Source of the DNA: Spinacia oleracea
Lineage: Eukaryota; Streptophyta; Magnoliopsida; Caryophyllales; Amaranthaceae
Assembly: GCF_020520425.1 (NCBI RefSeq)
Contig: NC_079488.1
Location: 29,751,247-29,815,246 of the forward strand
Reading direction: 5' to 3'
Length of the DNA stretch: 64,000 nucleotides
The position numbers were made by a program, and so were the translations under genes. The notes under the pieces are model-generated. The model had not been told where the DNA came from. It made no database searches and was given only the letters and a program-made list of their open reading frames with translations. Within the stretch, counting starts at the first letter, position 1. Each line of letters opens with the position of its first letter. Shown piece by piece: positions 1 to 64,000 of the stretch.

Positions 1-503
1 ATCTTAATTCTATGTTCTTCCAGGGCTAAGCACTAACATTTATTTCAATATTATTGCAGACCACTATCACCATACACAGTGAGGACATGGACGACAAATG
101 TTCTAATAGTGTTATCACTCTAAACCAAAAAAGAAGTTCCAAAGATTTTGAAGACGATGGAAATCTTACATCTACTGAGCATTCTTCAAATAAGTACCAA
201 CGAATTATTTCGATTAAACAAGAAAAAGACACCGTGGATAACTAGAGTTATTATAGTTTACCTAGGCTTTTCGTTTTAATTATTTATTTCGGAACATTCC
301 AATTATTATGCATTGCATTTATATGACGTGAGGGATGATATGTGAGTTATTTTTGCTTCCTTTAAGAGAATAGATTTAAATACATTTCCCAGTTTTCATT
401 TTTCTAATTTGGTATATCTGCGTTTATCACTTGCCCACTGGTCACCAAATTCTAATTGCTCGTGAATGCAAAGGCACACTGGTATGCAGTTAAGCTACGT
501 TAA
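1..503 (+). repeat. Unit 1 of the RPA-like tandem array, 3' remnant
   Basis: This is the tail of the first array unit: the end of an intron, the terminal exon, and about 260 bp of 3' flank. The flank closely matches that after the terminal exons of units 3 and 4 (about 14340-14600 and 20255-20515). The match stops near 503, where the other copies continue with a segment that here resumes at 5501. The unit was therefore split by an insertion of about 5 kb. No gene is seen in 246-503. Confidence 0.85.
60..245 (+). pseudogene. RPA70-like gene, terminal exon of unit 1
   Basis: The exon begins after a TTGCAG acceptor and reads about 61 codons to a TAG. It is a hydrophilic tail with motifs HSEDMDD, NQKRSSKDFEDD and NKYQRI. 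The same exon recurs at 10606-10790, 14157-14340 and 20069-20254, each preceded by the same intron end. The earlier exons lie left of the window, so it cannot be said whether this copy is intact. Assignment to the RPA-like gene rests on exon order in the other units. The tail itself has no recognisable domain. Confidence 0.7.
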
Positions 504-1533
504 GCCTAAATAAGACCTATAACAATCAAACAAGCATTAAATGTGCATAAATAGATTAGAATAAGTCATAGAAACTTAAAGTAAGCATATTAATCATATA
601 ATAAGTTTAAAATGAGTCCTTATGTTCTTAAGTTCAGAGTTGAGAGCGAAAATGTCATTTTAGCCTAAATATGACCTATAACGACCCAATGAGCCTTATA
701 GGTGCATAAATAGATTGGAACGAGTCTTATGAAGTTAATATGTTTCTTGTTTTTGACAACTCTTTTCATTAATCAAGTTTCAGATATTATTTTCATTTTT
801 GTCTTTTCTTCGTTTTATGCTTTTAGATTGTTTAATTATTGTTCTTCGTTATTCTTTAAACCCTAATTTGTCTTCTATTAATATCATGATGAATTATTCA
901 ATGTCTTTGATTTCTTTAAATATGTGTGAGTAGTCTAATTATATGGTTTTAAGGGATACATGAATACATGAAAGGGGTTGACTTTATTGCTTTCAATTAT
1001 TGATTAATTTACTATTTCTCCTATTGCTTCTTTTGGATTCTTGTCAATCTTGTTTGGCGAGACTTTATTGATTAAGTGTTGCAATATTAGATTATAATCT
1101 CACCTCATGTAACATAATCTGGGTTTGTTACAGCTTAAGGCAGCTAGGGTGTAAGATGTAATACGGGATTGTATTAATTATTTACTTTTTCTCTCCATAC
1201 GTCTCTACTATCTCTCCCTAAACAATTCTCTCTAAGCTGCAGTTCTGAAATCACCACTGTTGTTTTCAAGTTTTCAAACAGCATAATTCTTCAGTTTTCT
1301 ACATTTATAAACTTTTAATAACATTACAGGTTATTGCATAAACTCTAAATTTGGTAAAGTTCAAACAATGAACTCCACATTAATATTTGGAAGGGAACAT
1401 ACCAAGAATTTTAAAATTGACAAACATGCATGACAAATAACCAAAACAGCAAAACACAAAGGGGTCATAAAATCAATCTGGTCAAGTATGTTCAGTGGTT
1501 CATCTAGATACTCGATAATTTAAGCCAATCAGT

Positions 1534-1794
1534 TTACCAGATTGTTTCTGGAGTGCTGGTTAATGGACGAGAAAGGTTCTCCATTTCTTCTTCCTTCTTG
1601 GCTAAAGCTGCTTTGAGGTTGGAAACCTAGCACAGAACAGAGTGATCACATGTTTCAACTGTCAGTTCAAACTTCAGAGACACTAAGTTAACTATAAGGA
1701 AGTCAACAACTGTAAATACCTGCTCTTTTAAGTCTTTTGTGTCTGCATTGTCTTGGTTTGCCCGAGCAGCACCAAGCTCCCCTGTAGATACACG
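1534..1794 (-). pseudogene. Captured kinesin-14 (KIN14) exon pair
   Basis: Two minus-strand exons are joined by an intron with canonical borders. The first, 1794-1720, follows TTAG and ends CAG before GTATTT. It encodes RVSTGELGAARANQDNADTK followed by DLKEQ. The second, 1626-1534, follows a CTAG acceptor and encodes VSNLKAALAKKEEEMENLS before a stop at 1534-1536. This matches the segment just after the motor core in plant C-terminal-motor kinesins (kinesin-14), where an RVST-LGAAR block leads into a coiled coil. No motor ATP-binding motif was found nearby, so this is a fragment. It sits inside a CACTA-like insertion and is best read as transposon gene capture. Confidence 0.75.
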
Positions 1795-2299
1795 CTAAGC
1801 AAATCCTAAAATTAATACGGAGTATATCTTTTGTAAATCAAAATGCTGAAAAAGTTATCTGGAACAACTCTGAGCAAATATTTAGAGATTGATGGACATG
1901 CTCACCAGTATTCGATGTTCCTGTGAGGAGGAAAACCCGTCAGACAGCAGCCCAAATTGTTGGCTATCCTAGTTGCATCTCATTATGGAAAATGCAAGTA
2001 ACTGATGTGCAGATCAGTACATGCAGATCAGTAGCCAGCTTAGCTGCCACAACTTTCAGATTGGGACCTTGCGCCTGCTCACTCTACCATAAACAACATT
2101 GAGTTCAGGTATTGCTGCAGATCAATCCAGATCACTAGGGGCACAAGCAGCATCGAGAGTTGATGTAAGCTCCTTCATGCAGGGAGAAAAAAATAGAAGT
2201 CGGAACCAAACAAATTAAGAAGATATGTTGCAGAAATAAATCTAAGGCAGAAGTTATAGAAGATTCAAGAATTAAGAGATACGTATATGTACGGCATAC

Positions 2300-2359
2300 C
2301 GTAGTGTCCAGAGCAGACTGTCATAATAAGAATCATCCACATTGGCATCAAACAGGATT
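2300..2359 (-). pseudogene. Exon-like fragment of an unidentified gene
   Basis: This is a 60-nt open segment bounded on the minus strand by an acceptor (CTGTAG) and a donor (G before GTATGCC). It reads ILFDANVDDSYYDSLLWTLR. The product was not recognised. It may belong with the exon-like piece at 3173-3233 and the open stretch near 2110-2185 that contains MKELTSTLDAAC. Low complexity does not explain it, but a short splice-bounded ORF can arise by chance. Confidence 0.35.
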
Positions 2360-3172
2360 CTACAGAATAACAGATATAACAGTGACCATTAAAACAAAGA
2401 ATCGCCAAAATTGAAATTGCTAAACAAAAAAAGAAGTTTAAGAAGCCATTGACAACAGCAACAACTCTAGTTTATTCCAGATATAGGAAGGCCTGCTTTT
2501 TGTTTCCTTGTCTTTAAAATAAAATAAAACAGCAACAACTCAAGCATGTATACATTTATTCCATTGGCAGGATCTGTGCAGGCCAAGTAAATACAGTTTT
2601 ACCTCTAACCAACTAACCCCAAAATGACACTAAATGTGCAGTATAATATATTATAATGATGCTACGTAATAATGACATGAGAAAATCTTATACCGAGTTA
2701 CTGACTTACACCCCTGTACCATAAAACTCTGATAGGGGGTGGGGGGGAGATAAATTCTTTCAAAAGAAAAAAGGTACACTCAGACAATTCAGAAGATTGA
2801 ACAAACAAGAGTCGGGAGAAGTACACCTGTACACAGCTAACTGGGCCAACCCTCATAGAGAAAAAAAACTCAAGAGATAAAAAATTAGATGTTAAATAAT
2901 GAATAATGTAAAGATTATTGTAAAGAGTCCTGTTTCTCTTAGTCATGCTTGCTAGAAGTGCAATGCATGATGCTATGAATTTGGTATGAAATAGGATACA
3001 ATGATATCCCTCAAAGATACATGTATAATATGGAAACAATGATCAACAAGACCTTACTATTGTTGACCATGCTACAAATTATTAATAATATTATTCTCCA
3101 TCACCAGGGACTTAGCTAGAGAAAACACGATTAAATAAACCATTAATTTAATAGTATAAATCACATATTTAC

Positions 3173-3233
3173 CTTCTTCGACCAACTGATAAGGCATAAA
3201 TACAAATCTCTCTCCGGTTCTTCAAATATTGGC
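3173..3233 (-). pseudogene. Exon-like fragment of an unidentified gene
   Basis: This is a 61-nt minus-strand segment between a TTGCAG acceptor and an AAG-GTAAAT donor. One frame reads QYLKNRREICIYALSVGRR. It was not assigned to a family. Its position upstream, in minus-strand order, of the 2300-2359 fragment suggests both come from one captured gene. Confidence 0.35.
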
Positions 3234-5280
3234 CTGCAAAATATCAAAAAAAGCTAAAAGTTCCTGACTGTCTAACATTTTAGAAATTGTTTTGCCCTTA
3301 GACTATTCTTATCTATTCAATTCTGCAAGTTGACAGTAGCAGCTCAATACTTGTGCAGAAACACTTGAGAAAAACATCAAATAACTTAACATAACTTTAA
3401 TAGCCTGGTCAATATCTGGAATTGTGTCACTTAAAGTATGTCACTTTCTAGGAATTAGTAGACAATATGTTTATTTAACCTTGCAGTGTTAGGTCCTCAG
3501 ACATGGATGATTCTCAGGAATTTCCAAGAAATCCAAGCAAACATATGTACATCTAAAAATATAGATACTTATTCTGATTTTACTATTAAGAACTAAGTGA
3601 AAGAATAGAATTTGACAGCCAAATTCACAATTTTTGTCAGACATAAGAACTAAGCCTTCCAAGACATGATTTTGAATAAGGAAGACCATTTAATTATTAA
3701 ATAAAGTTCTATGGTTCTACCTCTTAATATCCCACCAGCCTTGTTATTTCTTTGTCTTTCCACCAAATATGCTACAGGTGAGGATGAAGTTACCTATTTA
3801 CAAGCTGTATGGTGCACCCATATATTAGTGAAGAGCCACACGAAAACAATCTCATTTGTAGAAATTACATTGAAATAAATACATAACTAACCTCTTCAAA
3901 CTTCTTTGAACGCTTTTTCATGGACTCGGACCATTTTAAACTGGTTCAAGAGAGACTTACGACCTTTGATCTTCTTAAAGAAAAACCACGACCCGACCAT
4001 TTCTGTCAGATAATTTCTGTCAGACCATTGCACCAACAAGCAAATATATTGACATCAAACTCAATTGATATAGCATATGTTTTCTGCCAGACAAACCTCC
4101 AATAAGTAGCTCTTTTCCAAGGCAACAAGTGGCAAAGTAGTCTCCTTGATCTCAATACATCAACACCTTTACCACAGGACTTGGAATCACCGAACTTCCA
4201 AAAAAGCGAAAATTTTGGAGATTTAACTGCAAATAATAGGAACATATACTATGAACTCTTTTCCATTTAGTGGTCGAATATTACTACTTTGTTGTGTTCT
4301 TTTCAAAACCAATCCCATTTAAATCAAGTACAACAACACTTTAGCATCCAAAGAACGTTCGAAAGTATTGCAAGTTTCTTATAGAATTCAACATCAAAAA
4401 ATTAAAAACAGAAGCTAAAACCAAATGAATAATTATGAGTTGTCAAAAATCATTACAAACAGAAACTATTATCTTGCAATCCAGTACGCAGTTAATGAAC
4501 TGTAGTAGTAAAGGAGGAGGCAGCTAGGTAATAATATACCTTTATTTAATAGGCTTTTGGTAAAACTTCTACCAGAGGAAACATGAAGGGCCCTTTGAGA
4601 AATTAACTATTGATCAACTATTTCGGGATCTTACAACTAACCCAGTCAAACAAGATCATGATTTGCAACATAATCCGCAGCTTGATTTACTCACAAACTT
4701 GTTGCTCATGGATTAAACAAAACCCACCCCACATGCCAAATCAGTATAATCAACCAAATCAATTACTTTAAATTTGCAACAAAGTAGAAGAAATTAACAA
4801 ATTAACTGCAAAGATAAACGAATTGAACAAATTGCCACACAAAAAAAAAATGAACAAACCCTAATTCTGAAAAAAAAATCAAGAGGGATAGGGGACCAAG
4901 TTACTTGTTGCGGCAAGGATTGACGGAGAACAGGGTTCACGAACCGGCCGAGCAAAGTAGCTTAGTTTTTCGAGCAGGAAATGACTTCACCGGTGGTTTT
5001 TCGAGCAGGGAATAACTTCTGCGGTGGTTTATCGAGCAGGGAACCACTGGTGAGGAGGCGAGGAAATAGACCCTTGCTGGAGTACCACCGACAAGGGGCA
5101 AGACCCAGCGGCGATGACAACTGGCGAGAATCACCGGCGACGGGCGAGACGCAGGGAAAGTTGAGGGAAGAAGAAGGGAGTACTGAGCGCGGGATATGTA
5201 TTTCAAAATTGGTTTTGAGGTTTGAGATGAAATGTTTGGTCTGAATCAACGTTGCAGCGAAAAAAATTACAACATGTTAT

Positions 5281-5500
5281 TGCAGGGGGCTTTTACCATG
5301 TACGCTGCAAAATAAAAGGGCTATTGCAGGGGGCTTTTACTATGTACGCTGCAAAAAACTCTTTTGTAGGGGGCAATTAATTTGTACGCTGCAACAACCC
5401 TTTAAAGGGTTTGACCCGCGTTGACCTACTAGTTGTTGAAGCGTATTAACACATGTACGCTGCAACAAGGGGGCTGCAACAGGGGTTTTTTGTACTAGTG
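5281..5500. repeat. CACTA subterminal repeats
   Basis: Copies of a unit of about 30 bp with core GCAGGGGGC...ATGTACGCTGCAA start at 5281 and 5324, with diverged copies near 5367 and 5445, so the period is about 43 bp. They lie directly inside the CACTAGTAC terminus. Short repeats next to the termini are the usual transposase-binding sites of CACTA elements. Confidence 0.7.
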
Positions 5501-5764
5501 AACCTTTATAATATTTATCCAATTACTGAAGAGTTCATCTGACGTTCATTGGAATAAGTACTTGGTTGCATTTATTTGCACAAAATTAACACACAAAAGA
5601 ACATATTTTCCAGTAACCGCATGATGTCCAAGAATATTAACTTTATTAATGATACCCATTATAGAATTAAACTACTATTGCATGCATTTTCAGAATACAA
5701 GATGGTACTATTTTAAGTTTTCCCCTACACCTCAAGAAAGGGGTTTAAGAGGATAAAAAGGTAC

Positions 5765-5840
5765 CTGAGTATCAGGGGCATTATCATCAATGAAGGGTGC
5801 TGCAAGGCTGATAAATGACGCCTCACCTACACCAACAAGC
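5765..5840 (-). pseudogene. Isolated spinster-type MFS transporter exon (unit 2)
   Basis: This is a 76-nt minus-strand exon with an intact acceptor (TTCTCAG) and donor (CAG-GTACC). It encodes LVGVGEASFISLAAPFIDD followed by NAPDTQ. This is the signature stretch of plant spinster homologues, MFS proteins annotated as probable sphingolipid transporters. The family normally has about 12 membrane segments over several exons. No neighbouring exon is seen, so the fragment cannot make a transporter. It recurs in units 3 and 4, so it was captured before the array expanded. Confidence 0.8.
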
Positions 5841-6506
5841 CTGAGAAAGAAAGAAAATCCTATAAGTTAGATCAGAAAAATATGCACAACAGTGACATTT
5901 CTGATCAAGATTTTGCTATTATGTTTTTTTTCCTTAAATAAATAATCTATTACTAAAAAAATCTTTGGCAGCCTGCCAGAATATATAACGCATATACTTG
6001 ACCATTAATGATAATAAAACGGTTTCCTATAATATAAGGCCTTAAATTTTGGTCATAATTTCAGCAATCTTAGCCATTTTGGAGAACATAATAAAGCATT
6101 ATCTGACTTTCCTTAAAATGGTCTAATTAGATTGCTGAAATCCCTGTACGACCTTACATAAATAGATTGCTTAACATAAATACACTTTCTAATATTTTCT
6201 TACATAAATTTGGTCAGAATTTCAGAGATTTCAACAATCTTTGGGTAATATATAAAGCAAGATTTCATCGTAAAAAAGCAAAGACGATAATAATATAATA
6301 TAATAAACAGTGGTGTTATATGGAAACTATACATTTCAAAAATTATATGCATAAAAAAAAACACGGAGATCTTCAGATCTTGACAAATAAGGGCCGGAAA
6401 TATGACATCTATTTATTTCAGCTGCATTCTTCAAATCAGCGCCTATATAAAAAATATTTGACATCTTTAGATTAGTAAATAAAATCTTTGAAAATATTCT
6501 ATGCAG

Positions 6507-6514
6507 TATAAAAA
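6507..6514 (+). promoter_or_regulatory. Putative TATA box of the RPA-like gene (unit 2)
   Basis: TATAAAAA lies 98 bp before the ATG at 6605. The same sequence and spacing are kept in unit 3 (about 11817). The region between is a plausible short 5' UTR. The assignment is by motif and position only. Confidence 0.45.
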
Positions 6515-8170
6515 CCTGTGCCAATGAACCATTAAAAACCCACGAGTTCACTTGAGCATATTAAACACATAAACATACGATAGTTTCAAACACAACAATC
6601 AACAATGGCACAAGCTATCGCGATGATCAAGGACATAAATCCTACTGCGGAAAATTTGACACTACAAGTTAGAGTTGTTCTTTTATGGAAAATGGCGTCA
6701 TTCAAAAATCTGGAGGATGTTTACTCTATTGACATGGTGTTGTTAGATGCAAAGTTAATCATTTTAATCTTATTTCAATTTTTATCGACAACTTTATTAT
6801 CGTCTTCACATTACTAATTATTTAATTATGTTTGTCATTTCTCATTTCTCCCTCTACTCAATGAGGGCGAAATATATACTATATCAAACTATCATGTTGG
6901 AAATAGTAGTGGGGAATACAAGCCTACAGGTCACCCATACAAAATAAATTTTGTGATTTTGACCCGTGTTAATATCTTACATGCGGCAAATATTCCTACA
7001 TATGGTTTTGATTTGGTGCCTTTTTATGCAATCATTTCAAATGGCCTAGATAGCACCTGTTTAGTGGGTATGATAAAGTTCTTTTCTTACGGAACATATG
7101 ATATGAGTTATAGTATATAGATAGTTTGCTAATATAAAATTATATTTTCATTCAATAGATGTGATTGGATATCTTTGTGGAGTAACAAGTAGTGATGATT
7201 ATATGAGGAATGGAATTTATACAAAGCAACTCACTATTCAGTTAGAGGATCTACAACAAGTTAAATAAATGTTCTTCTATATAAAGATTTTGAATTGTGT
7301 ATTATTAATATGTTCACGGGGAATTTCAGAAAAAATGTGATAAGTTGCACTTTGTGGAATCATTGTGCTGATGAATTGAAAACTTGGTTGGCTGAGCACC
7401 CAAATTGTCAAGTTATACTTATAGTCCAGTTTGCGAAAATCAAGACTTGGCAAGGTATGGAATAAATTGATTGATGGTTATGAATAATTTTATAGTTATA
7501 TAATATATCTATCTTATACATATAAAGGTATTAATGGATTATCAAGTTCACTTTTTGCAACAAGACTCCATATCAATTCAAATGTGGAGGAAATCAACGC
7601 TTTTAAAAATAGGTATGTAAATGAGAAGGTCTATATACTTTATATTGTATATATAAATGTCGCTCTTAGCTTAGGATTTTAGTTCATTTTATTAGCATTT
7701 TATTATTATTTTCGCTTAGTTTTATCGTTTTTAGTTCGTTTGTTGCATTTTTGCATTTATCGTTACATTTTCTCGTCTTGCGTATATTCTAGCTGTTTTT
7801 GTTCTAATTATGTCTTTTATGCTCAATTTGATAGCGTGGGGTCATTTGGAGTGTTAACGTGCTAAATAATGCGACTTTTGGCTTAGACGATGATTTAAAT
7901 GGCTTTATGATTTGCGAAAATGTCAAACGAATTAAATATGTAATTTTTCAATTCAACAATGCGTTTTCCGATTTTAATAATGTGCTATACGATTTTCTAG
8001 CGTGCTAGACGATTTTAGAATATATTTTACGATTTTATTGATATGCTATACGATTTTGTTCTTTGTGCAGCGACGAAGCAAGGCATGAGCATATGAGCAG
8101 CCAACAACACACGCCAAGCAGCATCAGTCGCAGCACAGCACAGAGTAGCGCGCAGAACAGCCCGCAATCT

Positions 8171-8357
8171 GTGCGGGCGGACGAGCTACCAGTGCGGGCG
8201 CACCAGCTATCAGTGCGGGCGCACCACCTCTCTGTGCGAGCGCACGAAATGCCAAAAATAGATCAGGAACTCTACAGCTTTTGGTGCGAACGCATGGTGC
8301 AGCTGTGCGGTCGCACGGTTCTGGTGCGGGCGCACAGACCCTCTCGTGCAGTCGCAC
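8171..8357 (+). promoter_or_regulatory. Phased palindrome array upstream of the LTR TATA box
   Basis: Eight sites of the form GTGCG-NN-CGCAC start at 8171, 8192, 8213, 8234, 8284, 8305, 8324 and 8346. Five are perfect 5-bp inverted repeats and three carry one mismatch (8171, 8284, 8346). The first four are exactly 21 bp apart, about two helical turns. The last ends 14 bp before TATAAATA at 8371. This looks like a cluster of binding sites for a dimeric protein acting as the LTR enhancer. The binder is not known from sequence. Confidence 0.7.
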
Positions 8358-8370
8358 GGCTTCGCGTGGC

Positions 8371-8378
8371 TATAAATA
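8371..8378 (+). promoter_or_regulatory. LTR core promoter TATA box
   Basis: TATAAATA follows directly on the palindrome array and precedes a conserved R/U5 segment shared with the minus-strand LTR copies. Position and context support a retrotransposon promoter. The start site was not determined. Confidence 0.65.
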
Positions 8379-11072
8379 CGAGAAATCGCAGCATTTGTAA
8401 TTAGGCTTTCATTACGTAATTTTCATTTCTCTTAGGCTTAGCTTAGAATTCTCTCTCTAGAATTAGTTTAGGGCTTAGATTAAAGATTAGGATTAAGGAT
8501 TCTTAGCCTCAAATTCTTGATTCTAAATTCAATTCAATCATCAATTTTCAGATTTCTTTTCTCTTTGCTTTGAGTTTTGTTCTTCATTTTGTGCTTCAAG
8601 TTTGATGCAATTTCTTCATTACAAGGTATAATTCTAATTCTTCTTTTGATTTTGTTCTTTAATTTTTTGATTACTTTGTTAATTTCATTCTTGCTTTGAT
8701 TTCATGCTTGAATTCTAGAATTAGTTTCTCATTTTGATTGTTCTTAGTTTTTCCCCAATTTTTGTGGTTTGAATTTTCTGAATTTTATTGTTTCAATTAG
8801 CTTCATTAATTCAATTAGTTTCATGATTAGGATTAATGTTAGTCTATGTTAATCATGTTAATTGAGTAGTTTAGTCTAGAGGTTAGGGATGAAGCCTTGG
8901 CATTGAATTTGGGGAATTTTAGGGAAAATTCATGATTAATGTTGTGATTAAATGTGATTTAGTGATAGGACATCCATGACTAATTGAGTAGTAGTCGCGA
9001 ATGCTATTTGATTGGATTAGATTGGAATGTATGATTAGGTTTGGCAAGACATTGTCAGCCTAATTCGTGCAAGTGAATGATTAGGCGAAAGCTCTTCCAT
9101 AGGCTAGGTTGCTTCGCGTGCTCCATCCGAGAGGTGGCGAGCACGTCATTTGGTTTCATTCCCCTATGTGCTAGCTATGTCGTTGCATATTCATGAATGT
9201 CTTGACCTTGTTGTTACTTTGATTCGATTTCCATTGCCGACTCCCGAATCCTCTAGAATCTCTTTATTTGTTTGCTTTTCGTGTTTTTAGATTAAAACTC
9301 AAACTCAAATTTGATTCGAACTAGCTTGTGAACGCATAGATTGATAAGTCAAACATATCCATTCCTATGGGACGATCCCTATGCTTGCCACTATAGTCAA
9401 TATAGCCTGTAGTTTAGGTGTTTATAAATTTTGTTTGATTAGGTTGTTTTCTATCAACGACGGAAAATACACCTATCAGCATACGCAGAAATGTATTATA
9501 AGAGATATATATTTCATGTTTAAATTCATAAAGTAAAAAGAATGATAACCGATATTTAAAAATTTCGTTTGTCTTTTGTAGCTTTGGGAATGGAGGAAAG
9601 ACTTCATCAGAAATGGTGACTCAACTAAGTAGTCATACCTCTCAAAAAAATGAAACTGAATTCCTAAAAAAATATGAGAGTAAGCATGTTAATGAGATAC
9701 GTGAGACACAAGAGGCAAGTGATTAATCTCTAACCTTTTCTTATATAATAATGTTCTGTGTAATGTATTTAACATAATACAATATATTTTTTCTTAAAGG
9801 TATGTTATTGTGTGACACTAGCTGTGATCGACTCTATAGACTCTGAAAATGGGTGGTTCTACCTCGCATGTAAGAAAGATTATAAAAAAGTTCAAGAGAT
9901 GAATGATGATGCGGGGTTGACAAAGTTTTGGTGTGATATGTGCAATACTAATGTTGAGCCTTTTCCAACAAATTCGGGTTGTTGATGATTCTGGAAGTGC
10001 ATCATTTGTTTTATTTGATCGTGACGTGGTGCATATCTTGGGTAAATCTGCGTTATCCATAAGGGAATATCAGGCACAGGTAGTACACAATTCTATAATT
10101 TAATATTGTCCTATTTGATGGTTTAAGTTTGTATGTAACCATGTTAGTTGACACATATATTTGTTGATGGTGATGGCAGAAAGGCAATTCAGATTCATTT
10201 CCTAAAGATTTAGATGAACTTTTGGAAAGGAAGTATTTGTTTAAGATTAGGATTACAGATTATAATCTTAAGCAAAATTGTCCAATATTCACAGTCACGA
10301 AAATCTCTGATAATGAAAACCTCATAAAGTCCTTCCAAGATGCTAATACTCCTGAAAAGGTAGTGTTAAGTTTTGTCGTAATCTATAGTATTATTTTGTA
10401 TCCTTTACTAACCTTTTTTGGTGCTTTTTCATATATATAGCAGCTTGAGCACCAGGAAATTGATGTTACTTCAAAGACTTTGAATGCCGGAGAGGTATTA
10501 ATATTATTATCTTTTACCATTATCTAAGTTCACTTATAGATTTACATCTTAATACTATGTTCTTCCAGGCCTAAGCACTAACATTTATTTCAATATTATT
10601 GCAGAACACTATCACCATACACAGTGAGGACATGGACGACAACTGGTCCAATAGTTGTATCACTCCAAACCAAAAAAGAAGTTCCAAAGATTTTGAAGAC
10701 GATGGGAATCATACATCTACTGAGCATTCTTCAAATAAGTACCAGCGAATTATTTCGATTAAACAAGAAAAAGACACCGCGGATAACTAGAGTCATTATA
10801 GTTTACCTAGGCTTTTTGTTTTAATTATTTATACTGAAGAGTTCATCTGACGTTCATTGGAATAACTACTTGGTTGCATTTATTTGCACAAAATTAACAC
10901 AGAAAAGAATATATTTTCCAGTAACCGCAAGATGTCCAGGAATATTAACTTTATTAATGATACCCATTATAGAATTAAACTACTATTGCATGCATTTTTA
11001 GAATACAAGATGGTACTATTTTAAGTTGTCCCCTACACCTCAAGAAAGGGGTTTAAGAGAATAAAAAGGTAC

Positions 11073-11148
11073 CTGAGTATCAGGGGAATTATCATCAATG
11101 AAGGGTGCTGCAAGGTTGATAAATGACGCCTCACCTACACCAACAAGC
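11073..11148 (-). pseudogene. Isolated spinster-type MFS transporter exon (unit 3)
   Basis: This is the same 76-nt exon as in unit 2, with both splice signals kept and one or two substitutions (NAPDTQ reads NSPDTQ). It stands alone, antisense to and about 770 bp upstream of the RPA-like ATG. Confidence 0.78.
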
Positions 11149-11915
11149 CTGAGAAAGAAAGAAAGAAAATCCTATGAGTAAGATCAGAAAAATATGCACA
11201 ACAGTGACATTTCTGATCAAGATTTTGCTATTATGTTTTTTTTCCTTAAATAAATAATCTATTACTAAAAAAATCTTTGGCAGCCTGCTAGAATATATAA
11301 CGCATATACTTGACCATTAATAAAAATAAAACGGTTTCCTATAATATAAGGCCTTAAATTTTGGTCATAATTTCAGCAATCTTAGCCATTTTGGAGAACA
11401 TAATAAAGCATTATCTTACTTTCCTTAAAATGGTCTAATTAGATTGTTGAAATCCCTGTACGACCTTACATAAATAGATTGCTTAATATAAATACACTTT
11501 CTAATATTTTCTTACATAAATTTGGTTAGAATTTTAGAGATTTCCGCAATCTTTGGGTAATATATAAAGCAAGATTTCATCGTAAAAAAGCAAAGACGAT
11601 AATAATATAATAATAATATACAGTGCTGATATGGAAACTATACATTTCAAAAATTATATGCATAAAAAAAACACAGAGATCTTCAAATCTTGACAAATAA
11701 GGGCCGGAAATATGACATCTATTTATTTCAGCTGCATTCTTCAAATCAGCGCCTATAAAAAAAATAATTGACATCTTTAGATTAGTAAATAAAATCTTTG
11801 AAAATATTCTATGCAGTATAAAAACCCGTGCCAATGAACCATTAAAAACCCACGAGCTCACTTGAGCATATTAAACACATAAACATACGATAACTTTCAA
11901 ACACACCAATCAATA

Positions 11916-14340
11916 ATGGCACAAGCTATCGCGATGATCAAGGACATAAATCCTACTGCGAAAAATTTGACACTACAAGTTAGAGTTGTTCGTTTATGGA
12001 CAATGGCGTCATTCAAAAATTCGGAGGATGTTTACTCTATTGACATGGTGTTGTTAAATGCAAAGTTAATCATTTTAATCTTATTTCAATTTTTATCGAC
12101 AACTTTATTATCGTCTTCACATTATTAATTATTTAATTATGTTTGTCATTTCTCATTTCATGTTAGGGTGATAAAATACAAGCGACTATCAAGAAATCTT
12201 TGTTGAGAACATTTCAGCCTCTACTCAAGGAGGGGGAAATATATACTATATCAAACTATCGTGTTGGAAAGAATAGTGGGGAATACAAGCCTACTGGTCA
12301 CCCATACAAAATAAATTTTGTGATTTTGACCCGTGTTAACGTCTTACATGCGGCAAATATTCCTACATATGGTTTTGATTTGGTGCCTTTTGATGCAATC
12401 ATTCCAAATGGCCTAGATAGCACCTGTTTAGTGGGTATGATAAAGTTCTTTTCTTATGAAACATATGATATGAGTTATAGTATATAGATAGTTTGCTAAT
12501 ATAACATTATATTTTCATTCAATAGATGTGATTGGATATCTTTCTGGAGTAACAAGTAGTGATGATTATATGAGGAATGGAATTTATACAAAGCAACTCA
12601 CTATTCAGTTAGAGGATCTACAACAAGTTAAATAAGTGTTTTTCTATATAAAGATTTTGAATTATGTATTATTAATATATTCACGGGGAATTTTAGAAAA
12701 ATGTGATAAGTTGCACTTTGTGGAATCATTATGCTGATGAATTGAAAACTTGGTTGGCTGAGCACCTAAATTTTCAAGTTATACTTATAGTCCAGTTTGC
12801 GAAAATCAAGACTTGGCAAGGTATGGAATAAATTGATTGATGGTTTATGAATAATTTTATAGTTATATAATATATCTATCTTATACATATAAAGGTACTA
12901 ATGGATTATCAAGTTCAGTTTTTGCAACAAGACTCCATACCAATTCAAATGTGGAGGAAATCAACGCTTTTAAAAATAGGTATGTAAATGAGAAGGTCTA
13001 TATATACTTCATATTGTATGTATACGTTGAAATGTATTATAAGAGATATATATTTCATGTTTAAATTCATAAAGTAAAAAGAATGATAACCGATATTTAA
13101 ATATATCGTTTGTCTTTTGTAGCTTTGGGAAAGGAGGAAAGACTTCATCAGAAATGGTGACTCAGCTAAGTAGTCATACCTCTCAGAAAAATGAAACTGA
13201 ATTCCTAAAAAAATCTGAGAGAAAGCATGTTGATAAGATACGTGAGACACAAGAGGCACGTGATTAATCTCTAACCTTTTCTTATATAATAATGTTCTGT
13301 GTAATGTATTTAACATAATACAATATATCTTTTTCTTAAAGGTATGTTATTGTGTGACACTAGCTGTGATCCACTCTATAGAAACTTAAAATGGGTGGTT
13401 CTACCTCGCATGTAAGAAAGATTATAAAAAAGTTCAAGAGATGAATGATGATGCGGGGGTGACAAATTTTTGGTGTGATAAGTGCAATACTAATGTTGAG
13501 CTTGTTCCAAGATTTAATGTCCAAATTCGGGTTGTTGATGATTCTGGAAGTGCTTCATTTGTTTTATTTGATCGTGAAGTGGTGCATATCTTGGGTAAAT
13601 TTGCTTTATCCATAAGGGAATATCCGGCACAGGTAGTACACAATTCTATAATTTAATATTATCTTATTTGATGGTTTAAGTTTGTATGTAACCATGTAAC
13701 TGACACATATATTTGTTGATGGTGATGGCAGGAAGGCAATTCAGATTCATTTCCTAAATATTTAGATGAACTTTTGGAAAGGAAGTATTTGTTTAAGCTT
13801 AGGATTACAGATTATAATCTTAAGCAAAATTGTCCAATATTCACAGTCACGAAAATCTCTGATGATGGAAACCTCATAAAGTCCTTCCAAGATGCTAATA
13901 CTCCTGAAAAGGTAGTGTTAAGTTTTGTCGTAGTCTATAGTATTATTTTGTATCCTTTACTAACCTTTTTTGGTGTTTTTTCATATATATAGGAGCTTGA
14001 GCACGAGGAAATTGATGTTACTTCAAAGACTGTGAATGCCGGAGAGGTATTAATATTATTATCTTTTACCATTATCTATGTTCACCTATAGATTTACATC
14101 TTAATTCTATGTTCTTCCAGGGCTAAGCACTAACATTTATTTCAATATTATTGCAGAACACTATCACCATACACAGTGAGGACATGGACGACAACGGTTC
14201 CAATAGTTGTATCACTCCAAACCAAAAAAGAAGTTCAAAGATTTTGAAGACGATGGGAATCTTACATCTACTGAGCATTCTTCAAATAAGTACCAGCGAA
14301 TTATTTCGATTAAACAAGAAAAAGACACCGCAGATAACTA
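11916..14340 (+). pseudogene. RPA70-like gene, unit 3 (near-complete, broken)
   Basis: Exons by splice signals and copy alignment: 11916-12064, 12167-12427, 12526-12626, 12697-12820, 12895-12979, 13133-13255, 13342-13632, 13732-13911, 13993-14046 and 14157-14340. Exons 1-3 resemble the OB-fold DUF223 region. Exon 4 reads NVISCTLWNHYADELKTWL, typical of RPA OB domain B. Exon 7 (CYCVTLAVI...WFYLACKK...FWCDKCN...VDDSGSASFVLFD) is the C-terminal zinc-binding OB domain. Intron 6 uses a GC donor. Breaks: a TAA in exon 7 near 13386, and one base lost in exon 10 near 14236. The GT donor after exon 1 also leaves exon 2 out of frame by one base. The role would be ssDNA binding in replication or repair, but this copy is unlikely to give full protein. 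Confidence 0.82.
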
Positions 14341-14861
14341 GAGTCATTATAGTTTACCTAGGCTTTTCGTTTTAATTATTTATTTTGGAACATTCCAATT
14401 ATTATGCATTGCATTTATATGACGTGAGGGATGATATGTGAGTTATTTTTGCTTGCTTTAAGAGAATAGATTAAAATACATTTCCCAGTTTTAATTTTTC
14501 TAATTTGGTATATCTGCTTTTATCACTTGCCCACTGGTCACCAAATTCTAATTGCTCATGAATGCAAAGGCACACTAGTATGCAGTTAAGCTACGTTAAC
14601 CTTTATAATATTTATCCAATTACTGAAGAGTTCATCTGACGTTCATTGGAATAACTACTTGGTTGCATTTATTTGCACAAAATTAATACACAAAAGAATA
14701 TATTTTCCAGTAACCGCATGATGTCCAGGAATATTAACTTTATTAATGATACCCATTTTAGAATTAAATTACTATTGCATGCATTTTCAGAATACAAGAT
14801 GGTACTATTTTAAGTTGTCCCCTACACCTCAAAAAAGGGGTTTAAGAGGAAAAAAAGGTAC

Positions 14862-14937
14862 CTGACTATCAGGGGCATTATCATCAATGAAGGGTGCTGC
14901 AAGGCAGATAAATGACGCCTCACCTACACCAACAAGC
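14862..14937 (-). pseudogene. Isolated spinster-type MFS transporter exon (unit 4)
   Basis: This is the third copy of the 76-nt exon, with both splice signals kept. One substitution changes FISLAAPF to FICLAAPF. It is antisense to the array gene, as in units 2 and 3. Confidence 0.78.
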
Positions 14938-15516
14938 CTGCGAAAGAAAGAAAGAAAATCCTATGAGTAAGATCAGAAAAATATGCACAACAGTGACATT
15001 TCTGATCAAGATTTTGCTATTATGTTTTTTTTTCCTTAAATAAATAATCTATTACTAAAAAAAGCTTTGGCAGCCTGCTAGAATATATAACGCATATACT
15101 TGACCATTAATGATAATAAAACGGTTTCCTATAATACAAGGCCTTAAATTTTGGTCATAATTTCAGCAATCTTAGCCATTGTGGAGAACATAATAAAGCA
15201 TTATATTACTTTCCTTAAAATGGTCTAATAAGATTGCTGAAATCCCTGTACGACCTTACATAAATAGATTGCTTAACATAAATACACTTTGTAATATTTT
15301 CTTACATAAAGTTGGTCAGAATTTCAGAGATTTCAGCAATCTTTGGGTAATATATAAAGCAAGATTTCATCGTAAAAAAGCAAAGACGATAATAATATAA
15401 TAATAATATACAGTGCTGATATGGAAACTATACATTTGAAAAATTATATGCATAAAAAAAACACGGAGATCTTCAAATCTTGACAAATAAGGGCCGGAAA
15501 TATGACATCTATTTAT

Positions 15517-16909
15517 TGAAGGAAATAATGCCCTTGGTCTAAGTATGCATTCAATGTTAAGTCTAATAAATGCGGTTCAGTATTAATTAACAAGTTAATA
15601 TTTCAGTGAGATCAAGTGAGCTGAATGCCTAGCTAAAGGCCGCTTCAGTTCAAGTGGAATTAATAATATAATCCACAGCTTACTCTTGACTGAACCCGTA
15701 GGGTCACACAAATAGTACGTAAACGGATCGAGTATTTAATGGCATTAAATACTCCATCTATGGATATTCGGAATCGACGGATCTTGGTTTCAGTGGGAGC
15801 TGAGATCGTCACAAGCAAGAAATGAATACTCCGGAAACGATGATATTGCCGGAAACGGAAATATGGATTGTATCGGAAATATAAATATTATCCAAGTCGT
15901 AGATGTTGCCGGAAACGGAAACATGGTACGTATCGGAAAATATTAATGGAAATGGAAATATTGCCGGAATCGGAAATATTGCCGGAAACGGAAATATTGT
16001 CAGAATCGGAAATATTATCTGAATCGGAAAATAATTACGGAAACGGAAATATTAAATATTTGTTCGTAACAGAAATTAATTCCGGAATCGAAAATATTAA
16101 ATATTGTTCGTATCGGAAATGAATTCCGGAACCGGGAATTTAATCGGAAGCGCATCGTACGAATAAGCATCGGACGAGGCCTGCCGGACGAAGGCCCAGC
16201 ACGAAGCCGGGCCATCGCCCAACAAGCCAGCGCGCCACAAACGCCCCAAGCCAAGGCAGCGCCCAGGCCCGCCGCAAGGCAGGCCTAGCGCGCGCCAAGG
16301 CCACGACAGCGTGTTGGCCTCGTGGCATGGGCTGCGACCTCGCAGGCCGCGCGCGCATAGGCGCCCCTCGTGGGCTCCCGTGCGTGTGTGTGTTTGTGTT
16401 CATACACGAATCCTAAAGCTATTAGGATTTGATATATGATTAAATTCCTAATCCTAAATGGATAAATTAATTAATTAGAGTTCTAATAGGATTCTAGTTT
16501 AATTAATTAGTATCCTAGTAGGATTCCAGTTCCCTTTCCATACCTCTATAAATAGGTGCCTAGGGTCATTATTTAGAGACACAATTGAAGTATTCTAAAG
16601 GTAAGATTTTGAAGAAAAATTCAGCCACTCTCTTGCCCCTAACCAGCCGAAAATCTATACTACCTTAAGGGCGATTCTAGTTAATCAAGCTCAAGGCGGA
16701 TCCGGACGTGCTGTGGACTATCTACGGAGGGACGACACTTGGAGTCCTAAAGACTTGTTCTTGTTCGGTTCGGGCGCAACGAGGGAGGGCACGCAACAAA
16801 GTGTATGCACCTAAACTATGCTAAATAATTATGTGTAATTAATATGCTTTCCTGGCTTTATGGTTTTTCCGCATGATTTATGTTTTGTCATATGTATCAT
16901 AACCTAACA
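15517..16909 (+). repeat. 5' LTR of copia A
   Basis: The LTR runs from TGAAGGAAATAATG to CATAACCTAACA, about 1393 bp, and is matched by the D LTR at 54399-55790. It contains an array of CGGAAATATT-type repeats (about 15840-16145), a GC-rich block (about 16150-16400) and a TATA box at 16547 (TATAAATA). The U5 part is strongly conserved with D. Confidence 0.85.
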
Positions 16910-16910
16910 G

Positions 16911-16924
16911 TGGTATCACGAGCG
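16911..16924 (+). promoter_or_regulatory. Primer-binding site of copia A (initiator tRNA-Met type)
   Basis: TGGTATCACGAGCG follows the LTR after one base. It is close to the common plant copia primer site TGGTATCAGAGC, complementary to the 3' end of initiator tRNA-Met, with an extra C. Copies C and D carry the same extra C. Confidence 0.75.
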
Positions 16925-17415
16925 TCTTATTATTTTCATAATCTAAATTGCATAAACATGGTTAAATATTACAAATTTGCAAGGAATTAAAAGGGGTGAT
17001 AAATTTTCGTAATTGTTAATTAATTGCAAATTGCGTTTATTTAATTATATGTACGCAGTTTTTCGGCAGAATGTTCGTTACTCAACCAAATCGAGTGATT
17101 TTTGTGTCAATTCCGCAGGTAAAAGGCATTCTAAAATTTTGACAAAAAGAGTAATTTTTCGCCGAAACCCAGAATTCCCAAATTCGAAGCCTAACTATGA
17201 CTTTTCGGAGGTTTTAGTTTTTCGAACGCAAAAGTTGGTAAATTTAAGATGTTAAATTAAATATTTGCGATTCTTGTTGATAAATCTTGAATTTTTGATT
17301 GACCTACTGTATATGTTTAACAAGTTTGAATGCCTATGCTTGTTAATTATACAACCTAATTTGTAATTATGATTAATTTGTTGAAATTCGAATAATTTAG
17401 AATTGATTTGACTTG

Positions 17416-18183
17416 CAAATAGTTCTTATGCAGGAAGAAAAGGAGTATGTCCTGGAAGAGGCGATGCTCGAAGCCGCAGGCGACGGGGTCACTCAGGCAG
17501 CCCTCAATCGTTGGATTGATGCCAACAAGGATGTGAAATGTCTAATGCTCGCCACCATGAGTTAAGATCTACAGAAAACGTTCATCAACTCAGATGCTTT
17601 CATGATCATTAGTGAGTTAAAGAACATGTTCCAAGATCTGGCTCGAGTCGAAAGATTCGAGACTCATAGGCAAATTCTTGGGACCAAGCTTAAGAAAGGC
17701 GAGCCCGTAAGTCCACATGTTCTCAAAATGATTGGACTCATTGAGAATATGAGTCGGCTGGATCAGCAATTCTCTCAGGAAATGGCTATAGACACCATCC
17801 TCCATTCTCTTCATAGCGGGTATGATCAGTTCAAACTGAACTACAGTATGAATAGTCTGGACAGAACGCTCACTGAGCTTCACGGTATGCTGAAGACCAC
17901 AGAAAAGACGCTCAAAAGTGATAAGCAAGATGTGCTTATGGTGCGTGGGGGCAAGTTCAAGAAATCTGGAAAGAAGAGGAATGCTAAGAAAGGTGGCAAC
18001 AAGGCCAGCCAGACTAAGCAACCAGCTGGCGCCAAATCTGAAAAGAGGAAGGTCAGTCAACCCACTTCTGAATCTGAATGCTTCTACTGCAAGAAGAAAG
18101 GGCATTGGAAGAGAGATTGCTTGAAGCTAAAGGAAGATCAGAAGAACGAACAGTCGTTCCATCTTCAGGTATTTTCGTTATAG
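17416..18183 (+). pseudogene. gag of copia A (broken)
   Basis: This is retrotransposon capsid/nucleocapsid coding sequence. It is collinear with D from IVLMQEEKEYV onward and ends with a CCHC zinc knuckle (CFYCKKKGHWKRDC) near 18079-18120. A TAA at 17563-17565 replaces an alanine codon present in D. The gag start region is deleted. A run of about 30 lysine-rich residues before the knuckle is kept here but missing in D. Confidence 0.8.
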
Positions 18184-18187
18184 AATG

Positions 18188-20254
18188 TTTTTTTATATAA
18201 AGATTTTGAATTATGTATTATTAATATGTTCACGGGGAATTTCAGAAAAAATGTGATAAGTTGCACTTTGTGGAATCATTATGCTGATGAATTGAAAACT
18301 TGGTTGGCTGAGCACCCAAATTGTCAAGTTATACTTATAGTCCAGTTTGCGAAAATCAAGACTTGGCAAGGTATGGAATAAATTGATTGATGGTTTATGA
18401 ATAATTTTATAGTTATATAATATATCTATCTTATACATATAAAGGTACTAATGGATTATCAAGTTCAGTTTTTGCAACAAGACTCCATACCAATTCAAAT
18501 GTGTAGGAAATCAACGCTTTTAAAAATAGGTATATAAATGAGAAGGTCTATATATACTTCATATTGTATGTATACGCAGAAATGTATTATAAGAGATATA
18601 TATTTCATGTTTAAATTCATAAAGTAAAAAGAATGATAACCGATATTTAAAAATATCGTTTGTCTTTTGTAGCTTTGGGAAAGGAGGAAAGACTTCATCA
18701 GAAATGGTGACTCAACTAAGTAGTCATACCTCTCAGAAAAATGAAACTGAATTCCTAAAAAAATCTGAGAGAAAGCACGTTGATGAGATACGCGAGACAC
18801 AAGAGGCAAGTGATTAATCTCTAACCTTTTCTTATATAATAATGTTCTGTGTAATGTATTTAACATAAGAGAATATATTTTTGGAAAATTTGGTAATATT
18901 AATCCAACCTTTGGCCGATTTTCTTTTATTAATCCCACCTACGACATATTTTTTAATAATCCCACCTTTACTACCCGACGACTTTTATTGGGCTTAAGTG
19001 GCCGGTAATCGGTGAAAAATTCAACGAGATGGTGATGAATTGATGACGATGACTGAATATATCGAGAGAGAGTACTGCCATGTAGAGAAATAATGCCGCT
19101 TACAACAGTTTTATGACCTGTTGGGCCCAATAAAAGTTGTTGGGTAATAAAGGTGGGATTATTAAAAAATATGTCGTAGGTGGGCTTAATAAAAGAAAAT
19201 CGGTCAAAGGTTGGATTAATATTACCAAATTTTCCTATATTTTTTTCTTAAAGGTATGTTATTGTGTGACACTAGCTGTGATCGACTCTATAGAAACTGA
19301 AAATGGGTGGTTCTACCTCGCATGTAAGAAAGATTATAAAAAAGTTCAAGAGATGAATGATGATGCGGGGTGACAAAGTTTTGGTGTGATAAGTGCAATA
19401 CTAATGTTGACCTTGTTCCAAGATTTAAAGTCCAAATTCGGGTTGTTGATGATTCTGGAAGTGCTTCATTTTTTTTATTTGATCGTGAAGTGGTGCATAT
19501 CTTGGGTAAATCTGCTTTATCCATTAGGGAATATCAGGCACAGGTAGTACACAATTCTATAATTTAATATTATCTTATTTGATGGTTTAAGTTTGTATGT
19601 AACCATGTTAATTGACACATATATTTGTTGATGGTGATGGCAGGAATGCAATTCAGATTCATTTCCTAAATATTTAGATGAACTTTTGGAAAGGAAGTAT
19701 TTGTTTAAGATTAGGATTACAGATTATAATCTTAAGCAAAATTGTCCAATATTCACAGTCACGAAAATCTCTGATAATGAAAACCTCATAAAGTCCTTCC
19801 AAGATGCTAATACTCCTGAAAAGGTAGTGTTAAGTTTTGTCGTAATCTATAGTATTATTTTGTATCCTTTACTAACCTTTTTTGGTGTTTTTTCATATAT
19901 ATAGCAGCTTGAGCACGAGGAAATTGATGTTACTTCAAAGACTGTGAATGCCGGAGATGTATTAATATTATTATCTTTTACCATTATCTAAGTTCACTTA
20001 TAGATTTACATCTTAATTCTATGTTCTTCCAGGGCTAAGCACTAACATTTATTTCAATATTATTGCAGAACACTGTCACCATACACAGTGAGGACATGGA
20101 CGACAACTGTTCCAATAGTTGTATCACTCCAAACCAAAAAAGAAGTTCCAAAGATTTTGAAGACGATGGGAATCTTACATCTACTGAGCATTCTTCAAAT
20201 AAGTACCAGCGAATTATTTCGATTAAACAAGAAAAAGGCACCGCGGATAACTAG
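18188..20254 (+). pseudogene. RPA70-like gene, unit 4 (exons 4-10 only)
   Basis: Exons: 18246-18370, 18445-18529, 18673-18805, 19254-19543, 19644-19823, 19905-19958 and 20069-20254. Exons 1-3 and the promoter were replaced by copia A. Further lesions: an extra A at the start of exon 4 (shared with unit 2), GAG to TAG in exon 5 near 18503, and one G missing in exon 7 near 19370 that brings an immediate TGA. The terminal exon is intact. Exon 7 lacks the TAA seen in unit 3, so that stop is private to unit 3. Confidence 0.82.
18883..19235. mobile_element. Mutator-type MITE in intron 6 of unit 4
   Basis: This 353-bp element is absent from units 2 and 3 at the same place. It starts GGAAAATTTGG and ends CCAAATTTTCC, with terminal inverted repeats of roughly 110 bp. 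A perfect 9-bp target duplication TATATTTTT flanks it (18874-18882 and 19236-19244). Long TIRs plus a 9-bp duplication define a Mutator-like origin. It belongs to the same family as the element at 34874-36002. Confidence 0.92.
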
Positions 20255-20533
20255 AGTCATTATAGTTTACCTAGGCTTTTTGTTTTAATTATTTATTTTG
20301 GAACATTCCAATTATTATGCATTGCATTTATATGACGTGAGGGATGATATGTGAGTTATATTTGCTTGCTTTAAGAGAATAGATTAAAATACATTTCCCA
20401 GTTTTCATTTTTCTAATTTGGTATATCTGCTTTTATCACTTGCCCACTGGTCACCAAATTCTAATTGCTCATGAATGCAAAGGCACACTGGTATGCAGTT
20501 AAGCTACGTTAACGTTTATAATATTTATCCAAT

Positions 20534-20705
20534 TACTGAAGAGTTCATCTGACGTTCATTGGAATAACTACTTGGTTGCATTTATTTGCACAAAATTAAC
20601 ACACAAAAGAATATATTTTCCAGTAACCGCATGATGTCCAGGAATATTAACTTTATTAATGATACCCATTATAGAATTAAACTATTATTGCATGCATTTT
20701 CAGAA
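20534..20705 (+). repeat. Unit 5 of the RPA-like tandem array, 5' stub
   Basis: This matches the first 170 bp of units 2-4 up to GCATGCATTTTCAGAA. The other units continue TACAAGATGG, but here the sequence changes to AATAGGGCTATAGCAACGG. The array is cut at this point. Confidence 0.8.
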
Positions 20706-23700
20706 AATAGGGCTATAGCAACGGTCTATAAGTGTTGGCAAAGATCCATTAAATGTTGCCATAGACCTATAGCAACACCTAACATGGTGTTGCCAATAGG
20801 TGGCGCTGCTATAACTCTATGGCAGCAGTTATGATGCCTTAGGCAACAATTTTATAAAACTGCTGCCATAGTTATCATTAGCAACGCTTTTCTTAGGCAA
20901 CGATTTTTAACTTTTGCCAACAGATTTATTATATATAACGCGACAGTTATTAAGTTTTAGTAACAATTATTTAGGATTTCAAGCAACATTAGTGTTTAGG
21001 CTAACGCTTTTATTATCTGTAGCAGCACTATCAACAATCTATGACAACGTTTATTGCTCTAATATTGCAACGCTTTTGTAGTCTATAACAACATTTCTTG
21101 ATATAACTATTGCGGCTCTTTTACACAAGTCTTTAGCAACGTTTCTTGATACAACTATTACAACACTTTAATGCGAGCTTATAGCAACAGTTTCATACGC
21201 ATTTATTTAATCGCTCATTAAAACGAAAATATTATACCAAAATAGCCAACTATTACAAAAATAAAACATTTATTTCAAAATTAGTTTTACTTATTATTAA
21301 AATAAAATATCCATAACAATCATTCTAATAACAAAAACATTGTTATAATATAAATATATCAATTAAGCTAACTAATGAATCTCCAAAAAGAAATAATAGC
21401 TCAAGCAATCTAGAACCTATCTAGTTTAATTTATTTGTCCAAAATTAGCGCAAAATAACTTCAATCTATGCCCTTCCTGCCACCCTTTTATCGAGCATTC
21501 TCCTTCTATCTACCATCCTGTAAACAAAAAAATAATAGTCAATATAATAGGAAAATTAATGAATGTAATTAAAATGAAATAATACGATCAATGCAAAACA
21601 ACAGCCGAAAACTACACAACACAACTGCACAGGAAGAAACAAAAATGAGCAGCACAATTGCACGTGAAGGGCATAAACACTTCGACAGCTCAGACCCTTG
21701 CAGAACTGAACAGACTAGGAGATAAGAATCTGAACAGACTAGCAATTCAGAATTTCAACAGCTACTAGGAGATCAGAATCTGCTAACTATAACTGAACAA
21801 CCACCCTTGTGGAAGTGAACAACTACTAGTCACGCTTACGGAACAGAACTATACTGTAGACTGACAAGCAGAACAACTAGAACAAATAACTGGAAACACA
21901 CTTGCAAATTGACAACCAAAACAAATAACTCCAAGAGAACAATTATAAGACTTGAGTGAGGGGGAAAGCAAATCTAATGCTACTAGAATATTACATGGGT
22001 CTTTCTCAGCTACAATTCCAACATCAATGCCTTAAACAACATCTCCTACCCAACAACGTACAACCAAGGAAGCTGTCAACCTCGGCTGTGACTAAAGGAT
22101 TGTGTTGGGTAGTTAAAAAATCAGAATGATAGGTTCTATTAAGAAACCAACATTGAATTGAGCATTTGAGAAAATAATGTATCAATAAAAAATGATACCT
22201 AGTCATAGTATTAGTAATAGTAGCATCGGAAATTTAAGGCAAGCGAGAGTTAGATGTGTAAAACAAACATACTCTAACTTAGTTTTGCCCAAGAAGGTCA
22301 TGTAGCTATAAACGAGAAGGCAATGAACTCATTACAATTTCCAAGGGAACTGCATGTAGAAGGGGTTTCCATCTTCCTCGCATACTATATGGGCATACCA
22401 GAGAATAATTCACACCCACCAAATATTATCACAGTAGAGCAGAATAGATCAAGCTCGTAAAACCAGGATATACTTTGTATTTATTGTGCGACTGTTATGA
22501 AGTGGCAGGCAGTGTACAAGAAATTCTCATACTTGCAATTGCAGAAGCATGACTAAATACATCCTTTCCCATATCCCAAGTGAGAGCATGTTTGAGAGAC
22601 ACTAGAACAAGGAAGTACTAGCTTATCTCTAATATTTTAAAGTAGTACAAGTAACACTGTTAAAATTGGAAAATTGGATGGATAAGAATGCGGTGCTAGA
22701 TTGGTTGATCTAGTAGAGCATGTTAAAATTTCACTAGAAATAGAATGCCACGATTCAATATTGAAAATAAAACCGAGGGCCCTTTTTTTGTCATTGAAAT
22801 TTCTTAAGAGAAATGGCCTATATATATATATATCCTTTCATTTCCAATTTTCCACATTATGGTCTGACTTGAAGTCTAGAATGTGTTAGATACATACCCA
22901 GATGGGTTAATGCTTAATTTCATAATGAAGTAATCAATTCAAACTATTAAAATGTGGAAATTTTGTTTTATACCACTATAAAAGTTTTTTTTAAAAAAAA
23001 ATCTAAACTTGTAGCAAAAGCTTAAAAAAAAATTCATTCGGGCCAGTCCCCATCTCCTCTAAATATCAAAATGAGGCTAAGCTCTTTCACCCCCTAAGTA
23101 TATGTGAGTTTGTAAGTGCAGTTGGCATGTTATTTGATAATGAGATCACGAGGTACAAAAGGCAGTAACGTTGCCTGCAGCTCAACAACACCAACAAAAC
23201 AAGAAAGAAACCAATTCCAATTGCAACCAACAAACGTAATATCCGTATAAACCATAACACAATATAGAAGAGACCGTAGCAGTTGTGTAGCAGTATAGAC
23301 CAAAGCAGTAGTAGTATAGAAGTGTAGAACAGACCAGCAGTATAAATGTATAGACTAAAGCAACAGAATAAACCATAGCAGTCGTATAGAAGTATAACAT
23401 CAGTATAGAAACAGGAAACAAAATGAGAAAGAAACCAACAACAGTATAGCACTAGTATAGACCAGAGCAGCTATTAAAACACAACATCATCACCAAACAA
23501 CAACCAACTGATCAAGACAACGAAAGAAAGAAACAGAACTGCAGCAGAATAGGTGAATATTTAATAAATAACCCGAAATAACCTATTGGAATCAACAAAT
23601 ACACACGTGAACAAAAATACAAATTCCCCAATCAACCAAATTTTCCAATTAACCGAATTACCTAATTAAGAACCCTAATTAATCCCTTAAAACCACAACA

Positions 23701-23962
23701 AAAAAATAAAATATCAATTGAAATCGGTTAATAACTTAAACAGCAAAATTGTGCAATTTAAGACCAAATTCGAGAGATACATACCAACTCACATAGTTCT
23801 TCTCTCCAATTTAGAATTGGGATTCGCCAATTTCTGTATCTCCAATCCAGAGGCTCGGCCAATAGCCAATTTAGAAACACCGATCTAAAATCTCCTACTA
23901 CTTTAAGAAACGATGACTAAAGATCAAAGACAACAACAAGGAGGATAAACAGGACCTGAGTA
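20706..23962. mobile_element. CACTA-type noncoding element, termini incomplete
   Basis: The left 500 bp are full of TATAGCAACG/GCAAC-type motifs in both orientations (20706-21200), as in CACTA subterminal regions. The AGAAAATAGGG start looks like a CACTACAAGAAA terminus that has lost its first bases. No transposase ORF is seen. A degenerate GTATAGACCA-GCAG repeat lies at about 23240-23470. The right part (23760-23960) looks like a minus-strand promoter or 5' UTR. The right end is cut by the gypsy LTR fragment. The rest shows nothing recognisable. Confidence 0.45.
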
Positions 23963-23966
23963 TTCC

Positions 23967-24632
23967 GTCACAAATTGGGGAAAAATCAAGCAAATTCAAA
24001 ATATCAAACTAATTCTAGAATTCAAGCATAAAATCAAAGCATAAACGAAATTAATAAAGCAATTAATGAATTAAAGAACAAAACAAATGAAGAATTAGAA
24101 TTATACCTTGAAATGAAGAAATTGCATCAAACTTTGAAGAGAAAAATTGAAGAACAAAATTCAAAGCAAAGAGAAAAAGAAATCTGAAAATGATGATTGA
24201 ATTGAATTTAGAATCAAGAATTTAAGGCTAAGAATCCTTAATCCTAATCTCTAATCTAAGCCCTAAACTAATTCTAGAGAGAAAATTCTAAGCTAAGCCT
24301 AAGATAAATGAAAATTACGTAATGAAAGCCTAATTCACAATGCTGCGATTTTCGGTCTTTATAGTAGCAGCCCCGCAAAGTTGTGCGATCGCACCAACAA
24401 AGGCTGAGTTCCTGCCTTGATTTTGGCAATTTGTGTGCTCGCACTAAACTTCAGTGTGGTCGCACAGCAGTGTGCGCACACACGCTAAATCTGTGCGTTC
24501 GCACAGCTACTGCACTTGCTGTTTGCTAGTTGTTGTGGCTGCTATTCTTCTTCGATGTTGCTGCTGTGTTTGCCTGCTATTTCTTGCGTGATGTTGCTGC
24601 TGGTATTGCTAATGTACAGCTGCAAATAAAGC
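23967..24632 (-). repeat. Lower LTR fragment of the gypsy element
   Basis: This is nearly identical to 33907-34586, from the AATTGGGGAAAAATC block to CTGCAAATAAAG-ACTCAATTG. It keeps the palindrome array at 24383-24504 and the TATA-like region on the minus strand near 24358. Both LTR ends and the adjacent polypurine tract are missing. Confidence 0.8.
24383..24504 (-). promoter_or_regulatory. Palindrome array in the lower gypsy LTR
   Basis: Sites GTGCGATCGCAC, GTGTGCTCGCAC, GTGTGGTCGCAC, GTGTGCGCACAC and GTGCGTTCGCAC start at 24383, 24433, 24454, 24470 and 24493. The 50-bp and 21-bp spacings match those at 8234-8284 and 8213-8234 in the solo LTR, on the opposite strand. The same set recurs at 34328-34449 and from 40169. 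Confidence 0.65.
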
Positions 24633-26326
24633 ACTCAATTGGGTAAGGTGCGGAATAAATTTGGCAATTTGGTGCTCATACCTAAAGTGAAGCGCAATGA
24701 TAGAACTAAACTCAAGCATTTTGAACCAAACACAAACTCGTACCACTTATTTGGGATACCCCCAAGCTTATTCAACAACTATTCAAAACTAAAACTCTTT
24801 TTGTTCTTTTTCTTGCTTTGATTTTCTCTTCTTTTTTTTTTGCGTTTCAAATGAAACTTTTTCTCTTGCCTTGTTTTTCTCTCTTTTTTGGCTTTTTCAA
24901 CATTTTCCTTTCTCTTTTTTTGCTTTTGCTTTGCTTTTGCTTATTCATCTACTATATACAACATAATTCCTAAACTTTGCCATTCACACCAATAACAATC
25001 ATTCCTCAACATTGCATAATCAATCAAAACCAACAAGCATCATAACTCTAAGCTTCACTATCACTTCTAAGGGTGAAAACAAAACAAAGGCTGTTAGGCT
25101 TGTAATGTGCTCATAAGAAATGAAGGGTCAAGGCTCAAATGGCTACCAAAGGGGAAAATGCAAACAAAAATATATGAAAAATAGAAAATAAAGTAAACTA
25201 AAAAGAAAAATAGTCACCGAAAGAAATGCCTCTATCGTCCCCTAAAGTAGTTCGGTCGCGGTCTCGGGAAGGAAATGGTCAAACTCGGGAGACAAGAAAG
25301 TCAATGCTAAGGATCCATGCCACTCAATGTATATATATGTGTTTGGGCTTATTTTTTTGAACATGAACCTCACAAGGGAGCAAATACCATTCTCTCCGGC
25401 TTCAAATCACTAGAGAATTCGACACCATCTTACCACAAGCCAAGAGTTCATGACGCATGCTACCCATAGTTCAACCAACTTTCTTGACACCAAATCCTAG
25501 ACTCGACCTAAGACATTAAGAACCGTGCAAGCATCTACCAATTAGGAATAAAAACATTCTAGCCTACAAGTTCCAATTTTATTTGCCCAAATCAAGAATC
25601 TTGCCTAAAAATCCTAGAAAATCTTGCCTTGACAAAGGAAAAGGAAAACAAAGAAAGAAAAGAAATGAAAAAGAAAGAAAGGAAAAGAAAAAGAAAAAGA
25701 AAGAAAAGGAAAATCAAGGAAACTAAACAAGAAATATGCACAAAATCCAAAATATTCACAAAATCAAGCAATCCATCACACGGAGATCAAAGTAGCAACA
25801 ATAGAATCTCCCCCCAAGCTCGAATTAGGCCATGTCCTCAGGGCCTAAAACGAAACTAGGAGGGGCACAACTACCCATCCAACCAATGCCCCACATGAAT
25901 GAAGCCCGATCCCGAAGAATGCAAGAGAGTTAGAAGGATGTTACCGGAATTGTCGTGGGAGCAAGTCCCGCAAAGAACCGTTAAAACCCGAACGAACTCA
26001 CCAATAGGAATGGCCGGACATGGCAAAGATGGATGCAAATATTACCGCATCAAGAAAGCTTGAGCCACAAAAAACTTTAAAAGTCGAGAAAAATTAGTAT
26101 ACATGGGCCAAGTGGCCAACACCCACGGGTTGCCTCCCGAGAAGCGCTCTTTTTACGTCATTAGCTTGACGCCTCTTACCTCTAGTAAATACCCCGACAA
26201 CGATTGCAATAGTTTGTCATATGCAATGGCAAACATATCCAAGTGTAACAAGTAGGCAAGAGTCAAATGAGAAGCAAGCACAAAGTGGAATGCAACTCTA
26301 TGCCTACAAGGGGTAGGGAACCAAAA
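24633..26326 (-). other. Noncoding 3' region of the gypsy element
   Basis: No gene is seen. There is a T-rich tract at about 24785-24960 and an A/G-rich tract at 25630-25720; the ORF across the latter is low complexity. Near 26110-26170, on the minus strand, the phrase GACGTAAAAAGAGCGC with GGGAGGCAACCCG resembles a segment common in large non-autonomous and Athila/Tat-like gypsy elements of plants. Confidence 0.5.
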
Positions 26327-27088
26327 TTAAGAAAAATCAAAATGAAAAACAAAAGAAATACTCCCTTCTTCATGCTCCTTTGGGGAAGGAGAATCATTAG
26401 GATCAATAGAGGAAAAAGAATCCTCAAGCGGTGGGAGTCTTGACAAAAAGGGAAAAGAAATGGGAAACGAAGGATAAATGTTGAGTTTTCTCTTTCGGAA
26501 TGGGGAATAAGGGAAGGGAGTGGGAACCAAAGTTTCACAAACAACTTCACTCACATCACATAGAGCACAAGAAATCTCAACATAAGATCCTTCATTCACT
26601 TTAAAATCTTTTTGGTTGGCACATTCACTCTTTTCCTCAATTTGAATCGATTTAAGCACTTCAAGGCAAAATGGAGCAAATTGATTTTCATCACCATCAT
26701 CGATGCATTCACTCAAAGAGGAACGAGTAGGAACAAACTCTCCGATACTCAATTCCTCAATGTCATGCATCATAGGTGGCAATGTAGCCTCAATCTCATC
26801 TCTTCTCCATGAAACTTCCTTAATAGACTCTTGCAATAGGTAAGAGATGCCCAAAAAACCTTTGAAAATTTGTTGGGACATGCCTTCAAATGAACGCAAA
26901 CAAGAGTCTAGTCTTTGCTCTTCTTGAATTTCAAGATATTTTATGAAAAAGAGCCTCTCAAACAATGATTTTGGAGACTCAAAATTCAAAGATCTTAGGA
27001 AATTATCATGGAGAAAAAGAAGATCATCAAGCGTAATCGATTCATCATCTTGAGAAACAAAGGAATTTGCCATCTTTTTGGTTTTCAA
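26327..27088 (-). CDS. Unknown 253-residue ORF of the non-autonomous gypsy element
   Basis: This is an uninterrupted ORF starting about 60 bp after the primer-binding site, where gag normally starts. It begins MKTKKMANSFVSQDDE. The N-terminal half is helical in character with LDDLLFLHDNFLRSL. The middle is acidic (MMHDIEELSIGEF, SECIDDGDENQFAPF). The C-terminal part is rich in proline, serine and phenylalanine. There is no CCHC knuckle, protease, RT or integrase motif, and no signal peptide was seen. It could be a remnant or replacement of gag, or a captured host gene. It is the only open frame of the element, and its persistence next to decayed copia genes is notable. No function is assigned. 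Confidence 0.55.
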   Translation of the reverse strand: MKTKKMANSFVSQDDESITLDDLLFLHDNFLRSLNFESPKSLFERLFFIKYLEIQEEQRLDSCLRSFEGMSQQIFKGFLGISYLLQESIKEVSWRRDEIEATLPPMMHDIEELSIGEFVPTRSSLSECIDDGDENQFAPFCLEVLKSIQIEEKSECANQKDFKVNEGSYVEISCALCDVSEVVCETLVPTPFPYSPFRKRKLNIYPSFPISFPFLSRLPPLEDSFSSIDPNDSPSPKEHEEGSISFVFHFDFS

Positions 27089-27148
27089 AGAAAAACAAAA
27101 ATGAACTAGACTAGCGAACTAGAATGAAAAATCAAACAATGATGCCAT

Positions 27149-27166
27149 TCCCCGGCAACGGCGCCA
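27149..27166 (-). promoter_or_regulatory. Primer-binding site of the gypsy element
   Basis: On the minus strand TGGCGCCGTTGCCGGGGA follows the LTR end (TTATCA) after three bases. This 18-mer is the familiar primer site of many plant Ty3/gypsy elements of the Tat/Athila type. Confidence 0.85.
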
Positions 27167-27530
27167 TTTTGATAAGGTGTTTTTCCGTCGTTGAATAGAA
27201 AATCACCTCACCAAAAAAAATTTATAAAACACCTAAACTGCCGGCTATATTGACTATAGCGGCAAGCATAGGGATCGTCCCATAGGAATGGATATGTTTG
27301 ACTATTCAATCTATGCGTTCACAAGCTAGTTCGGATGGAATTTGAGTTTTTGAATTAAACTAATCAAAGCTAGAAATGCGAACAAATAAAGAAATTCTAG
27401 AGGATTCGGGAATCGGCTATGGAAATCGAATCAAAGGAAGCACAAGGTCAAAACATTCATGAATATGCAAAGACTTGATGCATAGGCAAATAGCATCTAA
27501 TGACGAACCCTCCACCTCTCGGATAGGGAA

Positions 27531-28165
27531 TGTAAGAAATAAGGCTATTGAAATCAAATAAATAAGAGAAATTTAATAACTTTACTTGATTGATAATCTC
27601 CGAATTACAATGATTGTGCCGTGGTATGAAGGCCACTGACTTAGAAGCGAATTTCGACACTACAGGTACAGGCTCTCAAGTGACGAACGCCCCCCAAGGT
27701 TAACACAATCCTCTTCTAAATTCGTGCACCCGAACTCAGAAGGTGGAACTGCTCAAGAACTGCTCAGATCTCTAATAGGGTTTAGGGTTTTGTTTTGGTA
27801 TATTGTGTTTTTGGTTAATATTATTTCGTGTATGTATTACCGAAGGAAATACGTAGAACATATCTATATATATTCCAAGTAAATTGGAGATTAGACCAGC
27901 CATGAATAATGATAACCACTAAAAGTGTGGGCCCGCTTGGAATAAAGAATCCTAATGGGTTTGCACAACCTCCCAATACAACTAGTAGACTTAGGATTAT
28001 AAAATCAATAAAACAAAAGAATGCAGCATAATAAAATCTTTAATGCAGTGAGCTTCACATTAGGAATGCGGCAAACGGTTATACCCCGCGGTGTACCCGC
28101 GGACTTCGCTCTTCATCTCCACGCAATTTAGTCCAACTACTTTACACTTTGCATTACTATTAACA
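27531..28165 (-). repeat. 3' LTR of copia E
   Basis: This is 635 bp, TG to CA on either strand, and is nearly identical to 32859-33493. It contains the TTAGAAGCGAATTT segment at 27641-27654 on the plus strand. Confidence 0.93.
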
Positions 28166-28797
28166 ATCCCCCACTAAGGCAAAGTTTGGACTAGACTAAG
28201 AGAAACTGAGCAGTAAAATGTAGGTTAAGTACTTAAATGTTAGTATCCAAAGGTTTGAACTAACACATAGTGGAGTGGGGTGTTTAACGGTCTAGAGAGT
28301 GTCCAAAGGATTGAACTCCTAGATTATTAAAGTTACCCGACAACACGTACCTCTGCATAGGAGCTTGAGCAATTCCTCGATAAGTAACACGGCCACTCAT
28401 CTTGGGACTCTTAGTGAACGCTCTAGAGAGATATCCCATCACTCATAGAAGGAGGCCATCCCTTCACATTCACCGTAGGTGTTCCGCGAACATTAAGAAC
28501 ATTTATGTTCAACCTTCCATCTATACAACTCACCGGTCATCTCACGACACCACTAGCTCGAGTGGCCTATGTCTGTGAGGCTAGTTATATAGATCTTCTC
28601 ATGACACCATTAACTCGAATGGTCCCGGTCTATGAGGCTAAGCAACGAAGTACCGTATCTACAGAGCATCTCATGACATCACTTAGATAAGTGACCTCGG
28701 TCTATGAAGCTAGATTCCAGAGCTTTTAACTCACATACATCATCCCTTTCGGGATGGCTCACCACACGGGTTTAGTATCTCTCAAACCCATACCTCT
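28166..28797 (-). other. 3' noncoding region of copia E
   Basis: About 630 bp lie between the end of RNase H and the 3' LTR. They hold diverged repeats around CTCA(C/T)GACA(C/T)CA at 28541, 28598 and 28670, each followed by a phrase like GGTCTATGAGGCTA. No ORF of note is present. A related repeat-rich region is present in copia F. Confidence 0.6.
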
Positions 28798-31700
28798 TCA
28801 TGAATCAAGTACCTTCCTTCTGTCCAGCCCTTTTGTAAAAGGATCCGCCAGGTTCTTCTCCGTTCTCACATATTCCAGAGAAATCACACCATTCACAATA
28901 AATTGTCTTATAGACTCATGTCTGACACGAATGTGTCTTTTCTTGCCATTATACACACTATTCTTCGCAACAGCTATGGCAGCTTGAGAATCAAAATGAA
29001 TAGGTACAGAAGGAGTTGGCTTACCCCATAATGGAATGTCTGCTAACAAGTTTCTCAACCAATCGGCCTCCTGCGTCGCAAGATCTAAAGCAATGAACTC
29101 CGACTCCATGGTAGACCGGGCTATGCACGTTTGTTTAGATGACTTCCATGAAATTGCACTTCCACACAAGGTAAAAACATACCCACTTGTTGAACTCACC
29201 TCATCACTATCTGTCACCCAGTTCGCATCACAGTATCCTTCGAGAACCAATTGGAAACCAGTAAAGTTTAAACCCCATTCCATGGTGCCTCTAAGGTATC
29301 TCAACAAATGTTTAAGAGCACTCCAATGCTCCCCTCTTGGATTATGGGTATAACGACTGAGTGTACTTACAGCAAAAGCAATGTCAGGTCTAGTGCAATT
29401 CATCAGAAACATAAGACTACCAATCACCTTGGCATATTCCTCCTGAGAAACACTCGTTCCATTATTCTATAACAGATGTTTGTTCGGATCATACGACGTC
29501 CTCACGGGCACCATATCAAAGCAGTCAAACTTCTTCAAGATCTTCTCCACATAATGGGTTTGAGACAACATGTAGCCCTTGTCGATCTTAGTGACTCTCA
29601 CACCAAGTATCACATCAACCTCATCCAAGTCTTTCATCTCAAATTTGGAGGACAAGAAGTTCTTAGTTTCATTTATGGCATCTATACTAGCACTGAATAA
29701 GAGCATATCATCAACATATAAGCATATAATCACACATTCAGTACCAAACATCTTTGTGTAGACACACGCGTCACTGCCATTCACCACAAAGCCAAAACTA
29801 AGAATAGTGTTATGAAATTTTTCATACCATTGCTTCGGTGCCTGCTTCAAACCATATAACGATTTTTTTAGTCTACATACCTTATTCTCCATCCCAGGAA
29901 CTACAAAGCCAGGGGGCTGCTCCATGTAGATTTCCTCCTCCAAATCTCCATTTAGGAAAGCTGTTTTAACATCCATCTGATGAACAATCAAATTAAACGC
30001 AGATGCTAACGCAAATAAGATACGAATAGTAGCTATCTTAGTCACGGGAGAGTAAGTATAGAAATAATCAACACCAAACTTCTGTGAGAATCCTCGAATC
30101 ACAAGCCTGGCCTTGAACCTTTCAACTGAACCATCAATCTTCTTTTTCCTCTTGAAAATCCACTAGCATCCTATGGCCCTACTCCCTTTCGGGAGCTCCA
30201 CCAACTCCCATGTTTGATTTGTCAAGATGGATTCGAGTTCACTATTGATCTCTTCCTTCCAGAAACTCGCATCAACGGACCTCATAGCTTCTTCATAGGT
30301 TTTGGGGTCATCATCTACTACCTGTAGACACACCATTATTTCATCCAAACCATCCATACTTTCCATCTCAGCGAGGAACGCTGTGAGAAAGTCAGGTCCA
30401 AAACTTATTTCTGTCCTTTGCCTTTTACTTCTCCTAGGTTGCACTTGATCATCAACCCTAGAGGAAGTTTCAAAATGTTTTGCAGAAGGTCTAACTTGGG
30501 AAGACTGTCCTGCAGGTAGGGTAGCAAAGGAAGAATCATTAGTATCAACTTTAGTTTTCAAGGGAAATACCTGCTCGAAGAACTCAGCATCACGAGCCTC
30601 GCATATCGAGTGATCATCAAGTCTCATGAACCTGTATGCTGCACTGTTCTCCGCATAGCCTACCAACACAGTATCAAATGTTCTCGATCTTACAGTAGGC
30701 CGTTTGAAAGATGGATAACCTACTTTTGCCAAACACCCCCACACCTTCAAGTAGCTCAGATTAGGAGCATAGCCCTTCCAATACTCATACGGGGTCTTGT
30801 CCAGCTTTTTATGAGTGACCCTGTTCAGCACAAAGTTTGTAGATAACACTGCTTCCCCCCACAAGTTATCGGGAAGACCGGAACTCAAAAGCATTGCATT
30901 CATCATTTCTTTCAACGTTCGGTTCTTTCTTTCAGCTATGCCATTTTGTTGTGGGGTATAGGGAGCTGTCACCTCATGAATAATGCCTTCCTTCTCGCAC
31001 ACTTCCTTTAGAAATGTCGACCCATATTCTCCACCTCTGTCAGACCGTACCCTTTTGATTTTTCGATCTAACTGATTTTCTACCTCTGCTTTATACACCA
31101 GGAACTTGGACTCTGCTTCATCTTTAGACCTTAAAAGGTAGATTTTGCTATACCTTGAAAAATCATCAATGAAAGTAATGTAATAGCGTTTTCCACCTCT
31201 ACTTTCCAAGTTCTTGAAATCTGCCAAGTCAGTGTGAATTAACTCTAACAATGTTGTTTCCCTCTTTGTGACTGGTTTGTATGGTTTCTTCACAAACTTT
31301 GACTCAACGCGTACACCACATTTATTGCGTCCATCAATTGTCATATTCGGGAGCATATTTAAGCTCTTCATACGTTTCAATTTGCTCACCCCCACATGTC
31401 CCAATCTACTATGCCACAGATCAATGGACTCAACAATATAAGCAGAAGAAGAATTCTTATTCATGTTAGAATAAAAAACAAAGTCAAGAACAAATAAACC
31501 CCCATTCAGGTATCCCTTTCCTACATATTCGCCATTGCGAGTCAGAACAAGCTTGTTAGCTTCAAAGACTAACTTAACACCTACTTTGTTTAGCAAAGCA
31601 CCAGAAATTAAATTCCTACGAAGGGATGGTACATACAGTACATTGTGTAAAGCTAGTGTTTTTCCAGAAGTGAGATAGAGAAGCACCTTGCCCTTGCCAA

Positions 31701-32828
31701 GTACCTCAGAGCTGCTTGAATTTCCCATGTAGACTTGTTCGCCCTCTTCAGCTTTCTCAAATTCCACGAACATGTCTTTGTTGTCACAAAAATGTCTCGA
31801 AGCCCCTGTGTCAACAATCCACTCAGTTATGTTTTCCACCAGGTTCACCTCAGAAATCACAGCAGCTATCACATCATCTGTCTCTGCAATATGAGCCTCA
31901 CTCTTTGGTTTATCCCTGTTGTTACTCTTCTTGTTCCGACACTGGTACTTGTAATGTCCCTCCTTTCCACATCCATAGCACACACCTGTGAACTTCTTCT
32001 CAATTCTCCCTTTCTGCACAAACTTGCCTTTCTTAGCGTTTCTTGAACTTTGTCCCCTGTTCAAGTTTCCATGACTTGCATTCTTATCAGAATTAACATT
32101 AGTTTCAACCAGATTAGCTCTCACAGCAAGTTCATTCTTGGGTTTCAATGGAGTATATCTTTGAGCCGGTTTGCTTCTTCAACCTTCATATGACTCACTA
32201 GCTCAACAAGAGTTAGATCCCTTTTCTTATGCTTCAGACGGTTCCTGTAGTCAGGCCAAGAATCAAACAATTTCTCAATCAATACATTTGCCTGAAGAAT
32301 TTCGCACATCTTCATGCCTTCAACAAGAACTTCAGCAACTAGGGTCTCATATTCATGGACTTGCTCCATGACAGGCTTAGTATCAACCATCTTAAAATTG
32401 AGCCAATTTCCAGTAACATACTTCTTCTTCCCAGCATCATCTGCACTATACTTGTTCTCAAGAGATTCCCAAATTGCCTTAGCCGATTTTTCTTTAATAC
32501 AGAGATCAAAAATTGGGATAGTCATGTGGTACACCATGTGACCCCTAACAACCTTATTGTCTTTGTCATGCTTTTTAACATACTCCTCATTACTCGTAGC
32601 AGTTGTACTACTAGTTGATTTTCCAGTTTGAACAGGTGTATCAAGAACAGTAATAGTTTTTTAAGTTGAGGTTGTAGGGATAGGACGATCATTGAACAAC
32701 ACATAATCAATATCAGCTTGTTCAAAATAAATTAACAATTTTTGAGACCACCTCTTATAATTAGTCCCATCAAGTGGTTCTAATTTTGACAGATCCAACA
32801 TCAAACGAGATTGCGGTAATCCAGACAT
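28798..32828 (-). pseudogene. gag-pol polyprotein of copia E (broken)
   Basis: Minus strand, start ATG at 32828. The order is the copia one. First come gag and a CCHC knuckle (CYGCGKEGHYKYQC), then protease (IVDTGASRHF) and integrase (HSRLGHV, HTDLADF, RSDRGGEY, PQQNGIAERKN). Next comes reverse transcriptase (HQMDVKTAFLNG, LYVDDMLL), then RNase H ([23 protein letters not shown]) to a TGA at 28798-28800. Lesions: TAA in gag at 32661-32663, a one-base loss near 32150-32160 between gag and knuckle, TAG at 30163-30165 before RT, and TAG at 29467-29469 between RT and RNase H. All catalytic motifs I can see are kept, so the decay is recent. Confidence 0.9.
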
Positions 32829-32842
32829 GATTTCAATAGTAT

Positions 32843-32856
32843 AAATTCGCTTCTAA
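32843..32856 (-). promoter_or_regulatory. Unusual primer-binding region of copia E
   Basis: On the minus strand TTAGAAGCGAATTT starts two bases after the LTR end. It does not resemble the initiator tRNA-Met site seen in copia A, C and D. It is a perfect 14-base complement of a segment inside the LTR about 110 bases upstream in the transcript. This suggests an RNA stem around the primer site or self-primed reverse transcription. Confidence 0.55.
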
Positions 32857-32858
32857 AT

Positions 32859-33493
32859 TGTAAGAAATAAGGCTATTGAAATCAAATAAATAAGAGAAAT
32901 TTAATAACTTTACTTGATTGATAATCTCCGGATTACAATGATTGTGCCGTGGTATGAAGGCCACTGACTTAGAAGCGAATTTCGCCACTACCGGTACAGG
33001 CTCTCAAGTGACGAACGCCCCCCAAGGTTAACACAATCCTCCTCTAAATTCGTGCACCCGAACTCAGAAGGTGGAACCGGTCAAGAACTACTCAGATCTC
33101 TAATAGGATTTAGGGTTTTGTTTTGGTATATTGTGTTTTTGGTTAATATTATTTCGTGTATGTATTACCGAAGGAAATACGTAGAACATATCTATATATA
33201 TTCCAAGTAAATTGGAGATTAGACCAGCCATGAATTATGATAACCACTAAAAGTGTGGGCCCGCTTGGAATAAAGAATCCTAATGGGTTTGCACAACCTC
33301 CCAATACAACTAGTAGACTTAGGATTATAAAATCAATAAAACAAAAGAATGCAGCATAATAAAATCTTCAATGCAGTGAGCTTCACAGTAGGAACGCGGC
33401 AAACGGTTATACCCCGCGGTGTACCCGCGGACTTCGCTGTTCATCTCCACGCAATTTAGTCCAACTACTTTACACTTTGCATTACTATTAACA
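32859..33493 (-). repeat. 5' LTR of copia E
   Basis: This 635-bp LTR matches 27531-28165. On the minus strand it carries a TATATATAG promoter-like stretch near 33200 and, downstream, the segment AAATTCGCTTCTAA (plus coordinates 32969-32982). That segment is complementary to the sequence just outside the LTR at 32843-32856. Confidence 0.93.
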
Positions 33494-34603
33494 GGGAACG
33501 CTAAGCGTCTAATCCACGGAAGAGCTTTCGCCTAATCCTAAATTAAACTAACTAGCATATAATAGGCACCACTATTTGATCACACAAGATAAGCCCACAA
33601 TCTCTCGCCAAACCTATCTTATGGTTCCAATTGAATCTTAATCGAATAGCATTCGCGACTACTACTCAACTAGGCATGGATGTCCTAGCACCGAATCACA
33701 TTTAATCACAACATCAATCATGAATTTCCCCAAAACTTCTCCAAATTCAATCCCAAAGCTTCATCCCTAACCTCTAGGCTAAACTACTCAATTAGCATGA
33801 TTAACATTAACATCAACATTAAACTAATATTAATCCTAATCATTAATATAATTGCAACAATGAAGCTAAATGAAACAATAAAATTCAGAAAATTCAAACC
33901 ACAAAAATTGGGGAAAAATCAAGCAAATTCAAAATATCAAACTAATTCTAGAATTCAAGCATAAAATCAAAGCATAAACGAAATTAATAAAGAAATTAAT
34001 AAAGAAATTAAAGAATTAAAGAACAAAACAAATGAAGAATTAGAATTATACCTTGAAATGAAGAAATTGCATCAAACTTTGAAGAGCAAAATTGAAGAAC
34101 AAAATTCAAAGCAAAGAGAAAAAGAAATCTGAAAATGATGATTGAATTGAATTTAGAATCAAGAATTTCAGGCTAAGAATCCTTAATCCTAATCTCTAAT
34201 CTAAGCCCTAAACTAATTCTAGAGAGAAAATTCTAAGCTAAGCCTAAGAGAAATGAAAATTACGTAATGAAAGCCTAATTCACAATGCTGCGATTTTCGG
34301 TCTTTATAGTAGCAGCCCCGCAAAGCTGTGCGATCGCACCAACAAAGGCTGAGTTCCTGCCTTGATTTTGGCAATTCGTGTGCTCGCACTAAACTTCAGT
34401 GTGGTCGCACAGCAGTGTGCGCACACACGCTAAATCTGTGCGTTCGCACAGCTACTGCACTTGTTGTTTGCTAGTTGTTGTGGCTGCTATTCTTCTTCGA
34501 TGTTGCTGCTGTGTTTGCGTGCTATTTCTTGCGTGATGTTGCTGCTGATATTGCTAATGTACAGCTGCAAATAAAGAACTCAATTGAGCAGCAACGAAGC
34601 TCA

Positions 34604-36202
34604 TGTTGGAAATAATGCGTTTTAACCATGAAATTAACAATAATAATAAGGAAGAAATACAATACTCAATAATTGATCTCAAAAGCTGTGACGGGTTTTA
34701 CGCCTGCCCTAGAAGCGTATTTCGCCACCACCGGTACAAGGTTCTCAGTGACGATTGCTCCCCAAGGGTAACACAGCTGCCTTCCAACTCTGTACTCCGA
34801 TTGGAAAGCTGGAATTACTTCAAGAACTGCTCAGATCTCTATGGGACGATAATGACAGAGATAATATTTATTTGGAAAATTTGTAATTATTAATCCAACC
34901 TTTGCCCGGTTTTCTTTAATTAAGCCTACCTATGCGATATTTCTAAATAATCCAACCTTTATGACCCAACTACTATTATTAAGCCTGGATGACCGGTTAC
35001 TTGCTACAAAGTCAAGGAAATTTTGTAATTATTAATCCAACATTTGCCCGATTTTCTTTAATTAAGCCTATCTATGCGATATTTCTAAATAATCCAACCT
35101 TTATGACCCAACTACTATTATTAAGCCTGGATGACCGGTTATTTGCTACAAAGTCAACGTTAAAAACGTTGACAACCTAAAGTTGGTTTCCCTGCTAAAA
35201 TATTGGACACGTCATCATCAATTGCCACCTAAACAAGGATTTCATTTTTTTTTTCCAAAAAACCCTTCTTTTCTCTGTACCGTGTTTCAATTCCTCTCTC
35301 CTCCATTACTGCTGCTTCAACCACAATTGTACTGGTTCATGATATCATCAGCGATTCTCTTGTGGAAATAGGTGACTTCATCCACGCGCATTCAAATTTC
35401 GTCTCCAAAATCGTACAATTGAAGGTGAACTTACGAACCTTAACGTTTTTGTTCCTTTTTTGGTAAATTTTGAATTTTGGGCTTCCTTGATGGTCAGTTC
35501 GTAAAAACCCGAGCTGTTGCAATAATATAGTTTTTTTTTATGTTGTGGGATGTTGGTTATTGTGGTCTTGTTGAAAATTTAGAAAGAAAAAAAAAATCTT
35601 GAATTTGAAGAAGATCCAGATCCAACAGGCAATTGCTTTACCCCAGCCATAGCATTTGCTGATTATTTTTAATGAACTTCGAATGGAGAGGTATGAGGGA
35701 TCCACAATGGTGGAGAAGAGGTAGAAGACAAATAATGGAGAGGAGTTCAGAGATGAAGCAGAAAATCGCAGAGGAGAGAGGAACAAAAATTAAAATAGCA
35801 ATTAAAGAAAATAAAGGAAAATAAATAAATTCTAATTGTTATATGCCACGTAAGGATGAATACCGCCTATAGCAGGTTAGTAACTTGTTAGGCTTAATAA
35901 TAGTAGTTGGGCCATAAAGGTTGGAATATTTAGGAATATCGCATAGGTAGGCTTAATTAAAGAAAATCTGGCAAAGGTTGGATTAATAATTACAAATTTT
36001 CCTATTTATTTAGGGTTTTATTGTTTCTCTGTGTATATCTGAGTATTTTTATTGGAATAAATAAAGGAGTATTTATAAGGAATCTGGTATAAACCGCAAC
36101 TCCCAAACAATACTCCAAAACCAATACCCACGACAACACCGAAACGGGCCCACAAGCATTATCACAATTAAACGGATCCGTATTGCATTATAATTACCAA
36201 CA
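34604..36202 (-). repeat. 3' LTR of copia F, split by a Mutator-like element
   Basis: After removing 34874-36002 and one 9-bp target copy it is 461 bp, exactly the length of the other LTR. It ends ACCAACA before AATCCCCTA. Confidence 0.92.
34874..36002. mobile_element. Mutator-like element inside the copia F LTR
   Basis: This 1129-bp element has long inverted ends, GGAAAATTTGTAATTATTAA at the left and its complement at the right (about 35889-36002). A perfect 9-bp target duplication TATTTATTT lies at 34865-34873 and 36003-36011. The uninterrupted site is visible in the other LTR. The left inverted repeat is duplicated in tandem (34874-35015 and 35016-35165). The interior of about 700 bp has no transposase. 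It may be captured sequence, but no gene was recognised. Confidence 0.93.
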
Positions 36203-39200
36203 ATCCCCTACTAATGCATACGGACAAGAGATCTTGAAATCTGAGCAGTAAATGAAAGGTTTAGCGCATAATTGTTAGTGTCTGAAGACTTGAACAAACA
36301 CATTAGTGGAGCGAGGTATTCAACAACCAATAAAGTATACGAAGATTGAACTCTACGACTATTGAAGAAACCCAACACCACACGCTTCACCTTTAGAAGC
36401 TTGAAAAATTCCGCGACCGCATGAAACGTCATACGAGGACAACATTCCCTTGGATTCTAGTGAGTATTATTAAAAAAAACAACAAACATGTTTTTCATAG
36501 AAGGATGTCATCCCCTCTTACTCACATAGGTGTCTCATCAAGTGTATTTTACCACATAAACCACCCAAAAGGGATATGAAGACATTAAGAACTTTAAACG
36601 TCCAACCTTACCCATCGGTATATCCATCAAGTCCGTTTTATTAGGACCACTCAAAGGATCTATGGATATATTAAGAACATATTGTTCAACCTCACAAATT
36701 GCACAATGTATCTATCACGTCTTCTCATGAAATCACTTAGTAAGTGAAGTCAATGAGGCTAGATACTTTAATCTTAAATCCATCAAGTTCAATAATAAGA
36801 ACCATCCACACAATAGGACTATGGACTCATAAGAGCAACAAGGATTAACCTTCCCAATCATAAAGCGGTGTATCTATCAAGGCTTCTTATAGTACCACCC
36901 ATTCTAGGGGACCATAAGGCTAGATACATTAAGAGTAAAATACTCAACCTCACACAAAACGGTGAATCCATCAAGTTCTCTCATAGAACCACCCAAATTA
37001 TGGATATAGATTCATTAAGAGCATAAGCTCATCCTAACAAGTGTTTTCCGTAGAAATTGAACACAACATAAATTTATAAACTCTTCCTCTTAACTAGTTT
37101 GACACCAACTCGTGCCAAGACCTTACTTAAATAATATTTTCTCTTTAATCTCACATACTCAAGGAAGATATCACATTCATAAATAATTGTATCTTTTCAT
37201 GTCTAAATTGCACGAATGTGTCTCTCTTTGCCAATTAACTCATTGTTCATGGAAACTCACACATACAATAACTAGTGAATGTCAGTATAAAGAGATGGGA
37301 TAAATTACTTATCCCCATAAAGAGCCATCATCCAATAGCCTTTTTCTAATTGTATGTATATTGACTTGTAGGATCCAATGATATTGACCATAAACTTCAT
37401 ATCAGGCTCATCATTGTTACTCAATGGGCATCTCAAACCTATTCGTTTGATCCTCTTCCCATTGTACCTTTTGGTGAATTATGGAGATTACTTTCACGCT
37501 CTCTACCTGTGTAATACAGGATTACCTACAAAGTATGCTTACATCACAAGCATCATCAAGTCATAAATCGATCATACAATATTAGAGCTTCAAGCATGTT
37601 AGCATATTCAATTTATGAGAAACTCTTTCTACATAGATTTTAATGACAACATACTACGATCATATGTGCAATAATATAATGACCACTCAATAAGAAATTG
37701 GTAGTTACCAAGAAACTCCTCTACAAACTCATATGCAGTTAGGACATACCTTTACCGACTCATTTGTTTAAGTTTAGCTCTTATATTGGATCGAGAAAAT
37801 AGGAACTTTATTCTCATCTTAATATGTGTACGTACCATGCAACAACATATGATTCATACAAGGCACATGAACACTATCAAAGTCAATCATATATACGAAT
37901 ACACATATGCATCAGGCGTGATCATAATAGAGCCAAGAACATAAATTAGTTTAATTAAAACTTTTCATCCAACTGTTTAGGTGCACGCAAATGACCTTAT
38001 AAAGATTGCTCAAGTCTACTCACCAAATGCACCACACTAGGTAGGTAACATGAATTCTAAATAGTGTTTCATTGACAGTTAAATAAACTCACTGGTTAGT
38101 CCCAATTACTAACTCAAGTCCCCCACATTTCTCAACAAAGTATCATATAATAGCGTACCACACATCAAGGGAGGGGACATAACTACATATTATGTAGATA
38201 CGTTAGAGATTGGCAAAATTAAATTTAGAGAACAAACTTCCCTAACATCTGTAGAGCATGTTGGACCTTCTCGTATTGATTTAATACTCCTCTTTGATGA
38301 GCATTATGTTTGCCATTTATAATCAAAACTTGTTTTAATGATATAATGAATCTTTATCTTTAGTTACAAAGAGCCCCTGCAAAACTTACCACCAAGGTTA
38401 GCATTTACCTCATGATAGCTCATACCTCACTTTCTTACTCTTCAACAAACAGTGGTTTTAGAGCACGGCCATGCTCCTCTTTTCCGTGTCAGTTCTTGGT
38501 GCCTCTACTAGCACCACAAACATATATAGGCACCTCGCACCTCGTCATCTGCTGCCAAATAGAGAGACCATGAAGTATGATATCAATTCAAAAGCAGAAG
38601 CCGTCCAAATCACAAGCACCCCATGGCATGAAAAATAAGGCCGCACTGAAGTCGCGTAGTCTACTGATTGTTGACTCTCACACGAAACCCACAACCATTG
38701 CATTAGCTCAATACACTTTGCATAAGAGGAGGAGAAAAGTAGAGTTCACGGGTAGGGTGTGGCTCCCGAGATGATGCCACGGTCTCCCAATGGAGTATAC
38801 TGACTGTCATGGAGAAAATTAGAGTTTTATGTATGTTGAACTTTAGGTGATTAACTTCTCTTTGACCAATCATCATCCTTTATAAAAAAAAATATCCAAC
38901 TTATATAAGTATCATATCTTTTGAGTACCTACTTTTAGAAAGTATAATACCCCAAGGTTTTTTTAAAAATATATGTATACCTCCGCAAGATGTATATTGT
39001 CGCCGTCAAAAGTTTATGAAACACAAACCCATTATTAGTTATAGCTTTCCACAGTTTATCTTGAATCAGTCAAATAAACCACCAACAAGACTATATGAAT
39101 AGGTGATCGACAAATAATACAGCATGTACTATCTTGAATCGGTGATTGAACAAATAATACGGAATATAGTATATAATTGTTGTCACAATTTGTATGTTAA

Positions 39201-39299
39201 TAACACACAAGTAAAACTACCGTATCAACAAATTTGGGGTATCCTCACCAATTGATCATGCATATGATTCATGGTAACAACAGTAATACGCTTCTAGAT
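36203..39299 (-). other. Decayed interior of copia F
   Basis: No coding region survives. Repeated phrases (CATCAAGTTC..., ATAGGACCACCC-like, GGCTAGATACATTA) in 36480-37030 resemble the repeat-rich 3' region of copia E. The part 37020-37330 shows weak RNase H homology. The remainder to 39280 is AT-rich with nothing recognised. Confidence 0.65.
39285..39297 (-). promoter_or_regulatory. Unusual primer-binding region of copia F
   Basis: On the minus strand CTAGAAGCGTATT starts two bases after the LTR and is a perfect 13-base complement of an internal LTR segment. Two positions differ from copia E, and both are matched by compensating changes in the LTR partner. Confidence 0.55.
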
Positions 39300-39760
39300 T
39301 GTTGGAAATAATGCGTTTTAACCATGAAATTAACAATAATAATAAGGAAGAAATACAATACTCAATAATTGATCTCAAAAGCTGTGACGGGTTTTACGCC
39401 TGCCCTAGAAGCGTATTTCGCCACCACCGGTACAAGGTTCTCAGTGACGATTGCTCCCCAAGGGTAACACAACTACCTTCCAACTCTGTACTCCGATTGG
39501 AAGGCTGGAATTACTTCAAGAACTGCTCAGATCTCTATGGGACGATAATGACAGAGATAATATTTATTTGGGGTTTTATTGTTTCTCTGTGTATATCTGA
39601 GTATTTTTATTGGAATAAATAAAGGAGTATTTATAAGGAATCTGGTATAAACCGCAACTCCCAAGCAATACTCCAAAACTAATACCCACGACAACACCGA
39701 AACGGGCCCACAAGCATTATCACAATTAAACGGATCCGTATTGCATTATAATTACCAACA
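39300..39760 (-). repeat. 5' LTR of copia F
   Basis: This 461-bp LTR starts TGTTGGAAATAATG and ends TACCAACA. It contains CTAGAAGCGTATT at 39405-39417, complementary to 39285-39297 just outside the LTR. It shares a block around GTATTTCGCCAC-ACCGG with the otherwise different LTR of copia E. Confidence 0.93.
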
Positions 39761-40679
39761 GCTCAAACAACAGCAGCTAAGTATATGCTTCATGTAGCTG
39801 TTGTACTTGCTCGTTGTTGCTGTTGTTGTGGCTTCTTGCGTGAAGAAATTGAAGAATTAAAGAACAAAACAAATGAAGAATTAGAATTATACCTTGAAAT
39901 GAAGAAATTGCATTAAACTTTGAAGAGCAAAATTGAAGAACAAAATTCAAAGCAAAGAGAAAAAGAAATCTGAAAATGATGATTGAATTGAATTTAGAAT
40001 CAAGAATTTCAGGCTAAGAATCCTTAATCCTAATCTCTAATCTAAGCCCTAAACTAATTCTAGAGAGAAAATTCTAAGCTAAGCCTAAGATAAATGAAAA
40101 TTACGTAATGAAAGCCTAATTCACAATGCTGCGATTTTCGGTCTTTATAGCAGCAGCCCCACAAAGCTGTGCGATTGCACCAACAAAGGCTGAGTTCCTG
40201 CCTTGATTTTGGCAATTCGTGTGCTCGCACTAAACTTCAGTGTGGTCGCACAGCAGTGTGCGCACACACGCTAAATCTGTGCGTTCGCACAGCTACTGCA
40301 CTTGCTGTTTGCTAGTTGTTGTGGCTGCTATTCTTCTTCGATGTTGCTGCTGTGTTTGCCTGCTATTTCTTGCGTGATGTTGCTGCTGGTATTGCTAATG
40401 TACAACTGCAAATAAAGCACTCAATTGAGCAGCAACGAAGCTCAAACAACAGCAGCTAAGTATATGCTTCATGTAGCTGTTGTACTTGCTCGTTGTTGCT
40501 GTTGTTGTGGCTTCTTGCGTGAGTTGCTGTGACTGAAATTCTGTGCTATTCTTGTTGCTAGGATGTTGGTTGTGTAGCTGCTACAAGATACTGCAAATGA
40601 GCTAAGGTGAGGACAAGAGGCTGCTGCTGTAATGCCACGAACAAGAGCTTGAAAGTGCGCGTAAGTACAGCAGCTATGC

Positions 40680-40919
40680 CACTACAAGAAATGGTACTAT
40701 TAACGACGGGAAATCCCGTCGCGAAAGGCCTATAATCGTTGATTAACGACGGGATTTCCTGTCGCGAACCCGTCATAAAAGGAGGTCGTCGTTAATAGAC
40801 ATTTGCGACGGTTATTCCCGTCATTGTTTGGTTGTTAGCCCCGTCGCAAAAGGCTTTTGCGACGGAATTTTTGACCCGTCGTAATTAGGTTGTCGTTAAA
40901 GTTACAAATTCTTGTAGTG
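40680..40919. mobile_element. CACTA-type MITE, 240 bp
   Basis: It begins CACTACAAGAA and ends TTCTTGTAGTG. The inside consists of short inverted motifs around CGACGGG and CCGTCGC, so much of it can fold on itself. No coding sequence is present. It interrupts the U3 part of the gypsy LTR. No clear 3-bp target duplication was seen. Confidence 0.85.
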
Positions 40920-41596
40920 GATATGGCTGCTGTTTGCTCGATGTTTTGCTGCTATTCTTGCTCGTGTTTGGCTGCTGTAATGGTGTATATCTGCAGGGCT
41001 GTAGCTGCTACAATGGTTGCTCTTGATGCTGCTATCAAGGCACTAGCAAGGTGATGAAAACGAGCCCAAGGGGCTGTTGCAAGAACACGGGTACATGGCT
41101 GTTTTTGTGCTCGTGTTGCTGACTGTTGTGGCGCGCATTGCTGGCTGTTCGTGTGCACTTGTGGGCAGCAACCTAGTGGCTGCCTTGTTGCACATTACGG
41201 TTCCTTGCATAAGCTCATGGCTTGTTTCGTCGCTGCACAAGCAAAGAGTCGATAGCAAATAAGAAAATCGCAATACATGTTATTAAAAATCGAAAACATT
41301 ATTATTAATTCGTTTAACATTTTTACCAATCGTAAAACATATAACTCGTCGACAAGCATAATGACACATTAATAATACGTTAATACTCAAAACGAACCCT
41401 ACGCAATAAGAATGCGCACAAAAGGCACGTTTAGAGCAAAAACGACTAAAATATGCGCAAGACGAGAAAATGTTACGATAAATGCAAAAGTGCAATAAAC
41501 GAACTAAAAACGATAAAACTAAGCAAAAATAATAATAAAATGCTAATAAAATGAGCTAAAATCCTAAGCTAAGAGCGACATAAATGTCGCTCATCA

Positions 41597-43250
41597 TGGT
41601 GAAGGAAGGAGGTCGTGCGAGGAGGCGAGGCAATGTTAGGGTTTCACAACGGGAGAGGAAGGAGAAGAGTGACGTCGAATCTAGTGGCTGACTAGCAGCG
41701 GCGAAGGAAGGAGATGCAGTGACAAAGGAAGGAGATTGTGCGATGATTGTAAGTTCGATTTCTGAATTCGATGATTGTAAAATCTCATTTTCGGGAATTA
41801 ATATGATTTTTTCTTTTGATTTTAATTTTTGTTTTTGGTTTTGTTGCACTGTTGGTTGTTGCTGCGATATTGGAGGATTTTACGCGTGTAAGGGGGTTTT
41901 TCTTCCGTCGACAAATTTGTATTTCCCCTACGCAAGGCTTTTGTATATTTTTGGATTTCGAAGGTGTCACCACCAAACATTTTTAAGGGTCTCGTTTGGA
42001 AAGACCAAAATTAACTCTATATCGGATAAGGCGTTGAATCTTAGAAACGGATGGGTGAGATCCGGGCAAGGAACGAGATGCTTATTCAGCGAGCGTTATT
42101 GAAGTGCATAATTGAAAGGATGCGATATTGAAATTGAACTATTGTATTTGAGATCCGAACGCCAAACTACTTCTTATGAATAAGTGCGTCCGACACGGAT
42201 TCAAGTCTAAAAATCTCAACTTTAGGACAAATTGCTCATCCTAAAGTGTCTTAGATATTGGACATAGAAATTGAACATTGAAATATTGAATCTTGAATCT
42301 TGAATATTGTACTTGAATATTGAAATGAGGAGTCTTGAATCTCAAAGATTAGACCTTTAATATTGAAAAGGTTTCATCTTTGATATGCTCCATGTAGTGA
42401 AATGATTCTAGTTTAAGGAAGTGATTACAAACAACCTTAAACATCATAGAATCTTGAAAATGAGACTTGAACTTGAATATTGAAAAGTGGAGGCTTGAAT
42501 CTCAAAGATAAGACCTTTAAACATTAAAAAGGCCTCACCTTTGATTACTCCATGTTCTGAAAATGATTCTAGTTTAAGGAAGTGATTACAAACAACCTTA
42601 AACATCATTGAATCTTGGAACTTTGTATTTGTATCATAGAAAGTGTTGATTTTGTAAATATATGTGATTGTTGTAAGTGACCCTTTAAAAGTAAAAGTGC
42701 CAACTTTACTAATCATTTTGAAAGAGAAATTATAGAAACATGGTATATTAGGATTGGGATTCGGAATTACCTGGCTAGTTAGGTTTAGGCTAGAATTCCT
42801 CTTGGAGCTCCCAATTGCTTAGAAACTTGCGATTTGTATGGGTTTTTTGAAGAAATTTTATTTTGGATTTTGAGTGGCAATTTCAGAATTACGACGTTAT
42901 GGCTATGAATTTCTTCCCTAAAGTGATGGAAATTAGGGGTTTAAATAGGGAAATGAGAGGCTGATCACCAACTTACAACTGCGCCTAGCGCATGAACGGC
43001 GCCGCTGACGTGGCACATAAGACGCCAAGCAAGGACGAAGATGTCGTCCTTGCGTTTGGCTTGTAGTGGGCGTACCCTTTGTACGAATTATAGTGTTTTT
43101 TGGCACGTAGTTTTTCTTGGTGATTAAGGAAATTTGCGACTAAAAGCTAGCCGTTTTGGTTTTTCGAATTCGGTTTTACGGGACGAGGCTCGGCTTGCTC
43201 GGTTTTGTGGGTCGGCGCCCGAATTTGGATCGCTTAGTGTCATTTCGACT
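41597..43250. other. Unassigned segment with an internal duplication
   Basis: No gene is supported. A direct repeat of about 125 bp lies at 42332-42455 and 42494-42616 (core GATTCTAGTTTAAGGAAGTG), separated by about 162 bp start to start. The part 42960-43250 (ACTGCGCCTAGCGCATGAAC, GGGTCGGCGCCCGAATTTGG) is GC-richer and resembles a diverged gypsy LTR. Its edge cuts the TNP2 gene. Confidence 0.4.
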
Positions 43251-45619
43251 GGAAAAGGCCTTGTAAAACCAATGGAGTGGAAAAGGCCTTGTAAAACCAA
43301 TAGTAGTAGAAACTCCTTTTTCATTTCGATTGTGAAAAATGAAGGCAGAAACTCCTTTTCCAACTCACAAAGAGTTAAAATAATTTCATTTTGAAGACCA
43401 TCTAAATCATCTGGATCAATAGTAGTAGAGCACAACTTCTTGAAAAAGGAAGACAATCTAGCCAACAAGTCAATTACTTTTGTAGCTTTAGAGGCCCTTA
43501 AGGCAACGGCAAGGATATCCTGCATTAGAACATGGTTGTCATGACTTTTGAGGTTAATCAACTTCCTTTGCTTCATATTCACACAACTAGAAAGGTTGGA
43601 TCCATATCCATCAGGAACTTTAATTTTCTGCAAAACATTTAGGAACCTCTCCTTCTCCTCCGTAGACATAGAATAGGAAGCCGGAGACATGCATTTACCT
43701 CCGTTAGGATTAGTACTCAGCCAAAGGTGAGACTTTATTCTCCATGCTTCAAGGGCTTCTCGATCATTCCTACTATCTCTACTCTTATCCATACTAAGAA
43801 GAGTTCCCAAAATATTCTCAGACACGTTTTTCTCAATGTGCATCACATCTAAATTATGCCTTAGAAGATTATGCTCCCAATACACCAAATCAAAGAATAT
43901 GCTTCTCTTGGTACCAAAGTCACTTTTATCTTGGACATCATCGTCATCATCGTGTCCTCTTTGCCTCTTTTTCGGTGGTGCCTTCGACTTTCCGTAAACA
44001 TGCTTCACCTTTTCTTGCTGCCTCAATATATCAGTGCCGCTAGGACGAGATGGGGCTTTACCCCATTCATTAGTTCCAAACTTCTCACAAAACTTGTCAC
44101 TTTGACATCGATATGGGTGATCTGCAGGTAACCATTTTCTATAGCTACAATAGCAAATCTTGCTCCCAAATCTATCAGAAGGCGTGGAATCTAAGCATAT
44201 AGGACATGCATTGTAACCTTTTGTGCTCAAACCAGAGAGCATTGCATAGCCGGGAAAGTCATTAATAGTCCAAAGCAAAGCCGCACGCAAATTAAATTTC
44301 TCTCCGGAAAAAGCATCAAAAGCTTCAACCCCTGTCCACAGCAATTTCAATTCATGCACTAATGGCTGCAGATACACGTCAATATCATTTTCAGGACTTG
44401 ATTTTCCAGGAATAAGCGTGGACAGAATGAAAGAAGACGGTTTCATACATAACCATGGTGGAAGATTATAAGGAATCAACATCACTGGCCACGTACTATA
44501 AGTGGTGTTCATTAAACGATAAGGATTAAAACCATCACTCGCAAGACCTAATCGAATACTACGAGGGTCTAATGCAAAATCACTGTGACGCTCATCAAAT
44601 GCCTTCCATGCTAAGCTATCTGAAGGATGCCTCAAAATCTTCTTATCATCTTCACCCAATTGCTTTGTATCATGCCATCTCATATCTTCTGCTGTTTCTG
44701 ATGACATGTAGATTCTTTTTAGTCTCGGTATAAGAGGGAAATATCGCATTACCTTAGCTGGCACACCTTTCTTACAAGTATCCGTACCTTGATCACTTAC
44801 AACGTTGCCCCTATCCTTAGTTTTCTTCCACCTCGATGTACCACAAACATGACACTTGTCTTTCTTTAAAAATTCACCCCAATACAACATGCAATTATTC
44901 GGACAAGCATCAATCTTTTCATACCCAAGGCCCAAGTCTTTTATCATTTACTTACTGTAATAATAAGAAGAGGGAAAATCAAGTATTTGAGGAAATGCAT
45001 CTAAAATTAGCTTCAACAACATATTGAAAGATTCTATGGACCAGTGATTCATACACTTCAAGTGAAACAAGTGTGACAGAAAAGATAACTTTGAAAAATT
45101 GATACACCCCTCGTACAATTTCTCCTCAGAAGCTTCAAGCAACTTCTTATATGTCACATCTTCTTCTATTGTAGAATAATCATATTCTACATCTGTGTCA
45201 TAGGCCACGGGCTCCTCAATCCATTCATCATCCTCTCGTGCTTCTAAATTTGGGCAGTTGGGAGGCATATTAACACTAAATGCTGATCTTAATAGCCCTC
45301 CCATATTATCTCGACCTACAAACCCACTTTGGTTATCAAGGGATCCTTCACTAGTAATCCCTCCATCACTCTCAAACATACGCTGAAACGTATCCCCTTT
45401 ACCATGAAAAATCCAATCCTTATATGGCTTATAAAATCCCTTAAACAAAATATGCCTCTCCACTTCATTTACGGAGAACCATTTCTCTACCTTACAGTTC
45501 TTACATGGACATCTAATTTTTCCTTCGACTAGATCTTGCTTGGAAAACTCAATAAATTCCATACAACCGTCGATATATTGATGATGACCAGTGGGTAGAT
45601 CGATCCAACTTTTATCCAT
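43124..45619 (-). pseudogene. TNP2-type CACTA transposase (broken)
   Basis: Minus strand from ATG at 45619. Residues 1-75 match the transposase-associated N-terminal domain (KSWIDL, YIDGCMEFIEF, CPCKNC). An in-frame TAA at 44948-44950 follows SYYYSK, and the frame resumes at once with MIKDLGLGYEKIDACPNNCM, the hallmark of the tnp2 family. Later blocks such as GYAMLSGLSTKGYNACPICL, HNLDVMHIEKNVSENILGT and an RHxxLRxHDxHVLMQ-like stretch are present. After about residue 780 the frame runs into foreign sequence (43124-43250). The usual C-terminal DUF4218 region is absent. It is not functional as it stands. Confidence 0.88.
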
Positions 45620-46500
45620 ATCTATACGAAATTAGTTGAGTAATTAGTAATATACGTCGGTCGCAGAATATAAAATTTTTATATGTACTTATTAAAATAT
45701 TATGATCATTCTTAGAACCTTGATATATCACACGAGATTAATTTAAGTCACATAACACCTCCGTACACAACTCTTCTTAATTCATACCATAACTTATGGT
45801 TTTTTGTTTAATCATTCTTCCTTAGTGACTAATATTTGTGATCTATCTTCATCTTCTAAAAGTTATTACCCTCTATCACTTCCATATTATATTTTCTTTT
45901 TGCGCACAAGATCATACTTTCCACTTCACATGAATTTGCAAGGAAAATAAAGCATGTGATTTTAGCGCACAAGGTGATACTTTCAACTTCACACGAAGAC
46001 AACAATATAAATCCATTTTTTTAAAAGAGTAAGAGTACCTTAAGTAACGTGGCATCACATAATCAGAATTTATGGTAAAATTTCTTGGATTAAATGTAAT
46101 TAAGCTAAGCAAAATTATGCAGTGGGGATAATGTAATTAGACAAACAATACCAACACAAAATGCCAAAGCTAACAAAAATACGTACTTACAAATTTGAAG
46201 CTATTATATCAAAACATTTGAAATTAAATCAACAGGAATACAATAGAAAGATCCAACTTTTGCATGATTGACGTAAGTTATGATAGCACAATAAACGTCG
46301 GTATATGCTCATTGTATATATATTGGACATCGAGGAAATGTAAAGCCACGGAAATTATATTCTAACACTTAACAAACCTAACTGGCAGAGTTGTAGCCCA
46401 CCCTTGTCCATACAAAATTAGGGAAATAACAATTGTCCAATAAAAAACCTAAAAGGGACTTTATAGTATACATACCTCTAGTATCAAAGAGCAGATGCAA

Positions 46501-46642
46501 CGCACGAACCGATGCACGAACCTACGAACAACGCTAAAGACTCGTAGGAAACCTTGAACCGGTGTAGCAATACACGAACTGATGCACGAACCTACGAACA
46601 ACGCTAAAGAATCACAGGAAACCTTGAACCGGTGTGGTCGGC
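46501..46642. repeat. 70-bp direct tandem repeat
   Basis: Two units with period 70 start at 46501 and 46571. Both contain GATGCACGAACCTACGAACA and end ACCTTGAACCGGTGT. Confidence 0.85.
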
Positions 46643-46995
46643 GAAACCTGATAATGTTGATAAATTATGGTCAAAATATAAGGACAACAACATTATCAGG
46701 AATTTAAAATCTAAAAAATATAGTAGATGAAGTTATCAACTTAAACAGAAAACACTATAAACATATCAATTCATGACCATGAATGCTCCATGAAAATGAA
46801 CAAATGTAGGGAAGCAATGTGCTAAGCGCAGGTCAAAGAAGGGAGTTTTTTCTCCATGGAAAGTAAAAGCAAATATTATCTGCAATCTACTCCGCGACAA
46901 GGGGATCAAGCAATTGAGTTTACGAAAGTCGTTATTGTGGGGCGACAAAAATACCAGAGGAGAGAGAAAGGAGATAGTGGTGAACGTAGAGGGAC

Positions 46996-47142
46996 AGGAG
47001 AAGAAGTGAACTGGTCAGAAGTGAACTGATCAGAAGTGAACTGATCAGAAGTGAACTGATCAGGACTGATCAGGATTGATCAGTCAGGACTATTCAGAAC
47101 TGATCTGATCATGACTGATCAGGACTGATCTATTTTCTATGT
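46996..47142. repeat. TGATCA repeat cluster 1
   Basis: This is a run of 15-bp units (GTGAACTGATCAGAA) followed by 10-bp units (ACTGATCAGG). It is bounded by AGGAGAAGAAGTGAACTG on the left and GATCTATTTTCTATGTCGT on the right. Confidence 0.85.
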
Positions 47143-47795
47143 CGTCTGAGAGTGCAAGTGTCACCGTCCATAGAAAGCTAGCTATTCCATTTATTACTCA
47201 AAAGTGATCACCATACTCCGTATTAAGCAGCCATATTATCTCATATTCAAGGAAGTTGACAGAACACAACACATAATTAAAGAGACTCCCAAAAGTTTTA
47301 TAATAATATTAATCCTACCTTGTTATGTCTAATCTAAATATTAGTCATTATAGATTACTCTTCTATTATGACTCATCAATTCCACGATCAATTATTTATA
47401 ACTTGTACACCGTAGCAATCAGTATGTATTACTCCACTTCTTAAGCTCTTAGCTAGTGTTTGTTTGAATAATGAAATAAGAATAGTAATCACAATTTTGG
47501 ATTAGATTCTATTAATTTTTTAAGAATATAGTTATTCAAATAGAACGATAATCTCATGATTGAGCTTGAACTGATTTAGTGAAACACTCCTATCCGGTGC
47601 AATTGCATAACCTCTAAAACTTTTTCTGTTAATGTTTCCCATTTTTTCCCGGTTATGCGCAACACATGATGTATATAGTTAAGGTTCGATAGTTATGTTA
47701 GCAACACCAACATAAATTGGGCTGTTTTCCAATTCCAATTACATTATTTATGTGTGGGATAAAGTAATTAAACCTAAACAACACCAACACAATCA

Positions 47796-47949
47796 GGAGA
47801 AGAAGTGAACTGATCAGAAGTGAACTGATCATAACTGATCAGGATGGATCGTAAGGACTGATCAGGACTGATTTGATCAGGAATGATCCGATCAGGACTG
47901 ATCTGATCAGGATTGATCAGAGCAGGACTGATCTATTTTCTATGTCGTA
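47796..47949. repeat. TGATCA repeat cluster 2
   Basis: This has the same boundary phrases as cluster 1 and the same palindromic TGATCA core, with a different number and order of units. The two clusters are 800 bp apart. Confidence 0.85.
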
Positions 47950-48316
47950 AATAGCCTAGGACTGATCTATTGTCATGTAATGCATGATCTATTGTCATGT
48001 AATTCATGATCTATTTTCTAAAATCAATAGAGATAAAAAGTTCAGGTATGTAATCAAAAATACTCTAAACAGCTCTATAGAGAAGCACTAAAAAAAGCTA
48101 GGTAACGACTCTTTACCATAAACCCTTACTCGCAAGTTCAAAATAATTCAACAGAAGAATACAATGTCGTTCTTTCTAACAATAGAACCTAAAGTGTAGC
48201 CAAACCATCCATCTCAAAAATTTGCTACTGTTACTTTTAACTCGATACATGTTGAAACTAACTGATATGTTATTATCAAAGGTCGTAGTCATAAAAACCA
48301 TTTATGCATGCTGCAG

Positions 48317-49481
48317 TTTATTGGGGCAAAGATGGGGGCCTCAGGACTACAAATACAAACAGAAAGTGGCCTAATTAGCATCCCTAGTAATATCTGATGT
48401 GTTGTTGTGGAATATCTTCCTAGAGGTGCCCTAAAGAAATACCTCATTGATAATCGAAGGAAGAAGCTAGCTTTTAAGGTTGTCCACCACTTGGTGCTTG
48501 ATCTTTCTAGAGTGACAAATAATTTTGCAAACTCAGATAAATAATACCGGATGATAAGCTATAGTTCAAAGCTACTCTCAACTTGGCATGATAAACTCAG
48601 ATAAACAATAAGCTAGTGCTGATAAGATAATATTTGGTTAGCTATGACAGTTCAAAATCGGATGATAGAAACTCAGAAATGGTTATCTGAGTTTATCATC
48701 CTAGCTATGACAGTTCAAAAATCAAAACCGGATGTTCTATCCCTTAACTCAGTTAAGCTATAGTTCAAAGCTACTCTCACTTCTCTGTGTTTTGAACTTC
48801 ATATATTCAGATTAGGGTGCTTACTGCATAGGTTTATTCCTTACTCCATACAACTGGTAGTCAAACCTATATTTGGTGCCAACTAAAGCAGGGAAAGGCA
48901 AAGAAATTTATAATAAAGACAAGCAAAGTGTTGATAAGATAAGATATTTAACACTGCGATACACTGCCACTACCTAATACTACAGTTATGACATATAGAA
49001 AGCATGTAGTAGCTTAACATAACGATGACAGACAGACAATGAGCTTATCAGTCACCTAATACTAAGTTCTGCTTTGTAAAGCTCAGTTCTGTTTTGTGCA
49101 AAGTTTGTTCAGTTCTTTTCTACTTACAGTCAGTCCATCGGTCACACATTTCACATAATCAGTCACAGAAAACAGTGTAGCCTCAAAAGAAGTTATAGAT
49201 AACAGTAGAAAATGCTAAGTGAAAGGGTTCAAATAATTAGTATAAGTTCTATAGCGACAAATAATTTTGCAAACTCATCCAACCTAATATGTTGTGTTTT
49301 CAACAGGTTGAGCTATCTCCATTCTGAGAAGATTGTTCATAGAGATGTAAAGACAGAGAACATGGTACTAGATAAAACTAGGACTCTAAAAATAGCGGAT
49401 TTCGATGTAGCCCGTGTTGAGGCGTCAAATCCTAGTGACATGACTGGAGAGACAGGAACACTTGGTTATATGGCCCCCGAG
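48317..49481 (+). pseudogene. Captured Raf-like (MAPKKK group C) kinase fragment
   Basis: Exon A (48317-48511) follows CTGCAG and reads FIGAKMGASGLQIQTESG, then CVVVEYLPRGALKKYL, kinase subdomains around the hinge. A TGA at about 48396 lies between them. Exon B (49307-49481) follows TTTTCAACAG and reads LSYLHSEKIVHRDVKTENM, then KIADFDVARVEA and TGTLGYMAPE. This is the catalytic loop, magnesium loop and APE motif. The loop is DFD instead of DFG. This phrase set is typical of plant Raf-like Ser/Thr/Tyr kinases. The N-lobe and C-lobe ends are missing and the exon phases no longer agree. The intron between is enlarged by a block flanked by 22-bp repeats. Confidence 0.85.
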
Positions 49482-51538
49482 GTAAGTCTGTCACACTTAC
49501 CTCTTTTCATTTTTAACGAGGATTGAGTTATGGGATGCAACTGAACAGTTAGCTCCAATTCCTTCCCGTAGTTTTTAGTTTTCTACGAGTTATGTTTGCC
49601 TAAATGGTGTCGTAGCTTAATGATTAAGCTGAAAAATCTCATTCTAGTACTATAAATTGCTTGGAAGTTGTATCACCGTCTTCAAAAGGGAAAGAATGGA
49701 CTGGAATATCCATATGTATGGATTGCTTGTTTGGTTTCACTGCTATATTAACTTACCCCTACGGCCCTACTAGAACAAAAAAGAAAACAACTCTTCTAAA
49801 GTAACATGATGAGCTGTTGGAAACTATGAGTAGAGTAAATATGTAATAAAATTTACCACGCTACTACCATTTCCAGAGAGTGGCTTTTACTTTAGCATCT
49901 TGTTGTCAATGTATTTTGGAGTGTGGTTGATTTAACAAAGGAAAATACAAACTTTTATAAAGGCGGTCTTACGCAAAAGACCGTCTTGGTGTCATATAAG
50001 TTAAGTAAGCTCAACATATATATATAGATTAATCATAACAACTCTGAGTTTTAAAGCTAGTAAGCTCAATATATATACAGATTAATCAACAAGATGGCAA
50101 CCACTTCGGCATCTGGATACTAATCATCAGGAAAGCTATCATATAGAACTAATATAGAAGTGCCATATTAATTAGCCTCTGTTTCTATTACTACTTTTAA
50201 CTATTACTACTTTTAACAAGTATGTCATTCATTAAATCTAGAAACACTAATGAAGAAATCAAAGAAGAGAAAAGGCCTCTCTAAGGTCACAACATGCACA
50301 TTTGATGCACCAAGTTTCTCACTAAAGACAACCTAAACTAACCAAGTACAGCTAGGTGTCTCAAAGATTGACAACAGATTTTTCATACTAAGTACCAGAT
50401 ATCTTGGTCAGAGATTATCACCTAAATCTCACTAAATGTCTGTGTGTCTTTATACAAAGCATTGCCATGTATCCAAATTTCAAAGATTCTAGGCCAACTA
50501 AAAGTTGCAAATTTAAAACTATGGAATCACAAAAGTACAAAGTAATTCAAGAAAGATACCGCAGAAAATTAGAAATAGATAGACAATACCTACAGTAGTA
50601 ACAACACGGAAGAAGAAGTCAGACGTTCACCACTTTCCAACTATCGTCCAAATTACCAACTATCTGCAATTGAAAACTAAAATAAATGAAATAGCAAACA
50701 CTCTGTAAGCGGTATATAGAAAATCACAGAAACTTAGAAGACCCATTCTAGTTTTTTTCTTGAATTAAGGATGCAATATAACATGGAAAACTTAAAGGCA
50801 TATGATTGACATTAGAAATTGACATGAAAAAACGTGAAGTAACAATATATGACGGAAATTAAAATGGTGAATCAAACCTAAACATTGTTATATGATAAAA
50901 ATCAAATAGTGAAGGCGTGAAGCAGACCAAAAATACCTGGCGAATATATCCGGCAACACCGAGGATGAAGCAGCAATTAAGAAACCAGAGTATGCTTGAA
51001 TTTCTCCAATTAAAAACCAGAGAGAGCAACGAATTTATCTTGAATTTGTTGGGCGAATTGTGAATTCAATAATTGGGATTTTTCATGAATTTATAGGATG
51101 AGGAGTGAGATAGCTTATACTGGGAGATTTGACTTTGCTAACGTAAAGGTTGAAGACGGAATTCAAGGAATTCGTTAATGGCCGGTGCTGAAGGTGAGGA
51201 GGAGAGAGACGAATTCATCGGAAATCTGACGAGGGTGGTTAATTTCGTAACGCAGCAAGGTATGTCGGTGGGAGGAGGTTGAGAGAAACGTGGGAGGTGG
51301 GTTGAGAGTTAGGCGGGATTCTGCGAAAAAAAGCAGAGAGTTAGGCGGGATTTTTTGCCAAAAAATTCAGTTGCTTTGCTGCCTCACAAACACGTGCAAC
51401 ACACGTGTCTTTTTTTTGTAAATAGCGACGCTTTAGAGCGTCGAAATATTTTGCGGCTCTCTAAAGCGTCGCAATTTACAAATTAATATTCGCGCGCCCA
51501 ACTTCCTTGCGACTCTTTGTTAGACCGTCACAATGATT
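49482..51538. other. CACTA 5' region without a recognised gene
   Basis: AT-rich up to about 51000. From about 51080 the sequence becomes GC-richer and purine-rich, as expected of an upstream promoter or leader read on the minus strand. No ORF with family motifs is present. Confidence 0.5.
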
Positions 51539-51569
51539 CCGTCTCAATATGTACCTCTTTTTTGTAGTG
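51539..51569 (-). repeat. CACTA terminal inverted repeat
   Basis: On the minus strand it starts CACTACAAAAAAGAGGTACA. The base change to copia LTR sequence is immediate after 51569 (TTCACTTCAAGTGG). Confidence 0.75.
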
Positions 51570-53323
51570 TTCACTTCAAGTGGAATTAATAATATTAATC
51601 TACAAATTACTCTTGACTCAACCCGTAGGATCACACAAATAGTACGTGAACGGATCAAGTACTTAAGTGAATTAAATACTCCATTTATGGATATTCGGAA
51701 TCGACGGATCTCGGTTCCAGTTGGAGCTGAAATCGTCAAAAGGAAAATTATGAATACTCCGTAAACGATGATATTGCCGGAAACGAAAATATGGATCATT
51801 TCGGAAATATAAATATTATCCAAGTCTTAGATGTTGCCGGAAACGGAAACATGGTACGTATCGGAAAATATTATCGGAAATGGAAATATTGCCGGAATCG
51901 AAAGTATTGCCGGAAACGGAAATATTGCCGGAACCGGAAATATTATAGCAATCGAAAATAAATTCCGGAATCGGAAATATTAAATATTTGTTCGAAACCG
52001 AAATTAATTCCGGAATCGGAAATATTAAATATTTTTTGAATCGGAAATGAATGCCGGAATCAGAAAACAAATGGGAAGCGCGACGTACGAAATAAACATC
52101 GGACGAGCTTGCTAGACGCAAGGCCCAACACGAAGCCAAGCCCGCGCCTAGCGAAGCCCGCGCAGCAGCGAGCATCAACAGCCCAGCCGCGCCGAGCAAG
52201 GCAGGCCCAGCCGAGCACGAAGCAAGGCCAGGCCCAGCCAAGGCAAGGCAAGCAAGGCAGGCTGGCGGCGCCCTAATTAATTCCTAAGAGTGGTATCACG
52301 AGCCTCTAATTAATTCCATAATCAATTATAGTTAACATGGTTAAATTTTATAAATTTGCAATGAATTAAGGGGGTGATTAATTTCGTTGATTATAATTAA
52401 TTACAAATTTGTGCGATTATTTAATTATATGTTCGCAGGATTTTCGGCAGTTTAGTCAATAATGGTCGGAATCATATAATTTTACAGTGAATTTCGCATG
52501 TAAAGGAAGTTTTAAAATTTTTGACTGAAGTCATAGATTTGATGCCGAATCCAGAATTCCCAAATTCGAAGCCTAACTAAGACTTTTCGGAGGTTTTAGT
52601 TTTTCAAACGCAAAATTTATAATTTTTATGATGTTAAAGTAAATATTTGCGAATCTTGTATGTAAATCTTGTATCTATGATTGACCTACTGTATATGTTT
52701 AACAATTTTAATGCCCAAACTTGTTAATTATACAACCTAATTTGTAATTGTAATTAATTTGTTGAAATTCGAATAATTTAGAATTTGATTTTCATAATTA
52801 ATTAGAAATTTAATTAGGAACCTATGATTAAAAACCACCATAAAATTTGTTAAAATTGAAATTTTTTAAAATGTTATGACCTAGATTTGAAATCCATGAA
52901 AATAAATATAATCGGAAATTAATTTGAAGAATAAATTTTCGATTTTTCGCCCAAATTTATGAAATTAATATGATTTATTTATTTGTCAAATAAATTTAAA
53001 TAATAAATGTTTTAATTTTTATGAAATCCGTTCACGAATCTTGCACGCACAAAGAAATGGACGCTAAGTGTTACCCTTAAGGGGTGTTGTATAGTGCGGG
53101 CATACGACGACAAGCAAGGGAGCTCGTTGCCCATGCGGTATGATGCAACGAGAAAGGCCGTGGCACATGCGCGCAAGGCAGCAGCCCTGCTATGCGTTGT
53201 GTGCTATGTGCACGTTGGCGGAGAGGCGAGAAGCAAGGCAGCGAGCACACATGGCCGCGCGCGGGCGGCAAGAGCTGGCTCGACCACGGAGCGCTGCCGA
53301 GCCTAGCGAGGGATGCCTCGCCA
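51570..53323 (+). mobile_element. Copia copy C (LTR and leader fragment)
   Basis: LTR sequence from 51570 to about 52288 lacks its first 140 bp or so, cut by the CACTA element, and much of U3-R-U5 after the GC-rich block. A primer site follows at 52291-52304 (TGGTATCACGAGCC). A leader similar to that of D runs to 53323, including ACGTGTTACCC-like and CTTAAGGGGTGTTGTATAGT phrases. No gag is reached. The sequence then changes at CACTAGAGGAAAA. Confidence 0.8.
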
Positions 53324-54398
53324 CACTAGAGGAAAATACATGATAAGTTGCCCCTTAAAAGTTGCTCTTATTTGACAAGTGCATCTTTTGACAAAAAAAA
53401 TGTTAAAAAAAATCAAAAATTAAATCATTTCCCTGCTGGTTCGTGGGAAGCGCAGCTCTTAGACCTAAGTTGCTCCCTCCTTCTTCTCTGATCCCTCCTT
53501 CCTCGCTGCTCCCTTTGCTCCCTCCTTCCTCGCTGCTCCCCTAAACCCAAACAACTTCACCGGCGACGCCTCTGGTTAACTTCACTGGCGACGCCTCTGG
53601 TCAACTTCACCGATCTCCTCTCCTCTCTTCTCTTCAGCGCCGCCGCGTTGTGACCACCGCTCCCACACCGCCTATTGCTGTTACGCCTGACGGAACTACT
53701 GATAATCCCGCTCCTCCTTCCCCTATTGACTCCAAAATTTAGCAACTTACTCAGGTAATTGTTCATCTTTCTATTGTTGGGCTTTCAATTGATTGATTGA
53801 TTTATTTAGCATTTTTTTTTTCTGTGGTGCAAATGATTTCTTTCAATTGCAATGGAATCAGTTATCTAAGTGGTCCAATAATTCGAAATGGACAGAGGGG
53901 TAATTCAATTGCAATGGTGTTTAAAATCTTGAAGTTAATAATTTTATTTTTGAAAAATTAGGATGCATTGGCGGTTCAGGGTCAATTGGTGTTGTTGGAG
54001 GAAAGAACAGCCGCACTAATACACCCAGCAACAGGATTAGAACTATTCAAACTGAGATTACTTAACTTAAAAAGCAGATTAAGCCTGTTGCTGGCTGTTA
54101 CTCCTGATGGCACTCCTGCTAATCGTGCTCCTCCTTCCCCTATTGACTCCAAAATTTAGTAGCTTACTCAGGTAATTGTTAATATTTCTATTTTGGGGCT
54201 TTCACTTGATTGATTAATTTGTTTATTATTATTTTTTTGGTGCAAATGATTTCTTTCAATTACAATGGATCGTTTTCAATTCAGAATATCAAGACTGGAT
54301 CGTTTTCATCACTCCAATTCTCCAAGTACGGAGTATATTTGAACACTACCTGTTCCCAGTTCCCAATTCCCAATTCCCAAGTCTTCGCAAGTCATCGC
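53324..54398. other. Unidentified block with a duplicated exon-like segment
   Basis: It starts CACTAGAGGAAAATAC, possibly another CACTA end. Two copies of an exon-like stretch (53671-53754 and about 54092-54170) read AVTPDG...APPSPIDSKI. Each is followed by an in-frame TAG and ends ACTCAG before GTAATT, a good splice donor. Both donors lead into an intron-like phrase (GTAATTGTT...GGGCTTTCA). The upstream part 53440-53640 is pyrimidine-rich. The gene was not recognised. Confidence 0.45.
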
Positions 54399-55790
54399 TG
54401 AAGGAAATAATGCCCTTGGTCCAAGTATGCATTTAATGTTAAGTCTAATAAATGCGGTTCAGTATTAATTAAACAAGTTAATAATTCGGTGAGATCAAGT
54501 GAGCTGAATGCCTAGCTAGAGGCTGCTTCAGTTCAAGTGAAATTAATGATATTAATCCAAACCTTACTCTTGACTGAACCCGTAGGGTCACACAAATAGT
54601 ACGTAAACGGATCAAGTATTTAATGGCATTAAATACTCCATCTTTGGATATTCGGAATCGACGGATCTTGGTTTCAGTGGGAGCTGGGATCGTCAAAGGC
54701 AAGAAATGAATACTCCGGAAACGATGATATTGCCGGAAACGAAAATATGGATCGTATCGGAAATATAAATATTGTCCAAGTCGTAGATGTTGCCGGAAAC
54801 GGAAACATGGTACGTATCGGAAAATATTATCTGAAATGGAAATATTGCCGGAGTCGGAAATATTGCCGGGAAATATTGTCAGAACCGGAAATATTATCGG
54901 AATCGGAAAATAATTCCGGAAACAAAAATATTAAATATTTGTTCGAAACGGAAATTAATTCCGGAATCGGAAATGTTAAATATTGTTCGTATCGGAAATG
55001 AATTCCGGAATCGCGAATTTAATCGGAAGCGTATTGGCATCGGACGAGACTTGCTAGACGAAGGCCCAGCACGAAGCCAGGCCCTCGCCCAGCATGCCAT
55101 ACGCATCAACACACACGCCAAAGCCTCTCCAGGCCCAGCGCAAGGCCAGGCCCAGCAAGGCATGGCGCGCGCGCGGAACACAGTGGGCTGCGAGCAATGG
55201 GCTGCGAGCCGTGCAGTGCGCGTGGGTCGCGAGGCTTGCACGGGTTGTGCGGTGCTCGTGCTCTTGCTCGTGTGCGGTTGTGTGCGATACGAATCCTAAA
55301 GCTGCTAGAATTCGTTCTATGATTAAATCCTAATCCTAGTAGATAGAATTAATTTAATAGAGTTCTAATAGGATTCTAATTAAACTAATTGGTATTCTAA
55401 TAGGATTATACATCCTTTCCCATGACCCTATAAATATGTGCCTAGGTTCACAAATTTATACACAAGTTTAAAAGTATTCAAAACTAGGATTTTTAAGCAG
55501 AAAAATCAGTCATAATACTTGCCCTATTTAGCCGAAAATAATAGTACCTTAAGGGCGATTCTAGTTGGTCAATCTTAAGGCGGATCCGGACGTGCTGTGG
55601 ACTATCTACGGAGGGACGACACTTGGAGTCCTAAAGACTTGTTCTTGTTCGGTTCGGCGCAGTTAGGGAGGGCACGCTACAAAGTGTATGCATCTAAATT
55701 ATGTTATATGATTATGTGCAATTAATATGTATCCTGGCATCAAGGTTTTTCCACATGATTTATGTTGTTCATATGTATCATAACCTAACA
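54399..55790 (+). repeat. 5' LTR of copia D
   Basis: This runs 1392 bp from TGAAGGAAATAATG to TAACCTAACA. It contains the CGGAAATATT repeat array (54725-55030), a GC-rich block (55030-55275), and a TATA box TATAAATA at 55429. It aligns with the A LTR end to end, except that the GC-rich block differs strongly. Confidence 0.9.
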
Positions 55791-55791
55791 G

Positions 55792-55805
55792 TGGTATCAC
55801 GAGCC
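55792..55805 (+). promoter_or_regulatory. Primer-binding site of copia D
   Basis: TGGTATCACGAGCC lies one base after the LTR. It is of the initiator tRNA-Met type with one inserted C compared with the common plant site. Confidence 0.75.
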
Positions 55806-58383
55806 TATTATTATTTGAATAATCTATAAATTGCTTAACATGGTTAAATTTTACAAATTTTCAAAGAATTAAAAAGGGGTGATTAATTTTCGTAATTATT
55901 AATTAATTGCAAATTGCGTTTATTTAATTATATGTACGCAGTTTTTCGGCAGTTTCTTCGTTACTCAACGAAATCGAGTGATTTTTGTGTCAATTCTGCA
56001 TGTAAAAGGCATTCTAAAATTTTGACAAAAATAATAATTTTCGGCCGAACCCAGAATTCCCAAATTCGAAGCATAACTATGACTTTTCGGAGGTTTTAGT
56101 TTTTCGAACGCAAAAGTTTGTAAATCTAAGATGTTAAATTGAATATTTGCAATTCTTGTTGATAAATCTTGAATTTTTGATTGACCTACTGTATATATTT
56201 AACAAATTTGAATGCCTAGACTTGTTAATTATACAAGCTAATTTGTAATTATGATTAATTTGTTAAAATTCGAATAATTTAGAATGGATTTGATTTTCAT
56301 AATTAATTAATGATTTAATTAGGTACCCATGATTAAAAACCACCATAAAAATTGTTAATTTATGATAAATTTTTAATTTTTATGACCCAGATTTGAATCC
56401 ATGTTAATCGGAAATTAATTGATTCATAAATTTTCGATTTTTCGCCATAAAATTATGAAATTAATATGATTTATTAATTTGTCATTAATTTGGAATTAAA
56501 AGTTTTAAATTTTTATGAAAATCGCCCATAAAACTTGCACGCACAAAGCAATGGACGCTACGTGTTACCCTTAAGGGGTGTTGTATAGTGCGGGCACGCG
56601 ACGACGAGCAAGGGAGCTCGTCGCCCGTGTGGTACAATGCAGCGAGCAAGGGCCATGGCACACGAGCACAAGGCAGCACGATGTCCTTGTGTCGAGTGTC
56701 GTATGCAGCATGGGCGAGGGCAATGGGCAAGCACATGCGACGAGCAAGATGCATATGGGCAGCGATGAGCTGCGCCACGACGCACCAGGCCCGCCGAGAG
56801 CTAGGCAGCCACGACACAGCTCAAGGCTGCGCGCAGCGTAGCCATCATGGCCGCGTGTGTGCGTGGCATATGGCTGTGTGTGCGGTGTGGCTATGTAAGC
56901 CGTGTGCCACGATCAATGGCTGGGGCATGGGGCCTCGTAGCTCGATGGGGCTTGGGCGCAAGCCCAAGTGCCTCGGCTTGCGACAATTGATACGTTTTTA
57001 TTTTAATTTTGGATTTTCAGTTCGGAAATAATTTTAATTAATTTTAAAATTAATAATTTATTATGTTTTCTCGGAATTTAATTTTGAATATTATAATTAT
57101 TATAAATTTTAATTTATACTAATTATTTTACTAAAATTAAAATCTTGAATTAATTTAAATTCATTTAATTCAACTGAAAATAAATTAAGTGGATTCAACT
57201 ATAAATTTATATGACCTTTAAATTTTAATTAAATTTGTATGTTTCCGGTTAGACTAGAAATACATTTTTATGTTTAAAATTAGTAAACCATATGAATTTA
57301 TTGGTTTAAGTAGGAGCATTTTAGTCATGAACTCTTGATTAGGTCTACAAATCCTTTAAGGTTAAAATACTTGATTAGAATTAATAAGGACTGAATAATT
57401 GGTAGATTATTGGTGCCCTTGATTAATTGCTGCAAATATTTATGTGATGCATAACGTGTTTTACTAACCAGCTATGTGGGCCATTCATGATAATGAATGG
57501 GTGAATGGTATGTATTGTTTTGCAGGTTATAAAGTGACTAGTATAGCCCAAATAGGATAGAAAATATGGTCTGGGTACCATTAATTTGAATGTAATTGGT
57601 CTAATGCACCAATGTTTGTTTTTCAATTCAAATATGGTCTGCGTACCATCAAATAGTTGTAATTACTTTAATTATAGCTTATCCTATTTAAATAAAATGA
57701 CGCCTCCCATGGTGAAATTCAAGACGGACTTTCCAATCCATTTTCAAGACGGACTTTGAAGTTGAAGCTTCAAGATGAAGTCGGGCCATACTAGATCACA
57801 TTTATCTTATGCATGCTTTAAGTTATTTATTGCTTTAAATATGTCTTAATTATGCATGAGATTGTGCCTTGATTATGTTGCATGATTAAGGATTTTAGTT
57901 CACTTAAAATCTAACCAACATAGTAAGAGCCTTAAGTTCCAAAATTTAAAAATTGAGTTAAAAGGTGCCATGCCAAAATAACACTTACTTGGATAACCTT
58001 TACATCAATCTAGTAATAGTTTTATGCTCAGCGAGGTGTTACTTATTGACCCTAAAGGGGTAAGGTACACAAATAATTGTGAGTACATGTTAGTTTTGGT
58101 GAAACTCAACGATATAAGTAAGGAAGAGTAGTTTCTAGACTATTAGCAAAAGGCTTTTGCTTACCTAAAAGATTTTAGAATTGAGTCTAAATACATAATG
58201 TGCTTAATTCTTCAATGGTTTTAGGGTCTTGGAATCATTTTATTCACACCTGCCGGAACACATAAACTTGAATAAAATGCTTAATGAACATTAAATTATG
58301 CATACATGCTAGAATTTAAGTTTATTAAGAGAAACTGTGAATGATTATTTATTTGTTTATTCTTTTTCATTGTAGTTTTAACT
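55806..58383 (+). other. Long leader of copia D
   Basis: This 2.6-kb leader has no supported gene. A GC-rich stretch at 56530-56990 interrupts otherwise AT-rich sequence. Several overlapping ORFs there differ from those in copy C and follow base composition only. The remainder up to the gag ATG is AT-rich. Confidence 0.65.
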
Positions 58384-61300
58384 ATGGCAAACAACAATTC
58401 ATTCAACATCCGATCAATTCTCGAAAAGGAGAAGTTGAACGGGAAAAACTTCCTTGACTGACAAAGGAACTTTCAAATAGTTCTTATGCAAGAAGAAAAG
58501 GAGTATGTCCTGGAAGAGGCGATGCCTGAAGCCGCGGGCGACGGGGTCACTCAGGCAGCCCTCAATCGTTGGATTGATGCCAACAAGGATGTGAAATGTC
58601 TAATGCTTGCAACCATGAGTGCAGATCTACAGAAAACGTTCATCAACTTAGATGCTTTCACGATCATCAGTGAGTTAAAGAACATGTTCCAAGATATGGC
58701 TCAAGTCGAAAGATTCGAGACTCATAGGCAAATTCTTGAGACCAAGCTTAAGAAAGGCGAGCCCGTAAGTCCACATGTTCTCAAAATGATTGGACTCATT
58801 GAGAATATGAGTCGGCTGGATCAGCAATTTTCTCAAGAAATGGCTATAGACACCATCCTCCATTCTCTTCATAGCGGGTATGATCAGTTCAAGCTGAACT
58901 ACAGTATGAATAGTCTGGACAAAACGCTCACTAAGTTTCACGGTATGTTGAAGACCGCTGAAAAGACGCTCAAAAGTGATACCAGGAGGCACCAAATCTG
59001 AAAAGAAGAAGGTGAGCCAACCCACTTCTGAATCTGAATGCTTCTACTGCAAGAAGAAGGGGCATTGGAAGAGAGATTGCTTGAAGCTTAAGGAAGATCA
59101 GAAGAACGGAACAATCGTTCCATCTTCAGGTATTTTCGTTATAGACTGTATACTTGCTAATTCAAATTCTTGGGTATTAGATACAGGTTGTGGCTCACAC
59201 TTATGTTCCAATCCACAGGGACTAAGAAGAAGTAGAAAGTTAAGCAAGGGAGAAGTCGACCTACGAGTGGGAAATGGAGAACGGATTCCTGCATTAGCTG
59301 TAAGAACTTATTATTTGTCGTTGCCCTCTGGGCTAGTTTTGGAACTGGAAGAGTGTTTCCATGTTCCAAGTCTTACTAAAAACATCATTTCTGTTTCTTG
59401 CTTAGATGCTAAGGGATTTTCCTTTTTAATAAAAGACAATAGTTGTTCGTTTTATTTTAAAGAGGTGTTTTATGGATCTGCTAGATTAGTCATTGGACTT
59501 TATTTATTAGATCACGACAAACAACTTTATAACATAATTACCAAAAAGGCCAAAAAGGATGATTTAGATCTCACTTATCTGTGGCATTGTCGATTGGGCC
59601 ATATTAACTTGAAACGCATAGAATGACTTCAAAAGGAAGAAATTCTAGAACCATTTGACTTAGAGGATTATGGTAAGTGTGAATCATGTTTACTTGGCAA
59701 AATGACAAAGCAACCTTTCTCTAAAGTTGGAGAAAGAGCAACTGAACTATTGGGTTTAATCCATACAGATGTATGTGGACCAATGAGTACAAATGCTACA
59801 GGTGGTTTCAGCTACTATATCACTTTCACTGATGACTTCAGTAGATATGGTTATGTCTGCCTAATGAAGCATAAGTCTGAATCCTTTGACAAATTCAAGG
59901 AATTTCCGACTGAAGTAGAGAATCAATTAGGCAAGAAGATTAAGGCACTGCGGTCTGATAGAGGCGGTGAATATCTGAGCTATGAATTTGATGACCATCT
60001 GAAAGAATGTGGAATTCTATCAGAATTGACTCCTCCTGGAACACCACAATTGAACGGTGTGTCGGAACGGAGGAACAGAACCTTGCTAGACATGGTTAGA
60101 TCAATGATGGTTGAGGCCGAACTTCCAATAGAATTTTGGGAACATGCACTAAATACAGCTGCACTCACTATAAATAGAGTTCCGTCTAAAGCTGTTGAAA
60201 AGACTCCATGTGAGTTATGGTTTGGAAAGCCTCCAAATTTGTCTTTTCTTAAGATTTGGGGATGTGAAGTATACGTCAAACGATTAATTTCAGATAAACT
60301 TCACCCAAAATCTGACAAATGTATCCTTGTGGGCTATCCAAAGGAAACAAAGGGGTATTACTTCTACAATACATCTGAGAACAAGGTGTTTGTTGCTCGA
60401 GATGGTATCTTTTTGGAAAAGGATCACATTTCCAAAATGACAAGTGGGAGAAAAGTAGACCTCGAAGAAATTCGAGTCGAACAACAACATCTAGAGAATG
60501 CTCAAGATGACATTCAGGATGAAACTCAGAGATCTTTAGAAGTATCTGGTGAGAATCAAGGACCATCTAGAGATGTAACCCCGCGTTGATCGCAGAGATA
60601 TAGATCTCAACCGGAAAGGTACTTAGGTATTTTGACGAACGAGAGCTATGACGTTCTATTACATAAAAGTGATGAACGTGCGACTTACAAACAAGCTATG
60701 ACGAGCCCTAGCTCCAAGAAATGGCAAGAAGCCATGCAATCTGAACTAGACTCCATGTCTGAAAACCAAGTATGGGATTTGGTCGATTTGCCAGATGGCT
60801 ACCAAGCCATTGGAAGGAAATGGGTTTTCAAACTGAAAAAGGACAAGGATGGAAAACTTGAAGTTTTCAAAGCTAGATTGGTTGCAAAAGGTTACAGGCA
60901 AGTCCACGGTGTGGATTACGATGAAACCTTTTCACCAGTTGCAATGCTAATGTCTATTCGAATAATGTTAGCAATCGCTGCATATTACGATTACGAAATA
61001 TGGCAGATGGATGTCAAAACCGCTTTCTTAAACGGCATTTTAACAGAAACTGTGTTTATGACACAGCCTGAGGGTTTTGAGGATCCAAAGAATGCTAAAA
61101 AGGTATGCAAGCTGAAGAAATCAATCTACGGATTGAAACAAGCATCAAGGAGCTAGAATATACGTTTTGATGAAGCAGTCAGTGACTTTGGTTTCATCAA
61201 GAACGCAGACGAATCTTATGTATACAAGAAGGTCAGTGGGAGAAAAATTTCTTTTCTAGTATTATATGTCGACGACATATTACTTATCGGAAATGACATT

Positions 61301-62253
61301 CCTATGTTGAACTCTGTCAAGATTTGGCTTGGGAAATGTTTTTCGATGAAGGATCTAGGAGAAGCACATTACATATTGGGCATCCAGATCTACAGAGATA
61401 GATCTAAAAAGATGATTGGACTTAGTCAGAGTACTTATATCAATAAGGTGATTGAAAGATTCAAGATGGCAGACTCCAAGCGAGGCTACCTACCCATGTC
61501 TCATGGAATGACTCTAAACAAGACTCAGTGCCCAAAAACACTTGATGAGCGTAGACGAATGAATGGGATTCCATATGCATTATTGATTGGTTAAATAATG
61601 TTTGCTATGATATGTACACGCCCGGATGTTGCGTATGCACTCAGTGCTACGAGCAGATACCAGTCAGACCCAGGAGAGGCACATTGGATTGCTCCCAAGA
61701 ACATTCTGAAGTACTTGAAAAGGCACAAAGATGACTTCCTGGTCTATGGTGGAGATGATGAATTAATTGTTAAAGGCTATACGGACGCAAGTTTCCAAAC
61801 TGACAAAGATGATTTCAGATCACAGTCTGGGTTTGTCTTCTGCCTCAACGGAGGACCAGTAAGCTGGAAAAGTGCTAAGCAAAGCACCATTGGAGATTCT
61901 ACAACTGAAGCGGAGTACATTGCTGCACATGAAGCAGCAAAGGAAGCTATATGGCTAAGGAAGTTCATAGGTGAACTTGGTGTAGTCCCCTCCATAAAGG
62001 ACCAATAGCCCTATATTGTGATAATAACGGAGCTATTGCACAGGGAAAGGAGCCTAGACACCACCAAAGAGTCAAGCATGTACTTCATAGATTTCACCTT
62101 CTACGAGAGTTCGTTGAAAGAAAAGAAGTCGAGATAAGAAAAATTGGAACTGATAACAACATCTCAGATCCATTGACTAAACCTCTGTCGCAGGCGAAGC
62201 ACAACTCGCACATTGCAGCTATGGGAATCAAGCATATTGGAGAATGGCTTTGA
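58384..62253 (+). pseudogene. gag-pol polyprotein of copia D (broken)
   Basis: ATG at 58384. Gag is followed by a CCHC knuckle (CFYCKKKGHWKRDC), protease (VLDTGCGSHLC), integrase (LWHCRLGHI, HTDVCGP, RSDRGGEY, LNGVSERRNRT) and reverse transcriptase (QMDVKTAFLNG, LYVDDILL). RNase H (KGYTDASF, SAKQSTIGDS) runs to TGA at 62251-62253. Lesions: TGA 58459-58461, a deletion of about 98 bp near 58980 shifting the frame before the knuckle, TGA 59624-59626, TGA 60587-60589, TAG 61154-61156, TAA 61592-61594, and a one-base shift near 62005. The family is Ty1/copia of the TNT1-like type. It cannot make active enzyme. Confidence 0.9.
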
Positions 62254-62368
62254 TGTCCTAGTTTGTTGTTTTAAAGTTTTAGAGTTTAATACTTTGTAAA
62301 ACATTATTGGTTAATCATTCACAATAAATGAATAGAATTCATTTTTCCATTTAATTTGTGGTTTATTC

Positions 62369-64000
62369 ACTACAAGAAAAACTGTTTTGGGCAACGGAAA
62401 ATGTCGTCGCCCAAACATAGAAATTCGTCACCTTTAGTTTGGGGCTACGATTTTATCCTGCTCAAAGGTCGTTGTAACAGGGTCGAGGCCCTTGCTATAT
62501 TTGGGCGTCGAAGTCATAATTCGTTGCACATAAAGAACTTTGGGCGTCGCTTAAATATCGTTGCCCAAAGTTTATATTGGGCATCGACACGTATATTTGT
62601 CGTCTATAGTGTGAAGAAATGTGCGACAAGGTTTTGAGTCGTTGCCCTATGTTGGTGACCTTTGTGCAACGACTTACATTTTCGTTGCCCATAAGTCGAT
62701 ATCTTTGGGCAACAAATTATCTTTTTCGTTGCCTATAATTTGTCACTTGGTGCGACGACTGTTTGGATTCCGTCGCCCAAATGAGTCATTAATTTTTTAA
62801 ATGTACTTTTGTGCAACACTATCTTTGTTGCCCATCGTATTATGGGCAACGAAACTTGTTGTTGCCCATAAGTTTAAATCACGCGCCAAATTAATAATGT
62901 TTATATGCTAAACATATTTTTCGCCCATGCATATTATAAGCTACATACTCCGGCATATGATTTCTTCCCTGTTCATATATGTGTTAAACGATTAATGAAA
63001 AAAAGATGGACATAAAAAACAATTTTGAATAACAAGTACATATTTATCCAAATACAATAAAATAAATAAAAATATAAATTCATACATGTGACTCTATCAT
63101 CGTATGCATAGCTGTAATCATCTAAACTAAAAGTTTGGAAATAACTAAATTCTTAACACTAGTTGTAGTCTAAGGAGTTCATATACGACAAACTCGAATG
63201 CTCAATCATACTTCAAAGAGCTCTCCCCGACCCAAATTAGGACGATATTCTTGACCCATTGTTCCTGATAAGATAAAACGCCAAATTAGGTACTTGTGTG
63301 ATTAAAAAAATGATAACCAATCTAATTTTTAGCATATAATTCAAATTCACGATTCAAATATATCTAGATGGTATATATGCACACAAATTTCTGTTTATTT
63401 CTCTAATACAATACACAAATTTCTAAGATCTTTACCCAAAGTCAACTGCCATTCTTCTGAGGACTTTACCCAAACATTCAGACATACATATCAAAATTAA
63501 TGTCAGTATCTTCAATGAAACCATTACAGTCAGTGCAGTGTTACAAGGGAGGCCCTACAGAGAGCGCTAAATGAGATGAAAAAGGTAGTACAGAGGCCTA
63601 CAACAGCCTGATGCAGTGCAGCAGAGGCCTGATGTAGTGCAGCAGTGGCACGTAGCTGACAGACAGCAGCAACATTGGCATCAGACTGCAGGCGCTGCAC
63701 ATGCGCTTCTAGGAGGCGTTGCACATGCGCTTGTAGGAGGCGGTGCAGGAGGCGAGGAAGATACAAGCGGTTATGCACTGCAGCAGAAGGCACAACAGCC
63801 TGCTGGTGCAGGTGCACAGCTCATGTCTTCAGCAACATCAAGAAGTTGACGACAGATCAGATGGAAACAATAATATGGTTATGCATGGTACATGTGATGT
63901 GCCCAGTGCCGAGGAGGATTGAACTGAAGCTATTACAGATGCTAAGCATTTAATTTACATAGCATGGTGGTCAGTTTAAACTGATATTACCTTAACAAGG
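62369..64000 (+). mobile_element. CACTA element, left end only
   Basis: It starts CACTACAAGAAAAACTG after TTTATT. The first 500 bp are packed with GGGCAACG and its complement CGTTGCCC in both orientations (for example 62393, 62560, 62640, 62700 and 62830), typical of CACTA subterminal regions. No transposase lies before the window ends. From 62880 to 63500 the sequence is AT-rich without a gene. From 63530 it is GCAG-rich with a short tandem repeat. Confidence 0.7.
63680..63755. repeat. 30-bp GC-rich tandem repeat
   Basis: A unit GGAGGCGTTGCACATGCGCT occurs twice with a 30-bp period (about 63714 and an overlapping earlier copy), followed by shortened GGAGGCGGTGCAGGAGGCG. It may be part of a captured exon read on the minus strand (HVQRLLEAHVQRLQSD), but no gene was recognised. 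Confidence 0.5.

Follow-up and report, generated by a model that had tools for sequence, protein, structure and literature searches.

A plant-type Copia retrotransposon and a neighbouring relative with a putative self-primer in the LTR

In plant Copia, a self-primer derived from the 5' LTR has been predicted for the TAR lineage, which in the nomenclature of Wicker & Keller and of REXdb includes Houba, Osr-1, and Fourf, and self-priming was predicted for 12% of the plant elements surveyed, according to passages of that survey (Neumann et al. 2019, PMC6317226). The sections of a 2025 review that bear on the subject describe only tRNA-derived primers for plant elements (PMC12786077), and an article on Rosa contains TAGAAGCG (PMC6786968). 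Within the literature searched, in which subscription journals are thinly covered, no experiment on self-priming in plant Copia was found, and the phenomenon appears to be known there only as a prediction from sequence. In Tf1, the primer consists of the first nucleotides of the element's own mRNA, as stated in a passage of PMC5445492.

In a 64-kb stretch of DNA (the window), we identified a Copia-type LTR retrotransposon, element E, and a neighbouring relative, element F, for which TAR is a closer precedent than Tf1. As in the TAR lineage, a plant Copia without a tRNA site appears to take its primer from the LTR, while the covariation, the border at +3, the U5-IR-like stem, and the promoter distance described below for E and F are absent from the TAR passages of the survey (PMC6317226). 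The likeness of E to TAR is suggested by its Copia order and its self-complementary site; the position of the integrase upstream of the reverse transcriptase is common to all Copia elements and is not specific to TAR. With Tf1, Tf2, and Tj1, and with the Tf1/sushi group, E and F share a putative self-primer in the LTR and a complementary site beside the LTR, and a U5-IR-like stem around that site may form in them as well, as far as the relevant parts of the sources go (PMC4600332, PMC5445492). That group belongs to the Ty3/gypsy superfamily, however, whereas E has the Copia order and not the Ty3/gypsy order of the polyprotein. The finer details of the Tf1/sushi likeness are general background.

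Element E lies on the minus strand and has LTRs of 635 bp each, which end in TG..CA in element orientation and differ at 13 of the 635 positions when aligned (Table 1). It is flanked by a target site duplication, GGGAA, at 27526-27530 and 33494-33498. No Pfam match was obtained for the piece at 28798-29466, nor was an RNase H domain found in E (Pfam, cut-off E 0.001). This copy is defective, because stops interrupt its coding region.

Table 1. Features of elements E and F, with positions in the window.
Feature	Position	Strand	Basis or remark
E 3' LTR	27531..28165	-	LTR-LTR alignment
E polypurine tract region	28166..28177	-	TTAGTGGGGGAT in element orientation, before 3' LTR
E coding region, in pieces	28798..32660	-	ORF list and Pfam
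E RVT_2 reverse transcriptase piece	29467-30162	-	Pfam
E Pol_BBD/integrase piece (rve match)	30163-32178	-	Pfam
E gag piece	32145-32660	-	Pfam
E downstream arm of U5-IR-like stem	32828..32839	-	Inverted repeat; final base is also the first base of the gag ATG
E putative primer-binding site	32843..32856	-	TTAGAAGCGAATTT in element orientation; +3 to +16 after LTR
AT dinucleotide, LTR/primer-site junction of E	32857..32858	-	Counterpart AT between polypurine tract and 3' LTR, 28166-28167
E 5' LTR	32859..33493	-	LTR alignment and target site duplication
E U5 arm of U5-IR-like stem	32873..32884	-	12-bp inverted repeat
Conserved LTR block ending with putative self-primer segment	32968..33036	-	E LTR positions 458-526
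E putative self-primer segment, 5' LTR	32969..32982	-	AAATTCGCTTCTAA in element orientation; proposed 3' end 32969
E TATA-like box	33193..33200	-	LTR position 294; consensus match only
F 3' LTR, split by insertion 34874-36002	34604..36202	-	blastn pairs and alignment
F putative primer-binding site	39284..39297	-	CTAGAAGCGTATTA in element orientation; 13 of 14 complementary
F 5' LTR, 461 bp	39300..39760	-	blastn pairs
F putative self-primer segment	39405..39418	-	CTAGAAGCGTATTT on the plus strand

An earlier note on this locus had claimed that the 14 bases next to the 5' LTR of E are the exact reverse complement of a segment within that LTR. An inverted-repeat scan bore this out: on the plus strand, AAATTCGCTTCTAA at 32843-32856 is the exact reverse complement of TTAGAAGCGAATTT at 32969-32982 over 14 bp. 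Within 32301-33500, 2 perfect inverted repeats of at least 11 nt were detected, namely this pair and a 12-mer pair at 32828-32839/32873-32884. The stem of about 14 bp across a loop of about 110 bases that had been put forward likewise agrees with the 14 complementary bp and the 112 nt (32857-32968) that we count between the arms. An identical 14-mer is present in the 3' LTR, at 27641-27654. The complementarity begins 2 nt past the terminal CA of the LTR (minus strand; LTR edge at 32859).

The tRNA-Met site had been described as absent, and indeed TGGTATCAGAG, which we take to be the tRNA-Met primer-site motif, was not found in the window, even when 1 mismatch was allowed. A site for any whole tRNA would start with TGG, the complement of CCA, whereas the LTRs of E and F are followed by ATTTAG and ATCTAG, respectively. 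We consider a whole-tRNA primer unlikely for either element, because neither E nor F has a TGG among its first 20 internal bases, and this candidate was rejected. Also rejected was a tRNA gene inside the LTR, as ARAGORN finds none there; nor did it find one elsewhere in the 64-kb window.

Several controls address how often such complementarity arises by chance. For E, a stretch of at least 14 nt complementary to the 20 internal bases next to the LTR was present in 2 of 20,000 dinucleotide-shuffled LTRs; for F, one of at least 13 nt was present in 1 of 20,000. Within the internal region of E, 3 of 4,673 20-mers reach a complement of 14 nt; these are taken to contain the primer site itself, on the basis of counts only. 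We also scanned all CA dinucleotides on both strands of the window, testing the bases from +3 against a complement 60-300 nt upstream. A complement of at least 13 nt was found at 4 of 8,263, which correspond to E, F, and the ends of an inverted repeat at 15246/15327; with the criterion relaxed to 12 nt and offsets of 0-3, 22678/22841 and 40691/40907 also emerged as inverted repeats. The 14-mer itself has near matches at chance level, with 16 at no more than 3 mismatches against 14.6 expected, and F is distinguished by the position of its near matches, not by their number. Among the other matches with 3 mismatches, the one at 27706 lies within the E 3' LTR and the one at 39284 is the site of F. 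A further match with 3 mismatches, at 63699, was dropped, as it belongs to a short repeat with no visible LTR (62800-64000 inspected). For the Copia gag pieces that start at 17411 and 58462, no LTR border was found in 17200-17600 or 58100-58620, and no further primer site.

Element F (34604-39760), which was discovered through the near matches of its LTR segment and primer site to the 14-mer of E, has the same layout with a changed sequence. Its LTRs measure 461 bp, and it is flanked by a target site duplication, GCTCA, at 34599-34603 and 39761-39765. The segment is present in both of its LTRs, with the copy in the 3' LTR at 34709-34722, the complementarity again begins at +3 after the CA of the LTR, and, as in E, an AT dinucleotide is found at both inner LTR borders. 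The 3' end of its internal region is 70% similar to that of E (28149-28380 versus 36183-36416, blastn). F is probably a non-autonomous relative of E, because nothing in its internal region (36203-39299) was recognised as gag or pol when the ORF list was inspected by eye.

The comparison of E and F provides the covariation check that the earlier note had proposed, in the one relative available. Both substitutions in the LTR segment of F relative to E recur in its primer site, so that in columns 1-13, 2 of 2 changed positions are compensated; column 14 of the site holds the only unmatched base. As a result, E pairs with itself over 14 nt and F with itself over 13 nt, while the crosswise combinations E/F and F/E pair over 8 nt each. 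With uniform odds and two differing columns among the 13, the chance of hitting the right columns with the right bases is 0.0014, a post hoc figure, because F itself was picked by its near matches to the 14-mer. The covariation thus concerns two positions in two homologous elements. If plus-strand synthesis were to copy the primer, it would rewrite the site from the LTR segment in every round, which would explain the joint change of site and segment.

The 12-mer pair of E resembles the U5-IR stem, a feature of retroviruses. Its duplex has a predicted energy of -14.6 kcal/mol, and an equally good one was found in 2 of 2,000 mononucleotide shuffles. In F, 8 bp and a few more pair at the corresponding places, with a sequence unlike that of E; here, 13 of 2,000 shuffles did equally well. 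The gag ATG of E (32826-32828) is situated at the edge of the stem. When pseudoknots are disallowed, the best fold of the E leader contains 12 of 12 pairs of the U5-IR-like stem and 0 of 14 pairs of the primer stem, while that of the F leader contains 13 of 13 primer-stem pairs and 0 of 8 pairs of the U5-IR. The two stems cross, and forming both would make a pseudoknot. Self-priming of Tf1 reportedly needs the U5-IR stem, to go by the title of a paper (Lin & Levin 1998) cited in PMC4600332.

In both LTRs of E and in the 5' LTR of F, 218 bp separate the TATA-like box from the segment downstream of it, despite the unequal lengths of these LTRs. The segment is probably located around 190 nt inside the transcript, since the start is placed some 30 bp after this box. 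The earlier note had cited Tf1, and not TAR, as precedent, and with respect to a self-primer within the LTR this parallel stands. It probably does not extend to the position of the primer, however: in Tf1 the 5' end of the mRNA is used, and the distance from the TATA-like box argues against such an end for the segments of E and F. The segment closes a block that, of the well-conserved stretches shared by the two LTR types, is the longest, with 60 of 70 aligned columns identical, compared with 70 of 122 over E LTR positions 527-635. Similarity is even higher, at 19 of 20 columns, in a short stretch around E LTR position 392.

Explanations other than self-priming were weighed against these observations. 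A chance inverted repeat could draw on the 12-15-nt inverted repeats found beside CA elsewhere in the window and on the chance-level number of near matches. The shuffle and CA-site controls speak against it, however, as does a second element with the identical layout and compensating changes, and on these grounds chance was rejected as very improbable. The stem of 13-14 bp could also be a regulatory lock, which hides the primer site or aids packaging or translation control, with another RNA acting as primer. Leaders of retroviruses and Ty elements are known to pair primer-site regions with U5/R, the gag ATG of E borders the stems, and the primer stem is part of the best fold of F. Yet the match spans the whole expected site from +3 in both elements, a border that a lock does not need, and the missing TGG leaves no whole-tRNA site for another primer; we regard this explanation as unlikely.

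Alternatively, the site could pair with a host tRNA that has been cleaved within the anticodon arm, in which case the LTR segment would merely resemble that tRNA. The inferred primer end of E, CTTCTAA, does resemble the anticodon loop of tRNA-Arg(UCU), a likeness that we presume from general tRNA rules. The corresponding end in F, CTTCTAG, is a poorer fit, the half-tRNAs named for plants presumably have different anticodon loops, and the joint change of LTR and site in F is left unexplained. Drosophila copia, Osser, and Bianca, which are primed by half-tRNAs, are likewise of the Copia type and lack a whole-tRNA site, but in E and F the LTR and the site covary. Half-tRNA priming is known in plant Copia with 1/2tRNA-Met and 1/2tRNA-Ile, and passages of the survey report such sites only in Osser, Bryco, Gymco-II, and Bianca (PMC6317226). 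Judged by the sequences of the two elements, this alternative is weakened, and we hold it to be quite unlikely.

Self-priming is the best reading for E and F, but it is not new, and E adds one more probable example to the plant Copia elements for which self-priming has been predicted. We consider it likely that reverse transcription of both elements is started by their own RNA. The transcript would start approximately 30 bp after the TATA-like box, and its LTR segment would pair with the primer site. The RNA would then be cut after ...CUUCUAA in E or ...CUUCUAG in F, as inferred from the pairing, probably by the RNase H of the element if the analogy with Tf1 applies. Extension of the freed 3' end through U5 up to the cut would yield minus-strand strong-stop DNA with an expected length of about 110 nt for E and about 105 nt for F. 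The AT dinucleotides at the LTR borders fit a primer end at +3, provided that the integrase trims two bases. Retroviral integrase trims two such bases, while this is not known to hold for Ty1. An internal cut must be assumed for E and F, because the segment is probably some 190 nt inside the transcript, unlike in Tf1.

A more specific form of self-priming combines such a cut, some 190 nt from the 5' end, with an LTR-derived primer, a pseudoknot, and a site that is rewritten in each round; as a whole, this is a tentative proposal, in which we place limited confidence. The conserved block of about 70 nt before the cut may act as a recognition element, and the cut would set where the minus-strand strong-stop DNA ends. 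Together, the pairing of primer and site and the U5-IR would yield a pseudoknot whose architecture mimics that of a tRNA bound to a retroviral leader.

The E/F pair makes the mechanism directly testable, since it allows covariation to be examined, predicts where the 3' end of the primer lies, and provides a further candidate stem. If E and F are indeed self-primed, they would be independent of tRNAs. Elements of this kind would therefore be expected to evade the silencing that tRNA fragments direct at tRNA-primed elements.

Searches for relatives of E found none in viral contigs (protein and reverse transcriptase alignment searches) or genome contigs (reverse transcriptase), nor did the conserved LTR block, used as a pattern, match any of these contigs. 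A tblastn search gave no match on phages and 4 matching records on plasmids, 3 of which were examined, the fourth (H4) being left out. These 3 are actinobacterial plasmid records with Copia polyproteins (NZ_CP115454.1, NZ_CP115302.1, and NC_015657.1), and their Copia pieces are probably contamination. Those of the first two are taken to be plant DNA from rhizosphere samples, while the polyprotein in NC_015657.1 looks, by eye, presumably yeast-like.

NZ_CP115302.1, deposited as a plasmid of Streptomyces from rhizosphere soil, carries a plant-type Copia primed by tRNA-Met and served as a tRNA-primed control. Its reverse transcriptase is 47% identical to that of E, and two bases separate the apparent CA of its LTR from the primer site, with the LTR border placed by eye. 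It differs from E in that it carries TGGTATCAGAGC, and its best self-complement within 900 nt upstream is only 7 nt long. A search for the other end of its LTR did not find it. The record is listed as linear, but the reverse transcriptase precedes an LTR-like end with the tRNA-Met site, as in an opened circle with one LTR.

Various other repeats were observed in the window. The 1.1-kb insertion in the F 3' LTR (34874-36002), which we take to be Mutator-like, has the terminal inverted repeats GGAAAATTTGTA and TACAAATTTTCC, is surrounded by a 9-bp target duplication, TATTTATTT (34865-34873 and 36003-36011), and includes a tandem duplication of 142 bp (34874-35157). At 43127-45631, Transposase_21 (tnp2) and Transpos_assoc domains occur in ORFs that probably represent a CACTA-type DNA transposon. 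A second, different Copia element extends in pieces from gag to reverse transcriptase at 58462-61153, and part of its gag occurs again at 17411-18188. Finally, region 1-20833 contains several long repeats, spaced about 3.5, 5.3, and 5.9 kb apart, that are 93.6 to 97.7% identical (blastn pairs).
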